From Candidatus Brachybacterium merdavium (GTDB lineage: Bacteria > Actinomycetota > Actinomycetes > Actinomycetales > Dermabacteraceae), in the NCBI GenBank assembly GCA_019118275.1, contig DWZH01000083.1, positions 1 to 60,523 of the forward strand: a DNA stretch of 60,523 nt. Reading direction: 5' to 3'. How positions within the stretch are numbered: the first letter of the stretch is position 1; every line of letters starts with the position of its first letter. Shown piece after piece: positions 1 through 60,523 of this stretch. The translations under genes were made by a program, and so were the position numbers. Below the pieces are notes generated by a model. The model ran no database searches and had not been told where the DNA came from. It was given only the letters and a program-made list of their open reading frames with translations.

Positions 1-554
1 GCGATCAGCTCGTGGCGGGCGAGGTCGGTGACGGCGTTCGCGCTGGCCTCGAGGATGAAGGGGGTGCGATCATCCTCGAGATCGATGCGGGTGAGCATCT
101 TGCCGCCATCGAAGCCGGAGGCCTGTATGGAGGCGGCGTCGTAGGCGGTGAAGCGGTCCTCGATCTCCCAGCTGCTGCCCTGGAGGCCGCCGCGGTTCAT
201 CGAGGCGAACACGACCTTGTCCTCGAGCGCCCCGAGCACCAGCAGGTCCTCGAGGATGTCGGCGGTGCCCAGCACCCCGTCCACCCCCGGCACGGCCAGT
301 GCCTCACGCATGCGGTCCAGCAACTCGGTGCGGCTGGCCATGGCCTGGGCCCGGGAACCGACCCCGAGGGCGCCGCGGGCGGGATGGTCAGCGGCGATGA
401 TCATCATGGTGCCGTCGGTATCGGCGACGGTGCGGCGCTTGCGGGCCGCGGCGAGGCGGGCGAAGCGGCCCGGATCCTCGATCCGCACCCGTGTGACCTC
501 CTCGTAGGTGGACACGAAGCTGGTGGACGCGGCGGTCTTGGTGATGGCGCTCAT
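1..554 (-). CDS. Cgl0158-family (beta/alpha)8 aldolase of inositol catabolism, partial (C-terminus off the left edge)
   Basis: The gene starts at ATG 552-554, overlaps the iolC stop codon by ATGA, and runs off the window, leaving about 184 N-terminal residues. The visible part has an early Ile-Ala-Ala-Asp-His-Pro-Ala-Arg motif near residue 52 and a later Asn-Arg-Gly-Gly-Leu stretch. Both fit the deoxyribose-phosphate-aldolase-like barrel found next to iolC in corynebacterial and other actinobacterial inositol clusters. By family and context it probably cleaves 2-deoxy-5-keto-D-gluconate-6-phosphate to DHAP and malonate semialdehyde, the step done by IolJ elsewhere. That role is inferred from position, since the active-site lysine region lies outside the window. 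It is translationally coupled to iolC and should share its promoter. Confidence 0.8.
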   Translation of the reverse strand, partial: MSAITKTAASTSFVSTYEEVTRVRIEDPGRFARLAAARKRRTVADTDGTMMIIAADHPARGALGVGSRAQAMASRTELLDRMREALAVPGVDGVLGTADILEDLLVLGALEDKVVFASMNRGGLQGSSWEIEDRFTAYDAASIQASGFDGGKMLTRIDLEDDRTPFILEASANAVTDLARHELI

Positions 555-1573
555 GCCTGCTCCGCTCCGACGACGCCGCGGTTGCGCAGCGCCGACAACA
601 TCTGATCGACGGTCTGGCCGTGATTGGGGTCCCCGCCCTCGATCAGCAGATCGATCTCCTCGCTGGTGGGCATCGCGGTCGAGCACTCCAGGCGGGAGGT
701 CACGATCGCGCCGGCGGCGTTGCAGCGGGTCAGGATCGTCTCCAGGTCCTGCCCGGCCAGCAGGCCATGGCACAGGGAGCCGCCGAAGCTGTCCCCGGCG
801 CCGAGCCCGTTGATGACCTGGATCAGGTTGGGGGCGACCACCACGTGCTCGTCGGCGGTCTTGCCGAGCACACCCTTGGGGCCCTGCTTGACGATCGCGA
901 TCTGGACGCCGGCCTCGAGCAGGGCATCGGCCGCGCGCTCAGGCTCGGTCTCGCCGACGGCGACCTCGCACTCCTCCTTGTTGCCCACCGCCACGGTGGT
1001 GTGCTTCAGCGCCTCGCGATACTGCTCGCGGGCCTCGTCGATGCCGGACCAGAACATGGGCCGGTAGTCGAGGTCGAAGACGGTGTGGGCGGTACGGCCG
1101 CGCGCCTCGAGTGCCGCGAAGTGCGCCGAGCGGCTGGGCTCCTCGGACAAGCCGGTGCCGGAGAACCAGAACAGCGGGACCTCGCGGATGGCCTCGAGGT
1201 CGAGGTGCTCGGGAGCGACCTGCAGGTCAGGGGCGCTGGGCTGGCGGTAGAAGTACAGCGGGAAGTCATCCGGCGGGAAGATCTCGCACAGCGTGATGGG
1301 CGTGTTCAGCTCGCCGTTCTTGACGACGAACCGGCTCTCGACACCCAGCCGCTCCATCTCCTTGACCACGTACCGTCCGAGAGGGTCATCCCCCACCCCG
1401 GTGATCACGCCGGGTCTGTGACCCAGCCGCGCCGCCGCGACGGCGACGTTCATGGGGCTGCCTCCGAGGAACTTGCCGAAGCTGTAGATGTCCTCGAGCC
1501 CCTTCTCGATCTCCAAGGGGTAGATGTCGACGCCACTGCGTCCGAAGGTGATGATGTCGAGGTCTGTTGCCAT
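551..1573 (-). CDS. iolC: 5-dehydro-2-deoxygluconokinase (IolC)
   Basis: This PfkB/ribokinase-family sugar kinase phosphorylates 2-deoxy-5-keto-D-gluconate in the cytosolic myo-inositol pathway. The 340-residue product begins MATDLDIITFGRSG, has the substrate-side glycine motif GGSPMNVAVAAARLG near residues 40-54, and has the PfkB signature NGLGAGDSFGGSLCHG in the C-terminal part, where the GAGD aspartate is the catalytic base. The frame is open upstream to 1684. An AGGAGG sits about 10 bases before ATG 1571-1573 but only 1 base before the alternative ATG at 1580-1582, so the shorter form is chosen. It overlaps the downstream aldolase gene by ATGA. A GntR-type palindrome at 1672-1685 lies about 100 bases upstream and probably controls both genes. 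Confidence 0.93.
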   Translation of the reverse strand: MATDLDIITFGRSGVDIYPLEIEKGLEDIYSFGKFLGGSPMNVAVAAARLGHRPGVITGVGDDPLGRYVVKEMERLGVESRFVVKNGELNTPITLCEIFPPDDFPLYFYRQPSAPDLQVAPEHLDLEAIREVPLFWFSGTGLSEEPSRSAHFAALEARGRTAHTVFDLDYRPMFWSGIDEAREQYREALKHTTVAVGNKEECEVAVGETEPERAADALLEAGVQIAIVKQGPKGVLGKTADEHVVVAPNLIQVINGLGAGDSFGGSLCHGLLAGQDLETILTRCNAAGAIVTSRLECSTAMPTSEEIDLLIEGGDPNHGQTVDQMLSALRNRGVVGAEQA

Positions 1574-1671
1574 GGTCTCCATGCCTCCTGTATCGGAACC
1601 TGGATCGGGTGCCGCGTGCTGCTCTGCGATACGGCCCTCCTGATGCACTAATGCTCCCACTGGTTCGCTTA

Positions 1672-1685
1672 TTTGTCTAGACAAA
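1672..1685. promoter_or_regulatory. Probable IolR/GntR-type operator upstream of iolC
   Basis: The sequence TTTGTCTAGACAAA is a perfect 14-bp palindrome in an AT-rich patch about 100 bases before the iolC start. TTGT-N4-ACAA and GTCTAGAC cores are typical of GntR-family operators. A related TTGTCCTTACAA lies before iolD at 6749-6760, which supports a shared inositol regulator. No such regulator gene is visible near this end of the window. Confidence 0.65.
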
Positions 1686-1767
1686 GAATGGTCATGTCGG
1701 CCCGAGGCGAGACTGCTGGTCCGCGCCGCCCCCGGGGGGGGCGGGCCGGTTCAGGCCCGCGCTTCGG

Positions 1768-1794
1768 TCTGACCCAGCCACGGGCTGGGTCAGA
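1768..1794 (-). terminator. Hairpin over the tautomerase stop codon
   Basis: Bases 1768-1779 (TCTGACCCAGCC) and 1783-1794 (GGCTGGGTCAGA) form a perfect 12-bp stem with a 3-base loop. The hairpin includes the tautomerase stop codon at 1790-1792. There is no clear U-tract, as is common for terminators in high-GC actinobacteria. It should separate the tautomerase message from the iolC promoter. Confidence 0.6.
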
Positions 1795-2179
1795 GCTCCC
1801 CCGTCAGGAACTGCGCCCGGCCCATGCCGAAGGACCAGTCCTCGAGGCGGTTCTCGACCACTGAGATGATCAGATCCTGCGGGCGCACCAGATCGGCAGC
1901 CGCCAGGCGCTCGGCGAGCGCGGCATAGATCCTCTGCTTCTGCTGGGCGTCGCGGCCCTGCTGGGTGATCTGGATGATCACCACTCCATCGCTGCGTTCG
2001 ATGCCCAGGCCGGTGTCCTCGGCGATGATCGAGCCGGCCGGGAGCGTCTCGACGATCTGGTAGCGGTCCCCGGGCGGGGCGTCGAACAGCTCCAGCATCA
2101 CGTCCTGGACGATGTCGGTGAGCTGCGTGGTCTGGGTCGCGGTGCGCACGTTGTGCTGGGTGATGCGGACGAGTGGCAT
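1790..2179 (-). CDS. Tautomerase-superfamily (4-oxalocrotonate tautomerase/MIF-like) protein
   Basis: The product is 129 residues starting MPLVRITQHN. Proline directly after the initiator methionine is the catalytic base of this superfamily after Met removal, and this fixes the start at 2179 rather than the in-frame upstream codon at 2212. At about 130 residues it is twice the length of a 4-OT monomer, as in the tautomerase_2 group of fused beta-alpha-beta repeats. It probably catalyses keto-enol tautomerisation of a small 2-oxo acid or cyclic ketone. A role on inosose or diketo intermediates is only suggested by its place in an inositol locus. An AAGGAA precedes the start, and the 22-bp tandem repeat array at 2203-2290 lies immediately upstream. 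Confidence 0.75.
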   Translation of the reverse strand: MPLVRITQHNVRTATQTTQLTDIVQDVMLELFDAPPGDRYQIVETLPAGSIIAEDTGLGIERSDGVVIIQITQQGRDAQQKQRIYAALAERLAAADLVRPQDLIISVVENRLEDWSFGMGRAQFLTGEL

Positions 2180-2202
2180 GGTCGGTTCCTTGTCTGGGAC
2201 GG

Positions 2203-2290
2203 TGCCCGGCACGCGGGCGATAGATGCCCGTCATGCGGGCGATGGGTGCCCGTCATGCGGGCGTGACGTGCCCGGCACGCAGGCGGGGGT
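2203..2290. repeat. Four tandem copies of a 22-bp unit
   Basis: Units begin at 2203, 2225, 2247 and 2269, an exact 22-bp period. Each begins TGCCCG, continues with CACGC or CATGC and then GGGC or AGGC, so each unit except the last contains the short inverted repeat GCCCG/CGGGC. The array lies in the 258-bp gap between the TIM-barrel gene (2438-3442) and the tautomerase start at 2179. It could be a regulator-binding array or simply slippage-derived. Nothing else is recognised in this gap. Confidence 0.8.
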
Positions 2291-2437
2291 GTCCGCACCA
2301 CCCTCGGGTCGGGGTCAGCCCGGTTCCGAGCCGGGTCCGGATCGGGCGCGGTCCGGGAGCCTGGCAGGGCCGGGTGCGGGAGGTGCTGCGGGCCCCAGTG
2401 GATGCGAGTGAGGCAAAGGGACTGGGGAGGCTCGGGC

Positions 2438-3442
2438 TCAGACCCCCGCCTGCTCGGCTGCGGCGAGCAGGGTCCGCGCGCTGCGCTCGAGGCCCTCGAT
2501 CTGGCCGAAGGCGGCGTCCTCGTGCTCGGTGTTCACGTGCAGGTCGGGGTTCACCGCGGCCAGCGCGCTGAGGAACCGGATCCAGTAGTCCACGCCGTGC
2601 CCCTCACCGAGGGCCACGAACCGCCAGGCCGCGTCCTCGGGCCAGGTCGAGACATGATGACCGATGCCGGTGGGCGTGCGCTGCGCGGGATCCTCGGGCA
2701 CCGGGTCGAAAACGGTGTCCAGCACGCCGCGCACGGTCGCACCCGGGAGCACCGCGGTGTCCTTGGCGTGGACGTGGGTGATGTGCCGGCCGAGCCGTTC
2801 GATGCAGTCGATCGGCTCCATCTGCTGCCAGAACAGGTGGGAGGGGTCGAGGTTCACCCCGATGTTCGTCGGCTCGACCTTCTCCAGGAACTGCTCGAAG
2901 GTGGGCGGGGAGAAGACCAGGTTGCGTGGATGCATCTCGAAGGCGATCTGCACGTCGTGCTGCCGGGCCAGTGCATCGATCTCCTTCCAGAACGGGACCG
3001 CCACCGACCACTGGTACTCGAGGATGTCCAGGTCGATGCCGTTCCAGGGGTTGACGATCCACGCGGGATACCGGGCGCCCTCGTCCGTGCCGGGGGTTCC
3101 GGACATGGCGACCACGTCCGGCACACCGAGCGTGCCGGCCAGCTCGATGGTGCGGCGCAGATCGTGGGCGTGGGGGATGCCCTCGGTGGGGAGCGGGGAC
3201 AGCGGGTTGCCCGAGACCGTCAGTCCGGTCAGCTGGATCCCCTTGTCCTGGAAGATCCGCAGGTAGTCGGTTCGGGCCGTCTCGCTGGCCAGGAGTGCGT
3301 CGACGGGAGCGTGCGGGGCCGGGATGAACCCGCCGGTGTTTACCTCCGCGCCGGTCAGGCCCGCCGTTGCCAGGACGTCGAGGGCTTCGGCGAGCGTGTG
3401 ATCCTGCAGGCAGGCGGTGTAGGCGCCGTAGGTGAGAGCCAT
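2438..3442 (-). CDS. Sugar phosphate isomerase/epimerase-type TIM barrel (xylose isomerase-like)
   Basis: The 334-residue protein belongs to the AP-endonuclease-2/xylose-isomerase-like barrel family that includes IolE, IolH and keto-sugar eliminases. Probable metal ligands are visible in order: Glu in GAEVNTGG near residue 33, Glu-Met-His-Pro (EMHPRN) near 166-169, Asp-Pro-Ser-His (NLDPSHLFW) near 197-200, His-Val-His-Ala-Lys near 226, and the C-terminal NTEHED near 305. It lies 42 bases downstream of a Gfo/Idh oxidoreductase on the same strand. Such pairs oxidise a polyol or glycoside and then rearrange or eliminate the keto product. The substrate cannot be read from sequence. It may act on an inositol isomer or an unrelated sugar. 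Start ATG 3442 follows an AAAGGA. Confidence 0.8.
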   Translation of the reverse strand: MALTYGAYTACLQDHTLAEALDVLATAGLTGAEVNTGGFIPAPHAPVDALLASETARTDYLRIFQDKGIQLTGLTVSGNPLSPLPTEGIPHAHDLRRTIELAGTLGVPDVVAMSGTPGTDEGARYPAWIVNPWNGIDLDILEYQWSVAVPFWKEIDALARQHDVQIAFEMHPRNLVFSPPTFEQFLEKVEPTNIGVNLDPSHLFWQQMEPIDCIERLGRHITHVHAKDTAVLPGATVRGVLDTVFDPVPEDPAQRTPTGIGHHVSTWPEDAAWRFVALGEGHGVDYWIRFLSALAAVNPDLHVNTEHEDAAFGQIEGLERSARTLLAAAEQAGV

Positions 3443-3484
3443 GGGTGTGGTCCTTTCGCGATGGGGTGTCGAGGGGAGGTGAGG

Positions 3485-4678
3485 TCAGCCGACCGTGATC
3501 GCGCGTCCGCCCTCGGCGGCGGACTGTGCGACCGCGCTGAGCACCCGCATCTGACGGTGGCCGTCGGAGAAGCTCGCGCACTGCGGGAGCGCGCCATCGG
3601 TGATGCCGGCGACCTGCTGCAGGAAGGCGTGGGCCTGGTAGGTGAACTGTTCGATCTGGTTCAGCCCTACGCCGCCGAAGGCCATCGAGGAGCCGTTGCC
3701 GAAGTAGGGGAACTCCGGATTGACCAGCACCTGGCGCAGCCCACCCAGGCCCTGGGGCGAGGAGGTGTCTGCGATCTGGATCTCGCCCGTGCGGTCCAGC
3801 GACCAGCTGGCGGTGCCACCGGTGCCCAGCACGGTCAGCGCCTTGTAGTTGGGCAGGCCGTGGGCCACTCGGGAGACGGAGAAGGTGCCGGCCGCACCGG
3901 AGGCGAAGCGGGCTGTGAAGGTGGCGACGTCGTCGTTCTCGACCGCCTCCTTCGGCGCGTCGGCCGAGGCCGTCACGCCGCGACCGCCGGCGACGGCTGC
4001 GCTGGCGACGGGCCGCTCGGTGATGGTCTGGACCAGCTGGGCACCGGAGACCTCGACCACCGGACCCAGGATCAGCTCGGCGGAGTCCACCAGGTGGGAG
4101 CCGACGTCGCCGAGCGCCCCCGAGCCCATGGGGCCCTTGTATCGCCAGGCCATGGGCACGTTCTCCTCGGCCCCGTAGTCGCACCAGTAGCGACCGTCGA
4201 GGTGGGCGATCTTGCCAAGCGATCCCTCTTCGGCGAGCTTGGCGAGCATCGCGATGCCGGCGTTGCGGCGGAAGGTGTATCCGGTGGCCAGCACCAGCTC
4301 GGGGTGCTTCTGCTCGAGCACGGCCATGGCCTCGGCGTCCTCGAGGGTGCCGGCCAGGGGCTTCTCGCAGAGCACGTGCTTGCCGGCCGCCGCCATGGCC
4401 TCCGCGATCTCGCGGTGCAGCGCATTGCCGACCACGATCGAGACGATGTCGATGGATTCGTCGGCGGCCACCTCGCGCCAGTCGCCGACGGCCTTCTCGT
4501 AGCCGTAGCGGGCGGCGGCGTCCTCGGCGAAGGGCAGGTGCACGTCGGCGATCGTGGCCAGGCGCACCGGGGGCAGTCCCAACTCGTAGACGGTGCCGGC
4601 CTGCCGCCAGGCGTTGGCGTGGGTCTTGCCGGCCATGCCGGCTCCGATCACGGCGACGGACAGAGGCGTGGAGGTCAT
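3485..4678 (-). CDS. Gfo/Idh/MocA-family NAD(P)-dependent oxidoreductase
   Basis: The 397-residue product has an N-terminal Rossmann fold with VAVIGAGMAGKTHANAW (dinucleotide binding, residues 8-24), the family-typical ECKP-like CEKPLAG near residue 105, and the alpha/beta C-terminal domain with YRRN-like TFRRNAG and the GDVGSHLVD active-site region near 190. Members oxidise sugar or cyclitol hydroxyls, including inositol and scyllo-inositol dehydrogenases. The close downstream barrel gene (2438-3442) suggests a two-step oxidation then isomerisation or elimination. It is separated by 178 bases, including a GC hairpin, from the IolT-like transporter gene upstream, so it may share that promoter by read-through. 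It is a different subfamily from the IolG-like gene at 12436. Confidence 0.87.
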   Translation of the reverse strand: MTSTPLSVAVIGAGMAGKTHANAWRQAGTVYELGLPPVRLATIADVHLPFAEDAAARYGYEKAVGDWREVAADESIDIVSIVVGNALHREIAEAMAAAGKHVLCEKPLAGTLEDAEAMAVLEQKHPELVLATGYTFRRNAGIAMLAKLAEEGSLGKIAHLDGRYWCDYGAEENVPMAWRYKGPMGSGALGDVGSHLVDSAELILGPVVEVSGAQLVQTITERPVASAAVAGGRGVTASADAPKEAVENDDVATFTARFASGAAGTFSVSRVAHGLPNYKALTVLGTGGTASWSLDRTGEIQIADTSSPQGLGGLRQVLVNPEFPYFGNGSSMAFGGVGLNQIEQFTYQAHAFLQQVAGITDGALPQCASFSDGHRQMRVLSAVAQSAAEGGRAITVG

Positions 4679-4837
4679 GGCGGACGTCCTTTCGGGGGTG
4701 GGGCGAGATGCGGGTGGACCGGGTGCGCGCCCGGCGGATCAGGGGTGGGGCGGCAACAGATCATGGCGTCGATCAGCTGCGGGCGGCGGGTCGAGGGGGA
4801 TGCGACGGCGGGGACCGGGTGCCTCCGAGCTCGTGGT

Positions 4838-4854
4838 GGCGGGGCGCCCCCGCC
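4838..4854 (-). terminator. GC-rich hairpin just after the MFS transporter gene
   Basis: GGCGGGG at 4838-4844 pairs with CCCCGCC at 4848-4854 across a 3-base loop, three bases past the transporter stop codon. There is no U-tract. It may reduce read-through from the transporter into the Gfo/Idh gene. The rest of the 178-bp gap shows no recognisable feature. Confidence 0.45.
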
Positions 4855-4856
4855 GG

Positions 4857-6467
4857 TCAACGCAGGCGGATCACTCCCCCGGCCTCGCGGAACTCCCACT
4901 CGATGCGCTCGAGGCTGAACTTCCTGGTCTCCGGGATCCGCAGGAAGTACCAGATCACGGCGCCGATGTTGATGGCGGCGAAGATGCCGTAGGTGATCAC
5001 GGGGCCGAGGCCGGACATCATGACCGGGAACAAGAACGTCACCATCATGTTCGTCAGCCACAGGATCATCACCGCGAAGCCGTTGGCCGCGCCGCGGACG
5101 GCGTTGGGGAAGATCTCCGAGAGCATCACCCACATCACGGGGCCGGGGCCGGCCTGCATGCCCAGCATGAACAGCACGATCACGACCACCACGAGGTAGG
5201 GGACGAAGTTCGGGATCTCCTCGGAGACGGCGCCGGTCTCGGTCAGGTACGGGTTGATGCCCAGCAGGAAGATCGCGGTCATCGCAACCAGCGACAGCGT
5301 GAGGATCACCTGCCCCACCAGCAGCACCTGGCGCCTGCCGAAACGGCGCAGGGCAAGTAGCCCGATGGTCGAGCCGATCACCGAGGCCACACCCGTGAAG
5401 ACGTTGAGGATGATCGAGGCCTGCGAGTCGAATCCAGCCGCCATCAGCACCCGGGGGGCGTAGTACATCATCGTGTTCACGCCGGTCAGCTGCTGCAGGA
5501 TCGCGAAGATGCCGCCGAAGATGATGATCGACCGCAGCCAGGGGACCTGGAAGGCGGCTCCCAGACTGAGCTTCTCGCGCTTCTCCTCCAGCCGGCGGTG
5601 CTCCTCGAGCTCCGCGGCTTCGATGGCCACGTCGTGTCTATCCTCGTCGCGGATGCGCTTGAGGACGCCGATCGCCTCGATGAGCTCACCGCGTCGGATG
5701 TGCCAGCGGGGCGATTCCGGCATCATGCGGATGCCCAGCCACAGCGCGATCGCGGGGATCGAGCAGACCAGCAGCATCCAGCGCCAGGCGTGCCCGTTGC
5801 CCTCGGCGACCGTGACCCCGCCCAGGGCCGCCAGGGTGTCCCAGGAGACCATCTCGCCGGCCTCGTACGTGCCGGAGGGGTCGTTCGCGACCTCGGCGGT
5901 CGGGCCACCCTGGATCGAGGCGATCACGGCGTTCATGACGAAGGCCGAGAACTGGCCGGTGACGATCATCAGCTGATCGACGGCCACCAGCATGCCGCGC
6001 TGTTCCTTGGGGGCGGACTCCGAGAGGTAGACCGGGACCGTGGTGGAGGCACCGCCGACGGCCAGACCCAGCACGAAGCGGGCGAGGTACATCAGGGTGA
6101 TGTTGGGGGCGAGGGCGCAGCCGACGGCGCCGACGAAGAACACCACGGCCAGGATCAGGATGTTGTGGCGGCGGCCGTAGCGGTCGGACATGCGGCCGCC
6201 GAGCACGGCGCCCACGGCGCAGCCCAGCAGCAGGATGCCGCCGATCAGGCCCTCCTCGACCGCGTTCAGGTGGAGACCGCCGGCCTCCTCGGGCATCAGC
6301 ATGTAGGGCAGCGCACCGGAGATGACGCCGGTGTCGTAGCCGAACAGGAAGCCGCCGATGCAGGCGACGACGGCGAGGAAGCCGATGCGTCGCTTCGGGC
6401 CGGAGGCCGGCGTCCTGTTGACCAGCTCCCGCATGCGCGACGTTGATTCCGCCGGGGTGAGGCTCAT
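4857..6467 (-). CDS. MFS sugar/inositol:H+ symporter (IolT-like)
   Basis: The 536-residue polytopic protein fits the sugar porter family of the major facilitator superfamily. Typical motifs are GGFLFGYDTGVISGALPYM in helix 1, a GGRMSDRYGRRHNI loop between helices 2 and 3, the PESPRW signature after helix 6, and the PETRKFSLERIE-type end after helix 12. It resembles the C. glutamicum myo-inositol carrier IolT1. An insertion of about 40 residues lies between helices 5 and 6 (GGPTAEVANDPSGTYEAGE region), probably an extracellular loop. Its place in the locus, divergent from iolD, supports inositol uptake, though glucose-type substrates cannot be excluded. Start ATG 6467 follows AAGGAGGG. Confidence 0.9.
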   Translation of the reverse strand: MSLTPAESTSRMRELVNRTPASGPKRRIGFLAVVACIGGFLFGYDTGVISGALPYMLMPEEAGGLHLNAVEEGLIGGILLLGCAVGAVLGGRMSDRYGRRHNILILAVVFFVGAVGCALAPNITLMYLARFVLGLAVGGASTTVPVYLSESAPKEQRGMLVAVDQLMIVTGQFSAFVMNAVIASIQGGPTAEVANDPSGTYEAGEMVSWDTLAALGGVTVAEGNGHAWRWMLLVCSIPAIALWLGIRMMPESPRWHIRRGELIEAIGVLKRIRDEDRHDVAIEAAELEEHRRLEEKREKLSLGAAFQVPWLRSIIIFGGIFAILQQLTGVNTMMYYAPRVLMAAGFDSQASIILNVFTGVASVIGSTIGLLALRRFGRRQVLLVGQVILTLSLVAMTAIFLLGINPYLTETGAVSEEIPNFVPYLVVVVIVLFMLGMQAGPGPVMWVMLSEIFPNAVRGAANGFAVMILWLTNMMVTFLFPVMMSGLGPVITYGIFAAINIGAVIWYFLRIPETRKFSLERIEWEFREAGGVIRLR

Positions 6468-6884
6468 GTTCCCTCCTTGGAACCTGAGGCCGGCGCCGGG
6501 GCGCCGGGCGCAGAGCCGCTCGGGCGTCTGCGCGGTGGGGATGGGTCGCTTCCCGAAGGACTCGATCGACCAGAGACGACGTCATGTCAGGTCGTTGTCA
6601 CTCCGGAAACATCGAATTGTTCGGTCTTACGGTGCATGACCAACTGACTGAAAGGCAAGCTAGCACACGACCCCTGGGCCGGGAAGGGGCGCTAGCCCCT
6701 CGATCCTGGGCGATTGCCCGGGCAACCTCGGCGTCACCGGCGAGAAAGTTGTCCTTACAATGTCTTGACTTGCTCGCAGAGCCGGGCCATGCTGGACCCA
6801 TACGAAGTCACCGTCGATTCGGCGCGCCCGACGGTGACATCCACGTCCCGCCCCCAGGTGGCGGACCCGCACAACGGAGGCAGC
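6468..6884. promoter_or_regulatory. Divergent promoter region between the iolT-like gene and iolD
   Basis: This 417-bp gap is lower in GC than its flanks around 6600-6660 and 6740-6770. It contains TTGTCCTTACAA at 6749-6760, matching the TTGT-N4-ACAA plan of the iolC operator. Just beyond lies a possible plus-strand promoter with -35 TTGACT at 6765-6770 and a weak -10 CATGCT at 6788-6793 at 17-bp spacing. A short inverted repeat AGGGGC-GCTA-GCCCCT lies at 6685-6700. I do not see a convincing minus-strand promoter for the transporter and found no coding potential. Confidence 0.55.
6749..6760. promoter_or_regulatory. Probable IolR/GntR-type operator upstream of iolD
   Basis: TTGTCCTTACAA has the same TTGT and ACAA half-sites with 4-base spacing as the perfect palindrome before iolC. 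It lies just upstream of the TTGACT -35 candidate at 6765. A bound repressor there could block polymerase. Inference rests on two sites only. Confidence 0.5.
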
Positions 6885-8795
6885 ATGAGCGAGAACCCTT
6901 CGGCCCGTCCCGGCACCGTCCGGCTGACCGTCTCACAGGCCCTGGTGCGGTTCCTGGCCGCCCAGCACGCCGAGCGCGACGGCGTCCGCGAGCGCTTCAT
7001 CCCCGGCGCCTTCGGGATCTTCGGCCACGGCAACGTCGCCGGCCTGGGCCAGGCACTTCTGCAGAACGCCACCGACCCCGCCGACGGGGAGGCGGAGATG
7101 CCCTACCATCTGGTCCGCAACGAGCAGAACATGGTGCACACCGCCGTCGCCTACGCGCGCACGAAGAACCGTCTGCAGACCTACGCCTGCACCGCCTCGA
7201 TCGGCCCGGGCTCGACGAACATGCTCACCGGCGCGGCCCTGGCCACCGTGGACCGGATCCCGGTGCTGCTGCTGCCCAGCGACATCTTCACCACCCGCAC
7301 CGTGGACCCGGTGCTGCAGCAGCTCGAGGACGAGACCGCCGGCGACGTGTCCGTCAACGACGCCTTCCGGCCGGTCTCGCGCTACTTCGATCGCATCTCC
7401 CGCCCCGAGCAGCTGATCCCCGCCGCCCTGCAGGCCATGCGAGTGCTCACCGATCCCGCCGAGACCGGCGCGGTGACCCTGTCGCTGCCGCAGGACGTGC
7501 AGGCCGAGGCCTTCGACTGGCCGCTGGAGTTCTTCCGTGAGCGCACCTGGCGCGTGGCCCGCCCGGTCCCCGAGCCCGCGGCCCTCGACCGGGCGGCCGA
7601 GGTGATCCGCTCCGCGAAGCGGCCGGTGCTGATCGCCGGCGGTGGTGCCATCTACTCCGAGGCGACCGAGGCCCTGGCATCGTTCACCGACGCCACCTCG
7701 ATCCCGGTGCTGGACACCCAGGCCGGCAAGGGCGCCCTGAGCGCCGATCATCCGCTGTGCATCGGCGGAGTCGGGTCCACCGGCAACAACGCCGCCAACG
7801 AGCTGGCCGCCGAGGCCGACGTGGTCATCGGCGTGGGCACCCGCTACACCGACTTCACCACCGCCTCGCACACCGCCTTCCGCAACCCCGAGGTGCGGTT
7901 CGTGAACCTCAACGTCAAGGCCTTCGACGCCGCCAAGCACTCGGCGAGCATGGTCGTGACCGACGCCCGGGAGGGCCTGGAGGCGCTGCGCACAGCGCTG
8001 GACGGCTACCGGGCCCCGGCCGAGCACACCGAGCTCGCCCGCGCCCGGCGCGCCGAATGGGAGGAGCTGGTGGCCCCCTGCTTCGCCCCGCACGACCAGG
8101 AGCTGCCCGCCCAGACCGAGATCTTCGGGGCGCTGAACGAGCTGATGGGCGATGAGGACATCGTCATCAACGCCGCCGGTTCCATGCCCGGGGACCTGCA
8201 GGCGCTGTGGCAGGCCCGCTCCCCCGTCCAGTACCACCTGGAGTACGGCTACTCCTGCATGGGCTACGAGCTGCCCGCCTCCCTGGGCGCCAAGATGGCC
8301 CGGCCCCAGAGCGAAGTGGTCGCGATCATCGGCGACGGCACCTTCCAGATGGCCCCGCAGGAGATCGCCACGATCGTCTCCGAGCGCGTCAAGGTGATCC
8401 TGGTGATCCTGAACAACCACGGCTGGTCCTCGATCGGCTCGCTGTCGGAGTCGCACGGCTCCCAGCGGTTCGGCACCAGGTACCGGATGCGCAACGAGGA
8501 CACCGGCCTGCTGGACGGAGAGCTGGTCCCGCTGGACATCCCGGCCAACATCCGCTCCTACGGCATCGAGGTCCAGGAGGTCTCCGACACCGAATCCTTC
8601 CGGGCCGCCTACCGGCGCGCCGAGAGCTCGGCCGAGGCCACCGCGATCGTGGTCAACACCAACCTGTACGGCCCCAACCCGCCCGGAAACGGCTGGTGGG
8701 ACGTCCCGGTCTCGCAGGTCTCGAGGCTGGAATCCACCCAGACCGCCCGCGACGACTACGAGCACCAGCAGTCCCCGCAGCGCCACTACCTCTGA
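6885..8795 (+). CDS. iolD: 3D-(3,5/4)-trihydroxycyclohexane-1,2-dione acylhydrolase (IolD)
   Basis: This thiamine-diphosphate enzyme opens the diketo ring in inositol catabolism, giving 5-deoxy-glucuronate. The 636-residue product has the three ThDP domains in order: the PYR domain with HLVRNEQNMVHTA near residue 75-88, a central Rossmann-like domain with GVGSTGNNAANELA near 292-305, and the PP domain with the ThDP motif GDGTFQMAPQE at 483 running to NNHGWSS about 25 residues later. The start ATG 6885 has GGAGG 4 bases upstream. The longer open frame from 6714 lacks similarity and crosses the promoter. It heads the plus-strand operon iolD-iolA-iolE-like-iolH-iolG-like and is probably controlled through the 6749-6760 site. 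Confidence 0.95.
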   Translation: MSENPSARPGTVRLTVSQALVRFLAAQHAERDGVRERFIPGAFGIFGHGNVAGLGQALLQNATDPADGEAEMPYHLVRNEQNMVHTAVAYARTKNRLQTYACTASIGPGSTNMLTGAALATVDRIPVLLLPSDIFTTRTVDPVLQQLEDETAGDVSVNDAFRPVSRYFDRISRPEQLIPAALQAMRVLTDPAETGAVTLSLPQDVQAEAFDWPLEFFRERTWRVARPVPEPAALDRAAEVIRSAKRPVLIAGGGAIYSEATEALASFTDATSIPVLDTQAGKGALSADHPLCIGGVGSTGNNAANELAAEADVVIGVGTRYTDFTTASHTAFRNPEVRFVNLNVKAFDAAKHSASMVVTDAREGLEALRTALDGYRAPAEHTELARARRAEWEELVAPCFAPHDQELPAQTEIFGALNELMGDEDIVINAAGSMPGDLQALWQARSPVQYHLEYGYSCMGYELPASLGAKMARPQSEVVAIIGDGTFQMAPQEIATIVSERVKVILVILNNHGWSSIGSLSESHGSQRFGTRYRMRNEDTGLLDGELVPLDIPANIRSYGIEVQEVSDTESFRAAYRRAESSAEATAIVVNTNLYGPNPPGNGWWDVPVSQVSRLESTQTARDDYEHQQSPQRHYL

Positions 8796-8963
8796 CCCGA
8801 CCACCCCGCGGCCCGTCGGCCGCCCCACCTGCCCCAGCCGCCCACGCCCAGCCGCCCTTCGCGAGGACGTGGCGCAACGGGTTCGATGCCCTCTGGCCCC
8901 ATCGGTCCTGGCCGCCGCGGCTGCGCACCTGTCCACGAAGCATGACCCCCGAGGAGAATCAGC

Positions 8964-10460
8964 ATGGGATACGAGATCACCCACCGGATCGGCGGCCAGG
9001 ACGTCGCCACCGCCGGCTCCACGCAGCCGATCATGAACCCCGCCACCGGCGCCGAGGTCGGCACCCTGCACCTGGGCGATGCCGACACCGTCGATCAGGC
9101 GGTGCGCTCGGCGGCCCGGGCCCAGCGCGAGTGGGCGAAGGTGTCGCTGGCCCGCCGCACCCAGATCCTGTTCCGCATGCGCCAGCTGGTGATCGAGGCC
9201 ACCGATGAGATCGCCGTGGCGATCTCCCGCGAGCACGGCAAGACCATCGGCGACGCCAAGGGCGAGATCGCTCGCGGCCTGGAGACCCTGGAGTTCGCCA
9301 CCTCCATCACCCAGGACCTCAAGGGCGGCTTCTCCGAGAACGTCTCCACCGGCGTGGACGCCCACACCGTGCGCCAGCCCCTGGGCGTGGTCGCCGGGAT
9401 CACCCCGTTCAACTTCCCCGCGATGGTCCCGTTCTGGATGCACCCGATCGCCATCGCGACCGGCAACGCCTTCATCCTCAAGCCCTCCGAGCGCGATCCC
9501 TCGGCCTCCAACGTCGTCGCCCGCCTCTACCAGGAGGCCGGACTGCCCGACGGCATCTTCCAGGTCGTCCACGGCGGCAAGACCGTGGTCGATGCCCTGT
9601 GCACCCACGAGGGCATCTCCGCGGTCTCCTTCGTCGGCTCCACCCCCATCGCCCAGCACGTCCACGCCACCGCCTCCGCGGCCGGCAAGCGCGTCCAGGC
9701 CCTGGGCGGAGCCAACAACCACGCCGTGGTCATGCCCGATGCCAACATCGAGTTCGCCGCCGCACAGGTGGCCTCCGGTGCGTTCGGCTCCGCCGGCGAG
9801 CGCTGCATGGCCGTCCCGGTGGCCGTCACCGTCGGCGACGTCCACGAGGAGTTCCTGGCGGCGATCAAGGCCGAGGCCGAGAAGCTCACCGTCGGCCCGG
9901 GCGATGACCCGGCCACCGACATGCCGCCGGTGATCACCCCCGAGGCCCGGGAGCGCGTGATCCGCATGACCGACGAGGCCGAGCAGGCCGGCGGCCGCAT
10001 CGTGGTCGACGGCAGGGGCCTGGTGGTCGACGGTCATGAGAACGGGAACTTCGTGGGCCCGATCGTCGTCACCGACCTGGACCGCGATCACCCCACCTAC
10101 ACCGAGGAAGTCTTCGGCCCGGTGCTGGTGGTGATGCACGTGAACAACTTCGACGAGGCCCTCGACCTCGTCAACGCCTCCCCCTTCGGCAACGGCACCG
10201 CGATCTTCACCGACTCCGGCCACTACGCGCGCCGCTTCCAGGAGGAGGTCACCGTGGGCATGATCGGCATCAACGTACCGATCCCGACCCCGGTGGGCTA
10301 CTACTCCTTCGGCGGCTGGAAGGACTCCCTGTTCGGCGAGCACCACGCCCATGGCCCCGAGGGCATCGGCTTCTACACCAAGCAGAAGGCCATCACCACC
10401 CGCTGGCCCTCCCAGAACGAGACCGTCGAGAGCTCCATGAGCTTCCCGACTCACGACTGA
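8964..10460 (+). CDS. iolA: Methylmalonate/malonate-semialdehyde dehydrogenase (CoA-acylating; IolA/MmsA)
   Basis: This aldehyde dehydrogenase converts malonate semialdehyde to acetyl-CoA and CO2, ending the inositol pathway. The 498-residue protein carries the cofactor motif GITPFNFPAMVPFWM near residues 148-162, the family-specific FVGSTPIAQHV near 223, and the nucleophile in GSAGERCMAVP, Cys281. The absence of the general-base glutamate of ordinary ALDHs in the LGGANNHAVVMPDA segment is typical of the MMSDH subfamily. The C-terminal FGGWKDSLFGEHHAHGPEG segment is also characteristic. It follows iolD after 168 bases with no clear terminator, and an AGGAGA precedes ATG 8964. Confidence 0.95.
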   Translation: MGYEITHRIGGQDVATAGSTQPIMNPATGAEVGTLHLGDADTVDQAVRSAARAQREWAKVSLARRTQILFRMRQLVIEATDEIAVAISREHGKTIGDAKGEIARGLETLEFATSITQDLKGGFSENVSTGVDAHTVRQPLGVVAGITPFNFPAMVPFWMHPIAIATGNAFILKPSERDPSASNVVARLYQEAGLPDGIFQVVHGGKTVVDALCTHEGISAVSFVGSTPIAQHVHATASAAGKRVQALGGANNHAVVMPDANIEFAAAQVASGAFGSAGERCMAVPVAVTVGDVHEEFLAAIKAEAEKLTVGPGDDPATDMPPVITPEARERVIRMTDEAEQAGGRIVVDGRGLVVDGHENGNFVGPIVVTDLDRDHPTYTEEVFGPVLVVMHVNNFDEALDLVNASPFGNGTAIFTDSGHYARRFQEEVTVGMIGINVPIPTPVGYYSFGGWKDSLFGEHHAHGPEGIGFYTKQKAITTRWPSQNETVESSMSFPTHD

Positions 10461-10503
10461 GCCGGCTCGCCCCACCTCTGACGACCTTCGAAGGAGCAGC
10501 GTC

Positions 10504-11460
10504 ATGACCACCACGGATGCTTCGACCACTCGCATCGACAAGTCCCGCAACCCCGAGCCGCCGTTCGACAAGCTGACCATCGGGGTCTGCCCCGACCAGT
10601 GGGGGGTGTGGTTCCCCGAGGACGAGAAGCAGATCCACTGGCGCACCGCGCTGGCGGAGATGGCCGAGGCCGGCTTCTCGGTGATGGAGACGGGGCCCTG
10701 GGGATACTTCCCCCAGGATGCCAAGCAGCTGCAGTCGGTGATGGACGAGCACGGTTTCCGGGTCGTCGCCGGCACCGGCTGGGGCGTGCTGCACAAGGAG
10801 GAGGCCTGGCCGCAGACCGAGAAGACCTTCCGTGCGATAGCCGAGACCCATGCGGCCGTCGGCGCCGAGTACATGGTGCACCTGCCGCCGCTGTACCGCG
10901 ACGACAAGACCTGGGAGTTCACCGACGACCGTGAGCTGACCGGTGAGGCGTGGAAGCTGTACGTCAACAATGCCAACCGCCTGGGCAAGCTGCTCAAGGA
11001 GGACTACGGCCTGACGATGGTACTCCACCCCCACGGCGACTCCCATATCGAGACGCCCGAGGAGATCTCCCGGATCTTCGATGCCACCGATCCGGAGCTG
11101 GTCAGCTTCTGCCTGGACACCGGTCACATCGTCTACGGCGGCGGCGATCCGGTCATGATGATCGAGGAGTACCCGGAGCGGATCGGCTACGTGCACATCA
11201 AGGCCTTCGACCCGGACATCACCCACAAGGCCCATGAGAACGACTGGCCCTTCGGGGAAGCCGTCGCCAAGGGTGCCTCGGTCCGCCCCCCGAAGGGGCT
11301 GCCGGACATGCGCGACCTGGTCCAGAAGCTGACCACGCTCGACCGCGAGCTGTACGTGATCTGCGAGCAGGACCTCTACCCCTGCGATCCGGGCCTGCCG
11401 CTGCCCAATGCCATCGCCACCCGCGAGTTCCTGGCCGAGTGCGGCCTGGGCGTGAAGTAA
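10504..11460 (+). CDS. IolE-like inosose dehydratase/sugar phosphate isomerase TIM barrel
   Basis: The 318-residue barrel protein belongs to the IolE/xylose-isomerase-like family. Likely metal ligands: Glu in FSVMETGPW near residue 60, His-Pro-His (VLHPHGDSH) near 174, Asp-Thr-Gly-His (CLDTGHIVYG) near 206, His-Ile-Lys near 235, and Glu in VICEQDLY near 291. The WG motif in VCPDQWGVW near 35-41 takes the place of the IolE substrate-pocket segment. Its position between iolA and iolH makes myo-inosose-2 dehydratase the best assignment, though sequence alone would allow an inosose isomerase. ATG 10504 has AAGGAG 7 bases upstream. The gene is spaced 43 bases from iolA and 9 bases from the next gene, so it belongs to the operon. 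Confidence 0.72.
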   Translation: MTTTDASTTRIDKSRNPEPPFDKLTIGVCPDQWGVWFPEDEKQIHWRTALAEMAEAGFSVMETGPWGYFPQDAKQLQSVMDEHGFRVVAGTGWGVLHKEEAWPQTEKTFRAIAETHAAVGAEYMVHLPPLYRDDKTWEFTDDRELTGEAWKLYVNNANRLGKLLKEDYGLTMVLHPHGDSHIETPEEISRIFDATDPELVSFCLDTGHIVYGGGDPVMMIEEYPERIGYVHIKAFDPDITHKAHENDWPFGEAVAKGASVRPPKGLPDMRDLVQKLTTLDRELYVICEQDLYPCDPGLPLPNAIATREFLAECGLGVK

Positions 11461-11469
11461 GGAGCACCC

Positions 11470-12339
11470 TTGGTCAAGATCCTGCTGGACCCCAGCATGT
11501 ACCACCCGCACCTGTCGGTCGCCGACGAGGTGCGCAAGGCGGGCGAGCTGGGCTTCCGCTACCTCGAGCTGTCCCCGCGGCCGGACTTCCACGAGTGGCA
11601 TCACTACCCCAAGGTGGACCGGCATCAGATCGCCGAGGTGAAGCAGGCGATGGCCGAGACCGGGGTGAAGATCTGGACCTTCAACCCCGTCTTCGACTGG
11701 GCCGCACCCGATGAGCAGGAGCGCCAGGCGCAGGTGCGCAACTGGAAGCGCCTGCTGGAGATCGCCGACGCCCTCGAGGTACCGCTGATCGCCACGGAGT
11801 TCTCCGGCGACCCCACGCGGGCGCTGACCTCCGAGCATCAGTTCTACAAGTCGATGGAGGAGCTGATCCCGGTCTTCGAGAAGTACGGGCTGGAGTGCAC
11901 CATCGAGGCGCACCCCTACGACTTCGTCGAGGAGAACGACCAGGCGATCCAGATCATCCGCGGGGTGGACCGCGATTGGCTGAACTACGAGTTCTGTTTC
12001 CCGCACGCCTATCACCTGGGGCAGGGCGCCCGACGGCCCCGCGAGATGATGGACTACGCCGGTGACCGGCTGAAGCACCTGCACATCGCCGATGTCTTCG
12101 ACCACACCGCCAATGTCGGCAACCGGTACATCATGAACCCGCCCGGGGTCGATGCCCGCATCCACCAGCACAACGAGATCGGCAATGGGGAGATCGACTG
12201 GGACGACGCCTTCGCCTACCTGCGTGAGCGCGAGTACGACGGCCCGGTCTCGGTGTGCGTGTTCGGCTGGGAGGAGGACGCCGACGCGATCAACATCCGG
12301 ATGCGCGAGCGGATCCTCAAGGAGCTCGGCGGGGACTGA
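11470..12339 (+). CDS. iolH: IolH-type sugar isomerase/epimerase TIM barrel
   Basis: The 289-residue product begins MVKILLDPSMYHPHLSVADE, a pattern typical of IolH (lysine-isoleucine-x-x-Asp-Pro-x-Met). Candidate ligands are Glu in YLELSPRPD near 36, Glu-Ala-His (CTIEAHPYD) near 143-145, His in FPHAYHLGQG near 180-183 and His-Leu-His-Ile-Ala-Asp near 206. The exact reaction of IolH is not settled in any organism, but the gene is a regular member of actinobacterial iol operons. The start is TTG at 11470, supported by AAGGAG ending 7 bases upstream. No ATG lies in frame near the N-terminus. The gap of 96 bases before the next gene contains an ATCGGCCGAT palindrome. Confidence 0.8.
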   Translation: MVKILLDPSMYHPHLSVADEVRKAGELGFRYLELSPRPDFHEWHHYPKVDRHQIAEVKQAMAETGVKIWTFNPVFDWAAPDEQERQAQVRNWKRLLEIADALEVPLIATEFSGDPTRALTSEHQFYKSMEELIPVFEKYGLECTIEAHPYDFVEENDQAIQIIRGVDRDWLNYEFCFPHAYHLGQGARRPREMMDYAGDRLKHLHIADVFDHTANVGNRYIMNPPGVDARIHQHNEIGNGEIDWDDAFAYLREREYDGPVSVCVFGWEEDADAINIRMRERILKELGGD

Positions 12340-12435
12340 TCCCGCTCCGCAGGGGCGTCGGCCCGCATCGACCCATCGGCCGATCGGCCCGTCGGCCGAC
12401 GTCCCTGCCCCCCTGACAGCAGCGAAGGAGCACCC

Positions 12436-13614
12436 ATGCGCGACATCGGCATCGGCGTGGTGAGCCTGGGCTGGATGGGGCGCCTGCACGCCTCGTCCTA
12501 CCAGCGCATCCCGTCCCGTTTCCCGGAGCTCGGGATCCGACCCCGTCTGGTGGTGGCGGCGGATCCGATCGAGGAGAACCAGCGGGCCGCCGTCGAGCAG
12601 TTCGGCTTCGAGCGGGCAGTGGCGAGCATCGAGGAGGTCCTCGCCGACCCGGAGGTCGAGCTGGTCTCGATCTGCTCACCCAACTTCCTGCACCGCGACT
12701 TCGCGGTGCGGGCGGCGGCGGCTGGCAAGCCGTTCTGGATCGAGAAGCCGATGGGCGTGGGCGCCGCGCAGTCGCGGGAGATCGCGCAGGCCGCGGCCCA
12801 GGCGCGCGGCGGAGACGGCGTGGCCACGGCGGTCGGCTTCAACTACCGTCACGCCCCCGCGATCGCCCACCTGCGCGAGCTGGTCGCCGCCGGCCGCCTG
12901 GGCCGGATCACCAACGTGCGCTGCTGGCTGATCGCCGACTATGCCTCCTCCCCCGAGGGTCCGCTGACCTGGCGCTACGACCGGGCCCGGGGCGGCAGCG
13001 GCGTGATCGGCGACCTGCTCTCGCACGGGGTGGACCTCGTCCAGCACGTCACCGGGCAACGCCTGACCGAGGTCAGCGCCACCACCGACGTGTTCATCCC
13101 CGACCGTCCCCTGCCGCTGGGCACCGGGGTTGGCCACGGCGCAGTCGCGGTCAGCGAGGAGCGCGGCCCGGTCGAGAACGAGGACTGGGTCGCGGCGCTC
13201 GGCCGCCTCTCCGGCGGGGCGCACACCACGCTCGAGTCCTCCCGGGTGGCCCGCGGCCACCGCAGCGACTACGCCCTCGAGGTGTTCGGCACCGAGGGCT
13301 CGGCCCGCTGGTCCTTCACCCGGATGAACGAGTTCGAGGTGATGATCGGCGAGGGCGGCTCCGAGCACGGGTACACCACCGTGCTGGCCGGTCCTGGTCA
13401 CGGCGAGTACTCCCGCTTCCAGCCCGGTCCGGGGATCCCGATGAGCTTCGATGATCTCAAGGTGATCGAGGCGGCAGCGTTCCTCTCCGACGCCGCCTTG
13501 GGCACGCAGCTCGCGCCGAATGCGGCAGACGGCGTCCGCGCCGCCGAGACCTGCGAGGCGATCGTGCGGTCCGCGGCCTCGCGGGCCTGGGAGTCCGTGC
13601 CGGCTGCTGCGTGA
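12436..13614 (+). CDS. Gfo/Idh/MocA oxidoreductase, inositol 2-dehydrogenase-like
   Basis: The 392-residue protein has the Rossmann motif GIGVVSLGWMGRLHASSY at residues 5-22, the EKP signature WIEKPMGVG near 98, and a C-terminal domain with GVIGDLLSHGVDLVQHVTG near 190-208, whose Asp and His are the usual proton-relay residues. As last gene of the iolDAEH cluster it probably oxidises myo-inositol or a stereoisomer to the inosose that the dehydratase uses. The family also covers other sugar dehydrogenases, and a second member sits at 3485-4678. The start ATG 12436 has AAGGAG 6 bases upstream. The gene is convergent with the GH35 gene. A short TGCTCC/GGAGCA hairpin at 13700-13718 in the 109-bp gap may end transcription. 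Confidence 0.82.
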   Translation: MRDIGIGVVSLGWMGRLHASSYQRIPSRFPELGIRPRLVVAADPIEENQRAAVEQFGFERAVASIEEVLADPEVELVSICSPNFLHRDFAVRAAAAGKPFWIEKPMGVGAAQSREIAQAAAQARGGDGVATAVGFNYRHAPAIAHLRELVAAGRLGRITNVRCWLIADYASSPEGPLTWRYDRARGGSGVIGDLLSHGVDLVQHVTGQRLTEVSATTDVFIPDRPLPLGTGVGHGAVAVSEERGPVENEDWVAALGRLSGGAHTTLESSRVARGHRSDYALEVFGTEGSARWSFTRMNEFEVMIGEGGSEHGYTTVLAGPGHGEYSRFQPGPGIPMSFDDLKVIEAAAFLSDAALGTQLAPNAADGVRAAETCEAIVRSAASRAWESVPAAA

Positions 13615-13723
13615 GGCCCCTTCGGCGCACGCTCATGCGCACCGCAGTGGCCGGCGAGGTCCAGCTGCACACCGTGCTTCCCGAGGTAGGTGCCGGGGAT
13701 GCTCCCGGCAGCGGAGCACGAGC

Positions 13724-16700
13724 TCAGATGAGAGGGGCAGCCGTCCCGATCGACCCGGTGCGCTCGAAAACCTTCACCAGCTCGATGTGGTCCGGACCGG
13801 CTCCCGCCTCCTTGGCCGCCACCCACACGGCGAGCGTGTTGACTCCGTGGTGCTCGAGCAGCCCGGACGGTATCGTGAACTCGCTCTGCGGCCCGATGTC
13901 GCCGATGTAGATGCCGATGTTCCAGCCGTTGAGGTAGAGGACCGCTTGGCAGGCATCGCGGCGCCCGTCCTCGAAGCGAGCCGATCGCAGGGCCAGGGAC
14001 CAGCCGGTGTCGACCCCGGCGGGGACGTCCAGCTCGAACTCGGTGCGGTACCAGTGCACACCCGGCGACTCGGCGTTGAGCGTCTCGGCTTCCGCCCAGC
14101 CCGAGTCATCGTGCCCGGGCAGGTGCCAGCCGTGACGCTCGCCGTAGAGGCCGCCCACGTTGTACAGCGTGCGCAGCAGATCGCTCTCGCCGGATGGGTC
14201 GTCGGCGCCCTGCAGGCGCCAGGTGACCTCGCCGTCTGCGGGGAGCACGGCATCGAACAGGCCGCGATTCTGCTTCGAGAGCCCGTCATCGTTCCAGTCC
14301 AGGTTCTGGCCGAGGTTGTGGACGAGGACGCAGAGCGAGGCCTCCTCCCCCGGGGGCAGGGTGGATTCGGGCAGGTTGAAGGTCTGGTCCTCGCCATCGG
14401 CAGGCGCCGCACCGAGGTAGCTGCCGTCGGCCCAGACCTGGAAGAACGCGGGCTCCTGACCATGCGGGGGTTGCCCGGTCCCCCCGTTGGCCTGCAGAGT
14501 GATCTCCCGCTCCTGGCCCGCCATGAAGGCGGCGCGGTACCAGACACTGCCCTGGTAGAAGCCGTAGTGGTTGGAATCGAGCACCACGCCGCCGCGACCG
14601 GGTCCTTGGAAGGGAGTCGAGCCCTGTGTCGAGTCGGCCCGCAACCAGCTGCTGTCATCGAAGTCGGGCTGGGCCTCCGATGCCTCCTCGGCGACACGGA
14701 AGGCGAGGTCCGGCACGTCGGTGCGCTCCGGCGCCGGGAGGGTGGTGGTGGCGATGCCGTGGTGGGCAGGGCGTGCTGTGCCGTTGACCACCACCTTCCG
14801 GATGCCGTCGGGCACATCGATCCTGATCTCGGCGGCGTCGGTGTCCCCGATGACCACCTCCGCATCGGCCCGTTCGAACGCGACGGTCCGTGCCAGCTCC
14901 GCACCTTCGACCACGACATGGGCATCCGCTCCGCCCGGGGTCGGCTCGATCCGTCCGGTGGCACGCCCGCCGAGGAACCAGGTGGTGGCGGCGGCACCGC
15001 GCTCGATCACCCGCAGCTGGAGCTGACTGGCCTCGCCCACCCCCTGGGAGGTCATCGGTGCCCCGGTGATCTCGATCTGCACCGGATCCTCGCCGTGGGT
15101 GAGATTCAGCCGCAGCTGCCCGGTGCCTTCATCCCAGGTCGACGTGACCGTGTCAGGGGCCTCCACCGTCGGCTCCTGGGCATAGCGCAGCACGATCTCC
15201 GCGGGATCACCCAGCCGCCCGATCAGGTACTGCAGGTGTCCGCCGCGTCGCGGCAGCGTCGGGCCGAAGGGAGCGCTGGTCGCATACAGCAGTGCGTGCC
15301 CACCGATCACGGTGTCCGCCACCAGGCACAGGGCGTCGCGGCCATGCAGTGTCAGGAAGGTGTCGGCCTGCTGAGGCACGCGTTGCCAGCCCACCACCCC
15401 GTCGGGGATCTCCACCCCGTCCTCACCGTCCTCGGCCGGCACGTCGAAGGCGTCCAGACTCACGACCGTCCCCTCACCACCGGGGGCGGCCTCGCCGAGG
15501 GCTTCGACCACGACGGTGTGCTCTCCCTCTGCCAGATCGGTGACCTGGTAGGCGATGACTTGCGCGGGCTTGTTCTGTTCGGTGTCGACGTGGCTGGTGA
15601 AGGTGCCGTGCTCCTCCCCGTCGACCAGGACCCGTGCCATGCCGTGATCCGTCCCGGAGGCGGTGATGACATCCACGGCGGTTCCGGTGAACGTCCAGCT
15701 GGCCGTGGCCCCGGCGGCCTCGGTCCGAGACAGCGTGCCCCCGGCAGCGGTGGGGTCCTCGACCTGCTCCCATCCACCGTCATAGGTGATCGCTTCATCG
15801 CGGTCATCGGCAGTGGGGCCGGCCTCGCCCACCTCCTCGGGCTCGCCGAGGACGATCGCGGTCGCGAAACGAGTCTCGGTCTCGTCATTGGAGTCGGCGA
15901 GGCGGAAGGCGAGCAACCTCGGGGCACCACCGTCGCTTGCCGAGGGCTCACCGTCGCTGCTCATGCGTTGATAGGCGGTGATCGCAGCACCCTCGCGCTC
16001 GAGCAGCGGCTGCGGCGCCACCGGCGTCATCGACAGGATCGGGGGGAAGGCGTGCTGGAACGCCCCGAGCTCCTTCTGCACGGCCAGCTTCTGGGTGGGC
16101 TCGCGGCCCTCGGTGATCGCCGCGCCGTAGTCGTAGCTGGTGAACCCCGAGGAGGGGGACCCCGTGTACCCCCAGTTGGTGCCACCGAAGGCCATGTAGT
16201 AGTTGAACGCCGTGACGCCGTTGGCGAGGTTGCGCACTCCCCACTGCCGGGTGAATGCGGGATCGGTGAACTCATATGCCTGATCGGAGGTGAAGGCCGC
16301 GCCCCACGGGGTGAATGCCCCGCCCTGGGATTCGGTTATGAACTGAGGGGTGTCGGGGCTGATCTCCCGATAGGTCTGCTCCGAGTCCCCGAGCGGTGCC
16401 CGTTCGCCCCCGGCGTTGAAGCCGAGCGGGTAGTGGTCATAGGCGTAGAAGTCGAGATGGTGGGCGTCGACGTCCTTGAAGCGACCGCCGAGGCCGTAGT
16501 CGTTGTGGAACATGGGCACCGTGATGCCGGTGGACCGCACATGGTCGGCCAGCCCCCGCAGGAACGCGGATCGCTCCTCATCCTCGGCGATCAGCTCGTT
16601 CTCGACCTGATACATGAGCACGCTGCCGCCGCCGTCGGTCACCTGATGTTTCGCGATGATCTCGTTGATCGCTGACAGCCACGCGCAGGAATCGGCGAAG

Positions 16701-17320
16701 TTCTCCGGATCCGTCGAGCGCAGCGGGGCCTCCCGGTTGGTCATGTAGGCCGGGAGTCCGCCCATCGAAATCTCCGCGTTGACGTACGGGCCGGGCCGGG
16801 CGATCACGTACAGCCCCTCCTCTGCCGCCATGGTCAGCAGCAGGTCCACGTCCTTGATCCCCTGGAAGTCGAAGGCCCCGCCCGGGGTGGTCTGGTGCAG
16901 CCCCCAGAAGAAGTAGAAGGAGACCGCCGTGTATCCGGTGGCCTTGACCATTTGCAGCAGGTCCCGCCATTGGGCGGGTGCCGGCACTCGCCAGGGGTGG
17001 ATCTCGCTCGAGTAGATGAGCAGGCGATCATCGTCGATCAGGAATGAGTGCTCGTCCCAGGTCACGGCATGGGGGCGTCCATCGTTGCCCGGGAAGGAGG
17101 AGGTTCCGCGCAACAGGTCGTCGACCGAGTCCCTCGGGTCCTGCCCATCGGCGATCTCGGCGGTGACCGTCCGGCCACCGCCCGGGGCTGTGCGGGCGGC
17201 ATCGAGCGCAGCGGCGGGCCCGGCTGTTGCTCCTGCGGCAGTCAGCCCGGCGGCGCATGCGCCCATGCGCAGGAACGCCTGTCGGGAGAGGCCGGGACGG
17301 GGCGGGATGGAAAACGTCAT
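13724..17320 (-). CDS. Exported GH35 beta-galactosidase, multidomain
   Basis: The 1198-residue protein starts with a signal peptide carrying SRQAFLRMG (a single-arginine Tat-like motif) and an alanine-rich core to about residue 40, so export is likely. The GH35 barrel follows: WRVPAPAQWRDLL near 110-122, RPGPYVNAEISMGGLPAYM near 175-193, acid/base Glu242 within QVENE, and nucleophile Glu330 within FITES. Beta-sandwich and galactose-binding-like modules fill residues about 480-1198, ending with a lectin-like VNTLAVWVAAKEAG segment typical of GH35 C-termini. It should release terminal beta-galactose from plant or host glycans. At 1.2 k residues it is longer than simple GH35 enzymes. It is transcribed divergently from the GH84 gene across an AT-rich region. 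Confidence 0.92.
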   Translation of the reverse strand: MTFSIPPRPGLSRQAFLRMGACAAGLTAAGATAGPAAALDAARTAPGGGRTVTAEIADGQDPRDSVDDLLRGTSSFPGNDGRPHAVTWDEHSFLIDDDRLLIYSSEIHPWRVPAPAQWRDLLQMVKATGYTAVSFYFFWGLHQTTPGGAFDFQGIKDVDLLLTMAAEEGLYVIARPGPYVNAEISMGGLPAYMTNREAPLRSTDPENFADSCAWLSAINEIIAKHQVTDGGGSVLMYQVENELIAEDEERSAFLRGLADHVRSTGITVPMFHNDYGLGGRFKDVDAHHLDFYAYDHYPLGFNAGGERAPLGDSEQTYREISPDTPQFITESQGGAFTPWGAAFTSDQAYEFTDPAFTRQWGVRNLANGVTAFNYYMAFGGTNWGYTGSPSSGFTSYDYGAAITEGREPTQKLAVQKELGAFQHAFPPILSMTPVAPQPLLEREGAAITAYQRMSSDGEPSASDGGAPRLLAFRLADSNDETETRFATAIVLGEPEEVGEAGPTADDRDEAITYDGGWEQVEDPTAAGGTLSRTEAAGATASWTFTGTAVDVITASGTDHGMARVLVDGEEHGTFTSHVDTEQNKPAQVIAYQVTDLAEGEHTVVVEALGEAAPGGEGTVVSLDAFDVPAEDGEDGVEIPDGVVGWQRVPQQADTFLTLHGRDALCLVADTVIGGHALLYATSAPFGPTLPRRGGHLQYLIGRLGDPAEIVLRYAQEPTVEAPDTVTSTWDEGTGQLRLNLTHGEDPVQIEITGAPMTSQGVGEASQLQLRVIERGAAATTWFLGGRATGRIEPTPGGADAHVVVEGAELARTVAFERADAEVVIGDTDAAEIRIDVPDGIRKVVVNGTARPAHHGIATTTLPAPERTDVPDLAFRVAEEASEAQPDFDDSSWLRADSTQGSTPFQGPGRGGVVLDSNHYGFYQGSVWYRAAFMAGQEREITLQANGGTGQPPHGQEPAFFQVWADGSYLGAAPADGEDQTFNLPESTLPPGEEASLCVLVHNLGQNLDWNDDGLSKQNRGLFDAVLPADGEVTWRLQGADDPSGESDLLRTLYNVGGLYGERHGWHLPGHDDSGWAEAETLNAESPGVHWYRTEFELDVPAGVDTGWSLALRSARFEDGRRDACQAVLYLNGWNIGIYIGDIGPQSEFTIPSGLLEHHGVNTLAVWVAAKEAGAGPDHIELVKVFERTGSIGTAAPLI

Positions 17321-17567
17321 GAACGAAGCTCCTCATCGAACTGTTCGGGCCGATGGTAGATCGGTTATTAATCGGTTTACAAGGCGGCTGGCCGAACCGT
17401 CTCCCGTCCGGAGCGGCTTTCGAGGGCCTCGCTCGAGGGGCACGGGAGAGCTGTTACGCTGACGCCGCACTGTGAAGCACGCCACGCGGAGGCCACGACG
17501 ACGTGAGCTGTCCCGGGCGCCCGTTCAAGACGAATCCGCATCATTCGCGGATCGGAAGGTGTTGACG
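17321..17567. promoter_or_regulatory. Divergent GH35/GH84 promoter region with repeated ATCGGTT half-sites
   Basis: An AT-rich patch near 17355-17382 contains two direct ATCGGTTA/ATCGGTTTA elements within about 20 bases, resembling LacI-family half-sites (AACCGAT on the other strand). On the minus strand a TTGTAA hexamer ends the patch at about 17377-17382 and could be a -35 for GH35. The remainder of the 247-bp gap has no further recognisable signal. The element is unlike the CAACCGGTTG operator of the neighbouring cluster, so a different regulator is likely. Confidence 0.4.
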
Positions 17568-19988
17568 GTGAATCGATATTCGACCGCCCCTCGCTCCTCA
17601 TCCCCCTCTCGCCGCAGAACCCTGACACGACGTGCAGCCCTTGGATTCGGGATCGTGGCGGGCGGGGTCGCCGCGCTTCCGGCCACGGGCGCAATCGCCG
17701 ACAGCGGCGGGGCGGGGAACCGGACCCCGGCCGTGCACCCCCAGCCCACGGGCATGGAGCGCACCGATCGGCACCTCGCTCTTCCCAGACGGGTCTCCGT
17801 CGTCGTCGGCGAGGACACCGATGCCCGCGCCGGCAGCGCCCTGCGCGGGGTGCTCGAGGACGTCGGCTGCCAGACCACCATGGTCACCGCCACGGATGCG
17901 CAGAGCACGCCACCGGGGGCACGCATCCACCTCGGGACCACACGCGACAACCCGACCATCACCCCGGCGCTCGAGCTGATCGGGGCCCAAGGGCCTGACG
18001 AGCTCGCCGCCGACGGCTATGTGCTGGCAGGTGGGAGAGCGGACGGCTCCGTCGCGGTCCTCGCCGGCCGTGATGCGCGGGGCACCTACTACGCCGTCCA
18101 GACCCTGCGTCAGCTCCTGGACGGCGCCGCGACGATCCCCAACGTTCAGGTGCGTGACGAACCGCTGATGGAGATCCGCGGTGCGATCGAAGGGTTCTAC
18201 GGGATCCCCTGGTCCCACCGCTCCCGCTTGGACCACTTCGCATTCTATGGCGAGCACAAGCTCAACACCTACATCTACACGCCGAAGGATGACCTGCTGC
18301 TGCGGGCGAAGTGGCGCGACCTCTACGAGGGCGAGGAGCTCGAGAAGCTCGGCGAGCTGGTCGAAGAAGCAACCGCGCACCACGTGACGTTCACCTACGC
18401 CCTGTCTCCGGGGAACGACATCACCTATGGCAGCGACGCCGATTTCGAGGCGACCGTCGCCAAGTTCGATCAGCTGCGAGACCTCGGGGTCACAAGCTTC
18501 TACATCGCGCTCGACGACATCCCCACCGACATGGTCGATGAGGACGCCGCCCAGTTCGACTCCCTGGCCGATGCGCAGGTGCACTACCTCAACCGGATCC
18601 AGACCGAGTACGTCAGCGAGCACGATCTCGAGCCCCTGCAGACCGTTCCCACCGAGTACTTCGGGTCCGGGACGAGCGACTACAAGTCGACCTTCGGTCG
18701 AGGCGTCGACCCGGACATCCGCATCCAGTGGACCGGAGAGGGCGTCTTCTCCCCGACGGTCACCGAGGAGTCCGTGGCCAAGGCGGTGGAGACGTATCAC
18801 TCCGAGCACCTGTTCATCTGGGACAACTTCCCGGTCAACGACGGCCGACGGGACCGTCTGTTCCTCAATCCCCTCGAGGGGCGGGCGCCCACGCTCCACG
18901 AGCACCTCGCAGGCTTCACGGCCAATCCACTGATCCAGCCCTACGCCTCGCTGATCTCCCTGGCGAACTACGCTGATTATTGCTGGAACCCGCCTGCCTA
19001 CGAGGCCGACGCCTCCTGGGATGCAGCTCTCGACGAGCTCGCGGGCTCCGAGCAGCATGCCCGCGACGCACTGCGCGTGTTCACAGACCTCAACCAGCAC
19101 TGGCCGTACCGGGACGGCTCCCCCCATGCGCCTCAGCTGACGGCCGATGTGGAGGAGTACTGGGCGTCGAGGGAGTCGGGGGGTGCCGAGGGCACTGCTC
19201 TGGTGGAACGGCTCGAGGCCATCGCGGACCTGGAGTCCTCCTTGGCGTCGATGGCCAGCACGGGCTTCTACGAGGACACCCTTCCCTGGATCGTCGCCAC
19301 GGGGCACTGGGCGAACGGCCTGCTGTCCCAGCACGAGATGCTCGCCGCCCTCGCCGAGGACCGGACGGAGGACGCCTCCTCCCACGCAGCCCGAGCAGCG
19401 CAGGAGTTCACCTCGGCGGGAGAGGCGACCGTGCCCGACCAGCGTGAGGACGGCGTGTATCGGGAGGATCAGATCGTTCCTTCAGTGGGCGACGGCGTCT
19501 TCGAGGACTTCGCCGACCGCGCCTGGGAACTGCTGCGCGAGGTGCTCCCAGAGGATCCTTCGCTTCCGTTCCGCGGGCTGCCTGCCACCGCCAGCACCAC
19601 GCTCGGCACCTATCAGGACTACACGGTGGACGCGATGGTCGACGGCGATCCATCGACGATGTTCTGGTCGGACGATGCGCCCGAGGTCGACGACGAGGTG
19701 CGTGTGGAGCTCGAGGAGTCCCATCCCATCGCGTTCGCACGGGTGCAGATGGCCGAGAACGACGAGACGGCCGGGGACCAGATCTATGCGGGGGTGCTCG
19801 AACTCTCGGCCGACGGCACTTCATGGACCCAGATCGCGGAAACGGACGGGAAGCCGCTTCTTGACGTGACCCTTACCGAGCCGATCGAGGCCCGGTATGG
19901 CCGGCTCCGTGTCACCGGAAGCAATCCTGGTGCTCAGTGGGTCCAGATCCGCGAGTTCGGGTTGTCGGAGACCGTCCCGTCCAGCTGA
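17568..19988 (+). CDS. Exported GH84 beta-N-acetylglucosaminidase with C-terminal F5/8-type (CBM32-like) domain
   Basis: From GTG 17568, which has GGAAGG 8 bases upstream, the product is 806 residues; the frame is open further up but lacks an RBS there. A twin-arginine signal (TRRAALGFGIVAGG) implies Tat export. An N-terminal GH20b-like domain precedes the GH84 barrel, which opens with IRGAIEGFYGIPWSHRSRL near residue 204 and has the paired catalytic aspartates Asp316-Asp317 in YIALDDIPTDM. A helical segment and a C-terminal discoidin/CBM32-like domain (residues about 680-800, starting at ATASTTLGTY) follow. It should remove GlcNAc from glycoprotein or mucin-like glycans by substrate-assisted catalysis. 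It is partnered with the divergent GH35 gene. Confidence 0.92.
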   Translation: MNRYSTAPRSSSPSRRRTLTRRAALGFGIVAGGVAALPATGAIADSGGAGNRTPAVHPQPTGMERTDRHLALPRRVSVVVGEDTDARAGSALRGVLEDVGCQTTMVTATDAQSTPPGARIHLGTTRDNPTITPALELIGAQGPDELAADGYVLAGGRADGSVAVLAGRDARGTYYAVQTLRQLLDGAATIPNVQVRDEPLMEIRGAIEGFYGIPWSHRSRLDHFAFYGEHKLNTYIYTPKDDLLLRAKWRDLYEGEELEKLGELVEEATAHHVTFTYALSPGNDITYGSDADFEATVAKFDQLRDLGVTSFYIALDDIPTDMVDEDAAQFDSLADAQVHYLNRIQTEYVSEHDLEPLQTVPTEYFGSGTSDYKSTFGRGVDPDIRIQWTGEGVFSPTVTEESVAKAVETYHSEHLFIWDNFPVNDGRRDRLFLNPLEGRAPTLHEHLAGFTANPLIQPYASLISLANYADYCWNPPAYEADASWDAALDELAGSEQHARDALRVFTDLNQHWPYRDGSPHAPQLTADVEEYWASRESGGAEGTALVERLEAIADLESSLASMASTGFYEDTLPWIVATGHWANGLLSQHEMLAALAEDRTEDASSHAARAAQEFTSAGEATVPDQREDGVYREDQIVPSVGDGVFEDFADRAWELLREVLPEDPSLPFRGLPATASTTLGTYQDYTVDAMVDGDPSTMFWSDDAPEVDDEVRVELEESHPIAFARVQMAENDETAGDQIYAGVLELSADGTSWTQIAETDGKPLLDVTLTEPIEARYGRLRVTGSNPGAQWVQIREFGLSETVPSS

Positions 19989-20262
19989 GGTCCGCTGCCT
20001 GTATAGGGCCTCTTGGGCGGGAATGACTGTCGATGCCCCTTGAAATTGGTCAACCGGTTGCGCAAACTCGGATATTGTGTGGGTCACGCCATGGTGGTGC
20101 TGTGCGGGCTCGTGTCCTTCAGCGGAGTCCTCAGCCCGGCGACGAGTTCCTCGACCGGCCTCCATGGTGATGCGCTGTGCACGCAGAGATGCGCGGCGTC
20201 CGAACGGTCTGTCCGTCCCCACCCACTAGCAACGAGACCTGCGTCTGATCGGATACCCCTCA
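19989..20262. promoter_or_regulatory. Promoter region of the SDR-lactonase operon with LacI operator at 20051-20060
   Basis: The palindrome CAACCGGTTG spans 20051-20060 in the context TTGGTCAACCGGTTGCG. A TATTGT -10 candidate lies at 20073-20078, so a bound LacI-type repressor would overlap the promoter. The distance to the SDR start (20263) implies a leader of about 180 bases in which I see no further structure. The same core occurs at 24008-24017 and 59134-59143. Confidence 0.7.
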
Positions 20263-21033
20263 ATGTCACGACTGTCCTCCCGCACTGCTCTGATCACCGG
20301 CTCCGCCTCCGGCATCGGCCTGGCCGTCGCCTCTCGCTTCGTGCGTGAGGGGGCCCGGGTGGTGATTGCCGACCGGGACGACGGCGCCGCCCAGCAGGCC
20401 GCCCGCACGATCGTCGCCGAGTCCGGCGAGGGGACGGCCCGTGCCCAGACCGTCGACATCTCTGACGAGTCCACTGTCGAGCGTGCCTTCGCCGAGCTCG
20501 CCGACTCCGGTTGGTCCCCCGACGTAGTGGTCGCCAATGCGGGGGTCCAGCTGTTCGGGCAGGACGCCAAGGCGGCCGATCTGGACCTGGAGGTCTGGAA
20601 GCGCACCGTGGACATCAACCTCACCGGCACCTTCCTGACCGTCAAGCACGCCGTGCGCTCGATGCTCACCAGCGGCGGCGGCTCGATCATCCTCACCGGC
20701 AGCCCCACCGGCCTCACCGGCGAGGGCAACGACTTCACCGCCTACTCCACCACCAAGGCGGGCATCCACGGCCTGGCCCGCACTGCCGCTGCCGCCTACG
20801 CGAGCGACGGGATCCGCGTGAACACCGTGGTCCCCGCCTACACCGAGACCCCGCTGGTCACCACCATCTCCGATGACCCCGCCGAGCGTGCGGCGATCGT
20901 CGGCCGCATCCCCCTGGGCCGCCCCGGTACCCCGCAGGACATCGAGGGGATCATGGTCTTCCTCGCCAGTGAGGACGGCGCTTTCGCCACCGGAGCGCTG
21001 TTCACCGTCGACGGAGGCATGACCACGCTGTGA
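20263..21033 (+). CDS. SDR-family NAD(P)-dependent oxidoreductase
   Basis: The 256-residue classical short-chain dehydrogenase has TGSASGIG at residues 13-20, NAG (VVANAGVQLFG) near 90, the catalytic serine in ILTGSPTG near 145, and YSTTK (Tyr161, Lys165). Its stop codon overlaps the GTG start of the lactonase-like gene (GTGA), so the two proteins are made together. With a lactonase downstream, the simplest reading is an aldose 1-dehydrogenase that makes the lactone the next enzyme opens. Known apiose dehydrogenase ApsD is a Gfo/Idh protein, so an SDR here would be a non-homologous substitute. That assignment is inference. Transcription probably starts at the LacI-controlled promoter near 20075. 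Confidence 0.85.
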   Translation: MSRLSSRTALITGSASGIGLAVASRFVREGARVVIADRDDGAAQQAARTIVAESGEGTARAQTVDISDESTVERAFAELADSGWSPDVVVANAGVQLFGQDAKAADLDLEVWKRTVDINLTGTFLTVKHAVRSMLTSGGGSIILTGSPTGLTGEGNDFTAYSTTKAGIHGLARTAAAAYASDGIRVNTVVPAYTETPLVTTISDDPAERAAIVGRIPLGRPGTPQDIEGIMVFLASEDGAFATGALFTVDGGMTTL

Positions 21034-22841
21034 ACGATGCACTCACGACCGCGGCGGACCCCTGGGGCCCCGTGCCCTCCGGCGAGCGCTGGAGCAGCGG
21101 CCGCTGGGCACTGGACCTGCGCGGAGATGAACTCGCCGACATCCGCTGCGACGGCGAGGTGATGCTTCGCGCGGTGCGGCTGGTCGCCCGCGATGTGGAC
21201 TGGCATACGGCCTGGCCCCGAGAGATTACGGCCCGGCCCGGCCCGGCCGATCTCGCCGTCGACCTGGTGATCGACGACCTGGGCATCGACCTGAACGCCA
21301 CTCTCACCGTCACGGCCCGTGGGGATCGCCTCGAGATCGCCGTCGACGCCGTGGTGCGCTCGGATTCCCGCACTAACCGCACGGGACTGGTCCTGCTGCA
21401 TCCGCCACGGCTTGCGGGCGAGGAGCTGCAGGTGGCCCACCCAGAGGGTGGCGGGGATTCACTCCTCTTCCCAGTCAGCATCAGCCCGCATCAACCCGCA
21501 CGCGACGTCTCCGCGCTCACCTGGAGCGATGGTCCTCGGCTTTTCCGGGCCGATTTCGCTGGGGATGTATTCGAGATGGAGGATCAGCGCAACTGGTCCG
21601 ACGCCTCGTACAAGACGTACAACCGCTCGCTGGACGAGCCGTTCCCGTACCCGCTCATGGCCGAGGAGCACATCCGGCAGCGGATCACCCTCACCGCTCT
21701 CGGGCCGCTGGCGCCGCCGTCCGTGAGCCCGACCGGGGCCGGTCCGGCGGCATCGACGACGCTGACCATGACCTCGGCCGGCTCTGTGCCGACCGTCGCC
21801 ATCGGTGCCTCGACCGCCCCGGATCCCGGGCCGACCGCGGCCGATCCGGTGGGCGCCCACCGGCACGTCGAACTGGAGCTGACTGACCCTGCCTGGCCCG
21901 CCGCCCTCGAGCGTGCCCGGCATGGCGCGCGAGATCTCTCGGTGCTGCTGGTCAGCCCCTCCCCACCGGACCCCGGCGTCCTCGAGCAGGTCATGCGGAG
22001 GATGCGGGGGATCGATCTGCGCTGGGTCGCGGTGGTCGATGCGGTCTCCCATGTTTCCGAGCCCGAGCTGGTGGAGGCGTTGCGCGACACCGCTCCCCCG
22101 CACGTGCCGGTCGTCGGCGGGTCCCGCTCCCATTTCACGGAGGTGAACCGGGAGTGGGATCGGCTCCCATGGAGCCGGCTCGACGGCCTGGTCTTCCCCA
22201 TCACGCCCCTGTTCCATACGCTGGAGACAGAGCAGCTGGTCGAGTCGATCGCCATGCAGCGCGTGATCGCACAGGACGTCACGGCGAGAGCACCGGAGTG
22301 TCCGGTCCACATCGGACCGGTCACGCTGCGACCACGCTTCGACAACGTCGCCACCACCCCCGCACCTGTCCCCACCCGCAGCGATCTGACCAAGGGCTAC
22401 GGCGCCGAGCGCACCGGGCAGGACGATCCCCGGCAAGCCGCCCCGCAGCTGGCGGCGTGGACGATCGCCAGCGCCGCCGCCCTCGCCGTCCCGGGTGTCG
22501 CCTCCGTGACCTGGTTCGAGGAATGGGGCCCGCGCGGCATCCGCACAGCCGACGGCGCAGACCTGCCCGTGCGTGCCGCCCTCGAGGCTCTCGTGTCCCT
22601 CGAGGGCGGCACGCTGTTGTCGGCGGCCAGTCCCGACGGGTGGCTGTGGGCGATCGGAGCACGCTGGGAAGGTGGCCGACGCCCGGACGGCGTACGGCAG
22701 GAGATCCTGGTCGCCAATGTCTCCGGCACGCAGCGCAGCATCGAGCTGCGGGTCGACGACCAGGCTGCTGCCCCGGTGACCCTGGAGGCCTTTACCTGGG
22801 CCCGGATCAGCGACCTCGAGGAGGGGCCGTGGACTTCCTGA
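21030..22841 (+). CDS. D-apionate lactonase-like protein (ApnL family candidate)
   Basis: The 603-residue protein seems to have three parts: an N-terminal beta-rich domain (1-235), a central barrel-like domain (about 270-490), and a small C-terminal beta domain (500-603). I recognise segments shared with D-apionate lactonase ApnL: MEDQRNWSDASYKTY at residues 183-197, GGSRSHFTEVNRE near 365, an ITPLFHTLETEQLVESI stretch near 395, and HIGPVTLRPRF near 430. ApnL hydrolyses D-apionolactone to D-apionate. The recognition is from memory of the family, not a search. A linker of about 40 residues rich in Ala, Pro and Thr joins the first two domains. GTG 21030 is coupled to the SDR stop. The 3' end overlaps the convergent lacI gene by 35 bases. 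Confidence 0.65.
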   Translation: MNDALTTAADPWGPVPSGERWSSGRWALDLRGDELADIRCDGEVMLRAVRLVARDVDWHTAWPREITARPGPADLAVDLVIDDLGIDLNATLTVTARGDRLEIAVDAVVRSDSRTNRTGLVLLHPPRLAGEELQVAHPEGGGDSLLFPVSISPHQPARDVSALTWSDGPRLFRADFAGDVFEMEDQRNWSDASYKTYNRSLDEPFPYPLMAEEHIRQRITLTALGPLAPPSVSPTGAGPAASTTLTMTSAGSVPTVAIGASTAPDPGPTAADPVGAHRHVELELTDPAWPAALERARHGARDLSVLLVSPSPPDPGVLEQVMRRMRGIDLRWVAVVDAVSHVSEPELVEALRDTAPPHVPVVGGSRSHFTEVNREWDRLPWSRLDGLVFPITPLFHTLETEQLVESIAMQRVIAQDVTARAPECPVHIGPVTLRPRFDNVATTPAPVPTRSDLTKGYGAERTGQDDPRQAAPQLAAWTIASAAALAVPGVASVTWFEEWGPRGIRTADGADLPVRAALEALVSLEGGTLLSAASPDGWLWAIGARWEGGRRPDGVRQEILVANVSGTQRSIELRVDDQAAAPVTLEAFTWARISDLEEGPWTS

Positions 22842-23901
22842 TCACGAGCTCCGGTTCGATGATCCGGCGCGGCGTGGAGGCCCCTGTACGGATCATCTCG
22901 TGCATCATGCGCAGGCTCGTGCGGCCGACTCCCTGGAAGTCGAGGCGCATGGTCGTCAGCGGCGGGGAGAAGTATGCCGCGGCGGGCATGTCGTCGACGC
23001 CGACGATGGAGTAGTCCGCAGGGGCCTTCCGCCCCGATTCCTCCATGGCGCTCATGAATCCGAGCGCCAGCTCGTCGTTCGCGGCGAAGACGGCGGTGAA
23101 GGAATCGGGATCGACGGCGCGCCCTGCCTCGTAGCCGGGGGCGGGGGTCCAGTCACGCGCCTCCCCCAGAACGACCGATGTCAGTCCCGCCTGTTCCATG
23201 GCGTCCCGGTAGCCCAGCTCGCGTTCCCGAGCTTCATTGCGCGTGATGGGCCCTGCGACGTGGATGATCTCGGCGTGACCGCGTTCGATCAGGTGGCGGG
23301 TGCCGTCCAGCCCGGCAGTGTAGGAGTGAGTCCCCACGGAGTCAGCGACCGATCCCGGACGCTCCGAGAGGTTGACGACCGGGACGTAGTCGCGGGCGGT
23401 GTCGAGCGCTTCGTCGATACCGGGAATCGATGTCGAGGCGATGATCCCGTCGACCGGTGCCGAGAGGAAGTGGTCTATCGCCCTCTGGGCTTCGCCTTGC
23501 CAGCCCCGGGCCTCGAACCCGACGTCCACCTGGGCATGCATCAGGGTCTGCCCGAGTTCCCGGGCTCCGTGGCTGAGACCCGTGAGGATCTGGGCACTGC
23601 CATGGACGAGCTCCCCTACGGTCAGCACGCCGATGGTCCCCGTACGCCGGGCCCGCAGACTGGCGGCGGATCGATTAGGTCGGTATTTGAGCTCCTCGAC
23701 CGCGGCGGCGATCCGCCGGCGGGTCTTGTCACTGACGTATCCGGTGCCCGAGAAGTAGCGAGAGACGGTCTGCGCCGAGACACCCGCGGACCGACCGACG
23801 TCGGCCATGCTGGCCCTGCCCGCCAGGCTTCGCTCAGGCGCCTCCGGGGCCGGCCCCGAAGCAGTTCTGTTCGGCGCCCCTGTCGTCCGCATCGCGCTCA
23901 A
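22807..23901 (-). CDS. LacI-family transcriptional regulator
   Basis: The 364-residue protein carries a LacI helix-turn-helix (MADVGRSAGVSAQTVSRYFSG, from residue 32, written here with its key residues ADVxxxAGVSxxTVSR), a hinge with YRPNRSAASLR, and a periplasmic-binding-like effector domain ending in SIVGVDDMPAAAYFSPPLTT. The start TTG 23901 has GGAAGG 6 bases upstream; ATG 23892 is possible. About 30 low-complexity residues precede the HTH. It is divergent from the nucleoside-hydrolase-like/ABC operon and convergent with the lactonase-like gene. It most likely binds the CAACCGGTTG sites on either side of it and at 59.1 kb, answering to the imported sugar or its oxidation product. Confidence 0.93.
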   Translation of the reverse strand: MSAMRTTGAPNRTASGPAPEAPERSLAGRASMADVGRSAGVSAQTVSRYFSGTGYVSDKTRRRIAAAVEELKYRPNRSAASLRARRTGTIGVLTVGELVHGSAQILTGLSHGARELGQTLMHAQVDVGFEARGWQGEAQRAIDHFLSAPVDGIIASTSIPGIDEALDTARDYVPVVNLSERPGSVADSVGTHSYTAGLDGTRHLIERGHAEIIHVAGPITRNEARERELGYRDAMEQAGLTSVVLGEARDWTPAPGYEAGRAVDPDSFTAVFAANDELALGFMSAMEESGRKAPADYSIVGVDDMPAAAYFSPPLTTMRLDFQGVGRTSLRMMHEMIRTGASTPRRIIEPELVIRKSTAPPRGR

Positions 23902-23962
23902 TCGCTTCCTTCCAGCCCCCGTGACCTGGGTTTTTCAAGATTCTTACACGACCCCCTTGTGG

Positions 23963-23998
23963 GTGATCGATCACATGTTACGGTAGGTGATCGATAAC
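23963..23998. repeat. Two 12-bp GTGATCGAT-type repeats, 24 bp apart, in the lacI/hydrolase intergenic region
   Basis: GTGATCGATCAC at 23963-23974 is a perfect palindrome, and GTGATCGATAAC at 23987-23998 is a second copy with one change. Start-to-start spacing is 24 bp, close to two helical turns plus a few bases. They lie just upstream of the CAACCGGTTG operator at 24008. They look like paired operators, either a second site type for the LacI protein (autoregulation) or sites for another regulator. Confidence 0.6.
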
Positions 23999-24005
23999 CC
24001 ATTTG

Positions 24006-24019
24006 GTCAACCGGTTGAC
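24006..24019. promoter_or_regulatory. LacI operator upstream of the first nucleoside-hydrolase-like gene
   Basis: GTCAACCGGTTGAC is a perfect 14-bp palindrome, 37 bases before the start at 24056. It has the central CG of LacI-family operators and contains the same CAACCGGTTG core as 20051-20060 and 59134-59143. It is the best of the three sites. Confidence 0.78.
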
Positions 24020-24055
24020 GGCTTGCAGCCGCCCGGGCAAGTGATGAGGTCGACG

Positions 24056-25090
24056 ATGACACGAATCCCGAGGGGCTCGGCCCCTACCTACACCACGAAA
24101 AGCTGGACCCTGGGGACGGCCCCGTGGCAGGCACTGCCCACTCCCCCCGGATCCCGAACCCGCGTGATCATCGACAACGACTTCTCCGGGGACCCTGATG
24201 ATCTCTACCAGCTCGTCCACCATCTACTGTCCCCGACCGTCGACATCCGCGCCGTGATCGGTTCTCACCTCCGCGAGGGTGACGCCTTCGACCCCGGCCC
24301 GGACTCCGCGAGCAACGCCACCGCTGTCGTCCACGACGTCTTCGCCCGTATGGGCCTCGATTCCACCGGCGTGATTGTCCAGGGCTCCAACCTGCCACTG
24401 ACCGACCCCAGGAGCCCCAGGCCTTCCGCTGCGGTCGATGCCATCATCGCCGAGGCCCTGCGCGAGGACGATTCCCCGCTCTTCTACGTCGCGGGGGCGG
24501 GGCTGACGGATCTGGCATCCGCCGTGCTCACCCAGCCGAAGATCGCCGAGCACATGACCGTGGTCTGGATCGGAGGCAACGAACACGAAGGGCTCGCCTC
24601 GCCACCGCCCCATGCCATGCCGATCGAGTACAACCTGTTCATCGACGTCACCGCCGGGCAGGTCGTGTTCAACGACTCCGAGCTGCCGATCTGGCAGGTA
24701 CCGCGCAATGTATATCGGCAGTGCCTGGTCTCTGACGCTGAACTGCGCCTGCGGGTGGCAGCGACAGGGGATCTGGGCCGATACCTGTATGACGAGACCA
24801 TCGCGGTCACGACACGCTCCGCCGAACACGGTCGCGGCCCGGCAGAGACCTATGCCCTCGGCGACTCACCACTGGTGCTGCTGACCGCGCTCCAATCCCT
24901 CTTCGAACCCGACTCCTCCTCCAGCCACCACCAGGTGATCCCCACCCCGACGATCGAAGCCGACGGCTCCTACGCCGCCAGGGACCACGCCCGCCCCATG
25001 CGCGTGTACACCCACGTCGATACTCGCCTGATGTTGGAGGACATGTACCTCAAACTCCAGGAGTTCGACGCCTGGCTGTCGGCCCCCTGA
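24056..25090 (+). CDS. Divergent nucleoside-hydrolase-fold (IUNH-like) protein 1
   Basis: The 344-residue protein has the calcium-binding aspartates of inosine-uridine hydrolases in RVIIDNDFSGDPDDLYQL (Asp40, Asp42, Asp46, Asp48, Asp49). The first cluster is two residues longer (D-x-D-x5-DD) than the classical D-x-D-x3-DD. Later family marks are FYVAGAGLTDLASAVL near 145, the WIGGNEHEG turn near 170 and IEYNLFIDVTAGQVVFN near 190. The enzyme probably cleaves a furanoside. Whether the aglycone is a base, as in true nucleoside hydrolases, is unknown. ATG 24056 has GAGG 6 bases upstream, better than ATG 24044. First gene of an operon with a paralogue and an ABC sugar importer, behind the best LacI operator. 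Confidence 0.8.
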   Translation: MTRIPRGSAPTYTTKSWTLGTAPWQALPTPPGSRTRVIIDNDFSGDPDDLYQLVHHLLSPTVDIRAVIGSHLREGDAFDPGPDSASNATAVVHDVFARMGLDSTGVIVQGSNLPLTDPRSPRPSAAVDAIIAEALREDDSPLFYVAGAGLTDLASAVLTQPKIAEHMTVVWIGGNEHEGLASPPPHAMPIEYNLFIDVTAGQVVFNDSELPIWQVPRNVYRQCLVSDAELRLRVAATGDLGRYLYDETIAVTTRSAEHGRGPAETYALGDSPLVLLTALQSLFEPDSSSSHHQVIPTPTIEADGSYAARDHARPMRVYTHVDTRLMLEDMYLKLQEFDAWLSAP

Positions 25091-25216
25091 GACCGACCCG
25101 CACCCGCCCGTTCGACCCCGACGAAGTTCCGATCCACGGCCGCCGGGAGCAGCTCGGATAGCGCCACCGTTCAGATGGCGCCGCTGTCCCCCATCGCACA
25201 CAGGAGACCACCACAC

Positions 25217-26116
25217 ATGACCACCACCGCACCCCGCACCCGCCGGGTCATCATCAACACGGACGCCAAGAACGAGGCTGACGACCAGTTCGCGATCGTC
25301 CACGCCCTGCTGTCGGAGACGCTCGACGTGCGCGGTCTGATCGCCGCCCACTTCGGCGACTCCCGGTCCGCGACCAGCATGCTCGACAGCAGAGCCGAGA
25401 TCGATCTCCTGCTCGGGCACCTGAACATGCCTGGGATCCGGGTCGAGAACGGGGCGGAGACCGCGTTGCCCGATGAGGGCACGGCCATCGACAGCAGCGG
25501 GGCCCGCCTCATCATCGAAGAGGCACACCGGACTGATGCGGGCCCCCTCCAGATCGCCTTCCTGGGCCCGCTGACCGACATGGCCGCCGCACTTCTGATC
25601 GATCCGAAGATCGTGGAGACCGATACGACCGTCATCTGGATCGGGGGCCCCGGGTATGGGAACCGTGAGCCGGGTGCGCGGTCCGAGTTCAATCTCCGCA
25701 ATGACATCGCTGCCGCCAATGTCGTCTTCCGCTCTGGAATCCGCATCTGGCAGGTGCCGCAGACCAGCTACGTCATGTCCTCGGTCGGATATGCGGAGCT
25801 CGAGGAGAAGGTCGCCCCCTGCGGGCCCCTGGGCGAATACCTGGTGCGTCAGCTCCAGGAGTGGAACGAGACCTGGCATCCAGAGCCGATCGAACACCGG
25901 GCCCTGGGTGACTCACCAGCCATCGGGCTCATGCTCAACCCCACGGGAGGGCTCTTCCGCACCGTTCCGGCCCCGACCTTCAGCGCCGAGGGCGGACTGC
26001 TGCCCGGTGGTCATCACACCGTGCGGGTGTGCGAGATGTACGACTTCCGATACCTGCTCGAGGACTTCTACGCGAAGCTGCGCCGCTTCGCGAGAACGAC
26101 GGACGAGGAGCTCTGA
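25217..26116 (+). CDS. Divergent nucleoside-hydrolase-fold (IUNH-like) protein 2
   Basis: The 299-residue paralogue of the preceding gene begins MTTTAPRTRRVIINTDAKNE and has N-x-D-x5-DD (Asn14, Asp16, Asp22, Asp23). Asparagine replaces the first aspartate, and the motif is again two residues longer than in classical nucleoside hydrolases. Other marks are IAFLGPLTDMAAALL near 117, VIWIGGPGYG near 142 and EFNLRNDIAAANVVF near 160. Loss of one calcium ligand may weaken catalysis or change specificity. Both genes in tandem may hydrolyse two related glycosides, or form a hetero-oligomer. AGGAG lies 11 bases before ATG 25217. It is followed by the substrate-binding protein gene after 5 bases. Confidence 0.8.
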   Translation: MTTTAPRTRRVIINTDAKNEADDQFAIVHALLSETLDVRGLIAAHFGDSRSATSMLDSRAEIDLLLGHLNMPGIRVENGAETALPDEGTAIDSSGARLIIEEAHRTDAGPLQIAFLGPLTDMAAALLIDPKIVETDTTVIWIGGPGYGNREPGARSEFNLRNDIAAANVVFRSGIRIWQVPQTSYVMSSVGYAELEEKVAPCGPLGEYLVRQLQEWNETWHPEPIEHRALGDSPAIGLMLNPTGGLFRTVPAPTFSAEGGLLPGGHHTVRVCEMYDFRYLLEDFYAKLRRFARTTDEEL

Positions 26117-26121
26117 CGTCC

Positions 26122-27426
26122 ATGACTTCGTCCCCCCGCCCCCGCAGCACGAGGCCGCAGGCCCGCCGGGGATTTCTCGCCGGGGCACTGTCCCTGCCGG
26201 CGGTCGCCTCGCTAGCCTCCTGCGCCTCCGGCATCGCGACCAGTTCTGCCGCCGAGGGTCTGACCCTGCTGACCTACGACGACATCGATGCAGCCAACCT
26301 GCTGCGGGAACAGCTGACAGCATTCGAGGACAAGACAGGTCTCTCCACGACCCTCGACACCGTCCCCGGCTCGGGAGCCGCCCAGTTCCCGGATAAGCTG
26401 CGCACCCGGATCCTCGGCGGAAACGCCCCCGACATCTGGCGGATCTGGGGCGGCCAGATCGCTCAACCCTTCGTGGACGCCGACCTGACCATCGATCTTG
26501 AGAAGTACTACGACTCCTACGCCTGGGACGCCGTGCTGAGCGGATCAGGCGTGGAGGGCATGACGTTCCATGGCGAGAAGCATGGTGCGCCCCTGAACGT
26601 GGCTTCCCTGGGGGCCTGGTGTAACGCCCGCATCTTCGAGGAAGCCGGTGTCTCAGCTCCCCCCGTGACCTATGACGAGCTCGAGAGCGCGAACGACACC
26701 ATCCTTGAGTACGGAGTGACGCCGGCAGGATTCGGCGGCAAGTACGGATGGCACATCATGCGCTTGTTCGAGTTCCTGCTCGAAGTCACCGCCGGTCCGG
26801 AACTGCACGACGCACTGCTGCTCGGAGAGGCGAACTGGGACCAGCAAGCGGTGGTGGAAGCCTTTGACCTGTTCCTGACTTGGGACAGCCGCGGATGGAT
26901 CACCGAGGGCGCGCTCGGAGTCGCGCCCGCCGATGCGGAACAGAGCTTCGTCCAGGGCACCAGCGCCTACACGATCAGCGGACCGTGGATCGAGACCCAG
27001 TACATCGCACCCTCGGGCCAGCCTCGCGAGGAGTTCTCGACCTTCCTGCTGCCCACAGGGCACGATGACGTGCGGCACTCCGGATTCATCGAAGGACTTA
27101 TGATCTCGACGACCTGCGGCAATCCGGACGACGCCGCGGCCCTCATCGACCACATCCTGCGGCCCGAGACTCAGGCGGCGCTGCAGAACACCCAGTCCGC
27201 GACCCTCGAAGCTGCTCCGGACCCGGAGGAGTTCCCTCTCAGCGCGCAGTGGGCACAGATCCGTGAAGAGAGTGCGATCTACACGATCCAGGACCAGGCC
27301 TTCCCGAAGGCCGTCGCCGATAGCTACTTCGCGCTGCAGTCCGACGTGCTACAGGGCAATTCCGCTCCCTCACAGGCCGCTCGGGACATGCAACAGATCG
27401 TCGCAGATTGGCGGGATTCACAGTGA
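26122..27426 (+). CDS. ABC sugar transporter substrate-binding lipoprotein (family 1)
   Basis: The 434-residue product has a signal with ARRGFLAGALSLPAVASLASC, a twin-arginine-like start and a lipobox whose cysteine anchors the protein in the membrane. The mature part fits cluster-B carbohydrate binding proteins: LTLLTYDDIDAANLLREQLTAFEDKTG near the N-terminus, GGNAPDIWRIWGG near 95 and GTSAYTISGPWIE near 285. It captures the external glycoside or sugar for the two permeases that follow with GTGA and ATGA overlaps. No ATPase gene is in the operon, so a shared MsiK-type ATPase elsewhere is probable, as usual in actinobacteria. Start ATG 26122 follows GAGGAG at 12 bases. Confidence 0.9.
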   Translation: MTSSPRPRSTRPQARRGFLAGALSLPAVASLASCASGIATSSAAEGLTLLTYDDIDAANLLREQLTAFEDKTGLSTTLDTVPGSGAAQFPDKLRTRILGGNAPDIWRIWGGQIAQPFVDADLTIDLEKYYDSYAWDAVLSGSGVEGMTFHGEKHGAPLNVASLGAWCNARIFEEAGVSAPPVTYDELESANDTILEYGVTPAGFGGKYGWHIMRLFEFLLEVTAGPELHDALLLGEANWDQQAVVEAFDLFLTWDSRGWITEGALGVAPADAEQSFVQGTSAYTISGPWIETQYIAPSGQPREEFSTFLLPTGHDDVRHSGFIEGLMISTTCGNPDDAAALIDHILRPETQAALQNTQSATLEAAPDPEEFPLSAQWAQIREESAIYTIQDQAFPKAVADSYFALQSDVLQGNSAPSQAARDMQQIVADWRDSQ

Positions 27427-28319
27427 GCACGGAGACCCTCGACCGCCCGCGGAGTAACCGCCGCACCCTCACCCCCCTGCTGTTCGCCGCTCCGGCGCTG
27501 GTGATCTACCTCGGATTCCTCGTCTGGCCCGCCCTGCAGGCCCTGTGGATCAGCCTCACCGACTGGGACGGGCTCTCCGATGACAATAGCTTCGTGGGCC
27601 TGGACAACTACCTGGCGATGCTCGACGACAACGTGGTCGGCATCGCAGCCGTCAACAACATCCTGTGGTCCGTGGTGACGATCGTCCTGCCCATGGCGCT
27701 GGGCTTGCTGCTGGCCGTGGTGCTGAACCGCAAGAGTCGGACCTCGCCGGTGCTGAGGACGATCTTCTACGCCCCTGCGGTCCTACCCCTGGTGGCCGTC
27801 GCCTCGATCTGGGCCTGGCTCTACGACCCGACCGACGGTGCGATCAACACGGTCCTCGGCGCGGTCGGCCTGGATTTCCTCGAACAGAGCTGGCTCGGGC
27901 AGGACTCCACCGCGATCTGGGCCGTCATGATCGCTGCGGTGTGGGTGCGGACGGGCTTCCCGATGCTGCTGTACCTGGCAGCACTGCAGTCCATCCCAGA
28001 TGAGCAGTACGAGGCCGCCTCGATGGATGGTGCGAACCGGTGGCAGCAGTTCACTCGCATCACATTCCCGAGCCTCAAGGACACCCACTACATCGTCCTG
28101 GCACTCTCGCTCATCGAGTCCTTCAAGGTGTTCGACCTCGTCTACGCCATGACCTACGGCGGGCCCGGCTATTCGACGCAGGTGATGGGCACCTGGATGT
28201 ACGCCAACGTCTTCCAGTACTTCAATGCCGGATACGGCACCGCGATAGCGGTCGTCATCACCATCGTGGCCATCGCCGCCGGCGTCCCGTACGTTCGCTC
28301 GCAGGTGAGGAACTCATGA
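27423..28319 (+). CDS. ABC sugar transporter permease 1 (MalF/UgpA type)
   Basis: The 298-residue membrane protein has six predicted helices beginning LLFAAPALVIYLGFLVWPAL near residue 20. Its cytoplasmic EAA loop is YEAASMDGANRWQQFTRITF near 200, which contacts the ATPase. It starts at GTG 27423, overlapping the stop codon of the binding-protein gene (GTGA), rather than at the upstream TTG at 27408. It forms the membrane channel with the next gene product. Confidence 0.92.
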   Translation: MSTETLDRPRSNRRTLTPLLFAAPALVIYLGFLVWPALQALWISLTDWDGLSDDNSFVGLDNYLAMLDDNVVGIAAVNNILWSVVTIVLPMALGLLLAVVLNRKSRTSPVLRTIFYAPAVLPLVAVASIWAWLYDPTDGAINTVLGAVGLDFLEQSWLGQDSTAIWAVMIAAVWVRTGFPMLLYLAALQSIPDEQYEAASMDGANRWQQFTRITFPSLKDTHYIVLALSLIESFKVFDLVYAMTYGGPGYSTQVMGTWMYANVFQYFNAGYGTAIAVVITIVAIAAGVPYVRSQVRNS

Positions 28320-29221
28320 CCACCAATGCCCTCGACGCCAGCACCCGGAGCCAACCCGCGCCCCCGGCACCGAACACCCCGAGCCCCCGGACCCGACATC
28401 GGTCGCGGCCGAACCCTGCAGTCACCATCACGGCCCTGATCGGGGCCCTGATCTGGATCACGCCACTGGTCCTGCTCATCGTCTCGGCACTGCGGCCGCT
28501 CTCGGACTTCCTCAGCAATGGGCCGGTGTCCTGGCCCCAGCAGCTCACGCTCGAGAACTTCCCGGACGCGTGGGACGCCGGACAGTTCGGGACGGCGTAC
28601 CTCAACAGCACCTTCCTGCTGGTGGTCAAGGTCCCCCTCGGAGTTTTCGTGGCCGCACTCCTCGCCTACGGACTGGCCAAGCTCGAGTTCCCCTTCCGCA
28701 ATTTCATCCTTTTCAGCGTCGTCCTGGGCATGACCATCCCGATCTATATCGCGATCGTTCCCCTGTTCACGATGCTGCGGAACGTGGGGATGACGGACAG
28801 CATCATCGGCATCATCCCGCCCTATATGGCTTTCGGTCTGCCGCTGCAGGTACTGATCCTGCAGGCCTTCTTCCGGCGGGTTCCGAGCGAGCTCATTGAA
28901 GCCGCCCGGATCGATGGGGCGGGAGACCTGAGAATATTCTTCCGTCTGGTCATTCCGCTGTCCGTGCCTGCGCTGGTGACCGTCGCCATCCTCGACGGGG
29001 TGGCGACCTGGAACGAACTGTTCCTCGCACTGTCCCTGCTCAGCTCTGAGGGGAACCGGACGATCCCGCTAGGGCTGCTGAACTTCCAGGGCCAGTTCGC
29101 GACCAACTACACGGGCCTGGCCGCCGGCATCCTCATCGCGGTGGTCCCGATCCTGGTCCTGTACATGCTGCTGCAGAAGTACATCGTCGGTGGGCTCACG
29201 GCGGGTGCCACGAAGGGCTGA
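28316..29221 (+). CDS. ABC sugar transporter permease 2 (MalG/UgpE type)
   Basis: The 301-residue protein has a proline-rich N-terminal tail of about 40 residues, then six helices starting ITALIGALIWITPLVLLIVS. Its EAA loop is IEAARIDGAGDLRIFFRLVI near residue 197. It starts at ATG 28316 within an ATGA overlap with permease 1. It is the last gene of the LacI-controlled operon; the 14-bp-stem palindrome at 29275-29328 follows. Confidence 0.92.
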   Translation: MTTNALDASTRSQPAPPAPNTPSPRTRHRSRPNPAVTITALIGALIWITPLVLLIVSALRPLSDFLSNGPVSWPQQLTLENFPDAWDAGQFGTAYLNSTFLLVVKVPLGVFVAALLAYGLAKLEFPFRNFILFSVVLGMTIPIYIAIVPLFTMLRNVGMTDSIIGIIPPYMAFGLPLQVLILQAFFRRVPSELIEAARIDGAGDLRIFFRLVIPLSVPALVTVAILDGVATWNELFLALSLLSSEGNRTIPLGLLNFQGQFATNYTGLAAGILIAVVPILVLYMLLQKYIVGGLTAGATKG

Positions 29222-29274
29222 ATACCCCTGGACGAACGTGCACGCGCCTCCCCTCGTGGCGCGCTCCTCGGCAC

Positions 29275-29328
29275 GACGCTTTTGTGCGGTGAAGAGCCGT
29301 GTATGGATCTCCAGCGCACAAAAGCGTC
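29275..29328. terminator. Long perfect inverted repeat between convergent operons
   Basis: The 14-bp arm GACGCTTTTGTGCG (29275-29288) is exactly repeated in inverse at 29315-29328, around a 26-base loop. It sits between the ABC permease stop (29221) and the stop of the convergent dehydrogenase gene (29350). Each arm contains a TTTT or AAAA run, so it can serve as a bidirectional terminator, although the runs are inside the stem rather than after it. Confidence 0.6.
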
Positions 29329-29349
29329 CGACACCGCTGATCGCGGCCA

Positions 29350-30234
29350 TCAGTCGGTCTCGCCGCGCAGCACCTTGTAGACGATGGAGTCGTCGCGGCG
29401 GTCCCAGCCCAGCTCGCTGCCGCGCTGGTAGACCTGCTCGGCGGAGGCGGCGAGCGGCACCTCCTGGGAGACCTCGGCGGCGGCCTCACTGACCAGACCC
29501 ATGTCCTTGACGAAGATGGTCAGCGCCGAGCGGACGTCGTCGAAGTCACCGTCGACCATGCGCTGGCCGCGGTCGCCGAACATGAAGGAGGCGGCCGCGC
29601 CGGTGCCCAGGACCTCGTGGACCTGCTTCAGATCCAGGCCCATCGAGTCAGCGAGCGCCAGGGCCTCCCCGGCCGCGGCGATGTGCACGCCGCACAGCAG
29701 CTGGTTGACGATCTTGAAGCGCTGACCGTCGCCGGGTCTGGTCCCGACCACGGGGGCGTGGGAGGCCAGCGCGTCCAGCACGGGGCGGATGGTCTCGACA
29801 TCGGTCTGGGCGCCGCCGACCATCACCAGCAGGTCGCCCTGTGCGGCGCGGGCGGCGCCGCCGGAGACCGGCGCGTCGACGATGTGGCCGGTCACGTCCT
29901 CGAGGGCGCGGACGGTGTCGTCGATCGCGGTGGGGCCGACGGTGGACATGATCAGCAGCGTCGTCCGCGCGGTCAGGGCCGGGGCGATGCCGCCGTCGCC
30001 GAACAGCACGGAGTCCAGCTGCTCGGGGGTGGCGACCATGATGACGACGACGTCGGCGCCCTGTGCGGCAGCGAGCGCCGTCTCGGCAGGCATGGTCACG
30101 TCGGCCAGGGCCTGACGGGCATCAGGGCTGAGGTCGAAGGCGGTGACGGTGAAGCCGGCTTCGGCCGCGGTGCGGGCCATGGGGGCGCCGATGGCGCCCA
30201 GGCCGATCCAGGCGATGGACGGGGTGGTGGTCAT
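29350..30234 (-). CDS. Beta-hydroxyacid dehydrogenase (3-hydroxyisobutyrate/threonate dehydrogenase-like)
   Basis: The 294-residue NAD(P)-dependent enzyme has IAWIGLGAIGAPMARTAAEAG at its start (GxGxxG), the substrate signature DAPVSGGAARAAQGDL near 117, and the catalytic lysine in RFKIVNQLLCG near 168, with a downstream GxxxN-like helix. Family members include LtnD and DenD, which oxidise L-threonate or D-erythronate at C2. Its neighbour is a four-carbon acid sugar kinase, which supports a tetronate role over 3-hydroxyisobutyrate. ATG 30234 has AGGAG 7 bases upstream. The gene is 70 bases downstream of the kinase gene, in the operon 34458-29350. Confidence 0.85.
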   Translation of the reverse strand: MTTTPSIAWIGLGAIGAPMARTAAEAGFTVTAFDLSPDARQALADVTMPAETALAAAQGADVVVIMVATPEQLDSVLFGDGGIAPALTARTTLLIMSTVGPTAIDDTVRALEDVTGHIVDAPVSGGAARAAQGDLLVMVGGAQTDVETIRPVLDALASHAPVVGTRPGDGQRFKIVNQLLCGVHIAAAGEALALADSMGLDLKQVHEVLGTGAAASFMFGDRGQRMVDGDFDDVRSALTIFVKDMGLVSEAAAEVSQEVPLAASAEQVYQRGSELGWDRRDDSIVYKVLRGETD

Positions 30235-30304
30235 GGGATGCTCCTCGGATCGACGGGCGGGCGGTGACCGGCGCTGGGTGGCTGTGGGAGGCCGGCCGTG
30301 GGCC

Positions 30305-31651
30305 TCAGCGGGCGACGGCGGCGGTGAGGGTGTCGACCACGTCAGCCAGGGCCTGCTCGCCACCGACATTGCCGGGGAAGACCACGTACGGCATGCCCAT
30401 GACCTCCTCGGGGGCTTCCCGGGCGGAGAACAGGGAGACCTGTCCGGCCCAGAACTGGCCCTCGACCTCGGCCCGGCGGATGCCGAGACCGGAGGCGGCG
30501 ACCTCGTGGGAGGTGATGCCGCCCTTGGCGACGACCCAGGCCGGGCGTGCATCGCGCACCCGCTGGACCACCTCGACCACGGCGTCGGAGACGCTGCGGG
30601 CGATGGCCAGGGACTCGGCCGGGTCATCGGTGCTGACCAGGTCGCGGCTGGTGTAGACCACGCAGTCGTCGCGCTCCAGCGTCTCGCGCACGGTGGCCAC
30701 GACCGCCTCCAGGTGCTCTGCGCGGCGCTCGTCGAGCAGGGAGGGCACCTCCAGCTCGACCTCGACCAGGGTGCCTCTGGCCTGCACGGCCCGCAGCTGC
30801 GTGGTGGTCAGGCCGACGTGGGAGCCAACCACCACCAGGCCGTGGTCCAGGCGTCCCTCGGGGATGGTGATGGTCTCGGGGTCGACCACGCGGGCGCCGG
30901 ACTGCCCCGCCAGGGGACGCACGAAGGAGGGCCCGCAGCGGGTGATGACGGTGCGTCCCTTCGCCTCGAGCTCACCGATCGCCTCGGCGACGACCTCCAT
31001 GTCGGAGTACTCGGTGGCGTTGACGACCACCCAGCGCCGGTCCCGGGCGCCGGCCAGGATCTCGCGCACACGGGCCGGGCCGCCGGAGCGGATGTCATCC
31101 AGGCCGATGCTGAGCACCTCGGCCGCGCGGACCGCGCCGCCGGAGCGCTCCTGGAGGAATTCGCGCAGGTCGGAGTGGGTGAAGCCGAAGGTGGCATCGC
31201 GGGCGAAGTCGGTCTCGCCGACCTCGACCGCGGTCCCGTCGACCATGGCGTAGTGGATGTCGCCCTCGGTGAAGCGGCCGGCCTCGATCATGGCCGGGCA
31301 CAGGATGATCGCGTCGACCTCGATGTCGTGGTCGGCGAGCTCCTCGGCGAGGGCGAGCGGTTCGGCGATCACGTGGCCGCGCAAGGTCGAGTCGGAGCGG
31401 GAGACCACGTGCAGACCGCGTGCGGGGACACCACCGTCGAGCACACCGCGCAGGATGCGACGGTTCATCGCCACCGCTTCATCCTCGTCCAGGGCGCGAG
31501 TGTTGGTCAGCACGAAGCAGGTCGAGCCCGGCTCGGTCAGGACGCCGACGGGCAGGGCGGGATCGTCGTCGAAGGCGACGTCGATGCCGGCCACGCACTG
31601 CGAGCCGGTGGGGTCATCGTCCAGGACGAGCAGGCGGCGGTCTGAGGCCAC
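30305..31651 (-). CDS. Four-carbon acid sugar kinase family protein (DUF1537; OtnK/DtnK-like)
   Basis: The 448-residue protein shows the two-domain DUF1537 kinase pattern: LLVLDDDPTGSQCVAGI at residues 7-23, VSRSDSTLRGH near 102-112 (substrate loop), CPAMIEAGRFTEGDIHY near 140, SHVGLTTTQL near 262, and the C-terminal ATP-site pieces VAKGGITSHE near 368 and VVFPGNVGGEQAL near 423. Such kinases phosphorylate D-threonate, L-threonate, D-erythronate, their 2-keto forms, or 3-oxo-isoapionate (OiaK). PdxA2 in the same neighbourhood favours a 4-phosphotetronate route, but OiaK cannot be ruled out given the apionate-like genes. GTG 31651 follows GGAAGGA at 8 bases. Confidence 0.9.
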   Translation of the reverse strand: MASDRRLLVLDDDPTGSQCVAGIDVAFDDDPALPVGVLTEPGSTCFVLTNTRALDEDEAVAMNRRILRGVLDGGVPARGLHVVSRSDSTLRGHVIAEPLALAEELADHDIEVDAIILCPAMIEAGRFTEGDIHYAMVDGTAVEVGETDFARDATFGFTHSDLREFLQERSGGAVRAAEVLSIGLDDIRSGGPARVREILAGARDRRWVVVNATEYSDMEVVAEAIGELEAKGRTVITRCGPSFVRPLAGQSGARVVDPETITIPEGRLDHGLVVVGSHVGLTTTQLRAVQARGTLVEVELEVPSLLDERRAEHLEAVVATVRETLERDDCVVYTSRDLVSTDDPAESLAIARSVSDAVVEVVQRVRDARPAWVVAKGGITSHEVAASGLGIRRAEVEGQFWAGQVSLFSAREAPEEVMGMPYVVFPGNVGGEQALADVVDTLTAAVAR

Positions 31652-31860
31652 GGTCGGGTCCTTCCGTGAGGGCGAGGGGCTGGTGCTGACTCTACGACGG
31701 CCGACGGGGGCCGCGGCGGTGCCGGTACGCTCGTGCGCACCGGCACCGCCGGCTCCGATCCCGGCCGCTCGTCGTGGATCGCAAGCGCCCGGAGTATCGG
31801 CGTAGGCCGGAGGCGCCCGGAGTGCTCGGGCTGGTCAAAGTGGCCTGCCGTCGGCGGCGA

Positions 31861-33258
31861 TCAGGCGATGAGGAACACGACCCAAGACAGGGCGAACCCC
31901 ACGATGGAGATCGTGGTGCCCACCAGCGACCAGGTCTTGAAGGTGGTCACGGTGTCGAAGCCGCAGAAGCGACCGATCAGCCAGAAGCCGGAGTCGTTGA
32001 CGTGCGACCAGCCGATGGAGGCCGCGCCGATGGCGACCACGACGGCAGCCACGGCCACCGAGGAGAAGTCCCCGGCCATCATGGCCGGCGCCATGATCGA
32101 GGCGCCGGTGGTGGCTGCCACGGTGGCCGAGCCCTGCGCCACGCGCATGGCCATGGTCACCAGATAGGCGGCCACGATCAGCGGCAGCCCCAGGGAATCG
32201 AGGCTGTCGGCGAGCTCACCGCCGATGCCGGTCGCGGTCAGGATGGCGCCGAAGGCGCCACCGGCACCGGTGATCAGGATGATCGAGCAGACCGGTCCGA
32301 GCGCATCGTCGACCAGGTCCTCCAGGAGGCCCCCGATCCTGTCCCCGCGCCTGCGGCGCGGGATGACGTAGAGCAGCAGCATCGCCAGCAGCGCAGACAG
32401 CAGCAGCGCGATCGGCGTCTCGCCGATCAGGCGGGAGAGCTGGAAGGCGAAGTTCTGGTCCGAGACGGTGCCGTCGGCTTCCAGGGTCGACATGCCGGTG
32501 TTGAAGAAGATCAGCACCAGCGGCAGCAGCAGCACCAGCAGGATCGAGAAGAAGCCGGGCCGCTCCTCCACGGGAACCTCACGCGGCGTGCCGAGCAGTG
32601 CGGGGACGGGAGTGTCGGGGTAGCGCTTGGCGATGAGCAGTGCGACGCGGTAGCCGGCCAGGTACCAGGTGGGCAGGCCGATCAGCAGACCGACCAGGAT
32701 CACCATGCCGACGTCGGCCCCCATCACCGTGGCGGCGGCGGTCGGGCCCGGGTGCGGGGGCAGCAGCGCGTGCATCATCATGAACGAGGCGATCGACGGC
32801 AGCACGTACAGCATGAACGAGCCGCCGAGGCGACGGGCCACGGTATAGATGACCGGCAGCATCACGATGAAGCCGGCATCCAAGAAGATGGGGAAGGCGT
32901 AGAACAGGGAGGCCACGGCCAGGGCGAGCGGAGCCCGCCTCTCCCCGAAGGTGTCGAGCATCTTGTCGGCCAGCACCTGGGCGCCGCCGGTGACCTCGAT
33001 CAATCGGCCCAGCACGGCACCGAAACCGACCAACAGGGCGACGGTGCCGACGGTGTCGCTGAAGCCGTCGATCACGACGTCGATGACGTCTCCGACTCCG
33101 ATGCCCGCGGCCAGGCCGGTGGCCACCGCAACAACGATCAGCGAGAAGAAGGCATGCAGTCTCACCTTGATGATGAGCACGAGCAGAACGGCGATCGCCA
33201 CGACGGCGATCGACAGGAGCAGCCAGACGGGCCGATCCGCGAGGACGAGTTCTTCCAC
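31861..33258 (-). CDS. GntP-family gluconate/sugar-acid:H+ symporter 1
   Basis: The 465-residue polytopic protein has about 12-13 helices with GntP-family landmarks: LVGFGAVLGRLIEVTGGAQVLA near 65-86, YAFPIFLDAGFIVMLP near 110-125, the conserved PPHPGPTAAA near 150, and GSATVAATTGASIMAPA near 365. It should import an aldonic or tetronic acid with protons. An open frame extends to 33369, but GTG 33258 has GGAG 6-7 bases upstream and begins just before helix 1. The 225-bp gap to the upstream 3-hydroxyacyl-CoA dehydrogenase-like gene holds an imperfect GC hairpin near 33426-33475. It is a paralogue of the gene at 55478-56989. Confidence 0.92.
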   Translation of the reverse strand: MEELVLADRPVWLLLSIAVVAIAVLLVLIIKVRLHAFFSLIVVAVATGLAAGIGVGDVIDVVIDGFSDTVGTVALLVGFGAVLGRLIEVTGGAQVLADKMLDTFGERRAPLALAVASLFYAFPIFLDAGFIVMLPVIYTVARRLGGSFMLYVLPSIASFMMMHALLPPHPGPTAAATVMGADVGMVILVGLLIGLPTWYLAGYRVALLIAKRYPDTPVPALLGTPREVPVEERPGFFSILLVLLLPLVLIFFNTGMSTLEADGTVSDQNFAFQLSRLIGETPIALLLSALLAMLLLYVIPRRRRGDRIGGLLEDLVDDALGPVCSIILITGAGGAFGAILTATGIGGELADSLDSLGLPLIVAAYLVTMAMRVAQGSATVAATTGASIMAPAMMAGDFSSVAVAAVVVAIGAASIGWSHVNDSGFWLIGRFCGFDTVTTFKTWSLVGTTISIVGFALSWVVFLIA

Positions 33259-33483
33259 GGGTGTCTCCAGTGAGATAGGTGGGCGCCGCCTAGACCGGCT
33301 GAGCGGCCCGGCAGTGGGCGGAGAGTCGGTGCGTGCGCCCGCGGGTGGGGTGCTCGGCGGGGCCTCCATCGGTGGCGGCCCCGCCGGCGGAGGGTCTCCA
33401 GCGGCGGAGATCCATGCTGAATGGTGGGCCGGGTCCGGCCGCGGTGGACCTCCGAAGCGGAACCGGGCCCGGTCAGAGGGTGG

Positions 33484-34458
33484 TCAGGCCTGGTCGCGCG
33501 GGGTGGCCCGGGGCGCGGGGCCGAGCTCGGCCAGCAGCTGGGTCATCTTCGCGTAGGCCTTGTTGCGGTAGGCGATCAACTCGGCGGAGGTCTCCTGATC
33601 GTAGTCGCCCAGCAGGCCCTGACCGTTCTTGACGCCCTTGTGGCCGGCCGTCACCTGGTCCTTCAGGATCTGCGGGGTCGCCAGGCGCTCACCGTAGGCC
33701 TCCTCGAAGGTCACGAAGCAGTTCGCGTACACGTCCAGGCCGGCCTGGTCGGCGATCGCGAAGGGCCCGAAGAAGCCCAGGCGGAAGCCGAAGGTGGTGC
33801 GCACGATGGTGTCGACGTCCTCGGCGGTGGCCACGCCCTCCTCGACGATGGAGGTGGCCTCCTTCAGCAGGGCGTACTGGAGGCGGTTGAGGACCATGCC
33901 GGGGGTGTCGGCGACCTGCGCGCCCTCGTTGCCGGACTTGGCCAGCAGCTCCTTGACCGCATCGATGGATTCCTGGGTGGTGGCCTCCCCGGCGACCAGC
34001 TCGACGCCGGGGATGAACGGCGCGGGATTGGAGAAGTGGACGGTGAGGAACCTTTCGGGGTTCTTCACCGCGCTGACCAGTTCCTTCACCGGGATGGTGG
34101 AGGTGTTGGTGCCGATGATCGCGTCAGGGCGAGCGTGTTCGGAGATCGTGCCGAGCACCTCGCGCTTGACGTCGACGCGCTCGAAGACGGCCTCCTCGAT
34201 GAAGTCGACGTCCGCGACTGCGTCCTCGATGCTCTTGCCGGCGGAGATGTTCTTGGCGACCAGCTCGGCGCTGCCGGGGGCGAACAGGCCCTGCTCCTCG
34301 AAGTCGCGGGCTTCCTGCTGGAGGCGCTCGAGGGACTTGTCGGCGACGGCGACGTCGACATCGGCGATGGTCACGTCGAAACCGGCGATGGCGAGGACCT
34401 GCGCGATCCCTCCGCCCATGTAGCCGGCGCCGACGATGGTCACGGTGGAGATGGACAT
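33484..34458 (-). CDS. 3-hydroxyacyl-CoA dehydrogenase-like NAD-dependent dehydrogenase
   Basis: The 324-residue protein has the NAD motif VTIVGAGYMGGGIAQVLAIAG (residues 6-26), the catalytic histidine in LTVHFSNPAPFIPGVELVAG near 138-157 and NRLQYALLKEATSIVEEG near 194. These fit the 3-hydroxybutyryl-CoA dehydrogenase fold, which also includes L-gulonate and carnitine dehydrogenases. No CoA-ligase, thiolase or acyl-CoA gene lies nearby, so a free hydroxy-acid substrate is more likely here. It heads the operon that continues with the GntP permease, the acid-sugar kinase and the beta-hydroxyacid dehydrogenase. Its promoter holds a palindrome between -35 and -10 (34561-34589). AAGGAG precedes ATG 34458. 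Confidence 0.85.
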   Translation of the reverse strand: MSISTVTIVGAGYMGGGIAQVLAIAGFDVTIADVDVAVADKSLERLQQEARDFEEQGLFAPGSAELVAKNISAGKSIEDAVADVDFIEEAVFERVDVKREVLGTISEHARPDAIIGTNTSTIPVKELVSAVKNPERFLTVHFSNPAPFIPGVELVAGEATTQESIDAVKELLAKSGNEGAQVADTPGMVLNRLQYALLKEATSIVEEGVATAEDVDTIVRTTFGFRLGFFGPFAIADQAGLDVYANCFVTFEEAYGERLATPQILKDQVTAGHKGVKNGQGLLGDYDQETSAELIAYRNKAYAKMTQLLAELGPAPRATPRDQA

Positions 34459-34560
34459 CAGAGGGACTCCTTCGTCAGTGCGGGGCGCCGCCTCACGAGC
34501 CAGCGCCTATGCCCCGCGCATGCGATCCGAGCCGTGACGTCGGGGCACGTGGACCCCACA

Positions 34561-34589
34561 AGCATACAGATCCTATTGGATCTTGGGAA
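34561..34589 (-). promoter_or_regulatory. Promoter of the 34458-29350 operon with embedded GntR-type operator
   Basis: Read on the minus strand, TTCCCA (34584-34589) and TATGCT (34561-34566) are -35 and -10 candidates with 17-bp spacing. The palindrome AGATCCAATAGGATCT occupies 34568-34583, nearly the whole spacer. A bound protein would exclude RNA polymerase. The palindrome matches those at 38770-38781 and 58005-58018. Confidence 0.7.
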
Positions 34590-34607
34590 CCCTCCTGTTC
34601 GCTGAGG

Positions 34608-36143
34608 TCAGTGCCCTTCATCGGCTCCTGTCTGCACCAGGTCATCACCGATCCCGAGACCCTGACGCGAACGCCCGCGCACGAGGTTGACGACAGCGGG
34701 GACGAGGAGGAGCAGGAACGCCACGATGAGGATGCCGACCGCGGTCGGGCTCGCGAGGACCACCTTCATGAGATCGCCGCCCCCGAGCGCCGAGGACTGC
34801 ACCAGCGCCTTCTCGAACAGGGGGCCGATCACCAGGCCCAGCACCAGCGGGGCGATCGGGAAGTTGATCCGCTTCATGAGGAAGCCGACGACTCCGAACA
34901 CGACGACCACCCAAAGACTGAACGTGTTGTTCGCGACGGCGAACGCGCCGATCAGCGCCGTGAAGATGATGAGCGGATACAGATATGAGTACGGCAGGCG
35001 CAAGAGCTGTGCGAAAACGGGTGCAAGGGGCAGATTCAGCACGAGCAGCAGCAGGTGCCCGATGAGGAACGACACCAGCAGCCCCCAGACGAGCCTCGGC
35101 TCGTCATCGAACAGCAGCGGGCCCGGCGTGATGCCGTAGAGCAGGAACGCACCGAGCAGCACGGCAGTCGTCGCCCCACCCGGGACGCCGAGGACCAGGG
35201 TCGGGATGAATGCGCCGTTCGCTGCAGCGCTGGTGGCTGCGTCCGGTGCTGCGACACCCTCGATGGCTCCCTTCCCCATGGACGCGCGGTGCTTCGAGAA
35301 GCGCTTCTCGGTGCCGTAAGCCAGGAACGAGGCCAGGGTCGACCCCGCGCCCGGCAGGATTCCCAGACCGAAGCCGATCCCCGTCCCGCGGGCCGTGGGC
35401 ATGACGGCTCTCTTGATGTCGTCCTTCGTCAGCAGGAGGTCGCGGAAACGGGCCCGGATCGGCTTCGGCTGCCCCTGTCCCAACTGGTTCAGCACCTCTC
35501 CCAGGGCGAACAAGCCGATCATCACCTCGACGAAGGGGACCCCAGAGAACAGATCCACGCTCCCGAAGGTGTACCTCGCGACCCCGGTGCCCATGTCGAT
35601 GCCGACCGTTCCGAGAAGCACGCCGATGGCGCACATCGCCATCCCGAGCAGGACATTCCCGGAGGAGAACATCGAGATCGTCGCGAAGCCGAGGAGCATG
35701 ATCGCCATGATCTCGACCGGGCCGAACCCGACGGCGATGTCCGCGAAGAACTGTGCGAGCGTGAACAGCAGCAGCACGCTGACGATGGATGCGGTGAACG
35801 CCGAGATGGCGGAGATCGCCAGTGCCTGTCCAGCACGCCCGTTCCGCGCCATCTGGTATCCGTCGAGCGTCGTCACCACGGAGGATGCTTCACCAGGCGT
35901 CGCGATGAGGATCGCGGTGATCGTGGCCCCGTACTGGGAACCGTGATAGATGCCCGCCAGCATGATCAGCGCGGTGAGCGGGTCCAGCGTGAGCGTCAGG
36001 GGAATGAGGATCGCGACGCCGGTCGCTGAACCGAGACCAGGGAGGATCCCGATCACGGTTCCCGCCAGCACCCCGATGAAGCACCACAGGAGGTTCTCGA
36101 GGGACAGCGCGGCCTCGAGCCCCATCACCAGGTTGTCGATCAT
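34608..36143 (-). CDS. tctA: TTT transporter large membrane subunit TctA, system 1
   Basis: The 511-residue protein has about 12 helices and the TctA signatures: GILPGLGSATGVAILIPLT near 33-51, YHGSQYGATITAILIATPGEASSVVTTLDGYQM near 70-102, and LGILPGAGSTLASFLAYGTEK near 260-280. It forms the channel of a sodium- or proton-coupled importer of carboxylates. Start ATG 36143 has AAGGAGG at suitable spacing and overlaps the TctB stop codon (ATGA). It is the last gene of the pdxA2-tctC-tctB-tctA operon, which suggests that the carried acid is the substrate of the kinase/PdxA2 route. Confidence 0.93.
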   Translation of the reverse strand: MIDNLVMGLEAALSLENLLWCFIGVLAGTVIGILPGLGSATGVAILIPLTLTLDPLTALIMLAGIYHGSQYGATITAILIATPGEASSVVTTLDGYQMARNGRAGQALAISAISAFTASIVSVLLLFTLAQFFADIAVGFGPVEIMAIMLLGFATISMFSSGNVLLGMAMCAIGVLLGTVGIDMGTGVARYTFGSVDLFSGVPFVEVMIGLFALGEVLNQLGQGQPKPIRARFRDLLLTKDDIKRAVMPTARGTGIGFGLGILPGAGSTLASFLAYGTEKRFSKHRASMGKGAIEGVAAPDAATSAAANGAFIPTLVLGVPGGATTAVLLGAFLLYGITPGPLLFDDEPRLVWGLLVSFLIGHLLLLVLNLPLAPVFAQLLRLPYSYLYPLIIFTALIGAFAVANNTFSLWVVVVFGVVGFLMKRINFPIAPLVLGLVIGPLFEKALVQSSALGGGDLMKVVLASPTAVGILIVAFLLLLVPAVVNLVRGRSRQGLGIGDDLVQTGADEGH

Positions 36144-36661
36144 GACAGACCTCCTTCGAACACGCCCATCGGGACCGGGACTCGCAGCACCGCCACGAAC
36201 AGTCCCCACGCCACCAGTGCCGCGCCGACCGTCAGGATGAGGGACGGCACGAGGGGTTTGCGTTCGACGCCGATGGTCAGTGCGGCCACGAGCGCGACCA
36301 GCGGGGGAATCAGCCCCACGACAGGCACCAGCAGGACGGCCAGGATGATGAGACCGAACACGACCACGAGCTTCCGCGTGCTGGTCGACTGCTCGCCGGC
36401 CTCATCGTCCACTCCCGAATCGCCGCGGAGAACCGAGCCGACCCGGATCTCCTGGAGCATCAGTGCGAGGCCCAGGACGACGATGATCGCGGCCACTGCA
36501 CGCGGCAGGAATCCCGGCCCCACCTGGTTGCCATAACGAAAGAATTCGTACTGGAACGAGAGGGCGAAGCCCACCGCCCCGAAGACGGAGATGACTCCAT
36601 ACGACACGAGGACACTGCGACGCGCCTGTCTGACGTCGCTGTCCGACTCATTGATGGTCAT
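36140..36661 (-). CDS. tctB: TTT transporter small membrane subunit TctB, system 1
   Basis: The 173-residue protein has four predicted helices, beginning VLVSYGVISVFGAVGFALSF near residue 17, a GPGFLPR motif near 49 typical of TctB, and a short hydrophilic loop (DSGVDDEAGEQST) between helices 2 and 3. It overlaps both neighbours by ATGA. The longer frame upstream of 36661 is a shadow inside tctC. Confidence 0.9.
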   Translation of the reverse strand: MTINESDSDVRQARRSVLVSYGVISVFGAVGFALSFQYEFFRYGNQVGPGFLPRAVAAIIVVLGLALMLQEIRVGSVLRGDSGVDDEAGEQSTSTRKLVVVFGLIILAVLLVPVVGLIPPLVALVAALTIGVERKPLVPSLILTVGAALVAWGLFVAVLRVPVPMGVFEGGLS

Positions 36662-37632
36662 TGGAAGTACTCCCGGATCTCCGCGTCGTGCTCGTCGAGA
36701 TAGGCGGCGAATTCGTCGCCGTAGAGCTGCTTCTCTATGAGCAGGTCGTCCTCGATGTACTCGTGGTAGACATCGGTCTCCGTGGCTTTCTGGAACTCTT
36801 GGATCCAGAACTCCTGTGCGGCCTCTGAGATGTTCGGCGGCGCCAGCACGCCTCGCCACAGCACGACAGTCCCGTCGATGCCCTGCTCCTCAGCGGTTTC
36901 CACATTGCCCAGGACGTCGTCATCGAACCGCTCCTCGCTGAAGGTGCAGAGAGCCTTCAGGTCACCGCTTTCGACGTAGGGCTTGGCTGAGGCAGCACTG
37001 GCCGGGGCCGCCTCGATCTGGTCGCCGAGAAGAGCCGTCATCACCTCGCCGGTCGAGCCGTAGGGCACCTTGTTCGCCTGCATGCCTGCCTGCTCGAGAT
37101 GATGGATCGCCATGCCGTCGGCGCCGTACGTCCCACTGTTGCCGATCGCCAGGTCAGTGGTGCTCGCCAGGTCAGCGCAGGTGTTCAGGTCCGAATCCGC
37201 AGGGGCCACGATCATGCGGGAGTCCTCTCCGAACAGAGCGATCGGCGTGAAGTCCTCGTAAGTCCACGGGACTTCGACACCTTCCTGGAGGGGCAGCGTG
37301 TTGATCGCGCTCTCCGCCTTCACCAGGTTGCCGGGTTCTCCGTCGAGACCGTAGAAGTAGGACCAGCCGACGGCTCCCCCACCGCCTTCGCGGTTCTCGA
37401 CCACGGTGTTGTACCCCTCGGCGTTCTCATTGATCGCTTCGGACATGACGCGCATGGCCCTGTCGCTCCCTCCACCAGGAGCCATGGCGACGACCATCTT
37501 GACGGTGCCCGAAGGGTGGTATTCGCCGTTCTCTTCGATGTCTTCCCCTTGTCCCTGGCCGCCTTGGGTGCAGCCGGCGAGAAGCAGGGCGCCCGTCGCC
37601 ATCGCGGCGATGCATCGTGCGCGTGACCTCAT
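36658..37632 (-). CDS. tctC: TTT substrate-binding lipoprotein TctC, system 1
   Basis: The 324-residue product has a lipoprotein signal with lipobox LLAGC near residue 19-20 and the TctC ligand-binding motif VVAMAPGGGSDRAMRVM near 47-63, whose glycine and aspartate side bind the substrate carboxylate. Other marks are AIGNSGTYGADGMAIHHLEQ near 150. It captures the external acid for TctA/TctB. ATG 37632 has AAAGGAA upstream, 82 bases after the pdxA2 stop. Confidence 0.92.
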   Translation of the reverse strand: MRSRARCIAAMATGALLLAGCTQGGQGQGEDIEENGEYHPSGTVKMVVAMAPGGGSDRAMRVMSEAINENAEGYNTVVENREGGGGAVGWSYFYGLDGEPGNLVKAESAINTLPLQEGVEVPWTYEDFTPIALFGEDSRMIVAPADSDLNTCADLASTTDLAIGNSGTYGADGMAIHHLEQAGMQANKVPYGSTGEVMTALLGDQIEAAPASAASAKPYVESGDLKALCTFSEERFDDDVLGNVETAEEQGIDGTVVLWRGVLAPPNISEAAQEFWIQEFQKATETDVYHEYIEDDLLIEKQLYGDEFAAYLDEHDAEIREYFQ

Positions 37633-37714
37633 TGTCGTTCCTTTCAGGTGGCGGAGTTTCGGGGCCGATCGGCGCGCTATTGCGACGGTCGGCCCCGCAG
37701 GGTCCCGCCCGATG

Positions 37715-38713
37715 TCATGCGCGGGTGCGCTCCGCTGTCTGCGTTCCCAGGCCGACCGCGATATCCAATGCACGCTGGCTCGGGCCGAGGTGGGCCTTGT
37801 TCATTCCAACGATCTCGTAGGCCGTCCCGTGCGCCGGGGTGGCGATCGGGACCGGCAGCCCGCCCTGCACGGTCACGCCTTGGTCGAAGCCCATCAGCTT
37901 GAGAGCGATCTGACCCTGGTCGTGATACATCGTGACCACGCCGTCGAACTCTCCGTCACGCGCCTTGATGAACAGGGTGTCGCTCGGAAAAGGACCTGTG
38001 ACCTCGATGCCGTCGACGTCGCGGGCGAGCTCGACGCCGGGAGCGATGTGGTCGATCTCCTCCCGGCCGAACTGACCGTTCTCACCGGCATGGGGGTTCA
38101 GGGCTGCGACGGCGATCCGGGGTGTCTCGACGCCCGTGCCAAGCACTACGGAGTGGAGCAGGCGGATCGCGTGCCGAACCCGGTCGGCACTGATGTGCTG
38201 AGCGACCTCGGAGATCGGGATGTGCGAGGTGACCCGTGAGGTGGTCAGACCCGGGATGAAATTCAGCTCGCTGGTGAAGCCATCGAACTCCAGCTCCTTG
38301 GCGAACCAGCGCAGCTCGTCCTCCTCATGCATTCCCGCGAGGTGGAGTGAGGTCTTGTTCAGGGGCAGGAACATGATCGAATCCGCGTCACCGTCGCGGG
38401 ACATGGCCAGAGCCTTCTCGAGGTCTTTCATGACTCTCGCTCCGGCATCGACCGACGTCTCGCGAATGGGGACCTCGATGTCCTGGAGCGGTGAGCCGAC
38501 CAGGTGGACGGCCCCGGTCTGCGGTTCGTCCGCGACCGGGATGCTCACTCCCGCCGCATCACAGGCACGGTCGAACTCGTCGTGCGAGACGAGTGCGGAG
38601 ATCCGTGCCTTCTCGAGATTGCTGGACTCTGCGAGGAGTCGAACAGCGAGCTCGGGTCCGATCCCGGAGAAGTCGCCGAAGGTCAGTGCGATACGTGGTG
38701 CGGCTGTGGGCAT
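37715..38713 (-). CDS. PdxA2-type 4-phospho-tetronate dehydrogenase (PdxA family)
   Basis: The 332-residue protein is of the PdxA family, with ALTFGDFSGIGPELAVRLL at the start, the metal-site region TSHIPISEVAQHI near 180, AALNPHAGENGQFGREE near 225, and YHDQGQIALKLMGFDQGVTV near 265. Classical PdxA makes pyridoxal precursor from 4-phosphohydroxy-threonine. No other B6 gene is here, and the operon continues into a TTT importer near an acid-sugar kinase, so PdxA2 is the better call. PdxA2 oxidises and decarboxylates D-threonate- or D-erythronate-4-phosphate to DHAP. Two ATGs are adjacent; 38713 has AGAGG at 6 bases, 38716 only at 3. Operator candidate at 38770-38781. Confidence 0.85.
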   Translation of the reverse strand: MPTAAPRIALTFGDFSGIGPELAVRLLAESSNLEKARISALVSHDEFDRACDAAGVSIPVADEPQTGAVHLVGSPLQDIEVPIRETSVDAGARVMKDLEKALAMSRDGDADSIMFLPLNKTSLHLAGMHEEDELRWFAKELEFDGFTSELNFIPGLTTSRVTSHIPISEVAQHISADRVRHAIRLLHSVVLGTGVETPRIAVAALNPHAGENGQFGREEIDHIAPGVELARDVDGIEVTGPFPSDTLFIKARDGEFDGVVTMYHDQGQIALKLMGFDQGVTVQGGLPVPIATPAHGTAYEIVGMNKAHLGPSQRALDIAVGLGTQTAERTRA

Positions 38714-39164
38714 CATCGTCCTCTTCCGTGGTCGGCCGTGGGCGGTGAGTCCTCGGAACTACGGCCAATATCAAATAGGATCGAGGACAACCCTACTAGC
38801 CCGGAGCGTCGAGTCAAGGGGACTAATCAGGCATCTTCGGGCAACATTTGGCGGTCTGGCCAGCGACATCCTGGAGGACAGGAGCGATCGCCGATTCCCG
38901 CGGCTGCAAGGGCTCGGGCTACTTGCTGGCTGCCCTGGCTATGTTTCGTCGATGCTCGGTGACGGGGAACGCCGAGACGATGGTGACGACCCCGTTCTTC
39001 CCATCGAGCTGCCGACGGCGGCAGCAACAGCAGCCGGTGCAGCCGAGCTGCTGGCTCCTCCCCCGCGGCGAGCTCCATCGGGGTGCGCACCGGTGACTAC
39101 GATGACCAGCAGCACCTCGGGGCCGATGTCGCCCGCGTACGTGCGGAAAGGGTCGTGAGTCGAC
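38714..39164. promoter_or_regulatory. Intergenic region between pdxA2 and the K+ channel gene
   Basis: This 451-bp gap separates the divergent genes. On the minus strand ATCCTATTTGAT (38770-38781) lies 55 bases before pdxA2 and matches the operator at 34570-34581 in 11 of 12 positions. The part from about 38850 to 39130 is GC-rich with several short open frames, none with a convincing start or family resemblance. A GGAAAGGG at 39145-39152 is the probable ribosome binding site of the channel gene. Confidence 0.6.
38770..38781 (-). promoter_or_regulatory. GntR-type operator candidate upstream of pdxA2-tctCBA
   Basis: ATCCTATTTGAT on the minus strand differs from the ATCCTATTGGAT site at 34570-34581 at one position. 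It lies in an AT-rich patch 57 bases before the start codon. It links the pdxA2 operon to the acid-sugar kinase operon. Confidence 0.6.
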
Positions 39165-40874
39165 GTGGTGGTCAGAGCGGGTCGCTCGCAGGACTCGAAG
39201 TCGTCGGAACTGCGGCAAGGCTCATGGCTGCTGCTGTGGATCTTCCTGGGCGGGATCGCGCTGGTGGGCGTCTACAGCGCGCTCTTCCTTGTCCTCATGG
39301 CGCGGGAGGGGCAATCCCACAGCTGGGCCAGCTCTCTCTACTGGACCATCACCACGATGTCCACGGTCGGCTACGGGGACATCACATTCACCTCCGACCT
39401 GGGGCGCCTCTTCTCGATGTTGGTGCTGCTCAGCGGCATCGTCCTGTTCGTGGTGCTCCTGCCGTTCACGGTCATCCAGCTCATCGTCGAGCCCTGGATG
39501 GATCGGCGGGAAGCGGTGCGAGCGCCGCGCAGGGTGCCGGCGAGCCTGGAGGGACACATCATCCTGGTCGGGCTCGACGTCGTCACGCAGAGCCTGGTCA
39601 GGCGGGCGACACGCTCTCAGAGACCGACGGTGGTGCTCGTGGACGATGTGGCTCGCGCGAGACGGCTGCACGACGAGGGCTACCGAGCGATGGTGGGACC
39701 GCTCGACTCACCGGACACCTACCGCAGGGCAGGGGTGGACAGGGCGGTGATGGTGGCCTCGCCGCAAGCGGACACCACCAATACCAACGTCGCGTTCACG
39801 GTCCGCCAGGTCGACAAGGACGTCGTCATCGCCGTCACCGCGCAGCAGAAGGCCTCGGTGGATGTTCTGGAGCTCGCCGGAGCCGACCACGTGCTCCAGC
39901 TCGCCCCCACTCTGGGCCGAGAGCTGGCCGACCGGGTTCTCGGCACCACGGGACGCCCGCACGTGATCGGCAGCTTCGGCGAGACGCAGATCGCCGAAGG
40001 CGCTGCCCGCGGCACACCCGTGGTCGGCCTGACCCTCGCTGAGGCTCAGCGACAGATGCACCCCCGGGTGCGCATCCTCGCGATCATGCGTCTGGGGAGC
40101 CTGCGACCTCTGACGGACGACGAGACGATCGACGAGAAGACAACCTTGATCCTCGCCGCGACCATGCAGGACCTCGATGCCTATGGCGCCGAGTTCGGGA
40201 AGAGCCCGGAGGCGGAACGCCCCGTGCTGATCCTGGGTGGTGGCAAGGTCGGGCAGGCCGCCGCCCAGGAGCTCGCCCGGATCGAGGTCCCATACACCAT
40301 CGTCGAGAGCGTCCCGGGGAAGGTGCCCTCGCACCTGAACGTGGTGGAGGGCGACGCCGGCGATCACGAGACCCTCCGGTCGGCCGGACTCGATGAGGCC
40401 TCTGCAGTGCTGGTGGCCACGCCCGATGACGACCTCAACGTCTATCTGACCCTCTACTGCCGACGACTGCGTCCCGAGCTGCAGGTCATCACCCGGGCCA
40501 CCTATGAACGCAACGTCGCCACCCAGTACCGTGCAGGCGCCGACAGCGTCCTGTCCTACGCGACGATCGGAGCGACCGCCCTATGGAACCAGGTCGGGCT
40601 CGATCATCGCGTCGTCATCGCCGAAGGAAATGAGCTGTTCCCGGTGCCCATCCCGCGGTCCCTCGCGGGCACCGCCCTGCCCAGCCGCCGCGTCTACGAC
40701 GAGACCGGTTGCCGCATCGTCGCTGTCACCGACTCCGAACGGACCCTGCTGCCGAACCTCGAACAGATCCCGAGCAGGCCCGGCGACGAGCTGTTGCTGC
40801 TGCTCGGTGACCGGCACTCGGAACGGGCCTTCCGCAGGAAGTATCCCCAGCGGAAGGCCCCGCACCCGCGGTGA
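39165..40874 (+). CDS. Two-helix potassium channel with tandem RCK (TrkA-N/TrkA-C) domains
   Basis: The 569-residue protein has helix 1 at about residues 20-45, a pore loop with the K+ selectivity filter TVGYGD at residues 67-72, and helix 2 at about 81-108. Two RCK units follow (131-340 and 352-560). The first Rossmann strand reads HIILVGLDVVTQ and lacks GxGxxG; the second has an intact GGGKVG (358-363). The second RCK probably keeps nucleotide gating while the first is structural. TrkA-C subdomains lie near 265-335 and 490-560. It is probably a K+ efflux or uptake channel in the membrane. Start GTG 39165 is 12 bases from GGAAAGGG; GTG 39168 is equally possible. No link with the catabolic genes is seen. 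Confidence 0.9.
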   Translation: MVVRAGRSQDSKSSELRQGSWLLLWIFLGGIALVGVYSALFLVLMAREGQSHSWASSLYWTITTMSTVGYGDITFTSDLGRLFSMLVLLSGIVLFVVLLPFTVIQLIVEPWMDRREAVRAPRRVPASLEGHIILVGLDVVTQSLVRRATRSQRPTVVLVDDVARARRLHDEGYRAMVGPLDSPDTYRRAGVDRAVMVASPQADTTNTNVAFTVRQVDKDVVIAVTAQQKASVDVLELAGADHVLQLAPTLGRELADRVLGTTGRPHVIGSFGETQIAEGAARGTPVVGLTLAEAQRQMHPRVRILAIMRLGSLRPLTDDETIDEKTTLILAATMQDLDAYGAEFGKSPEAERPVLILGGGKVGQAAAQELARIEVPYTIVESVPGKVPSHLNVVEGDAGDHETLRSAGLDEASAVLVATPDDDLNVYLTLYCRRLRPELQVITRATYERNVATQYRAGADSVLSYATIGATALWNQVGLDHRVVIAEGNELFPVPIPRSLAGTALPSRRVYDETGCRIVAVTDSERTLLPNLEQIPSRPGDELLLLLGDRHSERAFRRKYPQRKAPHPR

Positions 40875-40886
40875 GAGCCGAGGGCT

Positions 40887-40941
40887 CCGTGCGGGCCCGG
40901 CCCCTGGCGTCGTCGACACCGTGCGGGCCCGGCCCCTGGCG
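40887..40941. repeat. 23-bp direct repeat, two copies at 32-bp period
   Basis: The segment 40887-40909, with core GTGCGGGCCCGGCCCC, is repeated exactly at 40919-40941. A degraded third start (GTGCGGGC) occurs near 40953. The unit contains the palindrome CGGGCCCG. It fills the gap between the convergent channel and rhamnonate dehydratase genes and may be a relic of slippage or a terminator region. Confidence 0.75.
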
Positions 40942-40979
40942 AAGTCGGCTCAGTGCGGGCATGGCGCCGTGGGCAGGTG

Positions 40980-42167
40980 TCAATGCGTGAACGGGCGCCT
41001 CCGAGGGGTCTCCGGATTGAATTCGACACCGAAACCGGGGGTGTCGGGCACGCGGATCTTCCCGTCCTCGGGCACCGGCTCGCCCAGCAGCATCGGCGAG
41101 AACATCGGCACGACCTCCTCAGCCGTCGGATGCATCATCAGGAATTCGCTGAACGGGCTGTTGGTGCGGGTGATCACAAAGTGGTACGAGTACACCGAGG
41201 AGCCGTGCGGCACCACCATCGCCCCATGGGCGTCGGCGAGCGCGGAGATCTTGATCAGCTCGGTGATCCCTCCGCACCAGCCCACGTCAGGCTGGATGAT
41301 GTCGGCGGCGCCCATCTCCAGCAGCTGGCGGAAGCCCCACCGGGTGGCTTCGTGCTCACCGGTGGTGATCAGCATGCCCGGGGGGACGTTCCGGCGCAGC
41401 TGCTGATAGCCCCAGTAGTCGTCGGGGATCAGGGCCTCCTCGAGCCAGCGCAGCCCGTAGTCGTGGGCGCGGTGGGCAAGACGGGTCGCGTAGTCCACGT
41501 CCAGTGACATCCAGCAGTCGTACATCAGCCAGAAGTCGTCGCCGACCCGCTCGCGCATATCGGCCAGCAGCTCGATGTTCTCGGCCATGCCCTCCTCACC
41601 GTGGGCGGGGCCGTGGTGCAGCGGCATCTTGCCGCCGATGAAACCCAGCTCCTTGGCGATGTCGGGCCGCGCGCCGGTGGCGTACATGGTCAGCTCCTCG
41701 CGCACCGGTCCGCCCAGCAGGGCGTAGACCGGCTCCTGGCGCAGGCGCCCCAGCAGGTCGTACAACGCCAGGTCGACTGCGCTGATCGTGTTCAGGACGA
41801 TCCCGCGGCGGCCGTAGAACAGGGTCGAGCGGTACATCTGGTCCCAGATCCGCTCGATGTCGGTGACCTTGGCCCCCTCGAGAAAGCGCGCCAGGTGCTT
41901 CTCGACGATCCAGGCGCCGAGGTCGCCGCCGGTGGAGACGGCGAAGCCGACGGTGCCGTCATCGGCCTCGATCTCGACCATCAGCGTGCCCAGCACGTTC
42001 AGGCCGAAGGACTGCCGCGACCGGGCGTACTCGGGGTAGATCGACATCGGGGTGGCGATGTGGTCGTCGATCCAGTGATCGGCGCCCTGGTCGTGGTAGT
42101 CCGCGCCGCCGCCGGTGACGGTGTAGGCGCGCACGTGGGCGATGGTGCGGGTGTGGGTGGCGTTCAT
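40980..42167 (-). CDS. rhmD: L-rhamnonate dehydratase (enolase superfamily, RhmD)
   Basis: The 395-residue protein resembles E. coli RhmD over its length: [20 protein letters not shown] near 21-40, [42 protein letters not shown] near 165-187, and the C-terminal [10 protein letters not shown]. Enolase-superfamily metal ligands are Asp in LMYDCWMS near 215, Glu in WLEEAL near 241 and Glu in [10 protein letters not shown] near 269; the catalytic histidine is in VPHGSSVYS near 318. It dehydrates L-rhamnonate to 2-keto-3-deoxy-L-rhamnonate in the non-phosphorylated rhamnose pathway. It overlaps the dehydrogenase gene by ATGA. Confidence 0.95.
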
Positions 42168-43270
42168 CGGGCCATCTCCTTCCGGGTGGTCTCGGCGCTG
42201 TGCTCGGTCGCGGCGGGCAGGCCGGTGTCGTTGTGGGGCTCGTCGTCGAAGGTGACCAGGATCTTCCCGGGCGGGCCCTCCCCCGCGGCCAGGGAGCGGA
42301 AGGCCTCCTGGGCCTCCTCGGGCCGGACCGTGGAGCTGACCAGCGGGGCCAGGGCGTCTGCGTTCTCCCCCGCCCAGGTGGTGGCATCGGCGAAGTCGCG
42401 GGCGGTGTAGGTGAAGGAGCCGCTCAGGGTGCGCTCCTCGGTGCTGACGGCGAAGGCGGGGATCTCGAGCGTCGGAGTGCCCATGCCCACCAGCACCACC
42501 GCGCCGCCCACCCGCGTGGCGCTCAGGGCGTCGGCGATGGTGGGTGAGACGCCGACGGCGTCGATGGCCAGGTCTGCGGGGGATCCGAGGGCCTCGGCGG
42601 TCTGCTCGGGCACCGGGCCCTCGGCGGGGTCCAGGACGCTCACCCCGAGGGCGGCGACCAGCTCGCGGCGGTCCGCGGCGGGCTCGGAGAGCGCGATCTG
42701 GCTGATGCCGGCCATCTTCAGGGCCAGCACCACGCTCTGCCCGATGGGCCCGCCGCCGACGACCAGCACCTTCGACTCCGGGCCGGGAGCGGCCAGGCGC
42801 ACCGCGTGGACGGCCACGGCCAGCGGCTCGATCAGGGCACCCAGGTGCAACGGCAGCTCCGGGCTGAGCAGCAGGACGTTGCGGGCAGGGACGACCAGGT
42901 AGTCGGCGAAGGCGGCCTGGACGTCGGCCGCCACCCCGATCACCAGCTTGCCGGGGGCATGCTGCTCACGGTCCCGGTAGGCCTGGGCCTGCTCCGCCGG
43001 CACCACCACCGGGTTGAAGGTCGCCGGAGCGCCGAGGGGCAGCGCCCGTGCGTCGACACCGGGGCCGAGGGCAGCGATCGTGCCCGATGATTCGTGGCCC
43101 ATGATCTGGCCGGGCCGACGCCTGCCGTTCTCCCCCGTGAACCCGTGGAAATCAGATCCGCAGATACCGGTGGCGGCCAGGCGCAGCAGCACCTCCCCGG
43201 GACCGGGCTGGGGGCGGGGCCGTTCCACGACGTCGAGGCGGTGGTAGTCGGACAGGATGAGTGCGCGCAC
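42164..43270 (-). CDS. Medium-chain (zinc-type) alcohol/polyol dehydrogenase
   Basis: The 368-residue MDR protein has the catalytic zinc segment [13 protein letters not shown] near 36-48, GHESSG (GHE motif) near 60-65, and the Rossmann motif [17 protein letters not shown] near 180-196. The loop that normally carries the four structural-zinc cysteines has none here ([20 protein letters not shown] region). It is probably an NAD(P)-dependent dehydrogenase of a rhamnose-pathway intermediate, such as L-rhamnose or a deoxy-keto acid, judged by its ATGA coupling to rhmD. GTG 43270 has AAGGAG 9 bases upstream. The longer frame to 43399 lacks an RBS. Confidence 0.85.
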
Positions 43271-43381
43271 AGGGACTGCTCCTTCTTGGGGTGCGGTGAG
43301 GGCACGAAGGCCCGGGGGACGAGGGGGAGGGGACCGGTGGGGACCGAGTGAGATCGCCCGCCGGACCGGAGGACATGACGA

Positions 43382-43422
43382 CGGCGGGCCGGCGGCCACT
43401 GGATACGGTCGCCGGCCCGCCG
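43382..43422 (-). terminator. Strong GC hairpin after the second tctA gene
   Basis: CGGCGGGCCGGCG at 43382-43394 pairs perfectly with 43410-43422 (13 bp), with a 15-base loop that can extend the stem by further pairs. It starts 9 bases past the tctA stop at 43431. No U-tract follows. It probably reduces read-through from the TTT operon into the dehydrogenase-rhmD pair. Confidence 0.65.
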
Positions 43423-43430
43423 GGGCCGGG

Positions 43431-44990
43431 TCAGGAGGCGACGCCGGCGTCGGCGTTGATGGCCCGGTTGCGGGCGGCCTTGAGGGCTGCGGTGCGCTCG
43501 GCGCGCTTGCCCAGCCAGCTCATCAGCGGCGACGAGGCGATCGCGAGGATCACCAGGACGATCAGCACAGCGCTGATGGGACGGGTGAAGAACTGGGCCA
43601 GGTCCCAGTTGGTCTTGATCACCGACTGCATGAAGTTGCGCTCGACGATCGGTCCCAGCACGATCCCCAGCACCACCGGCGCCAGCGGGATCCCTCCCTT
43701 CTCGAACAGGAAGCCCAGCACACCGAACACGACCATCAGGCCCACCTCGAGGTAGCCGTTGTTGATCGCGAAGGCGCCGCAGATCGAGATCGCCACGATC
43801 AGTCCCATCAGCACCGAGCGGGGGATCCGCAGCACGAATCCCGAGACCCGGATCAACAGGAACCCCAGCGGCAGCAGGAGCAGGTTCGCGACGATGAAGA
43901 TGATGTAGATGGCATACAGGGTGTCGGTCTGGTAGAGGAACAGGTCCGGCCCGGGGGTGATGCCCTTGACCAGCAGCACGCCGATCAGGATCGCGGTGAT
44001 GGTGTCACCGGGGATGCCGAAGGCGAGCGTGGGCACGTACGCCGAGGCGATGCCGGCATTGTTGGCGCTGGAGGCGCCGGCGATCGCCTCGACACGGGAG
44101 TCGTCGGCGGTCTTGCCCTTGCGCACCCGGGAGGTGGCGCGGGTGAAGGCGTAGGAGATCCAGGCTGCGATGTCGGCGCCGGCGCCGGGCAGGGCTCCGA
44201 CCACGCCGCCGATCACGGAACCGGATCCCACCCGGCCCTTGTTCCTCCAGATCGCCGTCAGGGAGTCGCGCAGTGCGCCCCTGCCCTCGACCTTGGGGAT
44301 CGGCATCGACTCGCCCCTCTTGGCGGTGACCGCGCGCAGCACCTCCGAGAGACCGAACAGGCCGATCATGGCGGCGATGAAGTCCACCCCGCGGTAGAGC
44401 TGCTCCTCGCCGAAGGTGAAGCGCGGGTGACCCAGGGTCACGTCCAGGCCGACAGTGGAGATCAGCAGGCCGGTCATCAGGGCGATACCGCCCTTGAGCT
44501 GGGCCCCCTTGGAGACGATCACTGCGGCGGTCAGGCCCAGCACCGCCACCCAGAAGTACTCGTAGCTGGTGAAGCGCAGCGCGAACTCACCCAGGATCGG
44601 GGAGACGAAGGTCAGCACCACCGAGCCGAACAGGCCGCCGAGGACCGAGGCGACCAGCGACACCCCGAGACCGACCGCGCCCTTGCCGTTGCGGGTCAGC
44701 GCGTAGGCGTCCTCGGTGTAGGCGGCCGAGGACGGGGTGCCGGGGATCCTCAGCAGGGCGCTGGGGATGTCGCCGGCGAAGATGGTCATCGCCGACATGG
44801 TGATGATCGCGGCGATCGCCGGGACCGGGTCCAGGAAGAAGGTGAACGGCACCAGCAGCGCGGCCGCCAGGGTCGCGGTCATGCCGGGCAGTGACCCGAT
44901 CACCAGACCGAACAGTGCGGCCAGGACCACCACCAGGACAGTGGTGGGATCGGCGACCAGCTGGAAGGCGCCCTCGAAGTTCTCGATCAC
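43431..44990 (-). CDS. tctA: TTT transporter large membrane subunit TctA, system 2
   Basis: The 519-residue protein shows GSLPGMTATLAAALLVPFTFFLDP near 32-55, a SAMTIFAGDIPSALLRIPGTPSSAAYTEDAYA region near 66-97, and VVGALPGAGADIAAWISYAFT near 256-276, all family hallmarks with about 12 helices. It starts at GTG 44990, with AGGGGG upstream, one base after the TctB stop codon. The operon tctC-tctB-tctA lies upstream of the rhamnonate genes on the same strand, so rhamnonate or a related acid is the likely substrate. It is not a recent copy of system 1 (34608-36143). Confidence 0.93.
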   Translation of the reverse strand: MIENFEGAFQLVADPTTVLVVVLAALFGLVIGSLPGMTATLAAALLVPFTFFLDPVPAIAAIITMSAMTIFAGDIPSALLRIPGTPSSAAYTEDAYALTRNGKGAVGLGVSLVASVLGGLFGSVVLTFVSPILGEFALRFTSYEYFWVAVLGLTAAVIVSKGAQLKGGIALMTGLLISTVGLDVTLGHPRFTFGEEQLYRGVDFIAAMIGLFGLSEVLRAVTAKRGESMPIPKVEGRGALRDSLTAIWRNKGRVGSGSVIGGVVGALPGAGADIAAWISYAFTRATSRVRKGKTADDSRVEAIAGASSANNAGIASAYVPTLAFGIPGDTITAILIGVLLVKGITPGPDLFLYQTDTLYAIYIIFIVANLLLLPLGFLLIRVSGFVLRIPRSVLMGLIVAISICGAFAINNGYLEVGLMVVFGVLGFLFEKGGIPLAPVVLGIVLGPIVERNFMQSVIKTNWDLAQFFTRPISAVLIVLVILAIASSPLMSWLGKRAERTAALKAARNRAINADAGVAS

Positions 44991-44991
44991 G

Positions 44992-45690
44992 TCAGAACCC
45001 CCTGATGAACCCGTCGGGAAGCTGGACCATCAGGCCCTGCTCGAACATCGCCCACAGGCCGAGCGCGGTCAGCACTCCGGTCAGCACCGCCGCCCACCAT
45101 CTGGCGCGCAGCGACCACACGATGGCGGTGACGACGACGGTCATGGTCACCGGGAACCCGAGGATCGGGGCGCACAGGACGTAGAACACGATCGAGCCCA
45201 TCAGGATGGCCCCGTTGACCCAGCGGCGGGCGCCGTCGGAGCCGATGTCGGTGTCCATCACGGCGTGCGTGACCACTTCCTCCTCGGTGATGTCGTCGGC
45301 GGAGGCCGGGACGGCCGCGCCCGGGCCGTCGCCGCGGGGGTCTGCGCCGTCCGTGGCCGCCGCCGTCCCTGTAGCCGCCCCGTCGGTCTCGGCCGACGGG
45401 GCGCCGGGCTCCCCGGGCGGGGCCTGTGCCTCCGCGGCGGCGAGCTGCTGGCCGTGGATCCGGTCCCGTCTGGCCGACATCAGGGCCGTCAGGATCACCA
45501 GGGCCCCGAGGATGATCAGCATCCCGCCGATGATCATCGGGAACAGACCCGGCCCAGGGATGCCCTCACGCACGTAGGGCATCGACGCGCCGTAGGGGAT
45601 CACCACCGCTCCGGCCACGATCGACGCGATGCCGATCACGAGGTTGCCGCGGATCGAGACCCCTGCCGGCGAGGAGTCGGCGGCACTCAC
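44992..45690 (-). CDS. tctB: TTT transporter small membrane subunit TctB, system 2, with a long acidic loop
   Basis: The 232-residue protein has four helices, with GPGLFPMIIGGMLIILGALVIL near 46-67 as the GPG motif plus helix 2. Between helices 2 and 3 lies an insertion of about 80 residues rich in Ala, Gly, Pro, Asp and Glu (about 78-155), absent from TctB of system 1. It starts at GTG 45690 overlapping the TctC stop (GTGA). Confidence 0.9.
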   Translation of the reverse strand: MSAADSSPAGVSIRGNLVIGIASIVAGAVVIPYGASMPYVREGIPGPGLFPMIIGGMLIILGALVILTALMSARRDRIHGQQLAAAEAQAPPGEPGAPSAETDGAATGTAAATDGADPRGDGPGAAVPASADDITEEEVVTHAVMDTDIGSDGARRWVNGAILMGSIVFYVLCAPILGFPVTMTVVVTAIVWSLRARWWAAVLTGVLTALGLWAMFEQGLMVQLPDGFIRGF

Positions 45691-46727
45691 TTGGCGAGCC
45701 CCGCTTCCTCCATGACCTCACCCTTGGCCGCGTCGTCCTCGCGCATGAGGGTCTGGAAGTCCTCCGCCCCGGCGTACTTCACGCCCAGACCGGAGTCGGT
45801 CATGAAGTCGTTGAACTCGTCGGACTCGGCGATCAGGCCGAGATGGCACTCGAGCTCCTCGACGACGGTCGGATCCATGTCCAGGGGCCCGGCGATGCCG
45901 CGCCACACGCTCATGGAGTAGTCCGAGCCGAGCTGCTCCTCCAGGGTCTCCACGTCCGGGAAGGCCGGATCGCGTTCGGTGCCCATCACGCCCAGCGCCT
46001 TGGCGCGGTCGGAGTCGAGCATGGTCTTGGACTCGCCCAGCGCGTTGGTGGTCATGTCGATACCGCCGGCCACCAGCTCCTGCAGCGCCGGGGCGGCGCC
46101 GTCGGAGGGCACGAAGTTGACCGCGTCCAGCGGGATGTCGTTGTCGATCAGCATGCCCAGCAGCGCCAGATGCCAGATGCCGCCCTGGCCGGTGCCGGAG
46201 GCGGTGACCTCGCCCGGGTTCTCCTCGATGTAGGTGAGCAGATCCTCGGCGTCCTCCCACTCGGCATCGGAGGCCACGGTGATGCCCGCGCCGTCCTCGT
46301 TCATCTGCGAGATGGCGGTCAGGTCCTCACCGCTGATGTCGGTCAGGCCCTGGTGGTGCATCATCCCGATCTCCACGGTGACCAGGCCGATGGTCTGGCC
46401 GTCGGGGTCGGCGTCGACCATCGCCTGGTGCCCGACCACACCGGAGCCGCCGGTGCGGTTGACCACGTTGACGTTGGTGCCGATCTGGTTGGACAGCTGG
46501 TCGCCGATCAGACGGGCGACGCCGTCGGTGCCACCGCCGGCGGCCCAGGGCACGATCATCTCCATCGGGCCCGAGGGATAGTCGGGGTTGATGTCGTTGC
46601 AGGCCTGGATGGCGTCGTCATCGGCTCCTGCCTCACTGGAGCCACCGGAGCAGCCGACAGCCACCAGGGCCACGGCGGCGGCGCCGGCGATGCCGGACAT
46701 GAAACGGCGGGTACGGGGGGTTCGCAT
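45687..46727 (-). CDS. tctC: TTT substrate-binding lipoprotein TctC, system 2
   Basis: The 346-residue product has a lipoprotein signal with ALVAVGC (cysteine near 26) and the binding motif EMIVPWAAGGGTDGVARLIGDQL near 56-78. TASGTGQGGIWHLALLGMLI near 171 is the second typical segment. It should bring a sugar acid to TctA/TctB. ATG 46727 follows GGAG. The gene is divergent from the LysR regulator across a 351-bp gap. Confidence 0.92.
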   Translation of the reverse strand: MRTPRTRRFMSGIAGAAAVALVAVGCSGGSSEAGADDDAIQACNDINPDYPSGPMEMIVPWAAGGGTDGVARLIGDQLSNQIGTNVNVVNRTGGSGVVGHQAMVDADPDGQTIGLVTVEIGMMHHQGLTDISGEDLTAISQMNEDGAGITVASDAEWEDAEDLLTYIEENPGEVTASGTGQGGIWHLALLGMLIDNDIPLDAVNFVPSDGAAPALQELVAGGIDMTTNALGESKTMLDSDRAKALGVMGTERDPAFPDVETLEEQLGSDYSMSVWRGIAGPLDMDPTVVEELECHLGLIAESDEFNDFMTDSGLGVKYAGAEDFQTLMREDDAAKGEVMEEAGLAK

Positions 46728-47078
46728 GATGGGATCACTCCACTTCGTCGTGCAGTTCGGAGGCTGCAGAGGGGGTTCTACCGGGTGCGTCGACGCTGGG
46801 GAGCCAGGGGGTGCACGTCGGCGTGCACCAGAGACGGGGCCGGGGAGCGCTCACCGCGTCGATGTTTTCGAAGCTACCTCCGTGGGACGCCGCGCACACC
46901 CCCGAAACGATCCGCGATCCGAAAATCCTATATCCAGGATTGGTAATGTGGGTCACAGCAAGGCGCCCACCTGCAGAAACGGCGGCCCCGCGTTCCGCGT
47001 CGACACCGGATCGTGACCCGCTGACGGCGCCCCGACCGCATCAGATCATCCGATCCATCCACGATCAGGAGGCATCGC
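46728..47078. promoter_or_regulatory. Divergent tctC/lysR regulatory region
   Basis: An AT-rich island at 46921-46950 holds AATCCT-ATATCC-AGGATT (46924-46941), a 6-bp inverted repeat with a 6-base spacer. It contains ATCCTATA, as in the GntR-type sites, but its arms are wider apart, so it could equally be a LysR box. TATAGG on the minus strand and TAATGT on the plus strand are -10 candidates. Nothing else is recognised. AGGAGG at 47067-47072 is the lysR ribosome binding site. Confidence 0.5.
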
Positions 47079-48143
47079 GTGCCGCGCGTAGAGCAGACAG
47101 ACTGGCTGGCGACCTTCGTGGCCGTCGTCGACCACGGAAGCTTCTCGGAAGCCGCCCGCGCCCTGCATCGGTCCCAGTCCCGGGTCAGCACCCACGTCGC
47201 AGCGCTCGAGCGGGCCCTGGGCGGCCTTCTCATCGACCGCACCCACCGGCCCATCGGACCGACCGAGCTGGGCACCACCTTCCTGCCCCACGCCCGCGCG
47301 GTGCTGGAGGCCCTCGAGCGGGGCGTGGAGGCCGTCGATCAGCACACCGGCACGCTGCGCGGGCGGGTGGTGATCGGCTGCCACCCCAGCGTGAGCGCGG
47401 GTTTCCTGCCCGGTGTGATCGCCTCCGTCCATGCCCGCCATCCCCAGGTGCGGGTGGAGCTGACCGAGCACACCACCCCGGACCTGGTCTCCGGGATCGT
47501 CTCGGGCCGGTTCAACATCGCGATCCACTCACTGGCGGCCGATCCGCCCTCGGAGGATCTGCAGAGCGTGGCGCTGTGGACCGAGCGCTACGTGGTGGTG
47601 GTCCCTGCCGACCATGAGCTGGCGCGGGCCTGGGACGCGCACGCTCACCCGGGCCCCGGCGACGCCTCAGACCCCACCGACCCCGCCGACCCTGCGCCCT
47701 CCGGTGCCGCGCCGAGCCTACGGGGCGGACCGGCCGGGGGCGGGCTGGACCCGGCGGCAGTCGCCCGTCACCCGCTGATCGCGGTGGCCCGCCCCGGCGC
47801 CGAGGTGGACCCCGACACCGGCAGCGCCCTGCGCGCCTGGGGCCTGGAGATCCCGGTGGCCTGGCAGACGGAGCAGCCGCAGACGGTGGTGAACCTGGCC
47901 CGGGCCGGCCTCGGGGTGGGCGTGCTGAACTCGCTGGCCGCCCGGATCAGCGACACCGACGGGATGGCAGTGGTCCCGGTGGGGACCCTTGCCGAGGGCC
48001 GCCGGGTGGCGGTGACCCGGGACCGGCGCACGATCGCCTCGCCGAGCGTGGACGTGGTCTTCGACGCCATCGTGTCCACATCTCCCCCGGCCGGCGTGCG
48101 CCCGCATCGAGCGCACACGGCCGAGTTGCCATCGAGCTCCTGA
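47079..48143 (+). CDS. LysR-family transcriptional regulator
   Basis: The 354-residue protein has an N-terminal winged HTH with WLATFVAVVDHGSFSEAARAL, SQSRVSTHVAALERALG and RTHRPIGPTELG (residues 8-70). The effector-binding domain starts at GRVVIGCHPSVSAGFLPGV. Within it, an Asp/Pro/Gly/Ala-rich insertion of about 45 residues (near 188-230) lies between the PADHELARAWD segment and HPLIAVARPG. LysR proteins are usually about 300 residues, so this insertion explains the extra length. It is divergent from the TTT system 2 operon and probably activates it in response to the imported acid. GTG 47079 follows AGGAGG. Confidence 0.92.
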   Translation: MPRVEQTDWLATFVAVVDHGSFSEAARALHRSQSRVSTHVAALERALGGLLIDRTHRPIGPTELGTTFLPHARAVLEALERGVEAVDQHTGTLRGRVVIGCHPSVSAGFLPGVIASVHARHPQVRVELTEHTTPDLVSGIVSGRFNIAIHSLAADPPSEDLQSVALWTERYVVVVPADHELARAWDAHAHPGPGDASDPTDPADPAPSGAAPSLRGGPAGGGLDPAAVARHPLIAVARPGAEVDPDTGSALRAWGLEIPVAWQTEQPQTVVNLARAGLGVGVLNSLAARISDTDGMAVVPVGTLAEGRRVAVTRDRRTIASPSVDVVFDAIVSTSPPAGVRPHRAHTAELPSSS

Positions 48144-48213
48144 GACGGTCATGGGCACCCGCCCCCCATCCCTCTCGATGCTCCTGACCACCTTGACGCC
48201 CGCGGGAGAACCG

Positions 48214-48230
48214 TAGATCCTATAGGCGAT
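48214..48230 (+). promoter_or_regulatory. GntR-type operator candidate upstream of the kdgT-like gene
   Basis: AGATCCTATAGGCGAT at 48216-48231 matches the ATCCTATAGGAT consensus except for the last two core bases. It lies about 20 bases downstream of a TTGACG -35 candidate (48193-48198), so it would overlap the -10 region, about 115 bases before the start codon. Confidence 0.5.
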
Positions 48231-48344
48231 GGTGGAAGCGAGGCTTCCCGCCGCCACTGGATCCGACCGGCTCCACTCCGCCCCGTGCGGGCAGCCCCGC
48301 GATGTGGTGGTCCCTGATCGTGATGGAGCGACAAGGAACCTTTC

Positions 48345-49580
48345 ATGACTGAGACATCTCCTCGAGAGGCGCAGGAGAAGCTGCGCTCCCCGCTGTACGG
48401 CACCATGGACAAGATCCCCGGCGGGACCATGGTGATCCCCCTGATCCTGGGCGCCATCGTCGGCACCACCGCCCCGGCGTTCCTGGAGATGGGCAGTTTC
48501 ACCACTGCCCTGTTCGCCACCCCGATGCCGCTGATGGCGCTGGTCATCTTCGCCACCGGCATGCAGATCACGCCACGCTCGATCGGGCCGGTGGCCGGCA
48601 CGACCGGCGCGATCCTGCTCGGGAAGACTCTCGTGCCCGGACTGCTGATCATCGCGCTCGGATGGGTGGTGGGCCTCGATGGCCTGCTGGGCATCTCGAT
48701 CGTGGCGATGCTGGCCACCTTCGACAACTCCAACGGCGGCATCTGGCTGGCCTTCACCGGCAAGTACGGCACCAAGACCGACCGCGGGGCCTACGTCGCC
48801 TCGGCCGTCAATGACGGCCCCTTCTTCACCATGCTGTTCATCGGCGCGGCCGGACTGGGCTCGATCCCCCTGGACGCCTTCGCCGCAGCGATCATCCCGC
48901 TGATCCTGGGCATCATCGTGGGCAACATCGACCACAAGTGGACCGAGGTCATGCGCCCGGTGCCCAATATCGTGATCCCCTTCTTCGCCTTCGGCCTGGG
49001 CACCGGGATCGACATCAGCGCGGTCCTGACCGGCGGGCTGACCGGCATCGTGCTGGGTCTGCTGGTCACTCCTATCACCGGCGGCACCACGTATCTGGCC
49101 TACCGGTTCCTGCTGCGCCGCGGTCCACGCTCGGGCATCGGCTTCGCCGCGGGCACCACGGCCGGCAATTCGATCGTCACACCGGCGATCATCGCCTCCG
49201 CCGACCCCCGCTTCGAGCAGTACGTGGACGTGGCCACGGTGCAGGTCGCCACAGCGGTGCTGATCTCCGCCGTCACCGCCCCCTTGATCGCGGCCTGGTT
49301 CCTCAAGCGCAACGGTGCCCTCAGCAATCCCGAGGAACTCGAGGACACCGACGCTGCGTCGGTGCCCGGCGCGAGCTCGCCCTCCCACCTGGAAGCGGGG
49401 GCCGAGGCCGCGGAGGCATCCGCCCCGGCAGCCGGCCGCGAGACCGTCGCCGCCCCCTCCATGGCACCCGACGGCACGCACGCAGCGGGCGTCCGGCCCG
49501 CCCAGGGCGCACCGGAGGGCCGGAGGGGTCCAGAGGCCACAGCGCGAGGACGTCGCCGCCGTGAACCCGAAGACTCTTGA
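48345..49580 (+). CDS. 2-keto-3-deoxygluconate permease (KdgT family) with a long C-terminal tail
   Basis: The 411-residue membrane protein has about 10 helices and KdgT-family signatures: MDKIPGGTMVIPLILGAIVG near 21-40, a conserved MLATFDNSNGGIWLAFTGKYG near 120-140, AVNDGPFFTMLF near 150-161 and AGTTAGNSIVTPAIIA near 265-280. It should import 2-keto-3-deoxy acids with protons. Residues about 330-411 form a hydrophilic tail rich in Ala, Glu and Pro and ending in arginines, not present in E. coli KdgT. ATG 48345 has AAGGAA upstream. Possible GntR operator at 48216-48231. Confidence 0.92.
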   Translation: MTETSPREAQEKLRSPLYGTMDKIPGGTMVIPLILGAIVGTTAPAFLEMGSFTTALFATPMPLMALVIFATGMQITPRSIGPVAGTTGAILLGKTLVPGLLIIALGWVVGLDGLLGISIVAMLATFDNSNGGIWLAFTGKYGTKTDRGAYVASAVNDGPFFTMLFIGAAGLGSIPLDAFAAAIIPLILGIIVGNIDHKWTEVMRPVPNIVIPFFAFGLGTGIDISAVLTGGLTGIVLGLLVTPITGGTTYLAYRFLLRRGPRSGIGFAAGTTAGNSIVTPAIIASADPRFEQYVDVATVQVATAVLISAVTAPLIAAWFLKRNGALSNPEELEDTDAASVPGASSPSHLEAGAEAAEASAPAAGRETVAAPSMAPDGTHAAGVRPAQGAPEGRRGPEATARGRRRREPEDS

Positions 49581-49807
49581 GGGCCGGCATCGGACATACT
49601 CGATGCTGAGCCTCCCGGTCCACGGCTTGGCCAGCGGCTCGGCCCCCGCCCGCGGGGCCGGGCCGCTGGGCACCAGCCGCGGGACCGACCACTGGGCACC
49701 GCCCGCACGTCGGCCAGAGCTCCGACGCCGCGCCACGGCCCCGTCGCGCCTTGTCCCTCGCTTCCTTCTGCCTCGCTTCTTCTTCACGAAACGGTGATGA
49801 CCTCTCC

Positions 49808-51073
49808 ATGGCCTCTCTCGGCTCCGGCTCTCGCGTGACCCGCGCCCACCTGGTGTGGGCGGTCGGCGTCTTCGCCTACCTCTGTGCGGTCTCCGGACGC
49901 GCCTCTTTCGGCGTGGCCAGCGTCGAGGCCTCCGAGCGCTTCGGTGTCGACGGAGCGGTGCTGAGCCTGTTCGGGGTGGTGCAGCTGGGCACCTACGCCG
50001 CCGCGCAGATCCCCGCCGGACTGCTGCTGGACCGTCTCGGGCCGCGCCGGATGCTGGTCCTGGGCGCCGTGACCATGGCGATCGGGCAGGTGCTGTTGGC
50101 GTTCGCAACCGACGTGCCGACCGCTCTGGTGGCCAGGCTCCTGACCGGGGTGGGGGACGCTGCCACGCTGATCAGCGTGGTGCGTCTGATCGCCACCTGG
50201 TTCCCCACCACGCAGGTTCCGGTGTTCACGCAGCTGGCCACCATGATCGGTCAGTTCGGGCAGGCCGTCGCGGCGGTGCCGTTCCTGGCGCTGCTGGTCA
50301 ACGCCGGCTGGACCGCCGCCTGGGGCTCGCTGGCGTTCCTGCTGGTGTTCAGCGTGCTGCTGGTGATCGCGATCGTGCAGGACGAGCCTCCCGGGGAGCC
50401 CGGCGCCGCCCCGACGCCGGTGACCCGCCCCGGTCAGGTCCTGAAGGATGTGTTCACCTCCCGCGCCGCCTGGTCGGGCTTCTTCGTGCACTGGATGTGC
50501 CTGGTGAGTGTGAACGCGTTCCTGTTCATGTGGGGAGTGCCGTACATGACGAGCCTGGGCATCGGCTCCGCGGAGGTGGGCACGCTGCTGACCATCAATG
50601 TCGTGATCATGGTGGCCCTGGGCCCGCTGATCGGTGTGGTCACCGGGCGCTTCCCGCGCCGGCGGCCCCTGCTGGGCTGGATCGCGGGCAGCGTGCTGAC
50701 GGTGACCTGGGCGGTGACGCTGCTGGTCCCTGGGCCGATGACCGCCTGGCAGCTGCTGCCGCTGATCACGGCGATGGCGATCGGCTCGGCGACCTGTTCG
50801 GTGGGATTCGACCTGGCGCGCACCGGGGTGCCGCGGCGAGCGATCGGCACCGCCACCGGCATGGTCAACATCGGCGGGTACTCCGCCTCGCTGGTGGCGG
50901 TGCTGCTGATCGGCATCGTGCTGGACCTTCGCACCGGCGACGGTGCCGCGGCGCTGGCCGACTACCGGGTGGCGCTGGCGTCCCAGGGTCTGCTGATGAT
51001 CGCTGCGGGGGTCGGCCTGTGGATCACCACCCGGCGGCGTCCCCAGGACCTGCCCGCCGCGCAGCACACCTGA
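49808..51073 (+). CDS. MFS transporter
   Basis: The 421-residue protein has 12 predicted helices, with the motif-A loop LDRLGPRRMLVLG after helix 2 (near 74-86), and GVGDAATLISVVRLIATWFP near 113-132, a pattern found in organic-anion and nitrate-type MFS carriers. The substrate cannot be named. No strong ribosome binding site precedes ATG 49808. The frame is open to an ATG at 49751, but the first 19 residues would be non-membrane and of biased composition. It follows the kdgT-like gene after 227 bases without a clear promoter, and that gap shows no other feature. A 23-bp-arm palindrome lies downstream. Confidence 0.82.
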   Translation: MASLGSGSRVTRAHLVWAVGVFAYLCAVSGRASFGVASVEASERFGVDGAVLSLFGVVQLGTYAAAQIPAGLLLDRLGPRRMLVLGAVTMAIGQVLLAFATDVPTALVARLLTGVGDAATLISVVRLIATWFPTTQVPVFTQLATMIGQFGQAVAAVPFLALLVNAGWTAAWGSLAFLLVFSVLLVIAIVQDEPPGEPGAAPTPVTRPGQVLKDVFTSRAAWSGFFVHWMCLVSVNAFLFMWGVPYMTSLGIGSAEVGTLLTINVVIMVALGPLIGVVTGRFPRRRPLLGWIAGSVLTVTWAVTLLVPGPMTAWQLLPLITAMAIGSATCSVGFDLARTGVPRRAIGTATGMVNIGGYSASLVAVLLIGIVLDLRTGDGAAALADYRVALASQGLLMIAAGVGLWITTRRRPQDLPAAQHT

Positions 51074-51175
51074 GGGCTCCCCACCCACGTGGTCTCACCC
51101 CCGTCGCATCCCCCAGGACGACCCACCCACGTCGCCCACTCACGACGCCCATCCACGTCGCCCACCCAGAAACGG

Positions 51176-51235
51176 CTCGACCGTTGCGTTATCGGGGTCC
51201 TGGGCGCTCAGAACCCCGATAACGCAACGGTCGAG
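51176..51235. terminator. Long perfect palindrome between convergent genes
   Basis: The 23-bp arm at 51176-51198 (beginning CTCGACCGTTGCG) is exactly inverted at 51213-51235 around a 14-base loop. It lies between the MFS stop (51073) and the SDR stop (51252). Such a long stem would stop transcription from both sides, and could also be a mobile or recombination-related palindrome. Upstream, 51120-51170 contains imperfect CCACGTCGCCCA direct repeats. Confidence 0.7.
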
Positions 51236-51251
51236 TACGCGCGGAGCGCAC

Positions 51252-52121
51252 TCAGCCCACGCGCATGCCGCCGTTGAGGCTGTAGGTGGCTCCGGTGGTG
51301 AAGCCGCCGTAGGGGCCCACCAGCCAGGACACCAGCGCCGCGAGCTCCTCGACGGTGCCCAGGCGGCCCACCGGGGTGCGGGCGACGAACTGCTCGCGCC
51401 GCTCCCCCACCAGCGGGCCGCCCATGATGTCGGTATCGATGTTGGCCGGGGCGATCGCGGCTGTGGTCACGCCAGTGCCTGCCGTCTCCTTCGCCAGGCC
51501 CCGCAGCAGGCCCTCCACTCCGGCCTTGGAGGCCGCGTAGGCGGAGGTGGAGAAGTTCCCGCCGCCGTCCTGCGCGGCGGTCGAGCCGACCGCGACGATC
51601 CGCCCCAGGCCCTGCTCGAGCATCCCGGGCAGCACCCGCTGGGCGAGGTGGAACAACCCGGTGGTGTTGATGGTCAGGGTGCGTTGGAAGGAGGCGCTGG
51701 TCATCTCCAGGAACGGGGTGGGGTCGGCGATGCCGGCGCAGTTGACCAGGGCCGCGACCGGCGGGGCCGCCGACTCCACGTCAGTGATCGCGGTGTCGAC
51801 GCTGGCCGGATCGGCGATATCAGCCTGCGCGGTCACCACGAGGCTCGCCCCGGCTGCCCGGGCCTGCTCGGCAGCCTCCTCGAGGCCGTCCGTGTCACGG
51901 TCCAGCAGGGCCAGGGGACGACCCTCGCCCGCCAGGACCCTCGCCACCCCGCGGCCGATGCCACGCGTGGACGCAACACCGGTGACCACGGTGGTCAGCT
52001 CAGTGATGCGGGCCTCGTCGACGACGGAACGCTCACCGGCCACGGCACGCTCCTCAGCCCTGGAATGCTGACCGGCCGCGGAATGCTCGCCGCCCACGTC
52101 GTGTGGATGCTCGTGGGTCAC
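51252..52121 (-). CDS. SDR-family oxidoreductase with repeat-containing N-terminal extension
   Basis: The 289-residue product has the SDR core from about residue 40: VVTGVASTRGIGRGVA (TG-x5-GxG), NCAGIADPTPF near 127, the catalytic serine in VAVGSTAAQDG near 176 and YAASK near 192-196, ending in LNGGMRVG. GTG 52121 overlaps the upstream hydroxyacid dehydrogenase stop (GTGA), so the full N-terminus is probably made. That extension, about 35 residues, consists of a His/Glu/Ala-rich hexapeptide repeat encoded by four 18-bp units (52026-52097). A later in-frame start cannot be excluded. The DTDIMGG substrate-loop motif is shared with the SDR at 54622-55425. Confidence 0.85.
   Translation of the reverse strand: MTHEHPHDVGGEHSAAGQHSRAEERAVAGERSVVDEARITELTTVVTGVASTRGIGRGVARVLAGEGRPLALLDRDTDGLEEAAEQARAAGASLVVTAQADIADPASVDTAITDVESAAPPVAALVNCAGIADPTPFLEMTSASFQRTLTINTTGLFHLAQRVLPGMLEQGLGRIVAVGSTAAQDGGGNFSTSAYAASKAGVEGLLRGLAKETAGTGVTTAAIAPANIDTDIMGGPLVGERREQFVARTPVGRLGTVEELAALVSWLVGPYGGFTTGATYSLNGGMRVG
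52026..52097. repeat. Four 18-bp tandem repeats inside the 5' end of the SDR gene
   Basis: Units at 52026, 52044, 52062 and 52080 read GGAACGCTCACCGGCCAC and variants with GGMAYGCT starts. The 18-bp length keeps the SDR frame and encodes imperfect hexapeptides such as GEHSAA, GQHSRA, EERAVA, GERSVV. Confidence 0.75.
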
Positions 52122-53170
52122 TTCGCACCCCCGGGGCCGGCCTGCGGGGAGTTCACGACGTTGCGCGGCTGCTGTCCGGTGGCCATGGCGATGACCTCGC
52201 CGCGCATCTCGGCGGCGGTGCTGTCGGTGAAGTCCTGGGTCCAGCACAGCGAGTGCGGGGCGAGCACCACGTTCTCCAGCCCGATCAGGGGGCTGTCGCC
52301 GGGCAGCGGCTCGACCTCGAACACGTCCAGGCCGGCTCCGGCGATGGTGCCCTCCTGCAGCGCTGTGATCAGGGCCTGCTCGTCGACGACGCTGCCGCGG
52401 GCGATGTTGATCAGCGCGGCCGAGTCCTTCATCAGGCCCAGTTCGCGGGCGCCGATCAGATGGCGGGTCTCGGGGGTGGCCGAGACGGTCAGGATCACGT
52501 AGTCGCTGCGCTCGAGCACCTCGTCCAGCTCGAGCTGGGTGATGCCCACCTCGGCGCAGAAGTCGGGCCGCGGGGAGCGGTTCCAGGCGACGACCTCGAG
52601 GTTCAGGGCGCGCAGCTGGCGCACGGTCTCCTGTCCGATGCCGCCCAGTCCGATCACGCCGACGGTCGCGGTGGCCAGGCCGGGCCCGCGGTAGAGGGCC
52701 TTGCGGTCCCACTGTGCCGTGCGGACCAGATGGTCCTTGGGCAGCAGGTTGTGGGCCAGGGCGAACAGGAAGGTCAGTGCGGTGTGGGCCATCGGTACTC
52801 GCAGCCCGGTGGGGGCGTTGGTGACGGTGATGCCCCGGGCGTCGCAGGCGGCGAGGTCGACCTGGTCGTAGCCGGCACCGAAGCGGGCCACGTGCTTCAG
52901 GGTGGTCACGCCCTGCAGCTGCTCCTCGCCGAGCGCGAGGGATCCCAGCAGCACGAGGGCGTCGTAGCCCTCGAGCTCCTCGCCGCGCAGCGGTGAGCCT
53001 GCCTCGGAGACGATCGACCACTCGAGGCCGTGCTCGGCGAACTGGTCCAGGCCGATGTCGCCGTAGATGGTCGAGCCGTCGGCGTCGGCGTAGTCGCCGG
53101 TGACGGCGACCTTCCAGGGGCGTGGGGCGGCCCCCTGGGCGGAGGTGGACGCTGCGCTGGGCTGGTTCAT
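52118..53170 (-). CDS. D-isomer-specific 2-hydroxyacid dehydrogenase
   Basis: The 350-residue NAD(P)-dependent enzyme has VGVIGLGGIGQETVRQLRAL near 168-187 (GxGxxG), NIARGSVVDEQAL with the substrate arginine near 255, a GLDVFEVEPLP glutamate near 280 and the catalytic histidine in LAPHSLCW near 302. FGAGYDQVDL near 95 is the second-domain hallmark. It reversibly reduces 2-keto acids such as hydroxypyruvate, glyoxylate or 2-keto-aldonates. It overlaps the FMN oxidase gene (ATGA) and the downstream SDR (GTGA), so the three proteins are made in a fixed ratio. Confidence 0.92.
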   Translation of the reverse strand: MNQPSAASTSAQGAAPRPWKVAVTGDYADADGSTIYGDIGLDQFAEHGLEWSIVSEAGSPLRGEELEGYDALVLLGSLALGEEQLQGVTTLKHVARFGAGYDQVDLAACDARGITVTNAPTGLRVPMAHTALTFLFALAHNLLPKDHLVRTAQWDRKALYRGPGLATATVGVIGLGGIGQETVRQLRALNLEVVAWNRSPRPDFCAEVGITQLELDEVLERSDYVILTVSATPETRHLIGARELGLMKDSAALINIARGSVVDEQALITALQEGTIAGAGLDVFEVEPLPGDSPLIGLENVVLAPHSLCWTQDFTDSTAAEMRGEVIAMATGQQPRNVVNSPQAGPGGAK

Positions 53171-54450
53171 GGGGTGACCTCCTCGGTGACGGCGGTGGGT
53201 TCGGGTTCGCGGTGGATGCCCTGGCCGTGCCAGGCCTCGGGGTACTCCACGAAGCTGCGGTCCAGGGCGTTGATGCGCGTGGCGCCGAGCTGGCCCATGG
53301 CCAGGGAGAGTTCACCGTCGAGGATGTCGAGCACGCGCAGCACGCCCTTCTCCCCTGCGGCGGCGTTGCCATAGCCCCAGGCGCGCCCGATGGAGACCAG
53401 GTCCGCGCCGACGGCCAGCGCCTTGACGATGTCGTCGCCGGTGCGCACGCCGGAGTCGAAGATGACGGTCATCCGGTCCCCGACCGCATCGGCGATCATC
53501 GGCAGCGCGCGGATGGAGCTGGGCGAGGAGTCGAGCTGGCGGCCACCGTGGTTGGAGACGTAGATGCCGTCGGCCCCGGCCTTGTGCGCGCGCTGGGCGT
53601 CCTCGGGGGTCAGGATGCCCTTGATGTAGAGGGGACCGTCCCACTGGCGGCGGACGTCCTCGATGCTCTCCCAGGTCAGGGTGAGGTTCGCGAGGTACTT
53701 CGCGACGAACTCCTGGTGGGAGACGGCGTTGTTGCCCTGGACCTCGTCCTTGAGATTGCGGAACCCGATCGCCGGGGGCCGCATGATCGCCCGCGTCCAG
53801 TTCAGGTGCCGGATCGCCTCGAGCGCGTTCTGCGGGGTGATGCGGGGCGGGATCGACATGCCGTTGCGGTGGTCGCGGTAGCGCTTGCCGTTCAGCGGGA
53901 CGTCGACGGTCACCACCAGCGCCTCGGAGCCGATGGCCTTGGCGCGCTTGATGAGGTTCGCGACGATCCGTTCGCTCTTGTACATGTACAGCTGGTACCA
54001 CAGCGGCCCGGTGGCCTGGTCGGCCAGCTCCTCCATCGCCCAGTTGGAGGCGGTGGAGATGGTGAAGGGGATGTTGGCCTTGCCGGCGGCACGGACAGCG
54101 CCCAGCTCGCCCTCGCCGCCGATCATGCGCTGCAGGCCCAGCGGCCCCATCACGTACGGGCGTTCCAGGGTCTGGCCGTCGATCGTGGTGGAGACGTCGA
54201 CGTTCGAGATGTCGGTCAGCCAGCGCGGCCGGAACCGCACCTCCCGCAGGTCCGAGACGTTCTCCTCGCGAGTGAGCTCATGATTGGAGGCGCCGTCGAT
54301 GATGTCGAAGGCCATGGTGGGCAGCCGCCGCTTGGCGAGGCGGCGGACGTCCTCGATGGAGGGGGCGGAGTCCAACGGGTCGAGCCGGAATCCGCCTGCG
54401 GTGAGCATCTTTGCGAATTCGACGGCGCTGGACAGTGGGTTCTCGGCCAT
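53167..54450 (-). CDS. FMN-dependent alpha-hydroxy-acid dehydrogenase/oxidase (L-lactate dehydrogenase LldD-like)
   Basis: The 427-residue protein folds as an FMN barrel. It has FDIIDGASNHELT near 48-60, PYVMGPLGLQRMIGGEGE near 103-120 (FMN contacts), the catalytic His and Arg in YVSNHGGRQLDSSPSS near 303-318, and the phosphate-binding DSGVRTGDDIVKAL...SIGRAWGYG near 335-365. It oxidises L-lactate, glycolate or another (S)-2-hydroxy acid to a keto acid at the membrane or in the cytosol. L-lactate would be a product of the 2,4-diketo route of rhamnonate, which makes LldD plausible here. A different acid is possible given the neighbouring dehydrogenases. Coupled to the next gene by ATGA. Confidence 0.92.
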   Translation of the reverse strand: MAENPLSSAVEFAKMLTAGGFRLDPLDSAPSIEDVRRLAKRRLPTMAFDIIDGASNHELTREENVSDLREVRFRPRWLTDISNVDVSTTIDGQTLERPYVMGPLGLQRMIGGEGELGAVRAAGKANIPFTISTASNWAMEELADQATGPLWYQLYMYKSERIVANLIKRAKAIGSEALVVTVDVPLNGKRYRDHRNGMSIPPRITPQNALEAIRHLNWTRAIMRPPAIGFRNLKDEVQGNNAVSHQEFVAKYLANLTLTWESIEDVRRQWDGPLYIKGILTPEDAQRAHKAGADGIYVSNHGGRQLDSSPSSIRALPMIADAVGDRMTVIFDSGVRTGDDIVKALAVGADLVSIGRAWGYGNAAAGEKGVLRVLDILDGELSLAMGQLGATRINALDRSFVEYPEAWHGQGIHREPEPTAVTEEVTP

Positions 54451-54584
54451 GTCTGCTCCTTGGGTCGGGGCCGGGCAGCGGTGCCCGACGGGGGTGCTGG
54501 GTTGCCTGGGCGGTCCGAGCCGGTGGGCACGGGCTTCGCCGGTGGGCGCGGGCGGTCGGAGGTGCCCGGTGCGGACAGCTGTGA

Positions 54585-54610
54585 TCCCGGGGCGCGCGGG
54601 CGCCCCGGGA
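54585..54610 (-). terminator. Hairpin between SDR and FMN oxidase genes
   Basis: TCCCGGGGCGC (54585-54595) pairs with GCGCCCCGGGA (54600-54610), a perfect 11-bp stem with a 4-base loop, 12 bases past the SDR stop codon. It may act as an attenuator within the operon, since no promoter is evident in the remaining 171-bp gap, which also has a CCGGTGGGC direct repeat. Confidence 0.55.
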
Positions 54611-54621
54611 CCCGGGCCGGA

Positions 54622-55425
54622 TCAGTGCATGTGCTTGCCGCCGTCGACGTTGATCGAGGTGCCGTTGACGAAGGAGGAGTCCTCGCTGATCAGGAAGCTG
54701 ATCAGGCCGGCGACCTCCTCGGGCTGACCCACGCGCTGCAGCGGGATGTTCGCCGACATCCCGGCCTTGCGCTCATCGGTCAGGGTGCCGCCCATGATGT
54801 CGGTGTCGATCGGGCCGGGCAGGATCACGTTGGCGGTGATGCCATAGGTGCCGAGCTCGCGGGCGGCGCCGCGGGTCAGGCCCTGCACGGCGGCCTTGGC
54901 GGCGGCATAGCCGGTCTTGGAGAAGGTGCCGCCGCCGTCCAGCGCCGTGATCGAGGCGGTGTTGACGATGCGTCCGCCCACCCCGCCGTCGATCATGCGC
55001 TTGGCCGCGGCCTGGATCATCAGCAGGGTGCCCTTGCCGTTGACGTCCATGACGCGATCCCAGATCTCCGAGGTGATCTCGAAGATCGAGTGGGGGCTGG
55101 GGATGCCGGCGAGGTTGACCAGTGCCACCAGCTGCGGCATCTCGGCGTCCACGCGCTCGAAGGCAGCGTCCACGGAGTCCTGGTCGCTGATGTCGACGCC
55201 GACGCCGATCACCTTCAGCCCGGACTCGGCGGGGAGCTCGGCGTTCAGCTCGGCGGCGAACTCCTCGACGGCCGCACCGTCGATGTCGGCCGCGGCGACG
55301 TTCCAGCCTTCGGAGACGAGCTTGCGCACGACGCGCCGGCCGATGCCGCGCGGTGCGCCGGCCCCGGTCACCAGGGCGGTGCGCTGGGCGGGGAAGGGCT
55401 GGATAGTGGTGGTCTCAAGGGTCAT
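54622..55425 (-). CDS. SDR-family oxidoreductase
   Basis: The 267-residue protein has ALVTGAGAPRGIGRRVV near 17-33 (TG-x5-GxG), NLAGIPSPHS near 105, the serine in NTASITALDGGG near 153 and the YAAAK motif near 170. It ends SINVDGGKHMH. The loop PIDTDIMGGTLTDERK is shared with the SDR at 51252-52121. By context it oxidises a polyhydroxy-acid intermediate. Proteins of this group include the 2-keto-3-deoxy-L-rhamnonate 4-dehydrogenase (LRA5) type, but I cannot confirm that. It follows the GntP gene by 52 bases. Confidence 0.88.
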   Translation of the reverse strand: MTLETTTIQPFPAQRTALVTGAGAPRGIGRRVVRKLVSEGWNVAAADIDGAAVEEFAAELNAELPAESGLKVIGVGVDISDQDSVDAAFERVDAEMPQLVALVNLAGIPSPHSIFEITSEIWDRVMDVNGKGTLLMIQAAAKRMIDGGVGGRIVNTASITALDGGGTFSKTGYAAAKAAVQGLTRGAARELGTYGITANVILPGPIDTDIMGGTLTDERKAGMSANIPLQRVGQPEEVAGLISFLISEDSSFVNGTSINVDGGKHMH

Positions 55426-55477
55426 GAGTGGTTCTCCATTCGTGAGATGTGCAGGGACGGCAGCGGCACGGGAGGTG

Positions 55478-56989
55478 TCAGCTGATGATGAGGTCGAGGA
55501 CGAACAGCAGGGGGATCGAGGCTGCCCACATGACGGTGGTCATGCCGCTGTGCGCCTTCAGGGCGGCTGTGCCGTCGAGCCCCATGAAGCGGGTGACGAC
55601 CCAGAAGTAGGAGTCGTTGAAGTAGCTGCACACCATGGCGCCGGCCACGCAGGCCATCACGGCGACCAGGGGGGCCAGTCCGATGGTGGCCATCACGGGA
55701 GCGGTGACCGAGGCCGCGGTGATCATCGAGACGGTCCCGGAGCCCTGGGCGATGCGCACGATCGAGGCGATCAGGAAGGGCAGCAGGAAGGTGGGCAGGG
55801 GCAGCCCGCCGATCGCCTCGGCGAGGGAATCCCCGATCCCGGTGTCGCGCAGCACCTGGCCCAGGCCTCCGCCGGCTCCGGTGATCAGCAGGATCAGCCC
55901 GGCATCGGCCGCGGCGTCACCGAGCCACTTGTGACTCTTCTTGCGCGGGGTCCAGCGCGGCAGCAGCAGGTAGACCGCCATGACCAGGCCGATGAGCAGC
56001 GCGATCACGGGGTCGCCGATGAAGACGAAGAAACCGGCCCAGGCCGAGGGCTCGTAGTCGGCGGGGAGCGCAGTGCCCTGGGCGTCCATGTCGATCGCGG
56101 TGATGACGGTGTTGAGCACGATCAGCAGGATCGGCACGACCAGGGGGAGCAGACCGACGAGGGCTCCGATCCGGTGCGGCTTGGCGCCCCTGGGCGCTTC
56201 TCCCAGCTCGGAACTTCCGCTGGAGACCGCGTCCAGGCCGGCGGCCGCGTCGGCGTCGTCCGATCCGGCGCTGACGCTGCCTGATCCGGTGCCGCCGCCC
56301 GACCCGGCGGCGACCGCCACCCGGTCCGTGCGCACGTCGCCGTAGACGGCCTGCTGGACCTCGTCATTGATCAGCGGTTCGACCCTGGGACCGATCCACT
56401 TCGCGTACAGGGTGACCACCGGGATCATGAACACCGTGAAGATCAGGCCGGTGATGATCACCGATCCCACGCTGACCCCGAGGATGCCGGCCACACCGAG
56501 GGGGCCGGGGGTGGGCGGGACGAAGTGGTGGGTGATCACCATGCCGCCGGCCAGTGCGATGCCGAGGGTGGCGTAGCCGTACTTCTTGACCCTGGCGATG
56601 GCCCGTGCCAGCGGGTTCATGATCACGTAGCCCGAGTCGCAGAAGACCGGGATCGAGATCAGGGCCCCGATGCTGGTCATCGCCCAGGGTTCACGGTTCT
56701 TCCCGAACAGACGCAGGAACGCCACCGCGATGGCCTGGGCGGCACCGGAGACTTCGAGGATCTTCCCGATGGCTACGCCCAGACCGATCACGATGCCGAT
56801 CGAGGCCAGCGTGTCGCCGAAGCCGGTCTTGATCGATTCGACGATGCCAGGCAGCGATTGTCCGGCGATCAGGCCGACCACCACCGATGCGATCAGCAGG
56901 CCGGCGAAGGCATCGAGTCGTGTCCGCAGCACGATCACGACGATCAGCGCGATACCGACCACGAGGGCCAGCAGCAGGATGGGATCCAT
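55478..56989 (-). CDS. GntP-family sugar-acid:H+ symporter 2
   Basis: The 503-residue carrier has GntP landmarks: VVGLIAGQSLPGIVESIKTGFGDTL near 37-61, IGLGVAIGKILEVSGAAQAIA near 68-88, PVFCDSGYVIMNPLA near 115, HHFVPPTPGPLGVAGILGVSVG near 155 and AQGSGTVSMITAASVTAPVM near 415. A central hydrophilic loop of about 65 residues rich in Ser, Gly and Ala (about 210-275) separates the two halves. It imports the acid processed by this operon. Family relative of the gene at 31861-33258. ATG 56989 follows GGAG. Confidence 0.93.
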   Translation of the reverse strand: MDPILLLALVVGIALIVVIVLRTRLDAFAGLLIASVVVGLIAGQSLPGIVESIKTGFGDTLASIGIVIGLGVAIGKILEVSGAAQAIAVAFLRLFGKNREPWAMTSIGALISIPVFCDSGYVIMNPLARAIARVKKYGYATLGIALAGGMVITHHFVPPTPGPLGVAGILGVSVGSVIITGLIFTVFMIPVVTLYAKWIGPRVEPLINDEVQQAVYGDVRTDRVAVAAGSGGGTGSGSVSAGSDDADAAAGLDAVSSGSSELGEAPRGAKPHRIGALVGLLPLVVPILLIVLNTVITAIDMDAQGTALPADYEPSAWAGFFVFIGDPVIALLIGLVMAVYLLLPRWTPRKKSHKWLGDAAADAGLILLITGAGGGLGQVLRDTGIGDSLAEAIGGLPLPTFLLPFLIASIVRIAQGSGTVSMITAASVTAPVMATIGLAPLVAVMACVAGAMVCSYFNDSYFWVVTRFMGLDGTAALKAHSGMTTVMWAASIPLLFVLDLIIS

Positions 56990-57037
56990 CAGAACTCCTT
57001 CGTTCTCCGTGGGATCAGGGCATGGTCGTCAGGGCGA

Positions 57038-57970
57038 TCAGGCGTTCTTCTCAGCCAAGGCCGAGGCCAGCACCTGGCGGATGTACTGGACGTTCTCGGC
57101 GATGACGCCGAGCGAATCCGAGCCGTAGTGCTCGCAGCAGAACGGACCGGAGTAGCCCAGGTCGATGGCGCGGCGGATCACCTTGCGGTAGTTGATGTAG
57201 CCGTACTTCAGGGGCATGGGGTCCGAGGAGTACGCTCCGGTGGCCGGATCGAAGTCGCGGGTGTAGTTCTTGATGTGCCAGAAGTTCGAGTGCGGCAGGA
57301 CCTTCTCGAACATGTCCTCCCAGGGCTCGATCTCGCGGTGCAGGCGCACCAGGTTGCCGATGTCCGGGTTCAGGCCGACGGCCGGGTGGTCGACGTCGGC
57401 GTGGAAGGCGACGGCCTCGTCGGCGGTGCCGACGTAGGTGTCCTCGTACATCTCCAGGCTGACCTCGATGCCCTGCTTCTGGGCGGCATCGCCGAGCTCG
57501 CGGATCCGCTCGATGGCGAGGTCGCGCAGCGCGGGGTCGTCGACGTGGCCGTCGGCGAGCCAGAACCAGATGGCCCGGTTCTGGGCCTCGGTGGTGGCCT
57601 GCATGAAGCCGGTGTTGACCACGCTGACGCCGAAGCTGGGGGCGATCTCGATGAAGCGGTGGGCATCGCGCAGGTTCTGCTCGCCGTGGTCGACGTCCAC
57701 GACGGAGTTGCGGGTCATGGAGATGGACGCCAGGGACATGCCCTCGCCGTCGAGGACGCTGCGGAATTCCTCGAGGCGCTCGTCGCTCAGCTTGGCCAGC
57801 GGCAGCCAGGCGTCGGTGGGGTCGATCTGGTCGACGCCGAGCTCCTTGACCTGGCGCAGCTGGGAGGCCCAGACGGTGGAGGGCGCCTCCAGGGTGGGGG
57901 TGCCGTCCGGAGTGGTGTTGCCGAACGAGAGCATGTTGGCGCCGATCGGCCAGTTCTCTGCGGTGAACAT
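57038..57970 (-). CDS. Sugar phosphate isomerase/epimerase-type TIM barrel (hydroxypyruvate isomerase-like)
   Basis: The 310-residue barrel protein has candidate metal ligands Asp/Asp in VDQIDPTDAW near 46-54, Glu in VSLEMYEDT near 172, Asp-Ile-Gly-Asn in GLNPDIGNLVRLH near 197-209, His in NFWHIKNYTRD near 226 and Glu-His-Tyr in CCEHYGSD near 275. It is first in the operon and would interconvert a keto-acid or keto-sugar after uptake, like OtnI or Hyi. The precise substrate is unknown. The best copy of the ATCCTATAGGAT palindrome (58005-58018) lies 35 bases upstream of ATG 57970. Confidence 0.8.
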   Translation of the reverse strand: MFTAENWPIGANMLSFGNTTPDGTPTLEAPSTVWASQLRQVKELGVDQIDPTDAWLPLAKLSDERLEEFRSVLDGEGMSLASISMTRNSVVDVDHGEQNLRDAHRFIEIAPSFGVSVVNTGFMQATTEAQNRAIWFWLADGHVDDPALRDLAIERIRELGDAAQKQGIEVSLEMYEDTYVGTADEAVAFHADVDHPAVGLNPDIGNLVRLHREIEPWEDMFEKVLPHSNFWHIKNYTRDFDPATGAYSSDPMPLKYGYINYRKVIRRAIDLGYSGPFCCEHYGSDSLGVIAENVQYIRQVLASALAEKNA

Positions 57971-58004
57971 CGTTGTCCCTTCGAAGTCGAGGTCACGTCA
58001 CGCT

Positions 58005-58018
58005 GATCCTATAGGATC
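58005..58018. promoter_or_regulatory. GntR/FCD-type operator before the hydroxy-acid operon
   Basis: GATCCTATAGGATC is the most symmetric of the shared palindromes. It lies 35 bases before the TIM-barrel gene start, and 260 bases downstream of a GntR gene that is the natural candidate to bind it. Confidence 0.72.
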
Positions 58019-58177
58019 GATGCGGTGAAGGGGAAGTAGAAGTTGCGCTCTGGGTTCGGATCCGCTGGCCGACCTCGGCCGAGGCGCTCCGGTCTCGGTG
58101 CGGTCCGGCCGGGCCGACGCCCCCGCGCGGCTTCCTCCGCGGGCCCGGTTCTCGCATCGACTCATCGAGCCATCGGT

Positions 58178-58205
58178 CCCTGAGCCCTGAGCCCTGAGCC
58201 CTGAG
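58178..58205. repeat. Heptanucleotide tandem repeat (CCCTGAG)4
   Basis: Four exact CCCTGAG copies lie end to end between the GntR gene and the operator at 58005. The unit could change copy number by slippage; it lies outside any gene. Confidence 0.85.
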
Positions 58206-58277
58206 CCAGGATTCAGCGCTCTGCCGCCCTGCCGGCACCGGTAGCCGGCAGCCCTCCCGTCGGGCCTCCGCCTCGCG

Positions 58278-59084
58278 TCAGGCGGGATCGCCCTCGTCGT
58301 CCGAGCTGCGCAGGATGCGCGCGGTCGCGGTGTCCATGTGCCGGATCGTCGCCGCTGAGACGGCTTCCACGTCGCGGTCGGCGACAGCACGGGCGATCTC
58401 CTCATGCTCACGGATCGCGTCCTCGATGTCGGCGCGGCGGTCCACCGCGTTCTCGAACCACACCCGCAGCAGAGTGCGGGTGGTGGACAGGATCTCCGAG
58501 AGCAGCTTGTTGCCACCCATCAGGGCCAGTTCGCGGTGGAAGGCGATATCGGCCTCGACGTAACGCTCCGGATCATCGATCGCCTCGCGCTGGCGCTGGA
58601 CCAGCTCGAGCAGATGGTCGGCCTGCTCGTCCGTGCGCTGGGCGGCGGCCAGCTCCGCGGCGCTGCGCTCGAGGGCGGAGCGCACGACGGTCAGCTCGGA
58701 GGTGCGGTCCTGATCCAGCAGCAGCGACCACGACAGCGTGCTGGGCAGCAGCTCGGAGGTGCCCGAGCGCAGATACGTGCCGGACCCCGCCCGGGTCTCG
58801 ACGATGCCGAGCACCTCGAGCGCCGAGATCGCCTCCCGTACTGCACTGCGTCCCACCCCCAGGCTCTCGGCCAGGGCCCGCTCCCCCGGGAGTCGGTCAC
58901 CGGGGCGCATGCTCTCGCCCAGCAGCAGATCCAGGAGGCGGAAGGTCACGGCACTGCTGGGTGAACGACTGATGCTGACGGGGCCGCCGGGCGTGCCGGG
59001 CTCGACGTGATCGGAGCCGAGCGGGAAGACCGCGCCCCCACGACTTTCCGACGGCTGCGACTCGGGTGTGGTTGCAGTGTTCAC
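58278..59084 (-). CDS. GntR-family regulator, FadR/FCD subfamily
   Basis: The 268-residue protein has a winged HTH near 45-105 with GDRLPGERALAESLGVGRSAVREAISALEVLG, followed by an FCD all-helical effector domain. Probable metal or ligand histidines are in DIAFHRELALMG near 188, REHEEIARAV near 232 and IRHMDTAT near 252. FCD regulators typically sense hydroxy- or sugar acids. It sits directly upstream of the hydroxy-acid operon and is the best candidate reader of the ATCCTATWGGAT palindromes in this window. Start GTG 59084 has GGAG only 2 bases away, so the exact N-terminus is uncertain. It is divergent from the gene at 59337. Confidence 0.92.
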   Translation of the reverse strand: MNTATTPESQPSESRGGAVFPLGSDHVEPGTPGGPVSISRSPSSAVTFRLLDLLLGESMRPGDRLPGERALAESLGVGRSAVREAISALEVLGIVETRAGSGTYLRSGTSELLPSTLSWSLLLDQDRTSELTVVRSALERSAAELAAAQRTDEQADHLLELVQRQREAIDDPERYVEADIAFHRELALMGGNKLLSEILSTTRTLLRVWFENAVDRRADIEDAIREHEEIARAVADRDVEAVSAATIRHMDTATARILRSSDDEGDPA

Positions 59085-59133
59085 AGCTCCACACAGTACC
59101 GGCCGTCCGGCCGTCGCCCGCCGCCCAAGCGGC

Positions 59134-59143
59134 CAACCGGTTG
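59134..59143. promoter_or_regulatory. LacI operator upstream of the 59337 operon
   Basis: CAACCGGTTG in the context GGCCAACCGGTTGACC, in the 252-bp gap between the GntR gene and the TIM-barrel gene at 59337. It repeats the core found twice around the LacI gene at 22807-23901, some 35 kb away. The rest of the gap shows no clear feature. Confidence 0.7.
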
Positions 59144-59336
59144 ACCTGTTCTGGGTTTCGTGCCTATGGTGCATCAGACGGACCGACCACGGACCCGATC
59201 GGGTACGCCCCTGGAGCCCACGGGCCACCCCCGCACCCGGCAGCACGGGACGAACCCCGCCGCCGCGAGGACGCAGCCCAGCCTCGGCCCGCATCTGACC
59301 AGACCACCGCGATGCACACGACGGAGTGAAAAGCGC

Positions 59337-60218
59337 ATGAAGATCGGCATCGGAACCTATTCCCTGTTCTGGGAGCTGCCCGAGCGCAATCCCGAGTCCC
59401 TGGGCATCTCCGGGATGATCGATCGCGCTTCCCAGCTGGGGTGCGAGGTCTTCCAGATCTGTGACGACCCGAGGATCGAGGGGCTCGACCCGGCCCAGCT
59501 GCAGGAGCTGCGCGAGCGCGCCGAGATCCTCGGCCTCGAGCTCGAGCTCGGCACTCGCACCATCGGTCGCGAGCACCTGGACCGCTACCTCGACATCGCC
59601 GAGGCGCTCGGCGCCCGCACGCTGCGCTCGATGATCCAGAGCCAGGAGATCGCCACTGGCGCCCCGGCTGCCCTGAGCGAGCTGCGCCGGACCCTCCCCC
59701 GCCTGGAGAGCACGGGCATCACCCTCGCCCTGGAGACCTACGAGCAGGTGCCCACGCCAGTGCTGCTCGAGGTGATCACCGCTCTCGACTCACCCTTCGT
59801 CGGCGTCTGCCTGGACCCGGCCAACTGCGTCTCGGCCCTCGAGCACCCGAAGCAGGTCGTCGAGTCCTGCGCGAGCCACACCGTCAACCTGCACGTGAAG
59901 GACTTCGCCTTCGCCCGCCAGGAGGGCTGGGTCGGCTTCACCTACTCCGGCGCCCCGCTCGGCCAGGGCCTGCTCGACCTCGACCACGAGCTCAGCGCGG
60001 TCTACGGCGCCGGAACGCCCGGCACCGGCAGGCGCTCCGCCCCGACCAGCACCACCGCCCGGCACGACCGCATCTGCCCCAGCGCCATCGTGGAGCACTG
60101 GCTGCCCTGGCAGGGAGACCTCGAGACCACCGTCACGACCGAACGAGCGTGGACCGATCGCACCCTGGCCGCCCTGCGGTCCTGGCGCACCGAGCACCTG
60201 CCGTCGACCCCTGGCTGA
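59337..60218 (+). CDS. Sugar isomerase-type TIM barrel, candidate 3-oxo-isoapionate decarboxylase (OiaC-like)
   Basis: The 293-residue protein begins MKIGIGTYSLFWELPERNPE. Candidate metal ligands are Asp/Asp in VFQICDDPRIEG near 40-51, Glu in LALETYEQV near 128, Asp in VCLDPANCVSAL near 160, His-Val-Lys in VNLHVKDFAF near 184 and Glu in IVEHWLPWQ near 247. It belongs to the xylose-isomerase-like barrels. OiaC of D-apionate catabolism is such a barrel, and the LacI operator upstream plus the Rossmann gene downstream suggest this role. The resemblance is from memory and weak as proof. Start ATG 59337 follows GGAG; the frame is open from 59160 without an RBS. Confidence 0.6.
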   Translation: MKIGIGTYSLFWELPERNPESLGISGMIDRASQLGCEVFQICDDPRIEGLDPAQLQELRERAEILGLELELGTRTIGREHLDRYLDIAEALGARTLRSMIQSQEIATGAPAALSELRRTLPRLESTGITLALETYEQVPTPVLLEVITALDSPFVGVCLDPANCVSALEHPKQVVESCASHTVNLHVKDFAFARQEGWVGFTYSGAPLGQGLLDLDHELSAVYGAGTPGTGRRSAPTSTTARHDRICPSAIVEHWLPWQGDLETTVTTERAWTDRTLAALRSWRTEHLPSTPG

Positions 60219-60432
60219 CATCTCGCGCACCGGCCGCCACCCGGCGGCCCAACCTCCTCGGGCCACCGATCCCTCGGCCCGACCGCGCATCCGCCCGACC
60301 ACCCATCGGCCCGCCGATCCACCATCCAGCGGTCCCTCGACCGCCGCCCCGCGACCCCCGGTTCGCATCCGACCGCGGCCTCGGCCGCACCGCCCCGCGA
60401 CGCCCCGTCGCACCGTCACGAAGGAGTCACCG
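60219..60432. other. Intergenic spacer in the 59337 operon
   Basis: A 214-bp, very C-rich spacer with imperfect CCGAC/CCGCC runs between two plus-strand genes. I see no promoter, hairpin or open frame that I would support, other than the AAGGAG at 60421-60426 before the next gene. Confidence 0.5.
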
Positions 60433-60523
60433 ATGACCAGCAACAAGCAGCTCAACCCCCTGTACGGCAAGACCGTCGAGCTCGACCCCTCGATCAGCGT
60501 CGCCGTGGTCGGCGCCGCCGGGA
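60433..60523 (+). CDS. N-terminus of a Rossmann-fold oxidoreductase, partial (right edge)
   Basis: Only 30 residues are present, ending in ISVAVVGAAG, a beta-strand plus the start of a GxxG dinucleotide-binding loop. AAGGAG lies 6 bases before ATG 60433. The N-terminal 20 residues before the strand are hydrophilic. Given its place behind an OiaC-like gene and a LacI operator, D-apionate oxidoisomerase (ApnO, phosphogluconate-dehydrogenase-like) is one candidate; any NAD-dependent sugar dehydrogenase would fit as well. Confidence 0.6.
   Translation, partial: MTSNKQLNPLYGKTVELDPSISVAVVGAAG

Follow-up and report, generated by a model that had tools for sequence, protein, structure and literature searches.

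The window analysed here is an entire contig (C52) of Candidatus Brachybacterium merdavium, 60,523 nucleotides long and ending at position 60523, from a genome (G000) of 3,655,287 bases in 137 contigs. Two divergent genes and the start of a third lie at its right-hand end. On the minus strand, 58278-59084 encodes a GntR regulator of the FadR subfamily, with a winged helix-turn-helix domain (PF00392, 59.1 bits) and an FCD domain (PF07729, 91.5 bits), both over cut-off. The Pfam scan covered 58278-59003; the frame stays open up to 59084, where a GTG is taken tentatively as the start. The plus-strand gene at 59337-60218 (ATG at 59337) encodes an AP_endonuc_2 TIM-barrel enzyme (PF01261), a candidate OiaC-like protein for which Pfam gives AP_endonuc_2 only, the NCBIfam models give no match, and a PDB search gives a single hit, weak and partial (8z1i, E 9e-7). 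The third gene, also on the plus strand, begins at 60433 and is cut by the contig end at 60523. Its 30 residues by themselves match no family, and in 15/15 relatives they correspond to the beginning of the gene that follows. The full counterpart in locus L036 is a PGDH_C oxidoreductase (PF16896, 177.5 bits) with best PDB match 5t57, an ApnO structure; PGDH_C is the family of ApnO. The suggestion in the initial annotation that the cut gene could be ApnO is thus favoured, as synteny places it with the PGDH_C oxidoreductases. Next after the PGDH_C gene in L036 come genes for a GntP permease, a Dak1-Dak2 kinase, and RpiB-like and TPI-like isomerases. Across the 15 fetched relative loci, homologs above 80 bits are found for PGDH_C (15/15), Dak-type kinase (12/15; none in the stretch examined of L038, L039 and L041), TPI-like (15/15) and RpiB-like (10/15) proteins, and from this synteny the genes past the contig end in the own genome are predicted. 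The region beside the GntR gene (51252-57970) carries two SDRs, a 2-hydroxyacid dehydrogenase, an FMN-dependent dehydrogenase, a GntP permease and a second AP_endonuc_2 gene; this run is partly conserved in relatives, with the permease absent in some, for example L028.

The second locus contains, on the plus strand, an SDR oxidoreductase (20263-21033) and a relative of the lactonase ApnL (21030-22841; NF049900, 181.4 bits, under the model cut-off of 750), followed by a LacI-family regulator on the minus strand (22807-23901). Divergent from the latter, 24056-29221 on the plus strand encodes two nucleoside-hydrolase-family proteins, the first likely beginning at ATG 24056, and an ABC sugar importer (solute-binding protein and two permeases). 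The two nucleoside-hydrolase-family genes (24056-26116) are diverged tandem copies, placed between the LacI gene and the importer. Two other catabolic clusters are found in the window. One, at 551-13614, resembles an inositol-type cluster, with a PfkB kinase, a TPP enzyme, an aldehyde dehydrogenase, two barrel genes, two Gfo/Idh/MocA genes and a sugar transporter. The other, at 29350-38716, is of the tetronate/threonate type, with a threonate-dehydrogenase-like protein, an SBD_N/NBD_C kinase, GntP, 3HCDH, TctA/TctC and PdxA.

In the D-apionate catabolism that Carter et al. are said to have described in 2018, ApnL, ApnO and OiaC take part, and the route reportedly runs from apionate through 3-oxo-isoapionate and L-erythrulose to erythrose phosphate. 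The gene set of the relatives fits this route, and judging from gene content an apionate-like pathway at these loci is plausible. The names ApnL and OiaC given previously stand at the level of family only (181 against 750 bits for ApnL, and a barrel protein that matches no NCBIfam model). A D-apiose cluster with a lactonase and an oxidoisomerase is reported for a marine bacterium in PMC11747546.

The sequence CAACCGGTTG, an even palindrome with central CG, occurs exactly at 20051-20060 (site 1), 24008-24017 (site 2) and 59134-59143 (site 3). The initial annotation had these three positions right, and the number lies far above chance: 100 shuffles of the window gave a mean of 0.04 copies per window, and none reached three. 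The genome-wide scan that it had proposed adds one exact copy to the three of the window, at C124:9360 (L006:9360-9369), where it falls within coding DNA for an ABC permease; this is probably a chance occurrence. Copies with one mismatch are not enriched in the own genome (90 vs 118 for the reversed control), so the signal is carried by the exact core plus its flanks, the best copies with flanks reading TTGGTCAACCGGTTGACCAA. Site 3, within GGCCAACCGGTTGACC, lies in the divergent region between the GntR gene and the barrel gene. Site 1 lies upstream of the SDR/ApnL-like genes, and site 2 in the divergent region between the LacI and nucleoside-hydrolase genes, 9 nt beyond the second of two LacI-type operators.

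Two of the sites overlap promoters, by consensus. The right half of site 3 forms the -35 hexamer TTGACC (59141-59146, plus strand) of the barrel-gene promoter, whose -10 hexamer is TATGGT (59165-59170, plus strand). The same layout is seen in 16/16 barrel-gene promoters, where the right operator arm gives TTGACC, followed by 18 nt and TANNNT. TTGACC occurs 92 times in the 15 relative loci, 17 times with that continuation, and 15 of the 17 are these operators. Site 1 is inside the spacer of a putative promoter TTGAAA-N17-CAAACT (20040-20068, plus strand), and with a loose -10 pattern, L106 excluded, the operator sits in the 17-nt spacer between TTGNNN and the -10 hexamer in 8/9 SDR promoters tested.

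The comparison covered 38 genomes of the genus, the own genome included. The barrel gene is present in the own genome and 15 others, with a further fragment of 24 residues at a contig end in G015, an 81% complete draft. The exact core precedes it in 14/16 other genomes (13/15 full loci, plus G015), and the remaining two have one-base variants (TAACCGGTTG in L032, CAACTGGTTG in L040). The exact site also stands before the ortholog of the 20263 SDR gene in G001, G009, G020, G021 and G023 (80-83% identical), some 43-66 kb away from the copy at the barrel gene. The SDR ortholog is likewise preceded by a site in G024, G028 and G015, and G013 has GAACCGGTTG there. Portions of both loci fall within a single 19-kb stretch in G034, G011 and G013, and G004, G010, G025 and G036 have the barrel-gene site only. 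Most of the sites compared had been selected by AACCGGTT, and those taken from a single genus do not count as independent. A single predicted operator links the two sugar-acid loci, which are 35-39 kb apart in the window; this claim of the initial annotation is borne out by the conserved site pairs in related genomes.

The same annotation had the LacI protein 22807-23901 binding all three sites and controlling both loci. Its gene is adjacent and divergent to site 2, G024 and G028 have LacI together with all three sites, and the palindrome has the central CG of LacI-family operators, described as even palindromes in PMC4052901. However, this reading is improbable. LacI orthologs (64-72%) are found in G000, G013, G024 and G028 only, of the 38 genomes, with the next best match at 38%, and 13/17 genomes keep the site without an ortholog, one of the 13 being the draft G015. 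Outside the genus, G291 has a LacI ortholog (58%) and does not belong to the 42 GntR-matching genomes described below; its LacI locus carries no AACCGGTT in 19 kb, and holds GTTATCGATAAC in the gap between LacI and the nucleoside hydrolase NH1. Moreover, separate LacI-type operators exist as a conserved pair. They read GTGATCGATCAC (23963-23974) and GTGATCGATAAC (23987-23998) in the window, and two GTKAYCGDTMAC sites are present in the LacI/nucleoside-hydrolase gap of each of G000, G024, G028 and G013; the GTKAYCGDTMAC consensus was built from those same sites, and elsewhere it occurs as single copies (9 plus-strand matches in G000). The half-site GTGA-C of these operators resembles the symmetric lac operator. 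The L040 variant AACTGGTT breaks the central CG. As the LacI consensus also fits the shared site, the case against LacI rests on distribution and on the separate operators, and from these the attribution of the shared site to LacI is probably wrong.

Both proteins may act at site 2, since three of the four LacI gaps hold exact CAACCGGTTG (G000, G024 and G028) and the fourth, in G013, has CAACCGGATG with one mismatch. Binding of the shared site by GntR as well as LacI, in competition or in cooperation and at site 2 if not elsewhere, would agree with the location of site 2, which is 9 nt away from the second LacI-type operator and is kept there in G024 and G028. However, the two motifs are clearly different and nothing at sites 1 and 3 requires LacI, so that joint binding appears rather unlikely.

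The GntR regulator follows the site more closely. One of two types flanks it in 17/17 Brachybacterium genomes with the barrel gene (the window, the 15 fetched relative loci and L106), type A being about 58-87% and type B about 44-47% identical to the window protein. With rows read in frame, and the translations of L217, L220, L226, L236 and L238 set aside as out of frame, the helix-turn-helix stretch VGRSA(V/I)RE is common to both types. The five genomes G001, G009, G020, G021 and G023, which have no LacI ortholog, still have the SDR site. Across loci L027-L041 the two FCD-GntR types, about 45% identical and differing in orientation, swap next to the barrel gene, with no change of the operator.

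Among genomes sampled across the order, GntR matches (E 1e-50) occur in 42/396, versus 4/396 for LacI matches (E 1e-85). The best 30 of 43 GntR loci, 6 in the genus and 24 outside, were compared with 1.5 kb flanks. AACCGGTT lies at most about 340 bp from the GntR gene in 27 of these best 30 of 43 (21/24 outside the genus), and 26 match the 18-mer TGGTCAACCGGTTGACCA with 3 mismatches or fewer; the other 3 of the 30 are without the core near the regulator. Markov-resampled controls contain AACCGGTT in 7/300.

An unlinked LacI-family paralog might instead read the site in all these genomes. LacI paralogs are numerous, AACCGGTT suits the family, and a relative of TGGTCAACCGGTTGACCA within 4 mismatches is found at 8/26 LacI-paralog loci, above the 3/300 of the Markov controls. 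However, 0/26 of these loci carry AACCGGTT and 0/26 match TGGTCAACCGGTTGACCA with 3 mismatches or fewer, although LacI-family proteins often regulate their own genes (72%, PMC4052901). In the 15 fetched 19-kb barrel-gene loci, moreover, the L041 ortholog is the sole LacI homolog scoring over 60 bits, which disposes, in these relatives, of the different LacI protein near 60.5 kb against which the initial annotation had weighed its proposal. A paralog as the reader is therefore highly improbable.

Searching the genome collection with the 18-mer gave 84 stretches; of the 80 that were listed, most are without pathway homologs. Eleven distant non-Brachybacterium loci were chosen, partly for gene context, in which the 18-mer neighbours either pathway-like genes or a GntR gene. 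A GntR match (43-63%) is present in 11/11 of these genomes, with AACCGGTT within 1.5 kb in 8/11 and the core missing near the regulator in 3/11; the best LacI match among those listed for them is 40%. One of the 11 also belongs to the 30-locus GntR set.

The operator consensus of the FadR subfamily is given as TKGT-N2/3-ACMA in PMC4494728. Only one half of the shared site, CGGTTGACCA, fits it, except for the first base, and L040 carries the complete TGGTTGACCA. In a set of 60 related sites, 59 of which hold AACCGGTT by selection and 16 of which, at the barrel gene, were picked with GACC too, one perfect CGGTTGACCA half is seen in 43/60 and both in 0/60. The half-site YGGTTGACCR was also tried as a sufficient regulon motif and rejected as unspecific, having 52 matches in G000 and tens in every one of 22 genomes, roughly double the number for the reversed control.

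Several observations run counter to GntR: AACCGGTT is a typical LacI-family core, some LacI-paralog loci have a relative of the 18-mer within 4 mismatches, the FadR-subfamily consensus fits one half of the site, some GntR loci are without the core near the regulator, and site 2 adjoins the LacI gene. However, on the sequence comparisons as a whole it is likely that CAACCGGTTG with its flanks is the operator of the FCD-GntR protein 58278-59084, which would repress three operons, with LacI as a local second regulator. Without a pathway metabolite, possibly apionate or a related acid, GntR would occupy the site, which at 59337 provides the -35 box and at 20263 takes up the spacer of the promoter. 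GntR would thereby silence the SDR/ApnL-like and barrel/PGDH_C operons and, together with LacI, the nucleoside-hydrolase/ABC operon, the LacI protein acting on this import operon through its two GTKAYCGDTMAC sites. As the bound protein would block RNA polymerase, the likely mode is repression that a pathway acid relieves. Proteins of the FadR subfamily are described in PMC4494728 as binding carboxylic acids and similar compounds.

On a broader view, for which we see about an even chance, these loci may represent a widespread and undescribed actinobacterial apionate-like regulon under an FCD-GntR protein with a LacI-look-alike operator, an even palindrome that is extended and centred on CCGG. 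A few strains would have a nested LacI with its own operators in the same import promoter, and hence two-key control. A text search of the literature, judged by title and start of abstract and with subscription papers mostly outside it, returned no report of such a regulator. The result is a testable map of regulator, operator and promoters for an actinobacterial sugar-acid pathway, in which genes 35-69 kb apart appear to join one regulon (the window, G001, G009, G020, G021, G023 and G028). It also cautions that a CG-centred palindrome next to a LacI gene may not be the operator of that LacI.

Compared with known systems, the loci resemble D-apionate catabolism in the lactonase relative, the PGDH_C oxidoreductase and the TIM-barrel enzyme, to which relatives add the Dak-type kinase and the RpiB- and TPI-like isomerases. 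They differ in that the ApnL-like protein is far under its model cut-off and that SDR and nucleoside-hydrolase-family genes are additional; the substrate here is putative, as read from the genes. The 22807-23901 protein with its two central-CG operators is like the local sugar regulators of the LacI family (PMC4052901), whereas the distribution of the CAACCGGTTG site departs from that of the protein. The window GntR is like the FadR-subfamily regulators of oxidised substrates, such as UxuR, ExuR, GlcC, LldR and DgoR (PMC4494728), in its winged helix-turn-helix and FCD domains, in target operons of the acid-catabolism type, in divergent gene placement, and in the GT-N2-AC spacing of the CGGTTGACCA half. 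Unlike the operators of that subfamily, the shared site is a LacI-like even palindrome of 18-20 bp around CCGG, with a more variable second arm.
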